Origin: Saururus chinensis
Taxonomy: Eukaryota; Streptophyta; Magnoliopsida; Piperales; Saururaceae
Reading direction: 5' to 3'
Assembly (NCBI GenBank): GCA_035235625.1
Contig: CP141147.1
Coordinates: 28,936,756-29,000,755, forward strand
DNA length: 64,000 bases
Shown: in pieces, positions 1 through 64,000 of the stretch
Position numbering within the stretch: position 1 is the stretch's first letter
How the letters are laid out: each line of letters starts with the position of its first letter
Program-made: the position numbers and the translations under genes
The notes under the pieces: generated by a model
The model's input: only the letters and a program-made list of their open reading frames with translations
Databases searched by the model: none
What the model was told of the DNA's origin: nothing

Positions 1-2015
1 AACATTGCTACGAAAAGTGAGGAGTTGAGGAATCCAAGAGGCTGGCCTGATGTTATGTGGGGTTAAAGCTTTAAGGGCAAAGCCTTCCCGCCTTGTTCTG
101 GAGTTGGTGGGAATGGCTGCATTTTTCATGGGAAGGTGGATATTTGCTTTCAAAATAAGTGGTACCATATTGCTTAAGCTCGTTCATGTCTGCTGCATAT
201 TGACCGTTGCTTATTGAGATTTAGAGATGAATGTGGTCTGTTCACACGCAATGTCTTCTTCTTTTTTCAAGACAGTGATTTCATTGGTGGTGATTTTTGT
301 TTTTCGGGCAAGAAGTAAAATTGAGGAAAAAGAGATTAAGATGATGATAGTGATCTTAAAGGTTAACATGTTGTTGGTTGTGGAGTTACAAGCAATTAAT
401 TCGTTAAATCTCTTACTATACAATTGAAGGTGGTCAATTTTTTACACTTTTACTGAGGAAGGCAATATAACATTTTTGTATGTCTTAACAAGGAATAGCT
501 CATTAACAGTTTCAAGAATAAGAGATTAAGTTACTGTTAAATGTGTATTTGCTCGTAGCATTATTTTGTTTCAAGTTCTCAGTAGTGTATATTTATTCAT
601 AGAGGGTAGTTTAGTCTTTCCTATGTAATTCTATTTTTTTATTAGTCAGCCTTTTACTTAAGTGGGAGCATGTTAGTACTTTTCTGTAATTGGCGACTTA
701 GGCTTATTATAGCACACCTCCATTTTGTGTTTATGATGCTTATTCTGTTCAATGCAATATAATTCCTCTTCTTCCTCAAACCCTAGTTTTATCATTTGGA
801 TAATTTGTCTGTTTGCATCCCTCTATGGCTCTATTTGGGCCAGTTTTAGCTTGATATACATTGTTGGGTCATTTCTTAACAACTTGAGCCTTTGAGGCAA
901 CTTGGTTTCTAACATTGTATCAAAGTCATGAGGTCCCGGTTTCAATCCTCCCTGCCTCTGCAAATTATGTGCACATCCAAGGACTTGCATATGTTAATCA
1001 TGCTTGCCTTAGATATTTTGTCTACTTGCATCTGAATTTTTGGGCCGGTCCGGGCTTGATATATTTTGTTGGGCCGTTCCTTAACAACTTGAGATTTTGA
1101 GGCAACTTGGTTTCTAACAGTTTTCATGTTGTGAAATTGATATCTATGGAATGGCTTTGCATTTTGTTATTATAAGCCTTTTTCTTTCACATGAAATCTT
1201 CAATTCCAAGTCATGGAAACAATATCAGCCTTGTAAGAAGCCAATGGCTAAACCTGCAATAGATAACAATCAGCCAAGACTAAGATGATCACATTCTGGG
1301 AGACTTCAGATTGGATGCTGTATAATATCCAATTAGGTTGAAAACTTTGTTACCTGGATGACCTGAATAAGTTTTGGTCAAAAGAGGGTACTTGTTTTTT
1401 TTCTACATTCAGTTATCTTGGTTGACTTATAAAGTTCGACATTATTGTTGCTATGTATTGTACGAACATCCTCTTCAATTTTGTAGAAGTTAGTTTCCTC
1501 CAAATACTAAACGCTATTTTCCTTTGCCATTTGACTTTCTCTGATTAAGTTAACACAACTGTTTTGTCACCCACTAGATGAGTTGACAAAGTTGTAACTT
1601 CATATAAACTCACATTCTAGAATATCATCAGCTACATAGCATTAGATGTGAGTTGAGAGCATAATATGTTTGACTTGAAGTTCTGTATTTATTTTGAAGA
1701 AAAGTTTGGTTATAAACTTTCTCCATAGGGAGGCTACAGTTCCATGTAGTAGTGTGATATGTATATTCACTCAATATCACCAATTGGATTGTCTATCTTG
1801 TGTGTTTATTATAAGTATTATAAGTATACTTGATACGTATATAGGCAGGAGGATAGGTTTGCTGTTGCATGCTGCTATTCTTGATATTCTAGAATGTAGT
1901 AGGAAATGTTTCTTCCCCTATTTATGGTTTACTCAAAGACTTGTAATTGAAGAATTTCTGAAGGGTTCATTATATGTGATTACTTAAATTTGAATTTTCC
2001 CCAAAAATTCAACAG
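1..2015 (+). other. Large intron of the PRR gene (upstream part)
   Basis: No start of a receiver domain was found here, so this stretch is read as the intron that precedes the first visible PRR exon, the first coding exon lying outside the window. It is AT-rich and its short ORFs look random. It holds decayed copia-LTR-like sequence near 830-1125 (listed separately). The assignment is by inference from the exon at 2016, which starts in the middle of the receiver domain after a good CAG acceptor. Confidence 0.6.
830..1125 (+). repeat. Two copies of a copia-LTR-end-like segment
   Basis: A segment running from 'cttgatata' through 'aacaacttgag' to 'caacttggtttctaaca' occurs at about 850-917 and again at about 1053-1121. 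The first copy is followed by 'ttgtatcaaagtc', which resembles the TGGTATCAGAGC initiator-tRNA primer site that follows a plant copia LTR. This suggests remnants of LTR ends. The copies are short and decayed and no coding part is attached. Confidence 0.4.
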
Positions 2016-5000
2016 TTGCTGCAGTTAGTGATGGATTAAAAGCATGGGAAACACTCAAGGAAAAAGGAAAGTATATTGACCTTGTTTTGACTGAAGTGGA
2101 ACTTCCCAGCATCTCCGGCTTTTGTCTTCTTACCATGATAATGGAACACGAGTTTTGCAAAAATATTCCTGTTATAAGTATGTTCTAATTTCCATCAACT
2201 GTTTGTTCACTTTCAAAGTTTATGATTCGTATCTAAAATCTGTTCCAAACTGCTTATGTTGCTCATTATTGGATTCAGTGATGTCATCACAAGACTCTGC
2301 AAGTGTAGTCTTTAAGTGCATGTTGAGAGGTGCTGCAGATTTTCTCTCCAAGCCCATTAGGAAGAATGAACTCAGGAACTTATGGCAGCATGTTTGGAGA
2401 CGGCAATCTGTATGTATCTATATTGGATTTTTGAACTATCATACTTCTTTGGGTTTGTTAAAGAATTCTGAAATTAGACTGTATGAATTATCTTTGTGCA
2501 GTCTACGGGTGCTAGGCATGCAGAACAAGATGGGAACCATCCACAAAGAACACTGGACTCCACTTCTGAGAATAATACTGCAAGTATCCATTCAATCAAT
2601 GATGTCGTGAATGTACAGAAATTTAGAGAATCTGCTGAGAAAGGAAGCGATACCCAAGTAAGTGATCTGTTTCTTTCAGTATCTTGTTAAGAAGCAGTAA
2701 CATGTGTTGACTTTTTTATTTCTAAAGTGAATATATGTAGAATTATTAAAATTTCCTGCAAAGAGCAGTCTTGAAATGAGAGCTTGAATACGTTTGTGTT
2801 TTTATGGAGTTTTCTTTTTCACGTGGTGTGCAGGGTAGCTGGTCTTTTGGAATAGATTCCTAATTTCACATTTGCAAGTGAATCTTTTTTTTTTCTTTTT
2901 TTTTTTTGAAAAATCATAAGAAATTAATGTTGGTGCGCTTTCTTTCCAAGACAACAACAGTACTGGGTAGTTCTGGCTGTTAATGGCCAGACTTACTGAC
3001 AAGTGACTGGTTTCAATTGACGATACTAGGGCCTCCTCTTTTCTTTCTTCTCCCTTCCGCTGATCTTTCCTTCCCCCATGTATATATGGAGTAGAGGAAA
3101 ATTCTACATGCAAGACAGTGGGTGCTACATTTGTAGTGACATTCATTAGACTCAGGTTCTCTGTAAGTAGAATGTTGGCTGCCTACTCAGGTCCTGGGGG
3201 ATGGTCGTCAGCTGGCTTCAGTATAGTTGGTCTAGGAATATCCTGCTGGGTTGACTGCCTTGCTTTTGGATCGGCCAGCTGCTCTTTTGTTCGGTTGGAG
3301 TCATGTGAGTGGGTGTCAACTGGATACTGTTTGACATTGTAAATTCTCATCTGGGTGTAAGTCATGGGAGGTTGATAGATTTCTACAGTAGTTTGACCGG
3401 ATCAATTGTAAACCTTCCATATTCAAGGTACAATAGGTTGACTGGGTCCTTAACATATCTTTCTAACAACAGATTTAAGGGGTTGATGCTCCCCTATTTA
3501 AGGAGTTGACAGGCTCCCCTATTTTAGGGTGTTAACAAACCACTCTATATAGCGGTCTACTGGCCTTGTGCATTGGCCAACAGTGACTCCAGTCTTCAAA
3601 TTAAGTGCACTAATGAAAAAATGTGCCACAATTTTGTGTCATTTCATATCTGATGCTTAAACACATATCTTAAACCACCAATTCTTAGTAGATAATAAAT
3701 AAACCTTGATGAATGCACTAGTCTATTATTTGACCTAATGCAATCCAAATTCACTTGTCATCATCAGAATCTTGAAATTGCTGTGGATTATCAACAATTA
3801 CACGGTCAATAACATTTTACATGGCCGTGGAAACCGCAGATGCTTCTAATGAATGGAGCTTTTAAGTTCCTAACTAGCGAAGACAAAGAGTATATGCAAG
3901 TGGAAGGGTCAGCAAAAACCCATGACCGACCTTTGGCCCAGTTTGCATCTTACATCAATTTCTTTGATCTTTGATAAACATTCTCTATATAATTTTTTTT
4001 TGTCTTGGTTCTTGATAAGTAGCAAAATGTCTAGTTAAAAGTAATTCTTAGAATACACCTATCTTCTGCCTAGTAAGGCCTTTGGTATGTGTTGTTCACT
4101 GTGAGAACAATAAAACTTCTGAATATTTGATATGTCCGCTTCTGAAACTATGCTTGTGTAGTCAGCTAGTTCAGTGGAATGATTTACTAATTCACTCCAA
4201 TTTATGATTTTCATATTCCTATGAATTGATTCCATTAATCAAAGCTAGCTACAGAAGCTGAACATTTCCTTATAAATGTTGGACAACAGAAAGTGCATAC
4301 AAAGAGTTGGAAGTCATTCCTAACAGACAATAAAGATGACGCATCAAAAGGAGATAGAGATGCGAAATCTGTCAGCTCAGCACCAGTGAATAATGGTGCA
4401 AATGAAGGTAGAAAATTATTGCTGTTCTTTTTGTGTATTCTTTTAATTTTTAGCTTTTGTGATAGCACAATCAGTGCATGAACTAGGGTTCATATTTCTG
4501 CAGATAAATCAAGAAGATTGATTGTGGAAATGTCCCTTTATAACGAAGCAATTGGCTCCATTGGGGTAGAAGAAAAATCATTTTACAAAAATATATCATG
4601 TGATAATAATGCAAAAATAGTAGATCCTTGTAAGGAGTCACATGACTTGATTGGAAGAATAGAAAATCAGCCAAAGTTTCATAACCAGCACAATGGCCCT
4701 AGTTTTACTGGTGGTGGTGAAGATGCAGAAAGTCCTGTTGGTGCAAAATTAGATGACATCTGCACTTCAACTTCTTCACCACTTCTTGAACTTTCTTTGA
4801 GAAGCTCTCCACCACAAGGCTGTGAAAAGCGTGAGAATGAGGAAAGGAACACCTTGTACCATTCCAATGCTTCCGCCTTTTCCTGGTCAGTGCTCGATTA
4901 TCCACCCTTCAATAAATGTGACAAGTATTTTAGTCATTTCAGCAGTTAATTCACCCTAAGTTGTCAATGTGCAGGTACAGTAACAATATAGGGAAGCAAA

Positions 5001-6325
5001 ATATCCTGCCATCTAGTGATAGCAGTACTAAACTAAGAGTAAGTACTGTTAATTGTCAGCTGTATGTGCCAAACCAACTTGCTCATGATGCTGTGGGGAG
5101 CCCTCAAGTTGGATTTATTCCTATCCCTTACCATCTTGGAGGCTCAGGCTTTGATGGTTTTTCTTCTGGATATGGAGCTCTAGTGCAGCCCATGTTTTAT
5201 GGACAGCCAGGTCCACCATTCTGGACTATGCATTCAGCCAGGCAACAGGATGGAGTTAATTATAGTTCATCAATTCAGTCTGGTCAGGAAACTCATGGCT
5301 ATGACCAGAGTAAGTGGCTGCATGATCAAACTGCGAGTAATATTGATATGCCTATTCTGGATCAAAATGTAAACACCATTAAGGAGGTCATTTCTGGTGT
5401 AAGTGGAGATAACATCTTGTATGATGGGAGTAAAACCCTTCTTAGTAGCAATGGGTGTGAGACTGATGGAAGTAATGTGAACTCCATCATTGCTGTAGCT
5501 GCTGCTGATGGTAAGACTGAAGAGGAGCATTATGAAAATAACCTTGCTGGGGGTGCTGATTTGAGGAAGTCTTCTCAAAGAGTGGAAGCATTGACCAAAT
5601 TTAGATTGAAGAGGAAGGATCGTTGCTTTGATAAGAAGGTACTGCTGAAGCATGCTCCATAATTTTAGTTAATTATCAACAACTATGACAAGGATGACAA
5701 AGATTAAAGAAGCAGATGAGTAATAATTATAATAACTGTCATAGTTGTTGCTGCCATCATCATCATCATTGTTATTTACTATTACTACTTTCTTAACTAT
5801 GGTGCTTTATTATAATTGCCAGCGAAAAATCTTTACAATTGACATGTCAAGTTTTCTATATAAATGTCATTTAGATGGATGAAAGATAGCATACTCATTT
5901 AGATATATTAAAGATAGTAGACTGACGTGGTCATGTATGAGACATAAAGTCAATCAGTCTGTTGGCCATGCACCATAAAGGAGTTCCTCGTTAGAAGGGG
6001 ATTAAAAACACAAGAAAATCGATTTGATAAGTCTTTTGTATTCTGAATGCAAGCACGTACAAGATATGAAACACAAGTACAGCAGCAGCCCAGTTTCTGT
6101 CTTAAAATTTCTAAACCAAAGAAGTTGTTTAAAGATGTACTTGAAGTTTTAAATGTTGTACAGGGTACTAGATAAGATTTGAGATTATCACTTTAATATT
6201 TTATGATCACTCAGCTACCTTGTGATATATAATTACAGGTGCGGTATCAAAGTAGAAAAAGGCTCGCAGAACAGCGTCCACGGGTAAAAGGACAATTTGT
6301 TCGTCAAGTGCAGTATGATTCTTGA
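2016..6325 (+). CDS. PRR5: Pseudo-response regulator, PRR5/PRR95 type (5' partial, one inner exon unresolved)
   Basis: Clock-associated transcriptional repressor of the nucleus. Visible exons: 2016-2177, 2279-2409, 2502-2657, about 4255-4407, 4504-4885, 4975-5638 and 6239-6325 (stop TGA). The first two give the second half of a receiver domain. It has LVLTEVELP, where the phospho-accepting Asp is Glu as in all PRRs, then [10 protein letters not shown] and the conserved [14 protein letters not shown]. The middle is low-complexity, with the clade signatures LLELSLR and NASAFSW. The last two exons make the CCT motif ([13 protein letters not shown], then [19 protein letters not shown]), split by an intron after FDKK as usual. 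FIPIP, SGYGAL and PMFY in the long exon favour PRR5/PRR95 over PRR7/PRR37. The exon ending at 2657 is phase 0 but the one at 4255 needs phase 1, so an exon of length 3n+1 should lie between; I could not place it. The first exon lies upstream of the window. Confidence 0.9.
2658..4254 (+). other. PRR intron region holding an unresolved exon
   Basis: AT-rich stretch between two confident PRR exons. Members of this clade have a conserved segment after 'SDAQ' (often starting SSCT) that I do not see. After a plausible acceptor at about 2833 the frame reads GSWSFGIDS and then stops. A 30-codon open stretch near 3837-3975 has no family resemblance. Either a diverged exon is hidden here or that part of the protein has been lost. 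Confidence 0.45.
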
Positions 6326-8490
6326 TATGAGCAATCACAGGCTGTCATCAAAATTGCAACAGTCAACTCCAGATTCTGATGACAAGAACCAGAACCTCTC
6401 CACCACGGACTGAATCAACGTTTAACAAATGACAGGAAACTGGCTATTCCATTTATTCTCTTGCAGGATGAAAATGAGGGAAGTTACGACTGAAAAGCAA
6501 GGATTAGCGGAAGGCATTTTTCACCTGCCTCGTCAAGACAGCTCAGGATATAGTCCCTCACCAAGAAAATAGAAAGAAATGAGTGCAATATTGTGGGATT
6601 GTTAGCTGTAAGGTTTTACCATAGCTTTTTTATTTCTTTGTTGTACTGTCTATATATTGTAAATACCATAGTCTTTTGTAGTTAGCTACTTCACACCCGA
6701 GCTTATGCCTCTATCACAAAGTAGATGTGTTACTGTTCGAAATATAATGTAAAATAGTGTGTTGTAAGTAGGTTTTTTATGCCTCATGATACTGTGTTTT
6801 TGGAGATGAGCTTCCTGTCGTACATCTTTTATTGCATACGCATGGAACCGTTGTAACACATTCCTGACTCAATTGAAATATGTTGTAAATCAACCCACTG
6901 ACCACGAAAGGTAATAAGAAATGTAATACAGCATTTACTAAGCTCCACAGACCGCTGAAAGTTGTATGCAGCTAGGAGGTGTTAGTGCTGCCAAAAAAAA
7001 CGAGTTCAACACAAGTGGAGCAGTTGCGAGTTTTTAGTCATTCTGCTCCTTCATAAAAACTAGCTAGATCCTGGTAGAAAGTTCTAGTTTGTAAAGCGGC
7101 ACAAGGCCTGCTCTAATCCGAATCAAAGTCCAGTGAGCTATCGAAACGCACACAAACACCCTTTTAGAGCTCTACTTGTTTTGCTTGCTCAGTTGAAGAC
7201 AATTTGCCTCACAGCTCTTTCGACTTAGCTTGCTCACATTCTTCTTTCTTTGACCAAGCTATCATTAACACATATTAGAATCACATTGAAGGACAAAAAG
7301 AAGTATCTGCAGCAGTAGAACTGCGTATGAACCAGATGATCATACTCCATCTTGAGCTTCAGCTGGAGCTCAAGGCCAATGGTTAGGGAAGACGGTGACC
7401 CGGAATCCCAACAAAGCAAAAAGAGGGCCAAGGATGTTGGCACATCAAAACACAATGGGTCCGACTTTCCCAATGTATGACGAGGCAATTACGTGGATGC
7501 AAGAAAACCCTAAAAGGCAGCCAGGCCAATTCCCATGCAGCAGGGCTGGCACTTATCCGTATGTCGGCCAGTGCAGCTACCTTTCTCCCAAGCCCAGCCA
7601 ACCACTTTAGCACCCCATGGCCACAGCATTCAACAGCAGGTTACTTTCTATTCCACGATATAACTTTAAAGAAATTAAAAAAAGATAATCTTCAATTGAA
7701 AAGATAAAGAAGGAAAACGACTATAAAGTTAAAGTTGATGAAATACCAAGTTTTAATCGTAAAATATATAGAAGGAAAATGATAATCACCTAATGAATCT
7801 ATCTAAAACAACTCTTTGTCTGGTTTTTTATTGGACAAAAAATATAGAATTCATATGTTCGATCCAACTTAAAACTTTGGAAGATTTTCTTAGACAAATT
7901 TGCTGACTATCCTATGCAGAATTATCAATGCACGTTTTTCAAAGGGGATAATGATTCCTTGTTGCTTTCCTTCCATCTCTAGCCACATCTCCATCTGTTG
8001 GGGCACTGATTGTGGGAATGATATTGTTTGGACCGATTATGCTTGAAACAAATTTTCTAGTAGTTGATGCTTACCCATGAATAATTATGCACTTACAAGC
8101 CGTTGCTCAATGAGGTTGAGTTAGGCAAAGTAATGCAGCTGACTCAAGATAAATGGACAATTATCTAGATGGTATTTACGGCAAACAGGCATGTCAGTGA
8201 ATGAAACAAATGATGCATGTTTTGCAAAGATAATAAGTGTAGATGAATAATGAAAAATTTAGCACCACTTTTTGGTGGTGCCTTTAGCAAGGGAAAAGGG
8301 GGTTGGGGTTGCCCCCATGTTTTGATGGTGTAGCACGCTATGTGGGACGTGGGTAGAGGCAGGTGAGAATCTGATTTGCTCCAACACAGGGGAAAAGATC
8401 CATTGTGAAAGTAACAGGCCACAAAGAAAATGAATTCAAGTTCACGTTGAAGTTCACATCTTCGGCTACATATGTCAAAGAAAAATGCTT
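6326..8490. other. PRR 3' UTR and spacer
   Basis: The first few hundred bases after the PRR stop are likely 3' UTR, with AT-rich sequence and 'aatataatgtaaaat' near 6740. A moderately GC-rich patch at 7390-7610 is open on both strands for about 70 codons but matches no family I know. From 8030 to 8490 I see nothing recognisable. Confidence 0.5.
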
Positions 8491-8653
8491 GAACGATGTG
8501 AAGATTCACACGTCCAAACTCTACTTCATCATTCTTACACCATTTATGAGTAGGACTCATTTGATATGTGAATCTTTACTATGGGCCTCACTCTTTAATG
8601 GTGTGAGAATGTTGAAGTAGAGTTTTGACGTGTGAATCTTCACGTCACAATAG
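8491..8653. mobile_element. MITE, family 'TGAAGATTCACACGTC' (copy 1)
   Basis: About 163 bp with long inverted ends. The left end reads gatgtgaagattcacacgtc, then aaactctacttcatcattct. The right end, reverse complemented, reads gacgtgaagattcacacgtc, then aaaactctacttcaacattc. The inverted arms are about 55 bp and nearly fill the element. A shorter, more diverged relative is at 46651-46778. The superfamily is not clear; no target duplication could be fixed. Confidence 0.7.
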
Positions 8654-9129
8654 ACTCACATGTCAAAATACTTCTTTTGATTAAATATAAGTGTCATATT
8701 AAAAAAACAATGTCTTGAGATAAGTATTTTATTTGTTTAATTGTCAACCACTTTTTCCTAGCCTATCAGTTTTTAGTACATTTTTTTCAAAAATACCGTC
8801 TATCAGCCTTTTGTGAGTGTCAATAGTGAGAGGGATAATTTTGGAAAGAGTGTCTTTATGACACTTGTGACTTTTGTATGATATTCTAAAATATTTAATT
8901 AATTATTAATATGCATTTGATATAAAGAAAAAATATCGTAGATTTCTAATTTTCTTCAAGTTAATAAATGTTTGTGTGTGTGATTTACCTTGATGTTCTT
9001 ATCTTGAATTCCAATGATAAGATATCTGAAGTGTCGACAGACTTCTTTGGTAATGATAGTAATTACTGAGTAATAAACTTAGAAAATTAACAACAATGAT
9101 AAATCTTAATTTAATATTTTATAAATAAA
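8654..9129. other. AT-rich spacer, nothing recognised
   Basis: Low-complexity AT-rich sequence between a MITE and an LTR-like fossil. No ORF or repeat structure seen. Confidence 0.4.
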
Positions 9130-11158
9130 GTGTTTTTGTAGGTAGGCATCAACACATTGGTGTCTTTACTTGTCGGTAAGGTTTGACATGTCGGTCATTT
9201 CGCCAATGAAGCACCAGCAAAATTGTTGGTAGGCCATCAACATGTTAGTGTTCTGGGCAAGTCTTACCAACAAATTCGAAAGTGCATGATTTTTTATGCA
9301 GGTATGCATTAGCATTCAATTATTTCTCCTTCATATAAATATATTTGACAATCCTTGACCTAAATTCTTTGGATTCTTTGATTTTGATAGAAAGGTGAAG
9401 AACTAGGATACACCAAAGTATGGTGAAGAGGGAAGACGACCAAGTTTGTGAAGACCTTTGCATTTTGTTAAGGAAAATTGGTCAGATTGCTAACCATGCT
9501 TGTGTAATTTGGTTTTGAAGTGAATGTATGAGATGAATCATGATTATTTCTTAGTACGAAAGCATATAGAGAATGATTTCTTATATTTCTATCTTGAATA
9601 TGCTAGAGATCATGTTTTTCCTACTTTTTACTTATCATGTGGTAGAATAATCATCATTAGTTATTATGGGAAAGGTGTTTGTGGAAAGACTTACTCTATG
9701 ACATGACATGGAGTGATTTTGGGAACTAGAATCAGTCTATGTTATTTCTTCCCAATCATCGGCACGACCACGACACATAACTGACGACGTCGGTGAAAGG
9801 AGAGAGATGACAATATTGGCACTGACAGTTCAATGTATAACTAGTCAATCATCAGCATTGAGGTCAATGCGTTGGTGTTGCGTCAAGGAGGTGGGTTGTT
9901 CTATGCCAACCCATTGTCAATGAGGGTTCCACATGTCAATTGTTCACTGATGGGCATTGGTAACCTGGCCAATTTGTCGGTGAGTCTACTGACAATAAGC
10001 CGATAATGAGTATGTTTTTCAGCATGAGTTGCTATGAGATATAAGCTATTATTTAGTATTATAATAGCATGAAATTGTATGCATAATAGTGTATATGTAT
10101 GTGATGATATGATTATTGATGTGTAGGTATATGTACCTTTATATGTATGAATCCTTGTATTGGATCGTATCCCTTAGTAAATTATGAACAAGGTCATAGA
10201 TTTTTAGTGTTATATCGACTCCTTAAGTTAGTCATTTAGCCATGTAAATGGAAGGGTATGATATGGAAAATGATTATAGTCTTCCAGCTCTCCAAATGTG
10301 GGAGTTATCTACGCCATGAAGATGATTGGTCCCATGCAAAGCAATACTGGAGGTTTCGACTATCTTGGTAGTTGAGATCTCGACCACTTAGGTCTATGAG
10401 CTCTTGTAAGCCTTAGCTTTATGATGTAGATAGAGCAGGCAGACTTTAAAAGAATTAAGGTTGGATGGTGAGTAGTCCATGAGCCAGTGAGCGATGAGAA
10501 CTCCTAGATGTGGTTACCGTGTCATAGAAAACCCTTATGGCTTACACTTAAGGAGCAGGTGACTCACAAATGTAGTCATGGTATTGGATTGTGTTTGTGT
10601 GGAAGCATTTGATTATGATTATGCTCATATATCTTGTGGCTATTATCTTGGTGTTTTTCATCAATGTACTCTTAAAGAGAATATTATGTTTACTATGTGA
10701 TTATGTTTTATATTACGAATATTTTGTCATTACATAATAATTGTTTAGCTATCCTACTTGGTATATTTGTATACTTAGTATTCTTATGATGAAGGTTCAT
10801 CGAATGAGTAACTAGGTTTAGATCATAGAGCTTGGAAAGGACGACTAGCTCTCCTGTAGTTGATGTAGGATTTCTTATCTTTATTAGTAAACTCTTAGTG
10901 ATGTGTGTAATTGAACATAGGCATGTGACTATAAATTACTTATGGATGTGTATATTATAGATTCATGATATGTACTCAGCAAGACCCTGTGTGTTTGTAG
11001 TATGATTTGACCTTGTCTAATATATTATGTTAGTTTAAATATGAGTATATTCGAAAACGAGTGGGTCACCCCTAAAATATTTTTAAAAAATAAAAAAAAT
11101 CATTTTTGTTGTTTGATTTATGCAAAAAATGAATTTTTTAAAATATTGGGGTGTGACA
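9130..11158 (+). mobile_element. Solo-LTR-like fossil, same family as 27391-30389 (5' end unclear)
   Basis: Non-coding repeat ending in 'ttggggtgtgaca', the typical 3' end of Ty3/gypsy-type LTRs. It is collinear with 28.2-30.4 kb: both share 'atttggttttgaagt', 'gagtgattttgggaact', 'gttatttcttccc', 'acaataagccg' and 'agatgattggtccc' in the same order. The left boundary is approximate because similarity fades near 9130-9380. No gag or pol is present. It looks old and heavily diverged from its relative. Confidence 0.6.
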
Positions 11159-11692
11159 GTCTTGGCTTTTGAGTATGTCAAGTAACTTAAATATATTTTA
11201 AATAAGATACTTATTTCAAGATGGAGGGAGGAGATGCTTATGCCTATGTGGCAATTTGAAGTATGAGACTCATTAAATGAATGTCAATTAGATATGTGAA
11301 ATGTTATTATTTTATTATTTTTGTATCTTACTTAAAAGATGATTTGACATGTGTTGAAAGAGTTATGTCAAATTTGAAGATTTGAATAAAATATTTTAAA
11401 CAAAGATTTGATAGATGCATTTTTTGGTATTAAAAATGTTACATACCAAAAGACTATGTCAAAATCTTTGTAAAGTTTGGCATGTAGATTGAAAGGAGGT
11501 TGCCTAGTTGGGCCTTCAAGTATGCCATCGTTATAGTCTTGTTAGATTTGGCATATAAGTAGTGCTCCTAATGCAAGCTAGTAATGTTCAAATCCATATC
11601 ATTAATTGTTAGAGGCATTTCTACAAATAATTATATAATCTTGGAATCAAAGGATTAAAATGTAATTTCATAGTATAAGGAGAGTAAATGTG
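11159..11692. other. AT-rich spacer, nothing recognised
   Basis: Short stretch between an LTR-like fossil and a hAT-like element; no supported gene or repeat. Confidence 0.4.
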
Positions 11693-11700
11693 TCAAATCT

Positions 11701-12930
11701 AAGGGTGTTCACGAGCCGAGTATCGGGCTTTCTAGGCTTGAGCTCAAATTGTTCAAGGTCGGCTCAAAGATTAAACAAACTCGAAAGTTCCTGCTTGAAC
11801 TCAATATGAAATGAAAATCTACATGGCTCGGACTTAAACTCAATTTTAATACGTAAATCACAAGCCCAGGCTCAACTTGGGCTCAAACAAAAAAATTAAA
11901 AAAAAAATCTCTATCTAAAGTATATAAAGTATCCCACATAATAAGATATTTTTGGTATTAAATTGTACCTTAAATAGCTGAGTATAGTCACTACTTTAAA
12001 AAAAGTATAACAAATAAATTTTAGTTATATATACTTCAAAAAGGTTGTTTTATCATTTTTAAATACAAAAAAAATAGAAACCCAATTAAAAACACTTGTT
12101 AAGCCTAAAAAAAATCCAAAGTACATGCACAAAGAGAACCAATAAACTAAAGTAGGTGAAATGAAGATGATGATAACTAATAACTTCTTGAGTATGGATG
12201 TTCTATAACAAAGCTAAGAGTGGATGAGTAGCCAACTTGCCACAATGATTGTAGGGCCAATTGCGTCCATTTTTTATAGATCTTGCTTTTAAGTTAATAC
12301 TTAGAAGTTATGTTATCTCCTCGGACCTCAATTTTTGTTTCACACTTTGGAAGAGTTCTTGAGTATCTTAGTATAATATTACAATGAAATTAATATATTT
12401 AGATATGTTTATGTATTTTATTTAGTTATATTTATATGATATATGTGAATGTCAAAACACATCATATGTGTAGTGTATTTATGTATATACTCTCTTTGTC
12501 CTAAATTAATAACTTGATTTATTTTTTTAAAATCAAATGAAACTATTAATGTGGAACAATAGGAGTATATTACTATTTGTGTTTCCAAAAATTTTACTTT
12601 TAAAAAACATATATAATACATAGAAATTATATATTCATTATAATTTAACCAATATATATACACACACATATAATTTCATAGATGCATATTTAAATTAATA
12701 ATTATGTCTATATAATATATACATATACATATACATTTGTTTTATATATACATTATTTATATACAATTTTGAAATCATATTCAAGTCGAGCTCGAGCTGA
12801 GTGTGAGTTGAGTTCAAATTTCATTTGAGCTGAGTCAAGTAAGGTTATGTTTGAACTTGATTCAAGCCTATTAAAGCTTGAGCTGAGCTTGCCTACTCGA
12901 CGAGTAGGTTTGGCTCGTTAACAACCTTTA
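11701..12930. mobile_element. Non-autonomous hAT-like element with 8-bp target duplication
   Basis: Inverted ends AAGGGTGTTCACGAGCC (left) and TAAAGGTTGTTAACGAGCC (right, reverse complemented) flank 1.23 kb. The outer ends are rich in CGAG and GCTC motifs. The flanks TCAAATCT (11693-11700) and TCAAATCC (12931-12938) match at 7 of 8 positions, as expected of a hAT target duplication. No transposase is present; the interior is AT-rich and carries a nested Stowaway-like element at 12490-12565. GAGCC/CTCGAG-rich ends of this sort are common on plant hAT MITEs. Confidence 0.7.
12490..12565. mobile_element. Stowaway-like MITE nested in the hAT-like element
   Basis: A 76-bp hairpin-like unit flanked by TA. 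The left end is CTCTCTTTGTCCTAAATTAAT and the right end, reverse complemented, is CTCCTATTGTTCCACATTAA. This is the CTCCCTCCGTCC-type end seen several more times in the window. Confidence 0.6.
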
Positions 12931-13049
12931 TCAAATCCAATGTAAGGGATTATAGTATAAAATGAGAATTGGATTTAGTCATGACATTCTCTTCTCCAAG
13001 TGGAAACTACAGTGCCTCTAACAGGTTATCCCAATTTGCTTCAATGGAT

Positions 13050-14860
13050 TCTAGGTCACCATATGGTGGATTCCATATCCAATTTGGTTGATCTTCCAAA
13101 TTACTGTTTTTTTTTTGTAATTGTGATTCAATTAGAAGATTGTTTATCAAATTTTTAGTTTATTCTCTGCTTTGTCTAGCAAGGCTCGTGTCGTGAGTTT
13201 CAGTAGATCAACACTGCATCAAATTGGTAATTAAGGAAGGATAAGTCAACTTCCATGGCGATGAATGGTTCGAATGGGGGGGGGGGGGGGGGGGGGGACA
13301 ACAATCAACTTCTTCTTCAGAATTTGCAACTAATTGAACACAAAAATGCAACTTTCACAAATTATAGAAGCGCTTGTTCCATATTTGCAAATTCCATAGC
13401 AAGGAAGAAGATAGGGTTTTCCACCTCCAATAGTTCATGAATTTATCAATCATCTTGCTTCAGGGAATCATCATGTGTCCACGACATATCAAGCAAAGAA
13501 AACTCAACAATTTGCTACTTTAAGATCAGCATGAAGATCCTCCATATCATGACAATTTTGGTTCAAAAACTAAGCAAGATTTGGTTAAACAATTTGCTAC
13601 TTTTAATGATCAACTTCATATTGAAGATTTTATAGATCAGTGAATGAAGTTGAACTTTTTTTTTATTGTAGCCAGGTACTTGAAGAAAAAAGATTAAATT
13701 AATAACATACGAATTGGAGAATAAAAGTGTGTAAAAGAGAGTGAGTCCTAGAGTAAAAATAGGACAATTAGTAAAAATCTAGGAGTTAAAAATCTAAGTA
13801 CCAAACCACACAAAATGATGATTTATGTGTATGTCATGCATTCAATCGATTCATCATTGTCTTAAGCATTCAATATATATATATATATATATATAGAAGT
13901 AAAGAACATGTAGTGATGAAAGAGACTTGAGTCGTGTGGCCTTAAGATTTTCGTATACATTCAATAACACACGAGTTAGACATTCATGGCAACCACACAA
14001 GAGTTTAAAGTGATTCACCGTCAAGCAACATTCTCCAACGGGTACATCCAATACTTAATCTAAGGTACCTTCAACATCCACTAAGTGATGGTTTTGTCTA
14101 TCCCACAATCATTAACATCGCCCAATTTTTCTTGGTTTACGATAATTGTATATACACTTGAGTGATTCCTTACTCTCAATGGGTTATCAAAATCCGTCTT
14201 TCTCACCTAGTAGTTCAACCACTTAGTTTACTCTACTAAATAGATATGAAAAGAAAAGGGTTAGAGAGACTTATTCTCATTGTGATGACCCAATAATCCT
14301 ACATTCTTGTTTGAATGCATTGTTCAAGTTTTTGGCTTTCCCGCATCCATCCTTGAATATAATAGATGCTATGAAGTTGTTGAGGTTTTTTAAGTGGGGG
14401 ATTTAGTTTTATTAAGGATATTTCTATGGGGGTGAAGGAAACCATGACCAATATGTATTTGATTTCTTTCCATAACGGATCAAACTAGATGATCCATAAA
14501 TTTGCCTATAGGCATAAAAAGAAGATCAAACATTTAAGACCTTGTGGGGATAGACAACTTAGGGACAAGGTCTAGAGGTTTTTCTAAAATGCTTTAGTTT
14601 CTAAAGGTTTACCTATAAAGAATAAAAAATCTAAGTCATCAAGCTCAAATTCCTTCCATAGGCCTTCAATTCATCTCGATGGATTATGTATCTCGATCTA
14701 GTGGAGTCTAGTTCCATTTTGGTTGAGCTTCCAAACTACTGTTTATTTGCAATTGTGATTCTTTTAGTTAATATGATTTTCTCTTTATTCTCTACTTTGT
14801 CTTGCAAGACTCGTGTTGTGATTTTCAATTGACCTAACCTGCATTAGTTGCTAATGAATA
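13050..14860 (+). repeat. Direct repeats about 1.6 kb apart with non-coding interior
   Basis: The segment 13050-13215 (containing 'ttggttgatcttccaaatta', 'gtaattgtgattc' and 'tctagcaaggctcgtg') recurs at about 14680-14855 ('ttggttgagcttccaaacta', 'gcaattgtgattc', 'tcttgcaagactcgtg'). The two are in the same orientation and perhaps 75% alike. A run of 22 G lies at 13276-13297, and a TA microsatellite at about 13870-13893. This could be a short LTR-type element or a segmental duplication; no coding part supports either choice. Confidence 0.45.
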
Positions 14861-16114
14861 ATTCATCATCCATGAAACCGAATTTCTTCAATTTTATCAT
14901 GAAAAATGTGTTGAGGGCTAAATTCCCATTTTAGCTGTCCAGTCAAATGTCTAAATCTTCTATCCCATTCTTTTCTTAGTTAATAAATAAGTTAAAGGAG
15001 TGTGATCACGCTCTTATTTTGCACATACATTACCTTTAGCTCATTAAATTATTTATAAAAACATCTTTAAAACTAGGGCATATATTTCAAATTTTGACAG
15101 ATTTTCAAAACAAGCCTGCAATCAATTTCTTACACCATTTTATAAGTAAAGATTTCTCCTACTGTACGTGGATTTCGTATTTATAATTACATAATATACA
15201 AATGAGGCATTACAACTTGAAAAAAGTTTTGTGGCCACAATGCACAAACAGTGGACATGTAGAGGGGGGAAGAAATTGTTGGATCTGGTTCCCTATTTTC
15301 TCTCTCACCACTTCCTAGGTATGTAGCACCTCTTATTGTTGGTCATAAAAACTGGCCATGTTCAAATCCTTTGAACTTTTAGATGTTGATTAATATAAAG
15401 TGTGACGGGTCAATAAGTGGGAAACTCTAACCAGTATTGAAATTGTTTGTAGCTTTAACTCGAAATTGTCGCATTGATTGATGTAACTACAAGAAAAATC
15501 TTTTTAAGAGTTTCTTCTTTCCTTGAGCATAGATTGTGGCAAGATTCATCTATATTAATTAATTTAGTTGAAACTCGTTTGAACTATGTTTTTATTATCA
15601 TTTAACTTGTAACTCTAAGATTCGTCTTTCTATAATTTTAGCTGAAGTTATATGTGTGGCTCATAAGGTAGGTTATTTGTTGGTGCCCAAGAAATTTATA
15701 GCCAAAGGAAGATGAAACCAGTCGGTTCTTAAGAAAGAAATAAAAATCCCTCTTTTATTTTGTGAATACATATCTAGCATTCCCTGATCTATTTGCATCA
15801 AAAAGATCTGATTCGTTGACTACAAATATGGCTCAAATGATTGGAGAATGTACAGAGGTCTTGAAGTTTTGTACTTTAAACCATGCATGAAAAAACAACA
15901 CACGCATTTCAACATTCTGCTTTATGGGCTGCTCCGGCCATTTTGCCTAAAGAAGTCCTACAAACAAAAAGAAAAGAAAAAAAGCAAGAGAAAGCATCAA
16001 AGAGATGGATAAAAAGGAAAAGGGTTCCCATTCACACATCAAAAGAACGTCTTTACATGCCATTGTTCACTAAATTCTTTCCTGCTGATTAATCACCTTT
16101 CCCCACCTCCATTT
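14861..16114. other. Spacer upstream of the first NDR1/HIN1-like gene
   Basis: AT-rich, no family resemblance in its short ORFs. The last few hundred bases are presumably the promoter of the gene at 16203. Confidence 0.45.
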
Positions 16115-16160
16115 TTGACCTCTCTCTCTCTCTCTCTCTCTAAATACACACACTATAAAC
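16115..16160 (+). promoter_or_regulatory. Core promoter: W-box, CT tract and TATA box
   Basis: TTGACC at 16115-16120 is a W-box core (WRKY site). A CT microsatellite runs 16120-16141, a pyrimidine patch common near plant start sites. TATAAA lies at 16154-16159, 44 bp before the ATG at 16203, which leaves a very short leader. WRKY control would fit a defence-type NDR1/HIN1-like gene, but that is inference. Confidence 0.55.
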
Positions 16161-16202
16161 CTCTGTACTCCCTCCCAACAACACGACCACAAGCAACGAA
16201 AA

Positions 16203-16838
16203 ATGGCAGAAGACCCCATTGCCCAAAAACAATCAAGCAAGAAGATGGCTGCAGTTCACTCCCCGTTCTCTCTTCGTCGTCTAGTCTTGACCACCATCGC
16301 CATCTTCCTGCTCCTCGCCGGTGTAGCCACCCTACTAGTCTGGCTTGTCTACCATCCCACTGCCCCAAGCTTCGTTGTCGTCGGTGCCGCCATCTTCGAC
16401 GTGAACTCCACCTCCTCCAACGTGATTTCCACCACCATGCAGTTTACCGTGGCTGCACACAACCCCAACAGGCGAGTCTCTATATACTATGACCACTTGA
16501 CAGCTTATGTTACATATAAGAACGAGGCCATCACCCCGCCGTTGCCCCTGCCGCCACTGTTCCATGGCCACCGGAGCACGGTGGCTATGGCCCCGACGCT
16601 TGGAGGAGTGCTGGTGCCGGTGTCACAGGAGGCGGCGACCGGGCTGGTGAGGGACCAGGCTTATGGGGTGGTGGGCCTCAGGTTTGTGCTGCTAGGGAGG
16701 CTCAGATGGAAAGCTGGGGCCATCAAGAGTGGGAGATATGGAATTTATGTGAGATGTGATGTGTTGGTTGGTATCAAGAAAGGGCATGCAGGCCGAGTCC
16801 CTTTGTTTGGAAATCCTGATTGTAGTGTAGAGATCTAA
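16203..16838 (+). CDS. NDR1/HIN1-like (LEA_2 domain) membrane protein
   Basis: A 211-residue intronless gene. The family is plasma-membrane anchored; members act in pathogen and senescence responses. A basic N-terminus (residues 1-26) precedes one hydrophobic segment at about 27-50 (TTIAIFLLLAGVATLLVWLV). The LEA_2 domain follows, with the family motif NPNRRVSIYYD near residues 88-98 and LRWKAG near 173-178. Length is normal for the family. The start is the first ATG after the TATA box, in an AAA-ATGG context. The first half is GC-rich compared with its surroundings. A paralogue lies 28 kb away at 44374. The exact subfamily is not certain. Confidence 0.9.
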   Translation: MAEDPIAQKQSSKKMAAVHSPFSLRRLVLTTIAIFLLLAGVATLLVWLVYHPTAPSFVVVGAAIFDVNSTSSNVISTTMQFTVAAHNPNRRVSIYYDHLTAYVTYKNEAITPPLPLPPLFHGHRSTVAMAPTLGGVLVPVSQEAATGLVRDQAYGVVGLRFVLLGRLRWKAGAIKSGRYGIYVRCDVLVGIKKGHAGRVPLFGNPDCSVEI

Positions 16839-17134
16839 GTGTTTCAATTGTTAACTTGTACAACTAGTATGACTTGGGAGTGCTGATTTTTCAGTGTCAT
16901 TCATCAAGTGAAGATGTAGCAGGGCGTGATGAACCTGTTCAGATTGTAGAAGAAAAAGGGTGTTAGTATACACTGAATGGTTTGTAGTATAGAGAAAATT
17001 AAGTCTTTCAATTCTTACTTTGTGGCTAAATTGCAATGTAAACATTCAATAATTAACTAAAAAGAAGCACGGGGATGGCTATAAAAGGCTTCTTTATCTG
17101 CACTTTCTATGAACATCTTCTGCCTTCCTGTATA

Positions 17135-17268
17135 CTCTCTCCGTTCCCTAGTAAGTGCCTGAATTAAAAAACTAAAATGAACTCTCTTCGTCCGAATTAG
17201 AAGACCAAAATGAACTGATTAATCTTTTTGGCTTTCTAATCTAAATACTTAATTACGGATGGAGGGAG
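17135..17268. mobile_element. Stowaway-like MITE
   Basis: 134 bp flanked by TA. The left end is CTCTCTCCGTTCC and the right end, reverse complemented, is CTCCCTCCATCC. An internal 'ctctcttcgtccgaattag' at about 17182 repeats the end motif, so it may be a dimeric copy. Confidence 0.65.
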
Positions 17269-17663
17269 TATACAACACCCATCAAGGAAACTTTCGATCC
17301 TGCAACCCACACATTAATGGGATGAGCCTCTGAGACCTGTTGCCTAAGATTTGTGCCTGTCCATTGTTGAGTCATAGGACCAGCGAGCATAACAGAGAAG
17401 CCAGGCCTTGAGGTTCATACATGGTGCTTTTTGTTTTTGATAATTAAATACCCAAAATGGCTAATTACTCCAGAATGCCATTCAATTATTAGATACTCCT
17501 CCAGACATTTTTTAAGACTCTAAAAGCACTCCTATGTACATGGATACACTCCCGATAGTTACAGCTCAATAGTCTATCCTCTGCTCTTCTTCCCATCCTT
17601 GTTCGTTGTCGAAGCCCATTATCAACATCTTCATGGCTTTTCAAACTAGCATCAAGACTAAGG

Positions 17664-17992
17664 GGCTGTTTGCTAGCTAATTACCCTTTATTCCGTGGAC
17701 TCCGACATGATTCCGCAAGTTTATGTCAAAATCGTGTTTATATGCGAAAGTTCAAAAGAAAAAAAATTTATATTCCATTCAATCGAATGCTTCATTTTAG
17801 GCAAATTTGCAAATCTTCTCGCAAAACATTCCGCCTACTCCATCAATTCCACCTTTCTTTAGTCAATTTTCACCACTATGTACCCATATCGTTCCATCCC
17901 ACATAATTGGTGCATTCGGCTACAGAACGTAATTCTAATCCTGTTCAATTTCATTGAATATACATTTTGATCAATTTGATATCCAAACAGCC
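17664..17992. mobile_element. hAT-like MITE with GGCTGTTTG ends
   Basis: About 330 bp. The left end is GGCTGTTTGCTAGCTAATT and the right end, reverse complemented, is GGCTGTTTGGATATCAAATT. The flanking octamers gactaagg and aataaagg match only in part. No coding capacity. Confidence 0.5.
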
Positions 17993-18108
17993 AATAAAGG
18001 AGCTTCAACAAAAATATATGAAGGAAAAGAAAAATACAATAATAAGGAACAAACTCGAACTCTCTTTTCTAATGCGATGTCTCTCCCCAATGCCTCATCA
18101 ATATATTA

Positions 18109-18883
18109 CTCCCTACATCCTATTTTAATAGCTCCAATATAAAAAAAATATCGTTCTATATAAATTGCTCTATTTGTACAATTTAAGCTGTTAGATACTG
18201 ATGAGCTTCTCACATAGCTTCTGCAAAGACAATCGAGCGGAACTGCCTTGATCAAGCTCCTCCACATCACGGCGGTTGGGACATGCAAACAGACGAGTAC
18301 AAAAATAGGGGATCGCTTGGCCAATTTCACGAAGACCTTGAATTCACCATTTGTGTTCGAGGAAATCATTGTGTCGGACATAGAGGACTCGAAGGAGGAC
18401 AAGTTCAAAGCACTGAAAGCTGGCGAGCCTGCAGTGGTCTATGCGTCACTGGTATTTAGGACCATGCTGGACAGGCCCAATTGCTTGGAGAATCTGATGA
18501 GGACCATCAGAATGCTCTACCCCTGCATCATGATGGTGACGGAGGTGGACAACAACCAAAACTTGTTGTCGTTAAGCAACGGATTCATCAAGGCGCTCAC
18601 AAGTCATAGAGTGAGGCAATTCTGTACCTTGCCGGAACTCGGGCGTAGGCACCGCAACATCTTCTACTTAGTCATAGAGTGGAAAGAGCGAACTGTTTTG
18701 AAGGAAATGTAGATGGCGGGGGAAAGAGGAAGAGACAACGGGGAAGAAGGATAAGATGGGAACCGGGGCCGGAAAGTGATCGCAATATGGGGAGTTTTAT
18801 TATGCTAGTAGTTACGTGAGACTTATTATTAGATAAAAATAATAAAAAAGAGAAATATAGCTATTAATACAAGACGGAAAGAG
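18109..18883 (+). mobile_element. Stowaway-like element carrying a GRAS gene fragment
   Basis: A 775-bp unit flanked by TA on both sides (18107-18108, 18884-18885). The left end CTCCCTACATCC...TTAATAGCT and the right end (reverse complement) CTCTTTCCGTCT...TTAATAGCT pair at 18 of 25 positions, including an unbroken 9-base block TTAATAGCT. The same TIR type recurs at 45983, 62490 and 12490. Instead of the usual 80-260 bp hairpin the interior holds about 480 bp of GRAS coding sequence (18218-18712). Transduplication of a host gene fragment is well known for Pack-MULEs, rare for Stowaway. An independent insertion next to the fragment is the alternative. Confidence 0.55.
18218..18712 (+). pseudogene. 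GRAS-domain transcription factor fragment
   Basis: An open frame of about 164 codons without its own start. It reads LLHITAVGTCKQ, then GDRLANF, NSPFVFEEI, and KAGEPAVVYASLVFRTM followed by RPNCLENLMR. These match the PFYRE and following region of GRAS proteins of the DELLA-like RGL type ('LKITAVG..KQ', 'GEAVAVYAPLVLRTMISRPDCLENLMR'). After FIKAL the match jumps to a short RNIFYLVIEWKERTV piece, so part of the C-terminal region is missing, and the VHIID and SAW parts are absent. It sits inside TA-flanked inverted ends. Function as a protein is unlikely, but an siRNA or regulatory effect on a parent gene is possible. Confidence 0.7.
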
Positions 18884-19363
18884 TATTAATTTTATTCCAT
18901 TTGAATGAGGGTCAAGGCCATTTTGGTCCTAGCATTAGCACACAATGCTATTATCAGGGCCTCCAACTTATAGTATTACTAAGGTAATTTTGAAAACTTC
19001 GAGAATTTTTTTTTTCTAATTAATCACAACTGTTTTCTATCAAACAATCACCCTTTATTCTTCAGCAATTTTTATGCATAGTTACAATCCAAAAATATTT
19101 ACTATTTTCAGCTCTTTATAAAATATAATAGCAAAAGGACTGCATCTGGGCTTATTCCTTAAAATGGCCCAATTTCAGCCACGAGCATAGTTTATAGTTA
19201 GTTTAAGCACATTCTGAAGAGAAGCAAGATGAGCCGGCAGGATCCCATCTGTTCGTTTATTTCAGTATTAAAACATCTGGAATTCATGCGTCTTGTATGG
19301 GCTGCTCTTCTATGGCCTTCTGCAATGACAACGAAAGCATAAAGGAAAAGACGAGGGCAATTG
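18884..19363. other. Spacer and 3' flank of the AnPRT gene
   Basis: AT-rich; the part next to 19364 is probably the 3' UTR of the minus-strand gene. Nothing else seen. Confidence 0.45.
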
Positions 19364-22300
19364 TTAGCTCAGAACGAATGTTTTACCGAAAACAGTGGGC
19401 ATGCTTTCGCTTACATTTGAGATGTGAATCCATGAATCAAGTGTTCCAATTGCCTTCCCAGATAGATGTGTTTCACGTGCCAAGGCTACTCCTTCACCAA
19501 GACTGCCTACACTTCCACTAACTAAAAGTGCTGCTGCAGCATTCAAAATCTGACAAAAAGGAGAATCCACGAAAAGTCAAAAATATGGGCAAATAGGGAA
19601 CTGGGGTCAAGATCCTCAAGTTTGGCTATCTTTGTGTGTGTGTGTGTGTGTCTGTGTCTGATAGAGAGAGCATTAAGTTTGTTGTAGTTTTGCACGCCTT
19701 GATGGATTCCTATCACAGAAAGAGGATCAAGAAGCAGCAGTGCAAAATAAAGTTACTGAATAAGGCAACTCACAAGTGCATCTGCAATTGCTCCTTTCTC
19801 ACCCGCGAGGACATTCCTAAGAACTTTTGCATTATAAGGTGGATCACCCCCTTTCAAGTTCTCCAAAGAGCAGCGAGAAATGCCGAAGTCCACTGAACAA
19901 AACTCATGTTATGTCAATGACACTCATAAGAGGAACACTAAGTTCTTGTCAAAGTGACTTAATAAAAAAGAGGATAAGTAAATATACTTGGGTCAAAGGG
20001 AAATTTTTCAATGCTATCCGGAGTGACATCAAGAACCATTCCAGGCCCTTTCAAGGAAAAACACAGGAAATGCATGTATTAATTACCAAACTTTATATTT
20101 AGCCACATAAGGAGTTCACAAATTTAAAAACATCTATCTACTCATAATAACTGAATTTTATATAATTCCTGAGGAGAGTGATAAAATTTGGGATTTTGAG
20201 GAAAAAGAAAAACACTTTATTCAATAGAGATAGCCTCCAATAGGCATTAGGTCATCCATTACAGAATATTACCATACTGCCCATCCCTTGAAGAAGGCTC
20301 AGCAAATAAGAAAACAAGACAAATTATATTGACTAAACTACCCCTCTATAATGTAAAGCCTACTACTAAGGACTTAAACAATAGAACACGAATGTATACT
20401 CTAACAGAGAGGAGTTAAGAAAACAGCAAGACAAGTTTACTAACCAAGAGGACTCATTTCATCTAAACCTTCTGAATGAACTACCAGAGCCCTTTTCATG
20501 CCAAATCTTTGCAGTGCCTTTGCCATTTTCACAACCTATGAGAGCAGTCATTCATTTTAGTTCATAAAAATAAAAAAGAGAACATGTCAATTAACTAGCC
20601 ATCACCAGGGCATCTAAAACGAGACCAACAGAGCAAAAAATCACAGTTACTCTTCTTTCACGATAATAATAAATTATACAGTTACATGCACCCTAATGTT
20701 GTAGAATGTTGTAGGAATCTACACAATGAGACTAAAACACATAAAGACTGGTACTTCCTGTCAATATAGCTGGCAGTACTTGTCTTTTATATATTTAAGA
20801 TAATCCTGATATAAAATAATTACTCTTAAAATTAAGTCGATTATGGACTTACAAATTTAAAATAATTTTTCACTTTTTAGCAGCTGACATAACCTTTATA
20901 TATATAGATAGTTTTTGGATGAGGAGTCTACCACCTCCTCTTTTCGCCAGACTACCCCCTTAACACGGTCAGGTTATATCCACTATGTATTATATCCAGA
21001 CAGTGGATACCTATGGACTGTGTAAAGGCGGGGTGGGCTGGCTAAAACAGAGGGTTGCAGACTCCTCACCCATAGTTTCTATATGTTACACGCAATCAAA
21101 GATTCGCCTATTCCCTAGCAGGTATCTGCATGACTTGATTCTCAAGGTTATAAGGGGAGGTAAGTGTTTAATTGCACAGTCGTCCCATTTCCCACACATA
21201 AGAACCACTCACCCAAGGTTTTAAAAAACTAGAAGAAAAAAGGTACTCCTCCTTCCTGCAATACATGTCCGATTTGAACAAAACAATTGCCCTGCAATAA
21301 ATGTCTGATTTGACATTTTGAAGGATCTGTCACATGCTAGCTTTCTCAAAATGAATTAATCGTTCATTCCAGAAATGACAGAAGTCATGCCATCTGTCAC
21401 AGCTCATAACTCCTTATCTACAGACAAGCCAAAGTTCACCCGCATGTCGCATGACTTACATATAAAGTTTTTTTGGAATTCAGACACTTAAAGTGGGAAG
21501 GAGGGAGTATATCAGAGCACTACTGAAAGCGTAGTCATGAAGGTGGCGCTGGATGGATATAACAAACTCGAAATTCGTCATCAGTTGAACCTCACCTTGC
21601 ACTCATTATTATCATCATTCACCATACTTTCGTCTAGGAAAAGTGACTTGAGTTCTGCCCCACCATTTGTTTCTTCTAAAAGTTGTGCCTTCAAATCCTG
21701 TCACCAACTCAACCTACTGTTTTCCAATACTCTCCTCACACACCCTCTACAGTTTCTCAGCAATAGCTCCTTATAGGTGCCATCAATATCCTTCTTTACA
21801 AATATTAACAGCATCAACTTATTCATACATCAAAACATAAATGATTAATAATTATGTTGCTTAAGAAAGGTACTTACTAGATTCTCATGGTAGACACCCA
21901 CAACAGCAAAAGGTACCCGTGCTGGGTTCAACATAGGACCCAAGATATTGAACACCGTCTTCACTTTAAGCTTTTTCCTCACCGGGGCAACAATTTTCAT
22001 AGCAGGGTGGTATACAGGAGACATCATAAAGCCAATACCAGTTTCCTGTACGCAGTGTCTTACTTCCTAATGTTTAAACAAGAGAAAGAAATTAATAGTT
22101 AACATTTTTTTACCAGAAAATACTTTAAAAATAAATCAATCCTGCAATATCTAGAAAAGAGGGATAACCTTAGTGTCAAGTAACAATCTTCAAAAAGAAA
22201 ATTCAAAGAAAAGAAAACGAAAGAGAAAAATAAAAATAAAAAACATTGAGGCAAGAAATCCAGTGTCTTTTATACAGATACAGAAAACCTAACTCTCAAA

Positions 22301-24227
22301 GATTATGCAATTCATATCCAATGCAAACATATAACTTAGTGACATGTGACACAGTAAATATGTTTACCATATACCAGTTAACTGAGGCTCCTTACATGTC
22401 CCCAATAGAACACTTTCTTCAAATAAAAGATCAGTTCGCAATAACATGCACCATAGTAAGAATAACCATAAACAAAAGTTGTATTTAGTTGTTATGCAAA
22501 TACATTCTAAAACATACCTCCACGAGCTATGTTGGATAATAGTTATGACCACAAAATATATGCTCATCAAAATAGGAAGATCCAAGTGCTAAGCAAACAA
22601 TCTATAATGCTCTCTTTATTAACTAAGAGAATGAATAGACCATAAAGTAAAATTTCTTTTAAAATATTTAGATACGAATCCAAAATGTCATTTTTAACCC
22701 AATGAAAGGATCTACATATACAAGCCATATTTTGTCACTCGACCTATAAAGCTCTATAAATCTTTGGCTCACGATAACATCAAAGTTAACCTGAAAAATC
22801 AGGAACTACAAGAAGTAAATCCCAATGCATCAGAAATGTTAGATTTTAAATGTATACTACTTAACTAATTCTATTCTTTCAAATACTCTTCAGTGACAAG
22901 TCCCAATTATCCTGAACTGTTGTCATGCTTTATTGACATAGGTAAAGAGCATAGCATATTTTTAAAAAGGAAGTTTGCGCATTTTTGCCATGGCAGAATT
23001 TCTATAAAGTAGCATTTTATAGCCTAAGTACCCCAAACATCAGATTATAAGATCCTGAGTAACTTAATTGTTCATGAATCAACAATGACCAAGTTAATTT
23101 ACAGAGAAATGCCAAAACAATGAAATAGCCAACAATGGACATCTGTGAGGAGAAGATCATTGCTCTACAAATACAGTTACGGTAGTGGTATAATTTTCCA
23201 AAAGGCAGCAGAAAACTTAAGGGATAATATCAAATAGAACTCTTTTACTCATCAATAAGCACTAAATGGAAGCTACTAACCTCTGGATTCAAATCAATTT
23301 TTACTCCCAACGCTTCTAATACATCAGCACTTCCACAGGCAGAAGAACTAGACCTATTTCCTTGCTGTCAAAACAAAAAAAAAACAGATGTTGGTCCAAT
23401 ATTTCTACTATCAGTAGCTAGTCATAGACAAAAATCAAAGGACATTGTCACCTTAATCACTTTCACTCCAGAGGCTGCAGCAAGTATGGACGCACCTGTC
23501 GAGATGTTAACGGTATTAGCCCCATCCCCACCGGTTCCAACAATGTCAACCCCATCCTCTATACCTTCAACCTTCCTGCAACATTTTAGCATCGCCCTTG
23601 CCATGCCCACTATCTGCACAACAAAAGGTCCAAAAGAATTAGTAGAAGCAGATCAATGGATCACATGAATGATCTTTTGGCGCATAAAACTAACACATAT
23701 TGTACAGTTCTTATTGAGTCTTCACATCAATGACAACAATAAATCTACTAACCAAAAAATGGTAGTTACAGTTTCCAATCACCTACCTCTTCATACGTCT
23801 CTCCCTTGGCTGCCAAGAGAACAAGAAAAGCACTTATCAGAGCATCACTCGCCTCATTCAACAGGAAATCAACAGACTTCTCTGCCTCCTCTTCCGATAA
23901 ATCAACATGATTGATCAAATTTTCTATTATCTACAATAACAATTAATAAATAACAGAAAAAATAATGGCAAAAACATCTTATAAAAAAGAATAAGCACAC
24001 AATCAAACAAGCCAATCACTTCTTACCCCCTTGAACCTTGCTTCTGACAGCTTCTGGCTTGTACCAACACTAGGCAAGTTGTTGGATTGAGCAACTGAAA
24101 GAACACTAGTTTTCTGTATTCGAGTTGCAAGGCTACTAAACAAACAATTTCCAGTCCATAATTTCCTCGGATAAGTCTTGTTATAAACATAAGGACCACA
24201 TATGGAACGATATGCACAGGTTGCCAT
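19364..24227 (-). CDS. PAT1: Anthranilate phosphoribosyltransferase, chloroplast (nine exons)
   Basis: Second committed step of tryptophan synthesis in the plastid: anthranilate + PRPP to phosphoribosyl-anthranilate. Minus-strand exons in order: 24027-24227, 23787-23930, 23452-23613, 23281-23364, 21878-22066, 20445-20535, 19988-20047, 19774-19892, 19364-19549. They sum to 1,236 nt (411 residues plus TAA) with every junction GT-AG and in frame. Residues 1-67 look like a transit peptide. The PRPP loop [15 protein letters not shown] is in exon 3. [21 protein letters not shown] spans exons 3-4; Gln in place of the bacterial KHGNR His is, as I recall, normal in plants. [15 protein letters not shown] and [12 protein letters not shown] follow, then [11 protein letters not shown] near the end. 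Length fits plant AnPRTs. Intron 5 (20536-21877) carries two MITEs. Confidence 0.95.
20903..21084. mobile_element. MITE in an AnPRT intron
   Basis: About 180 bp between exons 6 and 5 of the AnPRT gene. The left end (tttttggatgaggagtctac, then gccagactaccccctt) and the right end reverse complemented (ctatgggtgaggagtctgca, then gccagcccaccccgcctt) form imperfect arms of about 60 bp. It is markedly more GC-rich than the intron around it. Confidence 0.6.
21246..21507. mobile_element. Stowaway-like MITE in an AnPRT intron
   Basis: 262 bp flanked by TA (21244-21245, 21508-21509). The left end is CTCCTCCTTCCTGCAATAC and the right end, reverse complemented, is CTCCCTCCTTCCCACTTTAA. Longer than the other copies in the window. 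Confidence 0.65.
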
Positions 24228-25656
24228 GACAAAAAACCTTCTTTCTCGTTCTATAGAAAGTGTAAATCTTGTTAAGATCTTGACAGATCACTTGTTTGCT
24301 TCATCAATAGAAAATAAACCTAATGTAGCAAGCAAATGAGCAAAAACAATCCCCAGAATCTGCATAGTGATCCAGATGAAACAAAACCACCAGTCAAACT
24401 GCCGAACAATTCAACCAAAATAGAAAAAAGGAACACAAATGATCATTACATTTCCAGATGTAAGACTAGTAAAAGATGCTAAAAATGGACGCAAAAGCAC
24501 AAGTACGAAAGCTTATCCCCATCACACCAACTGATGGTAATGCGACAACTGACGCCCTAGTACTTAATCCACCAAAGAAGTACTTTGAAAAGGGGAAACG
24601 ATTAAATATATTAGAAAATTAATTGCTTATGGGGTGTTTGGATGCAATTTTTCCTCCGTGATGATTTTATCTACAATATATTGTTCATTTGATTTCTCTC
24701 CTAAATTTTGTAAGTACAACTGTCCACATTTTCAAAACAGAGCAAGTTGCCAAACACACAATCAACACCATAGAAAAATTTCTGAAGATTAAGAGGGCCA
24801 TTCATCAGAAAGCATTAAGCCCTTCCCTTTGAACAGCAAATACATCTCAACCTATCAAGATTGCCTTTAAAGAGATTGGTCTTTGATTGCCTCCTCCAAC
24901 TTGCACACGCTTCAAAGGCAGTCAAAAACCAATCTCTAAGAATTCCTTTATAAACCCCAGTAAAGTTGCTCTCCCCAGCAGATTTACTCCCGATAAGTTT
25001 TCTCAGTTACTGATTCCACCTTGTTTAAATTAAACAAAATGCACGCATTACACCCCGGAAGGGAGAAGAAGTGGATGGGAAGTGCATGGCACTCAAAGCT
25101 CAGTCTAGATAATGAGGGACCACCTGCAGCGACAGCTCCGGATAGAGAGGATTGCAGCGGGTTTCCACGAATTTGTTTCTGTGGAACCCACTACCAAACT
25201 CATACGGGGATCGTTTTTGTCCATAAATTTGCATTTGTGGAAAAAAAGTACAAATATCTAGCGTGTTAAAAGCAAAGACCTTGCATTTCCAAAGCTACAA
25301 ATCTCAAATTTCAAAACAAAAATTTCGACAAGACCCAAAAAAATATACACAACTACAATTCCTTATTGGACTCTACAGTGTCTTCATCTGCTACCTGTTG
25401 CTGCTGGAGTTGGCACTTTTACTCAAGAAACATTCATATTAACGTGAAAAGTGCCCAAAAAAATGGTTTCAATGAGGAGACTGATTGAAAACCCGATTCA
25501 TGGTTGTGCAAATTATCCGGAAATGATTTAGATAAAGACCAAGCAATAGGTGGAGCATCTGCATGGAGGGCACTGCAGGCTAGCTAGAGGGGGCGGCGAA
25601 TGTCAGTAAAAGATGAGAGTATCACAGCAGGCGGAGGAGAGGGAGGGGCGGCATAC
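24228..25656 (-). other. Probable 5' UTR intron of the AnPRT gene
   Basis: On the minus strand a donor CCAG|GTATGC at 25657/25656 and an acceptor CTATAG about 20 bases before the ATG would remove this 1.4-kb stretch. No coding sequence seen in it. It holds a hAT-like MITE at 24631-24758. Confidence 0.4.
24631..24758. mobile_element. hAT-like MITE with GTGTTTGG ends
   Basis: 128 bp. The left end is GGGGTGTTTGGATGCAATTT; the right end, reverse complemented, is GTGTGTTTGGCAACTTGC. Short ends, no clear target duplication. Confidence 0.4.
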
Positions 25657-25830
25657 CTGGTGGGCCGGGCGGAGGACCGGCGCTGGCCGGCAGTTGGGGC
25701 GGCTGGTGAGGAGGAAGGAGGCTGCGCTTAGAGGGCGGCTTTTCGCGGGTTTAATAGAGTTTTTTGTCAATCGCGTACGGCGCAGCCATCAAAATCGCTC
25801 ACCACGTGACGGGGCGAGAGTGGCCTGAAA
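25657..25830 (-). promoter_or_regulatory. Putative 5' UTR exon and promoter of the AnPRT gene
   Basis: GC-rich island (gggcggc, ggccgg repeats) in AT-rich surroundings, ending at a good minus-strand donor (CCAG|GTATGC). Its position 1.4 kb upstream of the ATG suits a first non-coding exon. The right-hand limit is a guess. Confidence 0.4.
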
Positions 25831-27385
25831 TGACCGAAACGCCCTCCCCCGTGACCCGTCACGCCGAATCCCATCTTATCCGAGTGTGGGCCCCCATAAC
25901 TAAATGGGCTTTCTAAAATTAATGAACTTGGACTTTGGAGATTCGCATGGATTCCTTTATAGGGGATTTGTGTTTCTTCTTTCAATTTTTTTAGAATAAT
26001 TGATCAGGGTTACGCTAAATTTTGATCTAAAGACACACATAATACTATAGGATTAAGATTAGATAACTCATTTTCTCTTTATTATTACAGCGGGCTAAGA
26101 GGATCAAGATTAAATGACTCATATAAATTTTCTCTTTATTATCATAATGGGCTAAGGGTTTTGTAAGGGGCAAAGAAAACTACTCATTAAGCATACAAGA
26201 TAGCAAGGGCTGTTATACTTTCTCAACCTTACAATATACACTAAATAGGCTGTTTCCACTCCTCAATCAGCATGTGAAATAAAATGTGAGAAGTAAAATG
26301 GAACACCCAAATGGAAGACCACCACCTCCCATGCAAAAGACATCAAACTCGAACACCCAAGGAGATTTTTGAAATGTCGGCCATAATTGGCCTCTAGAAG
26401 ACATCAAAGACAAACTTGAGGGATAGATTGAGACAAAGATTAGAAACTATTTTCAGACCCTTTTACTCTTCTTCTCAGCCCCAACATATGGAAGTTATGC
26501 ATATAGTTGAAAGTGTAGTCTCTAATTCCATGAATTATCTCTTGTTGGCATAATTCCAAGAAAATGAGATTTTTAATTTACCAAAGCACCCAGACCGGTA
26601 TGTCAATCTTAATTTTTGAGAAGTATGGGGAAGTAGTTGGATCAAAGGTCAAAAATGGAGGTCTTGATTGCCTGAGCGGTCAAATCCCATTAGCCATAAA
26701 CCATACTAATTTAATTCTCATTCTAGAAGCAAAAGCCCCTGCATATATTATGCAACTTCAACCTATTATTCTATGTAATGTGGTGTAAAAATCAGTGTTT
26801 GAAGTGCTAATTGATCGATTGAAAATCATACTATCTTATATATTACCTATAATGAGTTAATGACGTCCCAATATCATGGCATTTTTGTGTTTGGCAGACG
26901 TATTACATACAATCGATTAGTGGCTTTTGGGACAATTAACTTTATTAAACCTAGCAAGAAGGTGCACATATAATACGTGTAAATATATATTGGATAAGAT
27001 AAAATAAAATAAATTTAAAATAAAGTATATAATGAACAAAGGTCTCTCTTGCATGCTATAATTGCAATACATGTTTTTAAGATCATAATGATTATAAATT
27101 ATACATACAAACTCTATATTGACCCAAATACACTTATAGTAGAAACTATGAGTCCAAATCTCATAGGTTGAATATTATGTTATAGGTCAGCGAAAACAAT
27201 AGCGTTGAACGACTTTATCTCGTGGAGCACATTATTCATATTAAAGGCCACTTTGGTGGCAGGTCTCATTTGATAGAGCTCTTCAAGAGTTTTTGAATGG
27301 TGTAAAATATAAATGAATCCAAACATGTATAATATAGACATAAATAAAAGAAAATATTATTGAGAAATGTGGGGCCTACAAAAAA
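25831..27385. other. Spacer with a short tandem duplication
   Basis: No gene seen. About 59-bp direct repeats occur at 26050-26160 ('gattaagattagataactca', then 'ttttctctttatta' and 'gggctaagaggatc', repeated with changes). The rest is AT-rich. Confidence 0.45.
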
Positions 27386-27390
27386 ATTCG

Positions 27391-30389
27391 TGTAACAACC
27401 GAGAATTTTCTAAATTCCTAATACTTGCCACATAGAGATAACTGGTTTTGACCTTTAGGTCTTCCTGGTATAATTACTTTTTTTGTACATAGGGTTTGGA
27501 TATAAAATTTTATTATTGAAGAGTATATAAAAAGAGTCGTAGAGCTACCAAGAGCGCACAAATCGAAGTTCAGATGAGAAAGTTACATAAATGTAACATC
27601 AAGGAAGTTTAGGTCCACATGTAAAAAATAGTGAATTTGACATTTGAGAATTCTTAATTAAATACCCTATCCTGTGGTTTCAATTTAAATGTGAAAATTT
27701 AAGGATGAAACTACACATACATAACTTTGGAATACATCTAAGAATACATAAATTGGAGTTTGGATGAAGGAGTTATGATCATCTTAAATTAGATCTGAAG
27801 TGTTATCAATGACTTGCATACTCTTGTTGATCTAACCCTTAGTCATTCTTAATAGTATAACTTTTTCTACATGATGAATTTGGATCTAAAATTTTTATAT
27901 TAAAAAGTAGATAGAAATATTTCCATAACTCCACTAAGAAAGCATTAATTGGAGTTCGTATAAGAAAGTTATGACTATCTGAAATTAGGGCCTGTGTAAT
28001 GTCAAAGTTATTGCTAGTAGCCTAGTTGACACGTCAATGGGTTGCCAATGATACAGACAGTTTTGCAATTTTTGATAAAAAATTACCCTATTAACAGTTT
28101 TAAACTAGAATTTCATCTCATTTCCCTGATAAGTAGGTTTTAAGGACTTTATGCTCTATTTCTTTTAGAAAAACCTCTCAAAATTGAGGAGAAGATCAAG
28201 GTCTTTCCAAATCAAGAGAAATTAAGGGAAGGAGTATATTTCTACATTACACGTGAAGGAGGTTTTTAGCACAATAAAATAGGTCGGATTGCTAACCTTT
28301 TACTATGATTTAACATGGAATATGCATGTATGATTTGAATTATGAAATCATTACATATGAAAAAATGAAAAAAAGAATATTTATGAATTTTTGTCATGGT
28401 AATGTTGAAGAGTAATGATTATATTAGATTGCAAACCTTGATTTTATTATTTGGTTTTGAAGTAATTGTATGAAATATATTTTGAGTACTTGCATGATAT
28501 GAAAGCATATAAAGGACAATTATGAGATTTTGTCATAATTGTGTTATGATATCATATTTTTTCCATGTTTAATGATCAATAAATAGTAAAAATCATCATT
28601 TGTCATTATGGGAATGTTATGTATGAGAAAAATTATGATATGTTATGATATGGAGTGATTTTGGGAACTCGAGATAATTTTGTTATTTCTTCCCGACTAT
28701 TGACATATCCATCGACACGTCAGTGACGTTGATGATGTAATGGAGGAAATGACAGTATTGATATTGATGAACATCGACAAATCAATGTGTTACCAGCGGA
28801 TCATTGACAGTGAGGTCGACATGTTTGTGAAACGTCAATGAGGATGATTGTCCTTACCATCCCACCTCGATAAGGGTTTGACGCGTTAATGAGTTATGGA
28901 TGGTCATAGGTGACTTGGCTGACACGTCAATGAATCCATAGACAATAAGTTAGTTTTGGCTAATTTTAACAAGAATGCTATATGTGTTAAACTATTATTA
29001 TAAGATATAATAACATGATATTTAATGAATAATATGCATGAGTATGTCATGTTAATCGACACATAGGTGGATTACTGATGAGCATCGTTGACCTTGTTGA
29101 TATGTCAGTGTCTATTGACAATAAGCCGGTAATGGGTATTTTCATTATGAGTTACAACTTTACATAAACTATTATTAAGTAATATAATAGCATGAAATTC
29201 GTTGCAAGAGTGTATGCATATGAGATAATATGATTTCTCATATATGGAATGATATAAATTAGCATAGAGTTTTCTGCATAAGAACGCATGTGTATGTGAT
29301 GTTGTGATTAATGATGAGTATATGTATCATTGTTTGTGTAAGGAAATCCTTGTAATGGATTGCACCCCGAGACTCTAGGATAAAGGCATTTAAGGACAAG
29401 ATGATCCTTGTCTTTAAATAGCTTATCAAGTGAGTCTTTAACCACGTTCAAAAATAGTTTGATATGAAATAAGACTGAGGTCTTTTAACTCTCTAAGGAT
29501 AAGAGTTATATAAAATCGCTTCATTGGCCTGAGAGATGTGTTCGAATAGATTATAACATTAAAAGATGATTGGTCCCGCACAATATAATACATGAGATTC
29601 AGATAATCATGGAAATTGAGATCTCAACTACTTGGGTTTATGAACCCCTGTGGGTCTTAGCTTCATAACATGGATGGAGCAGGCATGCCTCAAAATACTT
29701 AAGGTCGGTGGTGAGTAATTTATGGTCTAGTGAGGTGAGGCTATACTCGCAAAGTGGCTATTGTGTCATAAAAAACTTTATGACTTATATTTATAGAGTA
29801 AGAGACTCCTAAGTGAGGTCACTTTATGATGTTGAAATCATGACAAAATGTTTGTAAATGTTATATTTACTCCACTTATGTGTTATGGTGTTGATGCCAT
29901 TATACATATTTCACTTATGTGTAGTGATAATATTGTTTAATATTGAATATGATAGTTGATGATTTTATGATGATGACATGTAATCATGAATATTATTATT
30001 ACATAGTACTTAGTCATCCCACTAGGTATCAGTGTGATGTAGGTTCCTTACAAGGTTAAAGTTACTTTAGGATTTTGAATGTTATTAGGCCACTTGACAT
30101 ATTTAATGTTTTCTTATTTTAAACTATATAACTTTAGGCATGTGAGTGCCAATCTATTTGTATTTATACATATCAAGATATTCAGAAATGTACTCGAGCA
30201 AAACCCTGTGTAATTTAAGATATCATTTGACTTAGATGATTATTGTACTCTGATTTAGTACTCATATGTTCTAAAAATAGTTGGCTTGTACCCCAAGATA
30301 ACTTATTGAATGTTTGACAAAAGGTTTTAAAAAATATATTTTTACTATTTTATTTGTAAAAATGAGTTTAAAAATCTTAGGGTGTGATA
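27391..30389 (+). mobile_element. Solo-LTR-like fossil with target duplication
   Basis: A 2,999-bp non-coding unit from TGTAACAACC to GGGTGTGATA, so the ends are inverted relatives as in Ty3/gypsy-type LTRs. The flanking pentamers are attcg (27386-27390) and attca (30390-30394), 4 of 5 alike. Its right 2.2 kb is collinear with 9.38-11.16 kb. No coding part; it looks old and diverged. It could also be a non-coding (LARD-like) element. Confidence 0.6.
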
Positions 30390-30394
30390 ATTCA

Positions 30395-33300
30395 AGCAAA
30401 TATAGTAATGTAGGGTCTTATTTGATGGATCTCGTCAAGAATTTTCTTATTATAGTAAGAATGTGCAAATCCAATAATAATTTACATGGAGAGTTAGCAT
30501 GAACATACTTCCTCCCAAGTTAAATTTGACAAATAAAAGCATAATCAACGAACAATCAAAACACACAAACATGCAAAGATTTTTACTTGTAGAACATAAT
30601 GAAGGAAAAATAACGGGAACCTAGCCTAAAGATTCCACTATTAAAAATTAGTTTACAAGGTTTACCTTTCTATACAATAGATTCTATCAATGTACTAAGA
30701 TTATTTTCTTGTAAGTGTTCACCCTTCCCACGTGCCTTCTGCTTCTTGATCTTTAAAGTTTTCTTTATTTCCTAATTTATTTTTAGCAACTTTTGAAATG
30801 ATTACATCAAATAAAAAACGATCAATTTATTTTCTAACAAATTGATCAAGGACAAGTGTTCTAAAGAAACAAACTCTCATCAAGTTCAAAAATATAGTCT
30901 TTAGACTCAGGCACTTGACTAGACTCAAGAAAACAAAAAACATGGCTAACTAACTATGAATCATGAGTTTGTTGAAGGAACTTTAGAGCATAATTAGTGT
31001 ATAACTTTCTCTAAGAAAAACTTAAGTCTAAAGGACTTCTTTCTTACTTCATTCCTTTAAAAAATGGTGTAAGAACCCATATTTATGTATATCTATATGG
31101 GTTGTATGAGTTTGAGTTGAGATAAAATCATAACAAAGAATGTCTTTCAATTTACAAAACTATTGAACTTGCACATACCTTCCAGATTGAATGTTCACAT
31201 ACTTAAGGTCACACATTCGACTTTGAAAATGGACTACAACAAAAAATTATTCAAAGCACACCTTCAACCACTAATATTCTGTTATCTTTTGAACTTGAGG
31301 TTGAATATTCAAGTACAATACATCAAATATATGAGTGTAGTATAACTTCAAAATAAAACTCGCACTCTTCAACTCAATTTTGAATCTTATAAAATTGATG
31401 CCAACCAACCAATATTTAATCTTGTAAATTGAATCTATGATTGAAATGAAGATCACATGTTTCTTTTTCCTAATCCACATGTAGCTTGAATATATTGATT
31501 CTTCACTTGAACTTATGCTTTGAAAACTTCAAATATTTAAGACTCATCTTCCAACCTTCAAATAACCCTAATTTTGTGATTATAAACAAACCTATTATAT
31601 CATTTAAAAAAAAATTATAGTGTTTTTTGTAATCAAATTTGCTAATTTTATATTTTTGACTTTATATAAGCTATTCAGTATTTAATAGATTAGTCAACCT
31701 ACACATGTGATTGACTTTGTAACTACCCACATACTTCATTTGTGGAGTTTGAAGAAGTGTTTACTATTTGCTAGTCTATGTGGCTTCATGTGAATGAGGT
31801 CCATCTACAAAAGCATCAAAATAATTAACATTTGATTGCTTCATTTCTAAATGATTATTTGAAACATTTCCACCAATGTTTTGCAAAGGGGAAGGAAGTA
31901 ACATAAAATGATGACAACTACATAAGGATCCACCTCCAAATTCTATAACTTAAATTAATTTTGACAATGCTCTGTTTAAAAATGCAGATTCTTCTGGTGC
32001 TTAAGTGAGTATCAGTGATTCAAATGACATTCATTGATTTGTGCTACTAGCTATGAACCTTTGATTGAAGATGTAGAAGTTGCATAAACTTTTGCCTTAA
32101 TCAAAGTTATTCATATGGAAGTAGAATTTCATTTCACCCATATTATATTTAGGAAAAAATTACCAATATGTCATTAAATGCTTTGAAGAGTGACAAGTGA
32201 ACTTGGCTTGGATGGTCATATTATCAATTAGGGTTTTGATGTTCTAAAAGGGATTTAATTTGTGTTTTTAAGCCATACCATTAGAGAGATGAATGGAATT
32301 GCCCACTATCTTGCAAGATAGTCCAATACTTTCTATCCTCTCAAGTTTGGTTGAAGTGTTGTCCTAGTTTTCTCAAGTTGCTATGATATGTGATACTTCT
32401 TAGGCTTCTCTCATTTGAATAAAAGTTTGTTTCTATAAAAAAAGAAAGATTATTATGACACACACGATCTCACTCCTTTAACACGACATGCCAATCTTCT
32501 AGTTGTAGTATCAGCTCACCTGATCTCAGACATTTCTAAATTGGTTCTTTTTAGATGAAACAAGCATGATCAATGTTGTTATTTTATTTCAGACAAAACT
32601 AGTCATTAACATATTAGTTAATTTATGCAAGTCGCACATAAAGAAACTAAACAAAATAGAATAATTAACAAATAATGTTACTCACATGTTTATCTCTAAT
32701 GTTTTACTAAATTCTCTAATCATACAACTATATTATATTATCTTTAATAAACCTTTCAAATATATCTACCTTTAAGATTTGTTCATGTAGTAGTATTGAC
32801 CTAAAGATATGCGCAAACTTGCAGCTTAAGACATGAATGGATAGAAGAAGTTTAGCACTACAAAGGATTTGAGGCCAAAAAATTAGATTGTCTTAATCAA
32901 ATCCACCCCTTGAAACATCTCAAATATCTATGACCTCCAACAAATTCACTATTATTTTCAAATAACAAAGGTGAGACTTTATCCCATCTTACCCAATATG
33001 GGTTATGACATCTTGAAAATTTAGAGACAATTTCTGAGATTGAGAACAACGAAAATTGGTGAATTTCTATAGCGAGGGATCTATTGAGATGGGTGCCGAC
33101 ATGTCAACTCTGTGGGTGAGAGGTGTTGACAGGATTGGGATGCTTCTGGATTGATGTTTATTACAAACTTTGCTTATCAATTGGCTTGAGACTTTATCCC
33201 ACGTTGATCGTTTATGCATTTGGTGTTAAAATTTTAATTATATTTATTCTATATTCATACTTTGATGAAAAAATATAAATTTAAAATTTTCAAGTTATGA

Positions 33301-33659
33301 CATGGGCATCGATTGTGGTTGAAGGGATAAAGAGCAGGATATGATGCTTTAATAGGCTAGTTACTCAACCCCTTCTATTTTAAATTTGGCCTAAGCCTGC
33401 CCAACCTCTTCTAATTGTGTCTCAAGGATCTCTACACCCCCATTAATGGTAAGCATTAGCATTGAGAGATCATTCTTCACTAAACACATATCTTACATGA
33501 CTTAGTAAAGCCTCAAACCACATACATATTATTAGCCATAAAAACCCTACCTATATTTGCTGGAGGGGGCCCACACATGGTCCAGCAAAGTTCAAACCTG
33601 TCGCACGTGTGAAACAAATCCCCCAACTTTCCAAATTTTCTCCATCACTCCAGTTTCAG
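30395..33659. other. Gene-poor AT-rich spacer
   Basis: More than 3 kb in which I find no gene family, RNA gene or clear inverted-repeat element; ORFs are short and of chance composition. Confidence 0.5.
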
Positions 33660-34299
33660 GACTTTGACCGGCTTCCAAAAACCTGCCCTGCCGTGCCCCT
33701 GCACTTTTGTCTCTTTCCATAAATCTTATCCCTTAACCTCCGCCCCAACAGCGCACATTAACCTCATGCGCCCCTTCAGCGTGTGCGTTCACCCTACGGC
33801 AAGACGGCTCAAGTTAGACGACCGCAAGCCGCATAGCGCCTTGGCGCAAGTTAGTTCGTACCCCTTCGATAATAATACAGTATTAACTTCATCCCCACGC
33901 TCATGGCTTTTCGTAGCAGCAGAGCGAAATCTCTCTCGCGTTAGGAGCCTCGCCTCGACCAAATCAATCCGAGAGGCCGCCCTGTCCGAATACTCGACGA
34001 CCCACCTCGCCGTTTTGCCCAATTACCCCCGCCCACTGCGCAAAATCGCATCTTTTTGCGCCGTCGATCGGCCCCCGGATCGGTTGATTCACGTTCGTGT
34101 ATGCAGCAGAGGCTGCAGCGGGGGGCGTAGTTGGTCGATTTCAGCGTGCCCTCGACGTGTTTGTGTTTTTGAGGCAGTGAATGCAGCTGCGGGGAGGTGG
34201 GGAGGGAGGGGCCGGAGCTGATCGGAGATTGCATGGTTTGTCGGGTTGATGGCGTTGGCATGCAGAGCTGGGCACGTCGGGTGAGGTGAGGTGAGGTCG
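33660..34299 (+). promoter_or_regulatory. GC-rich promoter and 5' UTR region of the DRIP-type gene
   Basis: A CpG-rich island in AT-rich surroundings just before the ATG at 34300. The + strand is open for 185 codons (33664-34221) and the minus strand also has overlapping open frames. I take this as a composition effect, though an upstream ORF cannot be excluded. GGTGAGGTGAGGTGAGGT at about 34280 is a short tandem repeat in the leader. Confidence 0.5.
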
Positions 34300-37200
34300 A
34301 TGGCAGGCCAGGTGGTGAAGGTGCGGCGGGAGCTGCTCGCAGCGTGCATGATGTGCCCCCTTTGCAACAAATTGCTTAAGGAGGCAACCACCATATCGGA
34401 ATGTCTCCATACGTGTGAGTAGTTTCAGCTCCGACGGTGTTTTTTGTGTTCGCGGAGATCTGCTCGTTCCTCTGTTTGGCTCATTCTGTAGTTCTATGAT
34501 CTGGGTCTCTGTTGTTTGGTCGGATTGTTGCTCAGTATGACGGCTACGACATAGCAATGCCATGTTCTTATCACATTGTATTTCATCGTTCATTCTCTTG
34601 TCTACGTCTCCCTCTTTGGGTTCTGAGATCTAGGCGTTAGCTTGTTTCGTCGATTCTAATTTTTCTTCGGTTGCTTCAGAAGAGAAAATGTTGCCTAGTT
34701 TCTTTCAACATTTAATTTTGAATTGTATTCACCACATCCCAATGATTTTGACGTAATAACCTCTTCGAACTAGCTTGCGGCTTCATGTCCTATTTAATTT
34801 TCAGTTTTTCAGATATGATTCTGTTCTTCCTGTTTGTTTCTGCTCCGAAATTAGAAAAAAATACACGAAAATCTTATCATAAACGGTCCAATTTGGCTCA
34901 TTTTCTCTCTAATGATTCAGTCGTCTATAAATGCCGCTCTTGCTCTCCTATGCGTTTCCCCGTTTCTGTCCATACTTTCTTATACAACATAGTGATTCCG
35001 GGAATCCTGCTTTCACGCACTTCATGTATTATGAACTCTATAATGTTTGATCTTCATCTTTCTCATTTTGTGCTGTCATGCATTGACGATTTTGAAGACA
35101 CATTAACTGCTATATTTAATGCATAATTTGTGGTCTTCTGCATGTTTTGGCGCTGTCTTTCCGAACCTCGAAGTTCTTTCGTATACAGCGGTTTTACTAT
35201 TGGCTTGTATTTTGCTGTTCCCTTTTTCTTTTTACCCCTTATTTTTTGGTGGACAATAAGCTTAAAAGGGATGAACATCTCATTATGGTTACTGCATACT
35301 CAGCTATGGGTTTGACTTCCTCTTTCAATTTACGTTTTTTGTTTAAACTAAATTAGTGTGGTATGTAGAGGCTTGTTTTGGTGCTTTTTCAGCTTGATAA
35401 TCACCCTTACGTGGTAAGTATGTATCATCTGTTCATTTTAGAGTCATTGTGAGATTGATTGTCATTCCAAAAAAAAAAAAGCAGCTACTGTTTTAGCGAA
35501 GTGACCTTCATCTTTACCGATATGGTTCTTTCCTTTGTCACTTTAGAATGCAAATGTGACTATCGGGTTCACTTTGTTTTCATTATATTGCACGAGTTTT
35601 TATTATTTACTTTTGCATATAAGAAGAGAAATTGTTATTAAAAGCTTAATTCAGTAAAAGAATATAAGAAAGAAATACAATTCAATCTGAAGTAGGCATC
35701 TGGCTTTATCAGATAATCCCCCATGTGGAACCGTAATCAAGGGCCCTGCCTATTTAGCTTTTGATTAGGACCTGATACCTTTGTTTTTAGGCTGGTGGGT
35801 TAGGAAGGAAGGGTCGAGCATAGTAATTCATATGGAGCTACAGATGCATGTAGTTAAACTCTTGTGTAATCCTGTAAGGAACTAAAGGATCTTCCTTGCT
35901 TTGTTTACCTTTCATCATAGGACATCACCAGAACATATGTGCATGTACTCAGTAAAGGACTTTCTGCAGTTTTGGATGTTTACTCCATGCTTTTGCTAAT
36001 CTAAGTTATAATTATAAAATAAGTATGAAAGCTGGTGTATGTAGATATCTTATGTCCAATTACAATGAAAAGACCTCTTTATCTGTTTAAAAAGCTATTT
36101 TTTTCTGTCCAAGCGATGTGCTTTTTTCTTTCATGTTTCTTATCTTCTCTCTCTGTATGTGCGTCTTTGTTAAAGAATCGTTTTTGACGTACAGAAATTT
36201 CTCTTTTTCCTCCTCCAAATTGCTAGTTTGCAGGAAGTGCATATATGACAAACTTACTGAGGAGGAGATTGACTGCTGTCCGATATGCAATACTGATCTT
36301 GGTTGTTCTGCGGTGGAGAAGCTTAGGTCAGTGTTAAATCTTGTCTCATTTTACCTGCTTTGTCATTGTTCTTCAATTTTTTGAGGCTTCTATGTTCTTT
36401 CTTATGCCATTTTTTATTCAATATGTTCGGTTATTATAATGTATTTGGTAAACATGGAGGAAAATATACCAAAAGTTAAGATGATCTAATGTTCAATATT
36501 CCTATAAAATGAATGGCACTGGCTCATGGTTTCCATCTCTTCAATATTGCAATACTTACTATATAACAGTATCTTGTCAATGTGTGCTAATTAAGTCATT
36601 ATACTTTTTGATATCTCTATGTTCAAAGCATGACAAAATGTGTGATTACTGGTCATTGCAATTTTGAGCATGTATATTCATTCTATTGGCCGCACTCTTT
36701 CCTTTATGGCTGTGTCAGAATGGTAACTTTAGTTGTCTGATTGGTTGTATTTGGCTGATTTGTTTGGCTAGTAGTGCCAATGGACTGTGTAAAAATCGAA
36801 AGGAATGAGCTTTAAATCCACCGGCTATATTGACCACGAGTCATTTGGAGGTTTCACCAAGTTTACTGGTCTCAATAACCCATTCCCCATATTGGTTCAG
36901 TAATACTGTTCATTGCAGATTTTTTCTATATGTTTAAATTATCTGTCAGATTCGAGCTTCAGCCTCTTGTACGTTCCATCTTAGCTAGTAGAAAATATCA
37001 TTTCCTTGTTCAAACTGAAATATACAACGGCCTTCAAATTGAGTGTACAACCATTTTCAAAGACATTTCATTTGGTGGGGCCTTTGGCTAATTGATTATG
37101 CATTTGTTACATTGTTGAAGAAAGTATTTTCTTGTGATTCAGGCCAGATCATAATCTGCAAGATGTAAGGGCAAAAATATTTCCTTTGAAGAGAAGGAAG

Positions 37201-40200
37201 GTGAAAGCGCCTGAGGTTGTTTCTGCCTCTCCCTTACCAGTTAGGAGAAAAGAAAGGTCGCTATCTTCCTTGGTTGTGAGTACTCCACGAGTGTCTACTC
37301 AAACTGGTTTGACTGGGAGGAGGACCAAAGCTGTTGCAAGAAAAGCTGGGGCATTGCGAAATACAAATTTTCCTCTTAAAGACTCCATTAAACAAGAGGA
37401 AGACTCTTCAGAAGACCAACCCGCAAGTTCCAGTATGCCAAGTACCTTAAACAGGATTTCACACAATAAACGGCAGGTGAGGGGATTCACCTCTTCTCTA
37501 ATATGGTCCAAAAATAGCTGAAAACATGTCAGCATGTGTGCTTTAACTCCTAATTTTACTTAAGTATCTGAGCTTCTATTAACTTCCGCAATCAGTAGCG
37601 GCTCTTGGTTTTCTCTTGCTGTCTATGCATTCATTCTCTAATGGGGATAATTTTGCCTAATAGAACGGAATTAAATATTCTTCTCATTCTTTCTGCTTTA
37701 ATAAATTGAAGTTTGGCTGAATGACGTTTTCCCATGCAGTTCACTGCTGATTCATCAGACAACATATCTATTAAAGATTCAGAGAATGGTGGTGAACACT
37801 GGTCACCCAAAGGGGACCTATGGAAGCCCTTGAATTGTCTAGTTGAAGCTGCTAATAGAACAAAATCGTTCAAGTCTTCTTCTGCTATAAAATCAGAGCA
37901 ATCTCATGGCTCTGACAGTGGAAAACAAGCTTTGAAAAACAAAGTTAAGGAACATAAGCTAAAAGCCCAGGATGACAAGAATGGTGACCTTGCAGCTTCT
38001 TCAGGAATAATAAAAGCTAAAAGATTCAGAAAGAAGGCGACTGCTTCAAAAGAATTGAGCACCTCTGCTCAGGCGCTGTTTGATTCAGCAGGATTCAAAC
38101 TTGAAAGAAGAATAGGTCCCATTTGGTGTTCATTAGTTGCATCTGATGACCAGTAAGGATTTTCTTGAAATTAAAACATGCATAAGTTAAGTGATACTTG
38201 TATATTTATATACATGTGCTTGCACTCACAAACACATGCAGACATAAGTCATGTACCATCACTGTAGATAACCGTTTCTGACCTTGCTTTATTGCACTGT
38301 CTCTTAAAATTTTATACCAACCCATTCTATTTCACGTTGTTTCTTTAGATATTGAAGGATGTGGTGAACCTAGTCCGTCTTTACCTGAATAAGTATTATG
38401 AAAAAAACAGTAGACTGTCAATCGGTGGCTGTGTAGGGGAATCTACTTGGAAACATTTATAGCAAGAATCTAAACCTTCAATCTTTTAACATGAATTTGA
38501 CTCACTGCACCTGCTTGGAAGCATTCATAGCAAGAATATAACTTTGAATTTTCTTAACATGATACTTGACTCTGGACTTATACAGTAAAGTATTAGTGTT
38601 AAAGCTTGATTTTCACAACATAAAGCATTAAAATATAACCTCTTACTTGGAGGTTGTTTTACCATGACATTATGTTTATAGACTGTTGTATTCACTTCTA
38701 GTTTCTTATGTGATACGGTTTGTTCTTTCCTCACTGCTATATATACGTGGTTTTTTCAGACAAGGAGATGCACCACTGCCACAAATTTCAGCATCTTACT
38801 TGAGAATAAAGTGAGTTTTCTGTCATTATTATTTTAAGACTCTTGGCCTGCATATTACTGCATTTTGCTGTAGTTTTTCTGTTTTCTCCAACATGTTGTA
38901 ATATTTATACAGGGATGCATGTCTTTTAAAAATATCTTATAGATTGCAGGAAACGGTAATGATTTATTTCGTGTTAAAAAGAGTCCACTACTTCACTGAC
39001 TAGGTTTTTTTTATTGAAATATCTAATTCCCAATTACTGCAAGTTAGAAACATGGTTTGCAGGGAATATGAATGTATGGCTTTTTTTATATTCATCTATG
39101 GTAAAATGTTTACATTTTTATCTGATCGCATTTTTAATATAATATAGTGCTACCCGTGTCCAGAGAATGCTGCTAAGATGTCACTTTTTAGCTAATGCTG
39201 TATGTGTTGTTTTGGAGCTTAATTTAAGACCATTTGTGCTCTAGATCATTTGAAAAATCTAACCTAGTTATGCATTTTAACATTGTTATAACAGAAACTG
39301 CTAATAATCTGATCTGAAATTATGCTAACCCTTGTCATCCCAATATGGAACTAATCTTAGGCGGCCATGAAATTCTGGGCATGAGCTTGGGTCCATCTGG
39401 ACTGACCACTGAAAACAAAAGCTTGAGACATGATCGTACCTATGTCTAGGTATCATGCATAAACCGTTTTTAATGGTATATGTAGGCATGCGTATAATAT
39501 ATTCTCAGAATTGAAGACAGAGAAAGCTAATTAACTCTTCTCATTCAATTAACCATGGACAGGAAATTGGTTCCCCGGGTCTAGGTTGGTTCAACCCTGT
39601 CACAGCGTAACTGAACCAACCCACGATGCATAGCTAATTATGTCTTATGCCCTATCCCATGTGAATCTTGATTACCAGGAATGAGCAGTCTTTGGAGTGT
39701 TGCGGTAGAAAAACAACACCTTGCTATTTTGTCATGCCTCTTTGAATAAGTTGTGTGGTAACATATGCACATGTACATAGTCATAAAAAAACTGTGGCTC
39801 TTTTTGTCGTTTAGGTCATAAAATCCTTGCTCTAGGACTTTGTAACATAATAGTTATGTGCTGATTGTATAGATACTTCATAGGAAATTATTGGATGCTG
39901 TGCAGAAGCTTTTTTTGTTTTTTTTTGTGTGTGTTGGAAAATGTGAAAATTGGGCTATATGCTTCGAACTGTACATAGGATCTTCTTTTTGTGTTTAGTG
40001 CCAAAAAATGGATCTTCTTTTGTGAGCTTATGTCCATTGCTACCTCTCTCATGATGTATGGATGACAGTGTCAGTGAAAACGTGTTTCCTTCTAAAGGGA
40101 TATTGAAAATGATGTGATGCTCTTATTTTTTATAATTTATATTATGTTTGCTACCATTAATACTACTAGTAATTTTTCTTGAGTATCTTTCCATGTGTAG

Positions 40201-42776
40201 CTCCCCAATGCACATGTTATCCTATGAAACACCGACTATCTTCCTGTATCTGACGTGGAGGATTTGGGAGCAGGTCCATTGGATTCCATTATTGTTTTCT
40301 GAAGAGTCTAATGTAAACTGCTTCTTCCAGTCATTTCCACAGTAAAAAATAGCAGTATTTGGACCAGCAGCCAAATTTGTCGGAAATAAACATGTTAACT
40401 CCTTGTAGTGATTAGTGATATAGGCTGAGATGGACATGATGCATGCACCCATTTTCTATGTTCCTCTTTTAATCCCATCTGGTTCACATCCGTTAATTTA
40501 ACATTGGGAAAGGTAGCGGGAGGATTCCTGTGTGATACCAATCATACATTGTAAAATATCATTGTCATGAACACCTTATCTCATTTCTGCTTTTATTTTT
40601 GTTTTAATACCACGATTTACCCCCAACTATAAATACAGTCTAAATTATCTTTGTTGTCTCATCACATACTCTTTGTTCATCTATTTCTAACACCTGCTTT
40701 ATGGCTGATCGTGATGATAGGATGCTCCTAGGAACAACTGCTTTTTTTTATCTGCAATGTTAACAAACTTGTTTCGCTCTGCATTCTTATTTGCTTTTCT
40801 TTTGGTTTTTATGATAGAGATGGCAGTTTACCTGTTTCATTCATCAGAAAGTACCTCGTAAAGAAACTGGATCTTACAAGTGAAGATGAGGTACGAAATT
40901 TTTCTGTCAGTTGGAAAATAAGTAGAAGCTTATGAAGACTGTTTTAATGTGTTAACTAAAGATATGGAAATGAGGTTTGGACTTTTTGCTTGCATGTTTT
41001 AGTAAGCCTCCCAAGCATGTTTTATGAGCTGTTTTCCATATACATCCCAAGTGAAACCTGTTGTGAAGAAGAGAGGAGAAAGATATGGCTTGGCTTTTTA
41101 TTCTTCAAGAATACACTTTTTTACCCTATACTATTTTGTGAAAGTTCTATTAATGTTAATTGGTCCAAAAACTTCAAGCAGTCAGAGTGCACCCACAATT
41201 TGAGGGAAAATGTCAATTATACCATTGAAATTTAGTTTTCTTTATGTGCGCTCTGAGTAGAATCTTATTACATTTTATACCCTTATTTCAACTTTAATAT
41301 CAGTTCTATGCTTAGTCGATCTGTCTAGTCCTTTTAATGAAAACATGTCAGTTCTAAAATCGGAAAATGATCCTGTTAATTGTATTCTAAGAATGATTTG
41401 GTAACATGAAAATTGGTGAATATTGTGATGCAACTGGCAATAATCCGCGGGTAAATATGAGTGCAATCTTTGACTAGGGGCATTATTGAACTAAATTTGC
41501 AATAAGAGGTGGACTATTATAAATTTTTTTGACGGGTGCATTTGGAAATAGTTTAACTCTGTGGTGCTAATGATATTTTCCTTTCAAAAATGGATAAGTT
41601 GCCACGGTGTCTTCCACTGTATACTCTGTATTTTGTTTGCTTAACACCAAAGTGTGAGCCAACACCATCATTAAGGGAAATTAAATTTTGGATGAATTAC
41701 TATTTTATTTACAACTGGTGCAAATAGGTTGTAAAGTATGAGTCTCATCCAATATTTTTGGTTTGCCCCAACTTTGACACTAGTTACAGCTACTGCATAT
41801 GTGCTCCTTACAATTTCCCATAGCTGCTAATACTCCTCATCCAACACACCAACGGTAAGTAGGAAGCTTTATTAATACTACGTTCGTCTTATTATAAGCG
41901 TCTTATAATTAGTTCATTTTGAAACCAAATAGGACACTTATTATGGGACGGAGGGAGTATTTTGAATATGCTGGAACTTTTGTCCTAAACAGTCTCTGGC
42001 TGATACAATTGGTTCAGTCATCATGTTATAAATGTTTCATCATAAGCTGAAAAAGGGAAAATTAATTTAGTATTAAGTGATGGATAGAAAGTGAGAAGGG
42101 GCGGCTAGAAAAAAAATTATGGTTCAATAAAAAGATATAATTAATTTAAACTGCCCAAGTTTTAAATACTGATTTAGTTGGAGACACAGTCGTTACCTGA
42201 ACTTGACCACTCGGTTGAGCTATTTGGTGATCACCTTAGGCAGTCCATTTTTTAAATTGTGAACACTGGCTTTTACACCCCTGTGTTGTACAATGATCAA
42301 TTCAAGTGATGAAAGTTTTTATCCAATTAAAGTGTCTAGTTCTGTAGTCTACATGTTTCCCTGGATCTTCCTGATGTTCTTTGTATCCAGACTTCCACAA
42401 GATGGTTGTAAATTATTAGCATCATAGCAAATAATTGTATTTAAGGGCATATCAATCGTTATTTTCCCTTAAATTTTATTTTCTCAGGCTCAAGTGCTTG
42501 CATTATTTCTGCACGATTGTTTAATTGCTCGAATATTTTGTCATTATTGATTTTCTAGTGGACCTGTGTCTATGACTAACATACGTGCTTCTTACTCAAT
42601 AGGTGGAAATAACATGTCAAGGGCAGCAAGTGGAACCCGCGTTGACCTTGCACAACCTGGTAGATGTATGGCTGCAAACTGCTCCAACATCAAAAAGGGT
42701 AGCGGCATCTGTGGGCACCTCAGCCAAAGACTTCGTCATGGTGCTGACCTATTCTAGAACGTCTCATGCCTCTTGA
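34300..42776 (+). CDS. DRIP2: RING-type E3 ubiquitin ligase of the DRIP family (seven exons)
   Basis: Nuclear E3 ligase; the Arabidopsis DRIP1/DRIP2 proteins ubiquitinate DREB2A and restrain drought responses. Exons: 34300-34414, 36227-36326, 37143-37476, 37740-38152, 38760-38810, 40818-40890, 42603-42776. They sum to 1,260 nt, 419 residues plus TGA, almost exactly the length of DRIP2. The C3HC4 RING at residues 19-66 (CPLC, ECLHTFCRKC, CCPIC) spans exons 1-2. RPDHNLQDVRAKIFPLKRRK, next, is the DRIP/PcG-RING signature. The middle is Lys- and Ser-rich with likely nuclear signals. The C-terminal RAWUL-like part reads PQISASYLRIK, SFIRKYLVKKLDL, VEITCQGQ and DFVMVLTY. The start is the ATG giving MAGQVVKVRRELL. 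Intron 1 is 1.8 kb; intron 6 holds a Stowaway-like MITE at 41878. Confidence 0.95.
41878..41957. mobile_element. Stowaway-like MITE in DRIP intron 6
   Basis: 80 bp flanked by TA. The right end, reverse complemented, is CTCCCTCCGTCCCATAATAA, the classic form; the left is CTACGTTCGTCTTATTATAA. Confidence 0.75.
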
Positions 42777-44309
42777 CACATTAATATCGTGTCTTCTAAT
42801 AACCAATAATGTAATATGCGAGACAGTTCTCCATGTGCGGTATTGAAGATTCTTAGATGTATACAATGTAGGCTATATCCAATTTCATAGCATGTTGTCT
42901 CATTATAATGTTCTACTGACCAGTTTGCAGAGTGCACTTGAGCCATGAACATTACCATTTAGTCTCCTGAGTGTGTTTGTACCAATAGGAAACAAATTTC
43001 TTTTTATAGTTTTTAATAAATTTAATTTTCAGTTAAGTGCACTTGTATAGTTATAAGTGTAAAACTGTGTGGATTGGTACCAGGTAAACCTAAGTGCTGT
43101 ACCTTATAAAAGAACTCTGGCTTGAAGTCTTGTTCTCAAGGAACCACTTCCCCAACGCATGGCCAGTTCCTACGCGGTTGTTTTGTTTCTTTTCTTTTGG
43201 GTAAGGCAGTTCTTACGCGTTTTGAAAATAACGCATCTAAACTGACTGGCTCTCGTAGGGCTTTGAACATATAGTACATAGAGGGCAACTCGTTATTTAT
43301 AAATAACTGTTATCTTATGTACTATGTTCGGAGCCCTATAGGCTGGTGTCTATTTGAAAAGCCACTGCTAGAGGCAGACATCGAAACTGCATGATCACAG
43401 CTTTTATGTTGATAATGGTTCAAGGAGATTCCCTATTCTGCTTTTGGTTTCCTTTCTGGACAAATAAGAAAGAAAAGCAGGCATGACCCATCTTGAAAAC
43501 TTATATTAAACGTTTAAATGTCCAGACAATAGCTTAATGACCCAAAAAATCATAAGCTTGTCCTTCCCTTATCCCAGCACGCTTCTATGTCTTCATTTCC
43601 TCTTGTTTTCCTTTTCCATTCTAGAAACCTTATCTCCTGCCAGTTGCTGGTGAGAGGACGCCACTTTTTCCTACTTTTCTAGTCTATCTCTCCCATCTTG
43701 GTAAAGCCTAGCCATGGTACTCGCTTGTTGGTACTTCACTTTCCACTCCATTGTTCCAAAGGCCAATCAACTCTTATTCAGGCTCAGAATTCAGATATCC
43801 CTGTATCCCACCGTATAAACCCTCCTGAATCCGGCTATATTAGCATCTCCCCTGGAGTATCTTCTCATTCTCGAGAGTATGATAAACTCAGGCATTTATT
43901 CAACATACTACATACTTGTCCACCATTTTCTTTCGTATCAGTTTTTCTAAGCAAACAAGGACAACCACACTGAGAAGGCTACCACACACTAGGAATCTAC
44001 TGTGGCAGAAAAACATCTTCTCTCGGGACCCAGACTAGAGGATGCTGCAAGCAAGATTTTTGTCTTCATGCGCTAGCTATCCTCGCTGCTGTCTCCTCAT
44101 GTGTATCGCTTCTCTTAAAGCTAGCAATTCTCTGCATCACTGATGACATGCAAAATCAGTGAAGCACTTGGCATGCAATAATCACCTTTTAGGGTGAGAC
44201 GGCCCACTTAGAGCTTCCAGTCAAAAGCTACCCTGCAACATGATTGCAGCTTTGTGCATAACTCAATCCCTTTCTATCTGTTTAACTTAGCCTAGTCTCC
44301 TTCCTCTTC
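42777..44309. other. DRIP 3' UTR, spacer and promoter of the second NDR1/HIN1-like gene
   Basis: No gene seen. It contains an imperfect hairpin at about 43236-43356 (listed separately). The sequence just before 44310 is presumably promoter. Confidence 0.45.
43236..43356. repeat. Imperfect inverted repeat (hairpin)
   Basis: Core 43257-43337: the left arm agggctttgaacatatagta pairs with the right arm, which reverse complemented reads agggctccgaacatagtac. Between them is the palindrome gttatttataaataac. Similarity continues outward for about 20 bases on each side. It is either a small MITE or a hairpin RNA source. Confidence 0.5.
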
Positions 44310-44317
44310 TTTATATT
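44310..44317 (+). promoter_or_regulatory. TATA-like box of the second NDR1/HIN1-like gene
   Basis: TTTATATT lies only 9-16 bases before the ATG at 44326, too near for transcription to start upstream of it. It is about 57-64 bases before the in-frame ATG at 44374. This argues that 44374 is the real start. Confidence 0.45.
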
Positions 44318-44373
44318 CACTTCGTATGTCCCTCTCATTCACCACATATCCAACACACCAGCCTTGCCTGCAA

Positions 44374-45006
44374 ATGTCTCAACTCCTTATAAGCTCTCCC
44401 AAACACTGCGCCAAGCACGGACCTGACGTAGATAAGCTCTACAAGAGACTAGCCTACATCTTTTCCACCATTGTCCTCTTTGTTCTCTTCATCGTCTTCC
44501 TTGTTTGGATCATCCTGCGCCCTTCCAAGCCCCAGTTCTCTCTCAAGGAGGCTAACATCTACCAGCTTGATCTTGCAGGGTCCCACCTCCTCAACTCCTC
44601 CATACAGGTCACTCTGGTTTCCAAGAACCCTAACAACAGGGTTGGTGTGTACTATGACCAGCTTCGAGCCTATGCTTCCTACAAGGGCCAACAGATAACC
44701 GAAGACGTTTCTTTGCCTGCTTTCTACCAAGGGCACGAGGACACTAACCTTATATCGGCATCGCTGGCCGGAAATTGGGTCCCCGTCGCCGCCTCCTTCG
44801 GCTATGAGGTTAGCCGAGATCAGACGTCCGGGAAGATGCTGCTGAGCCTCAAGTTGAATGGCAAGCTTCGGTGGAAAGTGGGCACTTGGTCCTCCTCTCA
44901 ATACCATTTTAATGTGGATTGTGTTGCAGCTATGGAATTGGGTCCAAACTCTGTGCTCACTCCCCTTAGTACTAAGCAAGGCGCTCAGTGTTCTACTAGT
45001 GTTTGA
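44374..45006 (+). CDS. NDR1/HIN1-like (LEA_2 domain) membrane protein, second copy
   Basis: A 210-residue intronless gene; a longer frame from 44326 adds 16 residues but starts too close to the TATA-like box. The N-terminus has KHCAKHG, typical of NHL proteins, then a basic DKLYKRL and one membrane segment at about 30-51 (STIVLFVLFIVFLVWIIL). The LEA_2 domain follows, with NPNNRVGVYYDQLRAYASYK near residues 86-105 and KLRWKVG near 170. The family sits at the plasma membrane and members are induced in defence and senescence. It is a diverged paralogue of the gene at 16203; the two share the NPN-R-YYD block and the RWK-G block but differ greatly elsewhere. Confidence 0.92.
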   Translation: MSQLLISSPKHCAKHGPDVDKLYKRLAYIFSTIVLFVLFIVFLVWIILRPSKPQFSLKEANIYQLDLAGSHLLNSSIQVTLVSKNPNNRVGVYYDQLRAYASYKGQQITEDVSLPAFYQGHEDTNLISASLAGNWVPVAASFGYEVSRDQTSGKMLLSLKLNGKLRWKVGTWSSSQYHFNVDCVAAMELGPNSVLTPLSTKQGAQCSTSV

Positions 45007-45982
45007 TCATTAAGAAAGGTCTTTAAGAGTGTCTGTTACTTGTATATATATTGCTTTGCTTTCATGCTGTGCAATGCCCCTAAGGCTTATCAGCGGGCAA
45101 TATGTTTTATTACTAGAACTATGTCTGATAAGTAGCTAGGTTTGTTCGTCCTTCTAAGTTTGTGCACGGTAGCATTAAGATAGAACTACTTTGTAACAGC
45201 TATGTCCTTTTAGCTGTGTTTATAATGTGAAAAGGAGATATGAGTTTTTTGCATAGAAACTCTAATTTACACCTAATACGCCTAAAGTATCTTATTTAAA
45301 ACTGGGTAAAATTGTTAAAATTGAAGCATAATTTATGCTAATCAAACTCAAAATCTCTGGAGTGCATCAGGTACATTTTGCATGTGCACTTCTCCTAATT
45401 GTATATATAAGAGCATTGGTAAAACTATCATATATTGGCGCATGTGGCCAGCATGAGCGCAAGCATTGAGAGCTATCGTATCTTGTCATGACAATGCACG
45501 CTAATAGAAAAGTAGGAGGGTGATTCAAACCCACTTGCCCCGAGTAAGATGTGTCGTCAAATTGAAATCCGACGGCCCACGTTTGAGCTAGGGTTCTATT
45601 TCGAAAGGATTGAGGATGAGAATCTTAACTTTGTAACTTTGAGATAAAGAGATGGGAGTCTATGATCATGAGATTCTTGGTGATGGGAAAACAAAAGAGG
45701 CGGGAAGTGCAGCTGCTTTCATACGGAATCTTCATATTTACATGTCACTCAGAGCTTTTATGGGGCCCTCTCTAAACACCTTTCTTTTGTTGTTAATGGA
45801 GCTAAATATAGATTAAAGGCTAATTTAAAAAGTAAACATTAAATATATCATGATAACTAAAACAATTCTCGCGGATTCATCCTGCAGAATCATTCAACAG
45901 CATTGGAAGAAAAATCAGACATATTGGAAGAAAGTAACCCACTAGATTCACCCATTTCCTAGTTGGGAATTTTCTTATTATA
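45007..45982. other. 3' flank of the NDR1/HIN1-like gene and spacer
   Basis: The first 200 bases are likely 3' UTR; nothing else recognised. Confidence 0.45.
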
Positions 45983-46070
45983 CTGCTTCTGTCCCACATT
46001 AATAGTTATATTTAATTTTTTAAAATAAATTAAAATTAAAGAGAACTATTAATGTGGGACAGAGGGAATG
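45983..46070. mobile_element. Stowaway-like MITE, near-perfect hairpin
   Basis: 88 bp flanked by TA (45981-45982, 46071-46072). The left half ctgcttctgtcccacattaa pairs with the right half, which reverse complemented reads cattccctctgtcccacatt. The arms meet at ttttttaaaataaatt. It looks like the least decayed copy in the window. Confidence 0.8.
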
Positions 46071-46650
46071 TAAGATACTGTTAATTGATCAATCATTCAT
46101 AGATTCATGTATTATTAATTTGTTCTAGTGTGTTCCAATATGAGAACTGGAATGCTTTTGTATCATCGAGGAGTCAAATTCAGCCAACTTTAGATTTTTG
46201 AAGCCCCAATTGCTTGTGGTCATTAAAAGTTGGGCCTTGATCAAGCTGTGGCACATGATTATTCTGGTTACCCACAAGAAAATAAATAGGCCTTTTCAAA
46301 TAATAACAAAGACATGTGCAATTGGTTCTTGTCTTCTTTGAAAAAACAATTACTTTCAGCCACTCAATTGTTTCTGTGTCTGGTGTTTCTCATTGCAGCT
46401 TAAATGGGAAGCAGCTCAAGTGAGTGATTTTGTTGAAAAGCATCTCATTGACTTATTGAGCCTTTCACTGTATGAGGAATTCTTAGAAATGTTTAAAAGA
46501 ATGAGGATATATTTGTTCTTTGAAGAAGTTAAAGCGATTAGCTTTTCTGAATTAGCATTCTACCTGTCTTCTTATGCCATGCTACTATATAAAAAATGTG
46601 TTTGGTTGCACAAAGTATTAAAAAATGTGTTTTTATATTAAAAAATACTT
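46071..46650. other. Spacer, nothing recognised
   Basis: An 82-codon frame at 46393 has no family resemblance; otherwise AT-rich. Confidence 0.4.
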
Positions 46651-46778
46651 GAGCAACGTGAAGTTTTATACGTCAAAATTCTACTTTATCATTTCAGCAT
46701 CATTGATGAGTGATGCTTATTTTTCATTGTCCCCACTTATCAATAGTGCTAAAATAGTGAAATTTTACGTCACAATAG
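46651..46778. mobile_element. MITE, family 'TGAAGATTCACACGTC' (copy 2)
   Basis: Diverged relative of 8491-8653. Its left end (gagcaacgtgaagttttata, then cgtcaaaattctactttatc) and right end (gaaattttacgtcacaatag) match copy 1 at the acgtc, ctactt-atcat and acgtcacaatag blocks. Confidence 0.6.
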
Positions 46779-46796
46779 TATTACTTTTTTAGTCCC

Positions 46797-46986
46797 GTTT
46801 ATATGAGCCCGGGCTCATATACGCTTACGTGAACCTAGGTTCTATGGGCCGTTGGATTTACATCCGGCGGCCCATAATACTCGTAAGTTTAAATGCCCAT
46901 AAGTATTATAGACCGTCAAATATAAATTTAATGGCCCATAGAGCTTAGGCTCACGTAGGTATATGTAAGCCCAGGCTCATATAAAC
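46797..46986. mobile_element. Fold-back MITE with GGCCCA motifs
   Basis: 190 bp. The left arm (gtttatatgagcccgggctc, then acgtgaacctaggttctatg and ggccgtt) pairs with the right arm reverse complemented (gtttatatgagcctgggctt, then acgtgagcctaagctctatg and ggccatt), giving about 57-bp arms. An extra 16-bp palindrome atgagcccgggctcat sits at 46803-46818. The superfamily is unclear; it lies 18 bp from copy 2 of another MITE. Confidence 0.7.
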
Positions 46987-49127
46987 TTTTTTCTTATTTT
47001 TTTATATTATAATGTAAGCTAAAAAGCTAAAAATGTTGGAAGCGGCAGTGTGTACAGGAGAACAAACTAGTGAACCACGCCACACCACAAATAATAGAGA
47101 AAACTGGTAGCATGAAGAAATTGACCGGTATGATGGACCAAATTAGATTCAAGTCCAAGCTAATGGGATCATCGAAGCAGTTCATCAATAAGTTACATAT
47201 ATAATAAATTGCAGGCAAAAGGAAGAAATAACAATAGGCGAGAGTGATATGATATGGCTCAACCAATGCCTACGCCACCCAAAACAAGTTCCACGATGGT
47301 TACAAACAATTACACAAGTACAAAGCCATGAAGACATCTGATCCAATCCTCTCCCGAGGCATACAAGAAGAATTGAAGTTCTTCAAAAGTGCCCAACATA
47401 AACAAATGAACAAAAGCCCAATTAACTGGCTTAGAATTATATTATAACACGCACACTAAATATTGAGGTACAAGGCCTTTTTGTATATATACACATCCCA
47501 ACTCAAGAAAAGACTTACTAAACCCTTCCCATCCATGATAGTAAGTCTCACAGAGAGTTCAAATCTAGAAATTTTTTGGACTGCTTGCTTTTGATTGAAA
47601 TTTGGAGTTTTGATGAAGGATATGCACTGCAACACTTTGCTTCAAGGTTTAAAAACAGTATTTACCCCCATCAATTATAGATATTAGTGTGTAATCAAGA
47701 TCTCTATAAATTGTTCTCAATATACAATGAAACCTACTTTCTTTGTCTAAAAATTACACTTTTAAAGAAAAATATCTAAATACCTTAAAGAATATTGATA
47801 TAAGAGTGAAAAGATTGTTTCTCTCTTCAAAAAGTGCAAAACTCCTACTTTTTTCTATAAATTTTGTAACCCCTTTTGAAAGTGTATTTTTTAACAAAAA
47901 ATAATTTTTATAACCAATTTTAATATATTTATTTCTTTTTCATTTTGAAAATATTCTAACATGAACATTCCAAAAACCCCCAACAGTAAAAACTTGGGTA
48001 TATGGGCTTACTACTATTGTATATAATATTCAGTTCCTTTAGGCACTTGTTGTAAAACAAAAAACAAAAAAAAACTACACTTTATCTTAGCCAAAAGGTT
48101 GAGGGGTCTGCAAGATGTCTTGGACATAGCAAGAAGTAATAAGTAGAAGATTTGTCTAACTTGACCGGTTTTATTTGGTGACCAACAAAAAATTTGGCAA
48201 CATATCCAACAATTCAGTCATGTAATCTGGTCATAATAAGTGGTCAAGAAAATATTTCTCATGGGCAGATGCCCATACCTATGTTGAAGCATGAGAACCA
48301 AATGTATGGATACAAGATCTAGGGAAGGAGATTCGGGCAAAAAATGATTTTCTTACACCAGATATAAGTTTTGATTTGATAGAGAAAAAACCCCTTATTT
48401 TCGTGTGAGCTACTTTTCTCTTTTCTAATTAAACCCTAAACCCAAGTGAAAGGTTTTATTAGACAAAAAATTCAGCAAATTTAACCTGTCAGTTTTACAA
48501 TAAAAAACTTGCAGATTTGGATCGGCCTACCACCAGCAGTGAAATACATAAAAAATGCATACCCAAAATTTATGCATTTTCTGGGCTGGTGGAGGCTGCA
48601 CTCCCCATTGGATGTGAGGCATAGACGATCCGAACCGAAATCTTATGTGCCTGTAGCAAACCATTCGGAAGGGAAAAACAAGTCAGTGAAATTAATCATC
48701 AATGTCAGGCAAGTATTTCGGCTTGTCGCCAAAAAAACATAAAAATAATGTGAGCTGAACTGAAGTTAAAAAAAATGTAGGCTAAAAAACCGCGTGTGCA
48801 ATGGTTAGCCAAGAGGATTCGTAAAAAAAAAAAAAAGTTAGCCAAGGAGATCTTAATTCAAAGTTCTTCAATAGAGGCACACTAAAACAAAACTAAAATT
48901 CTTGTCCTTAACAGAAAGAAGTATACTGACTGATGATATTTTAATAGTCATATAAGCTCGTTCAATTACCGAATTTGTTTAACATGCAAAGTCTCCAAAC
49001 TTTGTTCAAAATAAGTCCATAGAGATTATGACTTTACCTTGTGGATTCTTGGTGGTTTAGGCTCCGATTCTGACTATTGTTGCTGCGATAAATATTCACC
49101 ATGATCCTTTATTACGAAAAAAATTTA
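46987..49127. other. Spacer with a U2 snRNA-like scrap
   Basis: No protein gene recognised. A 29-base U2-like segment is at 48075-48103. A weak inverted repeat ('cctaccaccagc' against 'gctggtggagg') lies at about 48526-48595. Confidence 0.45.
48075..48103 (-). pseudogene. U2 snRNA-like fragment
   Basis: On the minus strand the sequence reads CTCAACCTTTTGGCTAAGAT and goes on AAAGTGTAG. The conserved 5' part of U2 snRNA is CTCGGCCTTTTGGCTAAGAT then CAAGTGTAG, so 26 of 29 bases agree. The rest of U2 is missing and a T-rich run follows, so it is not a working gene. It is probably a truncated retro-copy or a piece of a U2-related SINE. A chance match is unlikely at this length but possible. Confidence 0.5.
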
Positions 49128-50788
49128 GGTGTGTGTTGCACATATAGAAGGCCATATCGACCGATATAGTACGAGGGGCAATACGCACCCCACATAATTC
49201 TGTGATACATATCAGCCATATCGGCAGTACCATATTGATACGGCCGATACATATCGATACTATATTTAAAAAAAATTTATTTAAAAAATATTTTACAATT
49301 TAAAAAATAAATTTTTTTTGAATTTTTTTCTTAAAAATAAAAACACAATTTAAACCCAACTTCTTTGAAAGTTTAAGTTTTAGTTATATTAAAAATAATA
49401 TTTTTAAAGTTATATGAGATTAATACAAGTAGGTCCATATAATTTACATAATTATTTTTTTTTTTGCATATAGTGCTCCATAAATATATATTTATTTAAA
49501 GAAAATTTATTTAAATAATAATTTTTAAAAAATTATTTACGACGAAACATTCTAAAAGACGAAATCAGTACAATTACTGATTTCGTCCTTTGAATTGACA
49601 AAATCAATATTAGGTAGGAAATCAATAATATGTACTGATTTCGTTCTTTCAAAGGACAAAATCAGTACTTCCCCTCTATTTACTCTCTCCCCTCTCTCTC
49701 TCTCTCTTCACTCTCTCTCCTCTATCTCTCTCTTCACTCTCTCCACTCTCCTCTTTCTCTCTCTCCACTCTCTCTCTCTTCTCTCCTCTTTCTCTCTTTA
49801 TTCATTGTCTCTCTCTCTCTCCTCTTTCTCTCCCTTCTCTATCTTTCTCCACTCTCTCTCCTCTTTCTCTCTCTATTCACTCTCTCTCCTCTTTCTCTCT
49901 CTTCTCTCTCCCTCAAAGAGGAGAGAGAAAAGGGAAAGAGGAGAGAGAGAGAAGATAGAGTGAATAGAGAGATAAGAAAGAGAAAGAGGAGAGAGAAGAG
50001 AGAGAAAGAGGAGAGTGGAGAGAGTGAGGAGAGTGAGTGAGGAGAGAGAGGAGAGAGAGTGAAGAGAGAGAGGAGAGAGTGAGAGTGAAGAGAGAGAAGA
50101 GAGAGGGTGAGAGAGAAGAGAGATAGAGAGACATGAGAGAGGGGGAGAGAGAGTGAAGAGAGAGAGAGAGAGAGGAGAGGAGAGGGGAGAGAGTAAATAG
50201 AGGGTGAGTACTGAAAGGACAAAATCAGTACATATTATTGATTTACCTAGTATTGATTTTGTGCTTTAGAATGATGAAATCAGTACACGAAATCATAAAA
50301 AAATTTAAAAAAAGCCACGCAGGCGCCAACCGTTTGGTTGGTGCCTATATGGCAAAAAGCAACACCACTTTGGGAAATATTTCCCAAACTGGTTCGATTT
50401 GGTAAATAATTTTTAAAAAAATATTATTTAAATAAATTTTTCTTTATTTAAACATATAACTTAGACTCATATTAAGCATATTATTTATTTTTAAAATAAA
50501 TTAATTTTAAAACATTAAATATGGGAAAAAATGACCAATAATTTATATGGGATGGAGAGCATAATAGTGTATGGTTCTAAATGAACTAATTTTAGAATAT
50601 GCGTATCGGTTGATACGCCATTATATAGCATTATTATGCTCTAAAAGAAGTATTATAATGATATATTATTAGTTATAATATTTTTTAATATTTATAAAAG
50701 GGTTTATGCCCGTTTCGGCGTGTACTAGTATCCATAGTCATCGATACTCTCATGCGTATCGATATCGCCTTCCATGGTTGCACACCAT
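49128..50788. mobile_element. 1.66-kb inverted-repeat element enclosing the CT/GA fold-back
   Basis: The left end (gtgtgttgcacatatagaag, then gccatatcgaccgatat) and the right end reverse complemented (ggtgtgcaaccatggaaggc, then gatatcgatacg) are similar. Both flanks just inside are rich in CGATA/TATCG motifs. A second inner pair is 'aaatttatttaaataataat' at about 49502 and its complement at about 50420. No transposase. MULE-like or fold-back type are both possible; no target duplication found. Confidence 0.5.
49548..50300. repeat. Long inverted repeat with polypyrimidine and polypurine arms
   Basis: The left arm starts gacgaaatcagtac, runs through tttgaattgacaaaatcaat and ctctatttactctctcccc, then about 240 bases of almost pure C/T to 49912. 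The right arm starts at about 49918 with gagagagaaaaggg, runs about 280 bases of almost pure G/A, then shows the same unique sequences in reverse complement (gagagagtaaatagagg, attgattttgtgctttagaa, atgaaatcagtac). The arms meet in 'ccctcaaagagg'. To the right, ggcgccaacc-gttt-ggttggtgcc (about 50318) and the perfect 20-base palindrome tttgggaaatatttcccaaa (about 50370) add small hairpins. Confidence 0.85.
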
Positions 50789-51899
50789 GTTGGCTGTATA
50801 TTTCACTACCAAATGCTATTTAAGCATAATATGCTCCCCTTGAAACCATCAGCGCCATGGCATCTCATACAATTGCTGAGGTATTATGTCTTGAGTGATG
50901 GGTGGTGAAATATACCACCAACAGTGTGCTAGCACACCTAAAATTTTCTCCTCTATAAATGATGATGAAGTGATCAGCCTTCTTTTCGATTTTGATTTAT
51001 GCCTCATCTCTACTACCACTTCAGTCACTAATAATCCATTTGCCTTCCACGTTCGTACTTCAACATGTCTTTCTCATGGCGCACCTTTCTAAAGGTCGTG
51101 GTATCAATCATAATGATTCTATAAAAAAGAAGCAAATGACTTGAGTTGTTACAAATGTTGATTATAATTCATAACACAAGCGCTTACTCCAACACACATT
51201 GAAGGAAGCTCTTTTTTTTTTTTGTTAAAAGTTTCAAAATTTTGTACAACGATCGATTCAATTAGGCCACTAAATTCATTTAACATTCACATTATAGATT
51301 GATCATCCACAAACTTATTGATTGGGATATGGAAATTAACTTACAGTAAGTTTATTGATACATCAATCCCAAAAGTATTGACCGATCCGTTTAAAATGTT
51401 GAAGGACGGGTTTATAGTCAATCAAACAATTGATCTCTCTTCAAAGCAATCAACTAGTCTCACATTTTTTTCAAAAATTGCAGAGCTTTGATTTCATCAC
51501 TTGATTTTCATTAAAATTATATTGAATTATTTTTCTTGCAAAAGAGAAGACAAAATATTGGCCTATTGTTCCAAAGGAGAAAGAAATATTTTCTTCAAGA
51601 GTGTAAATTGCAGAAAAGGAAGTAAGGTTCATTGTATCTTGAGAATAGGCTTGCAGAATTCCCGATTACACGCCAAAAAATAAGATTGGTAGGGGTAAAC
51701 ACTATTTTTAGGAAAGTGAAAATACGCTTTAAGCAAAGTGTATTCCGACAACAAATTCTAGAATTTGAAGTGATTTCTACAAGAAGTTGATTAAGCACTT
51801 CAGTCACTGTTCAAGTTTCACAAGTTCAAAAGATTGTAGCATTCCTACCATAGTCAAGTCACAAGGTACAAACACTTCTCCACTAATAGTCTAAAAATA
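50789..51899. other. Spacer or leader of the copia fossil
   Basis: No gene recognised. The part from about 51490 may belong to the untranslated leader or LTR of the following element, but no LTR pair was identified. Confidence 0.35.
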
Positions 51900-53815
51900 G
51901 TATTTTGACTAGAAGAAATGGAGGACAACACCGCAACTAAGTCTCTCCGTCACATGATCGACAATTCCATCAAACTTGATCGGTTTGATGGTGGGAACTT
52001 TTTGCATTGACAAAGGAAATTACAATTCCTTCTCACTATGTTGAAGATCGCATATGTGCTTACTACTCCAAAGCCAATTGAAGATGACAATGATACAGTG
52101 GCACAAACATATAAACGTGTCAAATGAGAGAAAGATGATTATTTATGCAAGGGCCAAATTCTCATTGTCATGTCTAATAGCCTATTTGATCTCTACCAAG
52201 GTGTTGAATCTGTCAAAGCCTTATGAGACCAACTTGAAGCAAAATACCTTGCAAAAGATGCTACAAGTAAGAAATTTTTTGTTGGTTAATTTCTTAATTT
52301 CAAAATGGTAGATGGTAAATCTATCATAGTGCAATTTAATGAGCTTTAATGCATCCTTAATCAATTCAAACTTAAGAACATGGAGATGGACGAATCTATT
52401 GTAGTCTCTGTCACAATAGAAAAACTACCTCCTTCATGGAAAGTCTTTAAGAAAAATCTTAAGCACAAAAAGGAGGAACTTTCCCTGAAAGAATTGGCCT
52501 CCCACCTTAGTCTTGAGGAAGGAACAAGAGTTTGTGAGGACAAAGAAGAGTATAACAACTCTAATGTGCATGTCATGGAAGAAAGACAAAACTCCAAGAA
52601 TTTCAGTAAGGGTGGACAAAATACTCAAAAGAAGAGCAATCTCGATAATAATTTTGGACAAAACAAGAAGAAAAAGAGTGCATGCTGAGACATTACAAAG
52701 CCGAATGCCGCTTCTACTTAAAGAAGAAATTTGCACAAGACACCAAGGAGAAATATGTTGTTGTGATATCCAAGGTCAATAACCTCGATGATGATGTTTC
52801 TTGGTGAATTGATTCAGGGATAACCCGATGTGTGTGCAAAGACAAATCATTTGTGACATATAAAAATGTAGAGGATGAAACTGTTCTCTACATGGGGAAC
52901 TCTTCAACGGCTCAAATGAAAGGCAAATGAAATGTGAAACTTGAATTCACTTCTGAAAAAATATTAACTCTTACCAATGTGTATCATGTGCCTGAGATTA
53001 AAAAAAAACTTGTATGTGGAGGAATCTTGAATAAGTTTAGGTTTAAGCTTGTGTTTGAAGTTGATAAGTTTGTATTGTCTTAGGGTGGAGTCTTTGTTGG
53101 GAAAGGCTATTTGTATGAATGGATGTTTGAGCTTAATATTAATAAAAAGGATGTTTGTGCTTATATACTTGACTCTCTTTCTTTGTATCATGGTCGTTTA
53201 GGACATGTGAAAACTAGGAAAATGAATGAAATGGTCAAATTGAATTTAATTCCTAAGTATAAACATAATATGCATGATAATTGTAAAATTTGCATGCAAT
53301 AAAAAATCCCAAGAAAACCTTTTCCAAATGTTCAAAGGACCTCTTTATTTGATTTAAAACATATTAATATGTATGACATGCATGTTAATCCTACTTGAGG
53401 CAGAAAGAAATATTGTGTTACTTTTATTTTATTGATGATTACTCTTGCTATGTTTACTTATTGAATGGTAAAGATGATGTTTTGGATAAATTCAAGTCTT
53501 TCAAAGCTGAGGTAGAAAATTTGTGTGGTTCCAAAATAAAAAGTCTTCAGTCAAATAGAGGAGGTGAATATCACTTTCCAAATTATTATGAATCAGTTGG
53601 TATAATCTATGAGACCATAGCTCCATACATTCCATTACAAAATGGAGTGGCCGAAAAAAAGAATAGGACATTGACTAAATGGTAAATTTTATGTTATCAT
53701 ATTCAAGTTTGAGCAAAGGTTTTAGGGAGAAACAATATTGACAGTTTGTCACATACTAAATACAGTTCTTTAAAATAACTCAAAGGTTACTCCATATGAA
53801 CTATGCTATAACTTA
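51900..53815 (+). mobile_element. Broken Ty1/copia retrotransposon (gag to integrase part)
   Basis: A fossil copy of a plant Ty1/copia element. It has recognisable gag, a protease region, a GAG-pre-integrase segment and the first part of integrase, in the standard order. Reverse transcriptase and RNase H are not present and no LTR pair was found. The reading frame is broken in several places, so the copy is dead and fairly old. Its right side ends where another non-coding repeat begins at about 53815, suggesting a later insertion or a deletion junction. Confidence 0.85.
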
Positions 53816-54803
53816 AAAAATGTTACCCAAGCTTAGGTAGTGAAGTAATAAATACTCAATGAATTTGAGGTCGATCCTACGAGGAATGCTAATTCTTAGG
53901 AAAAATAATTAAAACTAAAATCACTAGTCGTTACTTCTAAGCTATCAAAATTAGATTTCAAATAATTCTTGCTTAAAAATTTAAAGAAACAAAACTAAAA
54001 AATACAAAGAAAATCGTACATAGGATTAAACCAAGGCATCGAATTCATACTAGATCTACATATATCATTAACTCTAATCCAAATTCAAATCATACTAAAG
54101 GAAACCTCAACTTAATTGATTGTCTAAGTGTTACATGTATCCGGCGAGCACCAATAATCAATGATCATTTCTTTACACTTGTACGCATAGTTTATAATTC
54201 ACACCTAATGATAATATAATGAATTAATGTGCTTGACACAATAATTAAAAGAAAATCAAAAGGTAATATTAAAAAGAGTAACCACTAAATAGAAATTAAA
54301 ACTAGAGTATAATACATGCTTCATCAGTACTTCATCTCAACCCTAGTTACGTGGGTTTAGAACCCCATAACCAAGAAAATTACAACATTAAGCATTGAAT
54401 CTATGTAGAGAGAAATAAAATACAGTAAAACTAATAATGTCCCTTTCGAATTCTCTGCTGAAAACCTATCAGAAAATAGCCTACCCGTGGTTGCCACAGT
54501 AATTATTACAGTACTGTGAACAATGTTGTTATAGTGCCTGTGAACGATACTACTATTGTACATCTTCTTCCCCTTGCTACTACAGTAATTACTGCTTGAA
54601 ATTTTTTTCCTTCTTTACTTTTCTGCTCCACCCCTCTCTTTTGGACATGACTTCCCTATATATAATAGCTTGAATGTCAATTTTGGATTGCTATCTTCAT
54701 CTCCTCGGAAAAAGTCCTTACTAACTGGCATTGACAATTAACATGTGGATGCTTGTGCCAATTACCTACTAGTGCTATTTGACCCTTAAGCCATTTTATA
54801 AAT
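53816..54803. repeat. Non-coding repeat, retrotransposon-like, unclassified
   Basis: Starts about 'aggtagtgaagtaataaata' with 'gaggtcgatcctacgaggaatg', a pattern I associate with non-coding parts of plant LTR elements. It includes 'ccctagttacgtgggtttag' and alternating 'actgtgaac', 'acagtaattactg' motifs near 54490-54590. No coding capacity. It lies between the copia fossil and a solo-LTR-like unit. Confidence 0.4.
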
Positions 54804-56409
54804 TGTAACACCCTATTTTTCGATTACATTTAATATAAGGGGCTTAATTTTTAGAGGAAGTTAATTAGAATGGAAAGGTGAAACTCCCTTATGTGGATAA
54901 AGCTCAAAGAAATGACTGTAATGAGTTAAAAAATGCAAAAAATGGAGATTGGGAGTGAAAATTATGACCTCAAGCAGCATATCATATGGGCCAATCCCAC
55001 TTAAAAAGTACAAGATAACCTACTTATATGGTCGAGCCAAGAGCATCTTCACGAATATAGAAAGTGGTGGATTTTTGTGGTTTAATTTCGTAGGGGTCGC
55101 CGATACAAGCCTAATGGTACCAAGAACGTGCAAATCTGACTTCGGGGTAGAAAGTTATTATATTTTAAAATTTAAAATTTAATTCAAATTTAAAATAATA
55201 ACTAATATTTAAAAAAGAGGGTGATGCGTTCCAGTACACGTGACCATGACTCACGTTGGCTCTGTGTGAAGTAGGGCACCATGTAGCGTGCACTACTCCA
55301 TGCCGGTTGGCTCAACACGTGCCACACTAGCTGGCACAATGCGGCTATAAAAGGCATGAGGGGGTTTTCAAGGTCTTTTTCCCGGTTTTCCATCTTCTTG
55401 TAATCCCACACCCCTAAATATTATTCAACCTATGTGAAACCAAATTAAGTCCAATTTGGTCTATTTAAAAGATATTTTTAGCTAATTTGAAAGTGTCCAA
55501 ATTAAGTAAGCATCCTAGAGAGTTGAAATCTTAGGAGAATAAAGAGAACTTTGATAGGAAGAGAGAGAAACTCTAGAGGAAATGATCAAGGATGAGGAGA
55601 GACTTTGCTTGCCACGACCAGAACTCCAAAAATGGAGGTTAAGCAGTTTTGAATTTCTAAGTCTATGATAGGATTTCAATGAATTCTTCTCGGGCTATGC
55701 CGAAAATCTGTTTTGAAAGGTTGTATCGTGAAGAGAAATCCTAATAATACCTTTTATAAGATATTATATGTTATTTTAAATAGACTTTCTGTTTGTTGAA
55801 TGAAGTTTTATGATATTTTTGGTCTTCTAACTCTCTAGATAGTTTCTTGGTTAGCACACTAAGAATTATTAAGATATATTCTATGATTTGTAATATTATA
55901 GAAAAATCTCTTTCTTTCTAGCTTTTGTTACCCCATGAGCATGAGAGTTAGTTGTTAGAGAATTATGACTATGTGAAAGAATGATTTGTCTCATTTTAAA
56001 TGATTTATCAGATTCTATAAATGAACGATTTATTGGATTTTGTGATTGAATAATTTATTTGATTATGTAAATAAAATAATGATATAATTGTAGAATGATT
56101 TATCTGATTATATTAATCGCTAGGCAGAATTGTGTATAGATATAATCTAATTAGTATAATTGGATATGATATTTAATAAATATGTAGACAACTAACATTA
56201 CGACAATGTTAGCCCAATTTGATTAATAATTAATTAGTTTTAATCTGGAGTGCACAACGAAGTGTTGAGGCGAGGTGTTGAAGGATTGTTCTAGCTCGCA
56301 CACAAATTAGGATCCTTATATACGAGGAAAGAAAATTTTTATTATGATATTTTAACCCCGAGGCGGGTTTCTCCCTTGAGTTGGATGTAATTAGGGCTGG
56401 GTCGTTACA
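54804..56409 (+). mobile_element. Solo-LTR-like fossil (Ty3/gypsy type)
   Basis: A 1,606-bp unit from TGTAACACCC to GGGTCGTTACA; the ends are inverted relatives (reverse complement of the right: TGTAACGACCC). A TATA-like 'ctataaaagg' lies at about 55344, where an LTR promoter would be, and a poly(A)-type region follows. No coding part and no clear target duplication. It ends 365 bp before the PPR start codon. Confidence 0.6.
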
Positions 56410-56773
56410 ATAATAGTTAAAAATGTTCAAATTATATGTAGCCAATGGCCATGCTTAATATTAAATTTCTCTATAAAATTGATAAAATTATACTTCTTTT
56501 GTCCTCAATCAATAGTTATATTTATTTTTTAAAATAAACTAAAATTAATTTATCTTAAACTTAATTTATCCTTTTAATATTGAGTATAACTTAATATTAA
56601 AAGGATGAAACATTTGTTTTAAGTAATACGCCGTGACATTAAAATACGATGATACGTTGGCGCACGTCCTGCAAAATGCGCTCTGCGCTCTTCAAATTAT
56701 ACGTAGCCCATGGCCATGCCGAATCTTAAACCCCTCTATGAACCCCGTGAAATAATGCCAACTCCGCTGCTCG
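56410..56773 (+). promoter_or_regulatory. PPR 5' flank with a duplicated segment
   Basis: The segment just upstream of the PPR start (56691-56757, 'ttcaaattata', 'gtagccc', 'atggccatgc') recurs at 56426-56492 in the same direction with about three quarters identity. Between them from 56493 is the left half of a Stowaway-like element (cttcttttgtcctcaatcaa, then tagttatattta). No TATA box was identified with confidence. Confidence 0.55.
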
Positions 56774-58948
56774 ATGCTCCGCCTCCGGCACCGGCTAGCT
56801 TTGCCCTCCTCCCCGCTCCACCGCCCCATGCTCCTCCACTCCTCCGACACGCTGAGCCCGCCTAACCTGGTCGAGGGCGAGGACGACGACGACCCAGAGC
56901 CGGAGCAACCGGGCCAACCCCGGAAGAGAAACAAAAAGCGCACCACCACTTCCTCCAAAACAGCCCGGACCCTTGCCCGGCTCATCGACTCCCATCCCCG
57001 GTGGTCCGAACGCCTGGAGTCCGCCCTCTCTGCCTCCTCCTCTGCCGGACCCCTCTCCAAAACCGCCATCGTCCAGACCCTCCGCCTCATCAAATCCCCC
57101 GCCCGGTCCCTCTTCTTCTTCCGATGGGCCCGTTCCCGCCCTGACTTCCTACACCACTCTGACATCTACGCCACCGTCCTCCGCGTCCTCATCCGCGCCC
57201 GCCGCCTCGACGCCGCCCGCAACGTCCTCCTCTCCGCTGCCGCCCCGCTCGGTGACGACCGCCTTTACAACCGCCTCGTCCTGGCCTACGGACGCGCCGG
57301 CCTCCTTGACGAAGCCGTCCACCTCTTCCAGCAGATGAAGTCGGCGGGCGTCAGGCCCTCCGTCGTCTCCTTCAATACTCTCTTCTCCGTCCTCCTCCGC
57401 CGCGGACGGACCCAGATGGCCACGCAGCTCTACCGCGAAATGTGCGACGAGGGAAGCTCGGCGAGGCCGGACGTCTACACCTTCAACATCCTCATCAGGG
57501 GGTTCTGCCTGAGCTCCATGGTGGAGGAGGGATTCCGGTTCTTCAAGGAAATGTTGCGGTTTAGGTGCTCCCCGGACGTGGTTACGTACAACACGCTCGT
57601 CGACGGGCTCTGCCGCGCCGGGAAGGTGAGAATTGGGCAAAATCTGGTAAAGGGTATGCTCAAGAAAGGCCCGGAGTTGCATCCCAATGTGATAACCTAC
57701 ACTACTCTGATCAGGGGTTTCTGCGGGAAGCGGATGGTTGCAGATGCATTGGCGCTTTTGGATGAGATGGTCTCCGGCGGGCTTCGGCCGAATGCAATAA
57801 CGTACAATACACTCATCCGGGGCCTCTCCGAGGCAGGGGATTTGGACAAGGTGAAGGAGATATTGGAGGGGAGTGGGGGATTTCAACCAGATACATGCAC
57901 ATTCAACACGCTGATGAGTGCTCACTGCAATGCTGGGAACTTGGGGGAAGCGTTGAAGATGTTTGAGAAAATGTCTGAGTTGCAGGTGCATTCAGATTCT
58001 GCAACGTACAGTGTTTTGATTCGAAGTTTGTGTCAGGTGGAGGACTTTGAGAAGGCAGAAGAGCTCTTGGAGGAGCTGTTGGAGAAGAGGGTTCTGCGCC
58101 GACATGATGCGTGTGTTCCTCTTGTTGCAGCGTATAATCCTATGTTTGAGCATTTGTGTAGGGTGGGGAAGACGAAGAAGGCTGAGAAAGTGTTTCGGGA
58201 GCTGATGATGAGTGGATTGCAGGATCCGCCTGCATTCAAGACGCTCATCATGGGGCACTGTAAGGAAGGTGCATTTCAGGATGGCCACCGGCTTTTGTTG
58301 CTAATGCTGAGGAGGGGATTTGTGCCAGATATGGAAATATTTGGTACTCTGATTAATGGGTTTTTGGGACAGAGAGATTCAAGTGTTGCTTACAGGGTTT
58401 TAGAGAAAGCAATAAAGAGTGGACACAAACCAGGAACTGCGACTTTCCACTCAGTACTTGATAGACTTGGAAAAGATGATTGTGCACAAGAAGCTGCAAG
58501 TCTTATCATGGTGATGGTAGAAAGAAGAGTTCGGCAAAACATCAATCTGTCGACAAATGCTGTTGTCTGTCTATTTAAGAATAAGGTCAAAGATAGGGCA
58601 TTTGAGATTATTAGGTTACTGTATAAAAATGGGTACTTTGTAAAATTGGACAAGATAGCAGAGTTTCTTTGCCTAGAAGAAAGATTTTTATGGGCCAGAG
58701 AGCTTTTGCTTTTAAATTTGGAGGTGAAACAAGTATTGGACGGTGAAATTTATTGCAAGGTTGTAACAGGGCTTTGCAAACATCGGAAAATTATGGAAGG
58801 CTTCTCTCTTTTCTATCAAGCGGTTGATTCAGGGAACCAATTCCCCTTGAGTTGCTTGGAAATGTTGAAAGAGTCTCTTGAGGCAGGTCAAAGACTGAAA
58901 GAAGCAGAATTCATATCTAAACATATAGTTAGGAGGCGTCAAGAGTAA
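56774..58948 (+). CDS. Pentatricopeptide repeat protein, P class (At1g02060-like)
   Basis: A 724-residue intronless gene. P-class PPR proteins bind organelle RNA and take part in splicing, stability or translation. The N-terminus (residues 1-25, rich in Arg, Leu and Ser) looks like an organelle targeting peptide, and an acidic DDDDPEPE then basic KRNKKRTT stretch follows. About a dozen PPR motifs run from about residue 130, with clear VVSFNTL, DVYTFNILIRGFC, DVVTYNTLVDGLCRAGK, NVITYTTLIRGFC and NAITYNTLIRGL helices. The C-terminal part (CRVGKTKKAEKVFREL, PPAFKTLIMGHCKEG, RQNINLST) resembles Arabidopsis At1g02060. No E, DYW or SMR domain. The first kilobase is very GC-rich, the last third close to AT-rich. 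The start is the first ATG of the frame. Confidence 0.93.
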   Translation: MLRLRHRLALPSSPLHRPMLLHSSDTLSPPNLVEGEDDDDPEPEQPGQPRKRNKKRTTTSSKTARTLARLIDSHPRWSERLESALSASSSAGPLSKTAIVQTLRLIKSPARSLFFFRWARSRPDFLHHSDIYATVLRVLIRARRLDAARNVLLSAAAPLGDDRLYNRLVLAYGRAGLLDEAVHLFQQMKSAGVRPSVVSFNTLFSVLLRRGRTQMATQLYREMCDEGSSARPDVYTFNILIRGFCLSSMVEEGFRFFKEMLRFRCSPDVVTYNTLVDGLCRAGKVRIGQNLVKGMLKKGPELHPNVITYTTLIRGFCGKRMVADALALLDEMVSGGLRPNAITYNTLIRGLSEAGDLDKVKEILEGSGGFQPDTCTFNTLMSAHCNAGNLGEALKMFEKMSELQVHSDSATYSVLIRSLCQVEDFEKAEELLEELLEKRVLRRHDACVPLVAAYNPMFEHLCRVGKTKKAEKVFRELMMSGLQDPPAFKTLIMGHCKEGAFQDGHRLLLLMLRRGFVPDMEIFGTLINGFLGQRDSSVAYRVLEKAIKSGHKPGTATFHSVLDRLGKDDCAQEAASLIMVMVERRVRQNINLSTNAVVCLFKNKVKDRAFEIIRLLYKNGYFVKLDKIAEFLCLEERFLWARELLLLNLEVKQVLDGEIYCKVVTGLCKHRKIMEGFSLFYQAVDSGNQFPLSCLEMLKESLEAGQRLKEAEFISKHIVRRRQE

Positions 58949-60524
58949 TAAACAGCTTTTCGACAGCTTCATTCGTCATGCACAGGGGTCTATGTTGTCA
59001 AATGTTAACCTCACTGTGGTTAAACCTTTGGAAGCTCGTTTCTTCGCTATCTGAATGATCACTTAAAACTTTAAGTCAAACATTTGCCGAGACTTAGAAG
59101 TTGCTATTATGATTGTTGATTTAGGAAGTGATGCTCTATAATAGGCTAACCAGGGAATTGTACCTCTATTCATGATCAGTAAGTAACCTTCCCTTGAATT
59201 TCTGTTTTTTTTTTTAACCCTTTCAGGAAGTTCTCTTGCAAACTGCCTGCCGACTCATGTTGTGAAATTATTTTGCAAGTTTTGGGACAGTGATACTGCA
59301 ACTCACTCTATCATGTTGCTTGGTGTCTTCGAACAATTCTACATCAAAGCAAGAATCTTTGTAGTAAAGTGCTAATAAGGCGAAAGGAAAATTAGCAGTG
59401 AAGGCATCAAATACGTTAGCGTTACCCACATTGTTACTGGTTGGACTGCCAATTTAACACGTTTGTTCTTCCATGTATTCATTTTCTTTTTGGGCTAATG
59501 CCTGATGGTGCAGGGTTCACGATTTGTGGATCGTGGATGACTGGGTTCCCATATTGTTGAATGCTTGTAGGCATCTAAATGCTGCAAGCTGACTCATGTT
59601 GCTTGCTGTCTCATCTAAATGCTGCCTGCTGACTCATGTTGTGAAGATATATAGTAATTTCGCGGACAATGGTACTGGAACTCACTCCATCATGTTACTT
59701 GGTGTCTTCTAAATTAAGTTTTGTAGTAATTCTTCATCAAAGCAAAAATTTCAGTAGTGATGTGCTAACAAGGCGAACGAAAAATTAGCATTAATGCAAG
59801 GCGTCAATTACTTTAGTGTTGGCCACATGGTTACTGGTTGGATTGCCCAATTTATTACGTTTGTTCTTCCCAGTATTCATTTTCTTTTGGGCTGATGGTG
59901 CAGGTTTCTGGATTTGTGGATCGTGGGTGTCCATAGTGTTGAATGCTTGTACGCATCTAAATCCTGCAAGCTCACTTTTGATCAAAAGAAACTTCGTGCA
60001 TGTTACGCACATATGAAAAGTCCAGCATCGTCAATATCATCTGCGTCTCATCACCGCAACAAGGATCTTATGTCATCGTTTGATTTTGTCGTCATGATTT
60101 ATGTATCAAGTGACCTTATTTTTTGTAGCCTAACTTTGTGTCGGAAGTAGTATAGTCACGTTTGCCTCCCATGTTGATGATGATGACCTTTCTTTGGAGA
60201 GTTGCTTCAGGAAGGAAAGTCGTCTAAAGCTGTAACACTTTGGCTTCGCTAGATTGTATATTAAGAGCTGCTAACTTGAGTAACACGCATCATTGGATCG
60301 AAATCCAACAGTCCATCATGCTTGGCTCACATGGTCGTGCATGATCATAGGCCCATATTGAGGGTATCATTTTGTATATATCATAGCACCTATGAAAGTG
60401 GAAGAGAACTACGGCACTCTGATACAAAACTAAAATTAGAACTTTCTAATTCCGTTGCAAACTTAATTTTTAGATAAAAAAATCAATTTGTTTCATTGGT
60501 AAGCAACATTAGTGGACATCTCAT
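58949..60524 (+). other. PPR 3' flank with a tandem duplication
   Basis: Contains two tandem copies of about 380 bp (listed separately). No second gene seen. The rest is AT-rich up to the assembly gap. Confidence 0.5.
59242..59975 (+). repeat. Tandem duplication of about 380 bp
   Basis: Copy 1 is 59242-59621 and copy 2 is 59622 to about 59975. Shared in order: gactcatgttgtgaa, 'aactcactc-atcatgtt', 'cttggtgtcttc', 'catcaaagcaa', 'acgtttgttcttcc', 'gattgtggatcgtgg'-type text and 'gttgaatgcttgta-gcatct'. They are roughly 80% alike. It is probably non-coding sequence behind the PPR gene. Confidence 0.75.
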
Positions 60525-61524
60525 NNNNNNNNNNNNNNNNNNNNNNNNNNNNNNNNNNNNNNNNNNNNNNNNNNNNNNNNNNNNNNNNNNNNNNNNNNNN
60601 NNNNNNNNNNNNNNNNNNNNNNNNNNNNNNNNNNNNNNNNNNNNNNNNNNNNNNNNNNNNNNNNNNNNNNNNNNNNNNNNNNNNNNNNNNNNNNNNNNNN
60701 NNNNNNNNNNNNNNNNNNNNNNNNNNNNNNNNNNNNNNNNNNNNNNNNNNNNNNNNNNNNNNNNNNNNNNNNNNNNNNNNNNNNNNNNNNNNNNNNNNNN
60801 NNNNNNNNNNNNNNNNNNNNNNNNNNNNNNNNNNNNNNNNNNNNNNNNNNNNNNNNNNNNNNNNNNNNNNNNNNNNNNNNNNNNNNNNNNNNNNNNNNNN
60901 NNNNNNNNNNNNNNNNNNNNNNNNNNNNNNNNNNNNNNNNNNNNNNNNNNNNNNNNNNNNNNNNNNNNNNNNNNNNNNNNNNNNNNNNNNNNNNNNNNNN
61001 NNNNNNNNNNNNNNNNNNNNNNNNNNNNNNNNNNNNNNNNNNNNNNNNNNNNNNNNNNNNNNNNNNNNNNNNNNNNNNNNNNNNNNNNNNNNNNNNNNNN
61101 NNNNNNNNNNNNNNNNNNNNNNNNNNNNNNNNNNNNNNNNNNNNNNNNNNNNNNNNNNNNNNNNNNNNNNNNNNNNNNNNNNNNNNNNNNNNNNNNNNNN
61201 NNNNNNNNNNNNNNNNNNNNNNNNNNNNNNNNNNNNNNNNNNNNNNNNNNNNNNNNNNNNNNNNNNNNNNNNNNNNNNNNNNNNNNNNNNNNNNNNNNNN
61301 NNNNNNNNNNNNNNNNNNNNNNNNNNNNNNNNNNNNNNNNNNNNNNNNNNNNNNNNNNNNNNNNNNNNNNNNNNNNNNNNNNNNNNNNNNNNNNNNNNNN
61401 NNNNNNNNNNNNNNNNNNNNNNNNNNNNNNNNNNNNNNNNNNNNNNNNNNNNNNNNNNNNNNNNNNNNNNNNNNNNNNNNNNNNNNNNNNNNNNNNNNNN
61501 NNNNNNNNNNNNNNNNNNNNNNNN
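60525..61524. other. Assembly gap, exactly 1,000 N
   Basis: The run of N is exactly 1,000 long, so the true size is unknown. Long 'ORFs' that span it are artefacts. Confidence 0.99.
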
Positions 61525-62180
61525 TCTATGCATATTTAGTCTAAATGAAATGAATCCAATGCCAACAATGACTTAAATTGTCAAAAAATAATAATTTGTA
61601 ACTATATATATTTTTATTTGTATTCTATTATAAGAGGAATTTAAATAAGGTATCCCAATAATAAGAGAAAAGTCAAGTAAAAAAACAAATAAGTATATAG
61701 TACTACAAATACATATATAAGAAGTTATTAATGTTGTTTAGACTTTCATATCAAATTAACTTGGTATATTTAGCTTGGCTCAGGTAGAAAGTTATCAAAG
61801 GTTATTTTGTACAATGCACCCATCAGTAAGCTTAACTTGTACTTAAATAGCTAGCATCATGTCTTTGGGAGATTGTTAGTATACAATCTATCTATAGTAC
61901 CAAAGTTTTCAACAGCTAAGGTGGGAGCCAATTTTTCCACCTTAGCTTTGTGGACCCTTCCGAAGAAGCAACGTCTCTATTTCTAGTTCCGACTTTTCTA
62001 TTGTATTGATTGTGCATTATTCTCTGTCATTTTTAGTCCCAAGTCTATTATAAAAAAGGCTGGAGAGGAGATTCCGCCAAGAAATTACTAAGAGCCAAAC
62101 AAGGATAAAGACCGCAACAAACCAACCTTAATAAGTAGCATTTTCGCTCATAGTGCTGTTCAAGAAACAAACAAGCAGAA
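61525..62180 (+). other. Spacer and promoter of the subtilase gene
   Basis: AT-rich to about 61900; nearer the ATG it is likely promoter and leader ('gacttttctattgtattgat' to 'aacaagcagaa'). No TATA box was fixed with confidence. Confidence 0.4.
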
Positions 62181-63107
62181 ATGGAGCACCCACCACTTCA
62201 TGGACACAGAAGCCTGCAAATTTCAGCACTCTATCTTCTTCTTTTTCTCTTATTCCATCAACACGTAACTACACTTTTCGTCAGTGCCGAAAGCAATGTG
62301 AGTGACTATCAGATTTAATTCTATGCCCTTCTTCTTCATTAACTCTTGTCTGAGCTGCTGGATGGCATGACACAGGTGTACATAGCTTACATGGGAGAGA
62401 GGCGCCATGAAGATCCGGCCATGGTCGAAGAGGCACACCACAACGTGCTGGCTACTGCACTAGGAAGGTATACACTTCATAATTTTGTAATCCCCTTGTT
62501 TTATATTAATAGTTATATTTAGAAAAATGGAGAAACCCACACAAAGAAAAATAAGTTTAAGATACTTTTGTCTAAGTATCCAACCACTTAAATCTAACCA
62601 AATGGAGCTATTAATAGAGAATAAATTTTTTTTTTTACCAAATAGAGCTATTAATTTAAGACGGAAAGAGTAATTAGAAACAACAAAGTCAATCATCATG
62701 AAAAGGTCTTAGACCTGTTTTACTTCATTTGTGTTCAATTGCAGCAAAACAGCAGCAGAGGAGTCAATTATTTACAGTTACAAGCATGGCTTCTCGGGTT
62801 TTGCCGTCAAGCTGACAAGATCTCAGGCACGGATATTGGAAGGTATATTGTACCAGACTGAAGCTCTCTTTCCTCAGTGCATACATATACCTACTTGTCA
62901 GTAATATATGGGCTGACGCCATTAATTCTTTGAGTGGAGCTGCAGAACAATCAGATGTGGTGCATTTGGTACAGAGTCATTTCTACAAGCTGCACACCAC
63001 AAGGAGTTGGGACTTCCTTGGCCTACCCTTACACACTTCTGATCCAAATAACCTTCTGATTACGAGTGACAAGGGGAATGGAACCATAATTGGCATCATT
63101 GATACAG
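62181..63107 (+). CDS. Subtilisin-like serine protease (5' part, four exons)
   Basis: Secreted plant subtilase; the exon-rich structure suits the SBT3 clade. Exons: 62181-62297, 62376-62467, 62745-62842, 62946-63107, all GT-AG and in frame. Exon 1 is a signal peptide (SLQISALYLLLFLLF, ending near SAES). Exons 2-3 are the I9 inhibitor prodomain (VYIAYMGERRHEDP, SIIYSYKHGFSGFAVKLT, with SQARILE). Exon 4 gives VVHLVQSHFYKLHTTRSWDF and LGL, and ends inside GIIDTG, which holds the catalytic Asp of the Asp-His-Ser triad. The His and Ser exons, PA domain and fibronectin-like part are not in the window. No exon continuing this motif is seen to 64000, so intron 4 is long or the gene is cut by repeats. 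Intron 2 holds a Stowaway-like MITE. Confidence 0.88.
62490..62670. mobile_element. Stowaway-like MITE in subtilase intron 2
   Basis: About 180 bp. The left end tccccttgttttatattaat pairs with the right end, which reverse complemented reads ctctttccgtcttaaattaa; TA follows on the right. An internal copy of 'gagctattaata' at about 62600 suggests a duplicated right end. Confidence 0.65.
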
Positions 63108-63603
63108 GTTAGTCTCTAATATATTTCAAGTGATTGGTTAACAATCGTCAATGGAGGAGCTTAGGAAGTTGGTGGGGGAGAATGATAGGAGCCTTCATCT
63201 TTCTAGCCAAGAAAGGGAAGCCTAAGAAGAAGGTCCCTATCAGAGAATCGTTACTGAACTTCGCCACCTACATTTTTATGTTGTTCTGCAGTATAGTTGC
63301 CGCTTAACAGAGGTTCAATCCCAAAAGGGTGTTTCCTGATCGCAAAAGAAACACATTTTAATTACAGGCGAAATAGTTGAAGTGAATTGCTTTCATGGGA
63401 ATTTGCAGAATTATTTTTTATAAATTACTTTTTCGTAGATGTACCAACTATGTCTTTGTAAATCTTATATTGATATTAAAAATATAAATATCTTCAAGAA
63501 GCTGAGAAGGGGGTGGAAAGAGGTCCTGACCGCAACCCCTGGACTTTGCCATAGGATGTAGGGCCGGTATAGTGGGATGTGGTGACTGATATTGAAAATT
63601 TAA

Positions 63604-63742
63604 TATTTTCTCTATCTTATATTAATATTTATATTTAAAAAAAATTATTATTTTTATTGAATGGTGAAACTCATGTTTAATAGAAGTCTAATAGAAGGAA
63701 AAATAAGCTTATGATATATTTTTTTAAATATTTAACTACTTA
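63604..63742. mobile_element. Stowaway-like MITE, left part
   Basis: Left end ctctatcttatattaatatt, then 'aaaaataagcttatgatata' and 'tatttaactacttaa', matching the MITE at 62490 ('aaaaataagtttaagatac', 'tatccaaccacttaa') in order. It is interrupted at 63742 by the next element. Confidence 0.6.
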
Positions 63743-64000
63743 AGGGCCTGTTTGGGAGGCGATTTCCGCCCTCAGAAATCGCTTTGTTGAGGGCAGAAAT
63801 TGCTTTAACGGCGAAAAATTGTTTGGGAGGATAATTTAAAGTAAAATTATTTTTCCTGTTAAAAGTAAACTTTTGAGTCAATTCAAAACGAATTGACCCA
63901 AAATCCGATTTCTTCAAGAACTCACCTCATCCTGAGGTGAGTTCTTGAAGAAATCGCTTTCTGGTTTGAAAAGGTATGAAAAGATGTTTTGCCTATTAGT
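63743..64000. mobile_element. hAT-like MITE with GGGCCTGTTTGGGAGG end (incomplete)
   Basis: Starts gggcctgtttgggaggcgat inside the preceding MITE and runs off the window. It contains a perfect 24-base inverted repeat, 63906-63929 and 63933-63956 (cgatttcttcaagaactcac in the left arm), with a 3-base loop. Earlier sequence (gaggcgatttccgccctcag, 'aaatcgcttt') shares the 'aaatcgctttctgg' type motif. Confidence 0.55.

Follow-up and report, generated by a model that had tools for sequence, protein, structure and literature searches.

The locus at 18109-18883 of the window (the whole stretch of 64,000 nucleotides of Saururus chinensis DNA analysed here) raises the question of whether two TA-flanked ends belong to a single transposon, and whether that transposon has taken up part of a host GRAS gene. 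A preliminary description of the locus had proposed that the two ends form one element around captured GRAS sequence, and this has been borne out by an empty TA site, by related elements and by the parent gene. The locus as a whole is very probably explained as a non-autonomous Tc1/mariner element, a Pack-Mariner, whose family has repeatedly taken up coding fragments, perhaps by template switching.

Boundaries and terminal repeats

The element occupies 18109-18883 exactly (775 bp; C8:28954864-28955638) with TA on either side, and the coordinates first proposed were correct to the base. The 5' boundary reads TA-CTCCCTACATCC... from 18107, and the 3' boundary ...GACGGAAAGAG-TA up to 18885. The terminal features are listed below (C and L numbers denote contigs and loci of the genome).

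18107..18108, left target-site duplication TA; a single TA at the empty site, C8:29233048
18109..18136, + strand, left terminal inverted repeat CTCCCTACATCCTATTTTAATAGCTCCA; 25/28 to the family consensus
18109..18214 (about 106 bp), + strand, left terminal region common to the end family; 81.6-87.8% to L021, L022 and L024
18790..18883 (about 94 bp), + strand, right terminal region common to the end family; 84.6-88% to L010, L020 and L026
18856..18883, - strand, right terminal inverted repeat; 22/28 to the family consensus
18884..18885, right target-site duplication TA; flanks aligned to the empty site

The TA duplication and the CTCCCTCCGTCC-type terminal inverted repeats are those of Tc1/mariner elements with Stowaway ends. 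Between its two ends only 19 of 28 positions are complementary, which counts against the Pack-Mariner explanation; this level was reached by 42 of 200000 pairs of 28-mers drawn at random in the window. The 25-base family pattern of the terminal inverted repeat has a single match in the window, the element itself, with 3 mismatches (0 of 100 shuffles). A MITE is short, has many near-identical copies and holds no gene; this element measures 775 bp, carries gene fragments and has one full-length genome match only in the DNA search.

The ends had been described as being of the same type as the short MITEs of the window. Stowaway-type ends are enriched there (8 matches to the 15-base core against 0.71 expected), but this core is all that they have in common with the element. 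Further short elements or lone ends of Stowaway type, at 17133-17270, 21495-21509, 41945-41959 and 45981-46070, show no match to the gene-capturing family. The sole other match to the family end sequence in the window is right-end-like (62640-62672, 91% over 33 bp), with no clear left partner in the window.

Several other features were found in the window. Open frames with an LEA_2 domain (Pfam PF03168) lie at 16119-16835 and 44296-45003, the element being about 1.3 kb downstream of the first. An open frame of 730 aa at 56756-58945 contains pentatricopeptide repeats, and another at 4934-5659 ends in a match to the CCT motif under the family cut-off. A run of N, possibly a gap, lies approximately at 60524-61525.

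The empty site

The joined flanks of the element (17995-18108 plus 18886-19300) were searched against the genome (516 Mb, 11 contigs). Besides the flanks themselves one place was found, C8:29232929-29233488 (89%), on the same chromosome and 278 kb away, where the flanks meet at a single TA and the element is absent. This empty locus (L080, 451 bp) reads AATATAT-TA-TTAATTTT, and the window reads AATATAT-TA-[element]-TA-TTAATTTT. An empty TA site in a relative had been put forward as a check; an exact one thus exists within the same genome. It follows that ends and insert arrived as one transposon. That the captured DNA moves with the ends is also indicated by an interior junction in common with an element on C1. 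The GRAS fragment was not seen here without the ends, the related locus lacking ends and insert alike.

Just left of the element, a MITE that we take to be hAT-like occupies 17662-17992, with ends GGGGCTGTTTG and CAAACAGCC. Its right end is also present at the empty-site locus, so this MITE is older than that duplication.

Captured sequence

The interior of the element is a chimera of fragments from two unlinked and unrelated host genes, one on C1 and one on C5, arranged as follows.

18215..18251, 37-bp stretch; no match in the DNA search of the genome, although by eye the GRAS match might run a few bases in
18252..18598, + strand, GRAS gene fragment in sense, from C1:1623440-1623786
18599..18608, filler ACAAGTCATA, 10 bp, where 203 bp of GRAS sequence are deleted
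18609..18628, + strand, second GRAS piece, 20 bp (L009 3991-4010), which ends a 162-bp GRAS piece in related elements
18624..18772, - strand, 5' end of the C5 gene, about 149 bp, antisense to GRAS (C5:11129826-11129973), with a PF12843 match
18773..18789, joint from the C5-gene piece to the right terminal region, also present in related elements

The GRAS fragment matches its source on C1 over 347 bp at 90% (36 differences, E 8.4e-129), and its homology is recognised by Pfam (GRAS, E 1.1e-13). The parent that had been expected among the GRAS genes of the species is therefore found, and it is intact (about C1:1622326-1624137), with an open frame of 603 aa and a Pfam GRAS domain. The label DELLA-like is unsupported, the donor frame showing GRAS (PF03514) only and no DELLA domain. 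The GRAS coding sequence had been put at about 480 bp; it amounts to 347 plus 20 bp, and 18624-18772 is antisense 5' sequence of the other gene. The C5 donor also has an intact frame, of 333 aa from the first methionine, with a PF12843 match just above the family cut-off; that family is named after a bacterial factor, and the name is uninformative for the plant gene. In the filler region, the 12 bases 18602-18613 repeat 18670-18681. The 37 bp without an assigned source count against the Pack-Mariner explanation. Captured host coding DNA in a non-autonomous element is what defines the Pack-TYPE elements, and it is present here.

Related elements

L011 (C2), L012 (C9), L059 (C9), L060 (C1, containing L015) and others have interior sequence in common. 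A search for further copies with the same ends and a GRAS insert had been suggested. Such copies exist in L011 and L012, which contain a different part of this GRAS gene; the 347-bp piece itself was met, among the matches of the DNA search, only in the donor. The element L011, of about 1.67 kb, comprises pieces of four genes and of one unnamed open frame. It holds 162 bp of the GRAS gene found in the window element (94%), a piece of the same C5 gene, a UDP-glycosyltransferase piece (81% to the intact gene L070), a piece matching the open frame L071, which is without a Pfam hit, and an acyltransferase-family piece on the reverse strand, with its donor in a cluster on C1. The last is presumably BAHD, its Pfam name being 'Transferase'; the labels VPS8-like, MAX2-like, UGT72 and GUX-like used in this analysis are likewise assumed. 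At least 12 acyltransferase-like (PF02458) matches lie in C1:49158756-49615749, the source of this L011 fragment. Its capture from a spliced form was considered, as 737 bp of the donor are skipped; the donor is a single frame of 447 aa, and the gap is an internal deletion.

The junction between the GRAS and C5-gene pieces is spanned by a 32-bp match (18609-18640, 91%) in L015 on C1. In the copies on C2, C9 and C11 the GRAS piece has the same end point (L009 4010-4012), followed by the C5-gene piece shortened at that side. Since the junction is common to an element on another chromosome, it was formed once in an ancestor and spread by transposition. In L058 (C3) the C5-gene piece comes with a longer stretch of its native flank and has no GRAS sequence beside it, so the pieces seem to have been added stepwise, in an order that we infer.

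The breadth of capture was assessed with seven elements (L020-L026) chosen solely for matching the ends of the window element. Donors were searched for L021, L022, L024 and L026, with L020, L023 and L025 left out, and host gene sequence was found in all four. Matches of L021 lie on C6, C3 and C5, the place on C6 having a fasciclin domain. Those of L022 lie on C5, C11, C3 and C2. An ATP synthase B/B' domain was recognised at the C5 place; the C2 match, beside a left end of the family, is probably another element. In L024, open frames on C3 (85%) and C5 (90%) are matched, neither with a Pfam hit above cut-off. L026 has a single match, on C4, and a 61-aa frame of L026 matches the mitochondrial ribosomal protein mS35 (E 8e-11). 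The right end of L023 was not found in the stretch examined. Nine individual reading frames taken from the interiors of other elements had no Pfam matches; donors had to come from the DNA search.

The end family in the genome

Across the genome, 226 places match the left-end pattern and 626 match that of the right end, sister families perhaps contributing to the latter; neither pattern finds a match when reversed. Pairing was done with 100 listed left ends of the 226 and 100 listed right ends of the 626, plus 9 from the element DNA search. For 24 of these 100 left ends a listed right end lies within 12 kb, always in the correct order and at a spacing of 0.92-2.56 kb; no listed ends are paired in the wrong order. 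The other 76 are without a listed right partner, as expected, most right ends not being among those listed. Inspected by eye, 7 of the 13 both-ended elements have a clean TA at both sides (the window element, L011, L012, L022, L024, L026 and L058), and in the remaining 6 one end is mutated or lost. The ends are 7.9 kb apart in L057 and 6.7 kb in L058. No transposase was recognised in the open frames of these two, one L058 frame resembling a retrotransposon integrase by eye, and they are taken as family copies into which other sequence has been inserted.

That a mariner transposase moves these elements is suggested by the ends together with the TA. A PF13358 profile search of the genome returned nothing, and a PF24964 search found 8 places. 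A search with the L074 protein found about 20 mariner-type places, of which one has an intact frame of 476 aa and the rest are partial or contain stops. The intact frame (L074 998-2425, C11:21957197-21958624) is mariner-transposase-like, with PF24964 and a weak match to a Tc3-type helix-turn-helix below cut-off. No family ends were found in its 4.6-kb stretch, and it may be a domesticated gene, the related copies elsewhere in the genome being incomplete or interrupted by stops. A relic on C1 with a family right end 4.4 kb away was rejected as the autonomous partner, no left end being found in the 6.1 kb fetched. An autonomous partner with family ends was thus not found, neither of the two transposase loci fetched being flanked by them; this counts against the Pack-Mariner explanation, and the presence of mariner transposase relics in the genome speaks for it.

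Route of capture

The Pack-Mariner explanation would involve the following steps. A mariner transposase acting in trans would move the element, and fragments would enter during repair of the gap left by its excision. DNA synthesis would then jump between unlinked templates at short matches, leaving filler and internal deletions. At the one junction with filler, the repair polymerase may have copied neighbouring sequence before going back at a match of 5 bases. The junctions of the window element and of L011 have matches of 2-5 nt and one filler, a pattern that suggests template-switch capture without proving it, the junctions being few and read by eye after the fact.

Alternatively, two neighbouring insertions flanking a donor may have fused and moved as one, the process being repeated for each donor. 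Such fusion is the route proposed for Pack-TYPE elements, including cluster 217 of the rice Pack-Mariner elements, as given in the parts of PMC8903248 consulted. End-like matches are present at 3 of the 8 donor-type loci searched: the C5 donor (L014) has three degenerate family ends 300-750 bp from the captured part, L071 has one match and L064 one weak match (E 0.004). The fetched flanks of the other five (L009, L062, L063, L070 and L073) contain no family end at E 0.01, and the ends near donor loci are mixed evidence between the two routes. Fusion is nevertheless unlikely. The GRAS and C5 donors are still intact, the several unlinked donors within about 1.7 kb would require many rounds, and filler and short matches occur at the junctions examined. 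The filler and the 2-5 nt matches lean towards template switching during repair. The degenerate ends of family type that cluster next to the C5 donor gene (L014 2292-2723) may be relevant to how the C5-gene piece was acquired.

Beyond the template-switch capture of these pieces, it can be proposed tentatively that the mariner end family is a general gene-shuffling machine, which would switch templates while the gaps left by its own excision are repaired, join fragments of unlinked genes in this way and leave intermediates behind. With the same reserve, such intermediates might be L058, where a C5-gene piece but no GRAS was found, the window element, whose GRAS piece is longer, and L011, which combines UGT, BAHD, GRAS and C5-gene pieces. 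If true, this would explain the uptake of unlinked genes by DNA transposons, for which a route is still missing.

Coding potential

An open frame in the insert had been noted, and one is present.

18218..18712, + strand, open frame of 164 aa; GRAS read-through into the antisense C5-gene piece, not a gene

Since the frame extends into the antisense C5-gene piece, it is no evidence of a gene, and as a chimeric read-through it has little meaning. A function for the host, as an expressed chimeric protein or in regulating either parent gene (GRAS or C5) by antisense or small RNA, would agree with the open GRAS frame and the antisense C5 piece. It is improbable, though, given the comparison with the donor over 345 bp in frame (dN 0.10, dS 0.15, dN/dS 0.70), the distribution of changes by codon position (11/14/11), and simulations in which 55%, 41% and 31% of fragments stayed open by chance after 18, 27 and 36 random changes. 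The window element is most likely a decaying copy without protein function here.

Order of capture and insertion

An empty element might also have landed at this site and captured the GRAS piece in place, as the 347-bp piece is without a match except in the donor gene. The adjoining GRAS/C5-gene junction is also present in the C1 element, however, so at least that capture preceded landing, and capture in place is very improbable. Divergence does not put capture and insertion in order: the GRAS fragment differs from its donor at 36 of 347 positions and the flank from the empty site at 41 of 427 (MAFFT; Fisher p 0.72), the BLAST alignment of the flank giving 26 mismatches in 451 columns. That two independent Stowaway MITEs chance to flank a GRAS pseudogene, for which the further Stowaway-type ends in the window might speak, is refuted by the exact empty site, where ends and insert are jointly absent around a single TA, and is hardly conceivable given also the interior junction in common with C1 and an inverted-repeat search of 17800-19200 that found no other pair making either end a separate MITE.

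Comparison with known systems

Stowaway MITEs have a TA duplication and CTCCCTCCGTCC-type ends and are usually short and gene-free. The present family has the same duplication and type of ends, but the shortest of its 24 paired elements is 0.92 kb. Pack-MULEs are mosaics with Mutator ends and 9-bp duplications. They likewise hold host gene fragments between transposon ends, which in the present family are mariner ends with TA.

Few studies in the literature deal with gene capture by Stowaway/mariner elements. A grapevine survey of 2008 (PMC2528002) mentions, in the parts consulted, capture by MULEs and in the superfamilies present, and reports no Tc1/mariner element. Capture terms are absent from the consulted portion of a 2025 MITE review (PMC12595863), and 'mariner' and 'Stowaway' from the main text, as far as seen, of a 2026 review of plant gene capture (PMC13317346), where uptake of unlinked genes is said possibly to follow an alternative mechanism not yet discovered. 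Within the open-licence literature, 'Pack-Mariner' was met in PMC8903248 only, and titles and abstract openings name no other plant study of gene capture by mariner elements.

The view that such capture is rare for Stowaway/mariner elements does not hold in the strict sense, since Pack-Mariner elements of rice and maize are already published (Gisby and Catoni 2022, PMC8903248), with a model, in the sections consulted, in which two neighbouring insertions around donor DNA fuse. The window element is a Pack-Mariner and thus of an already known kind; what is new is the multi-donor family, the exact empty site and junctions suggesting template-switch capture. With its intact donors, exact empty site and apparent intermediates, this family would allow the route of capture to be tested at the junctions of some hundreds of copies in one genome. 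According to the parts of PMC8903248 consulted, the rice and maize elements resemble those described here in their Stowaway-type terminal inverted repeats, TA duplication, non-autonomous nature, captured gene DNA and few copies per cluster. The rice cluster carries one gene piece, whereas here a single end family has made many different captures and has left an exact empty site.
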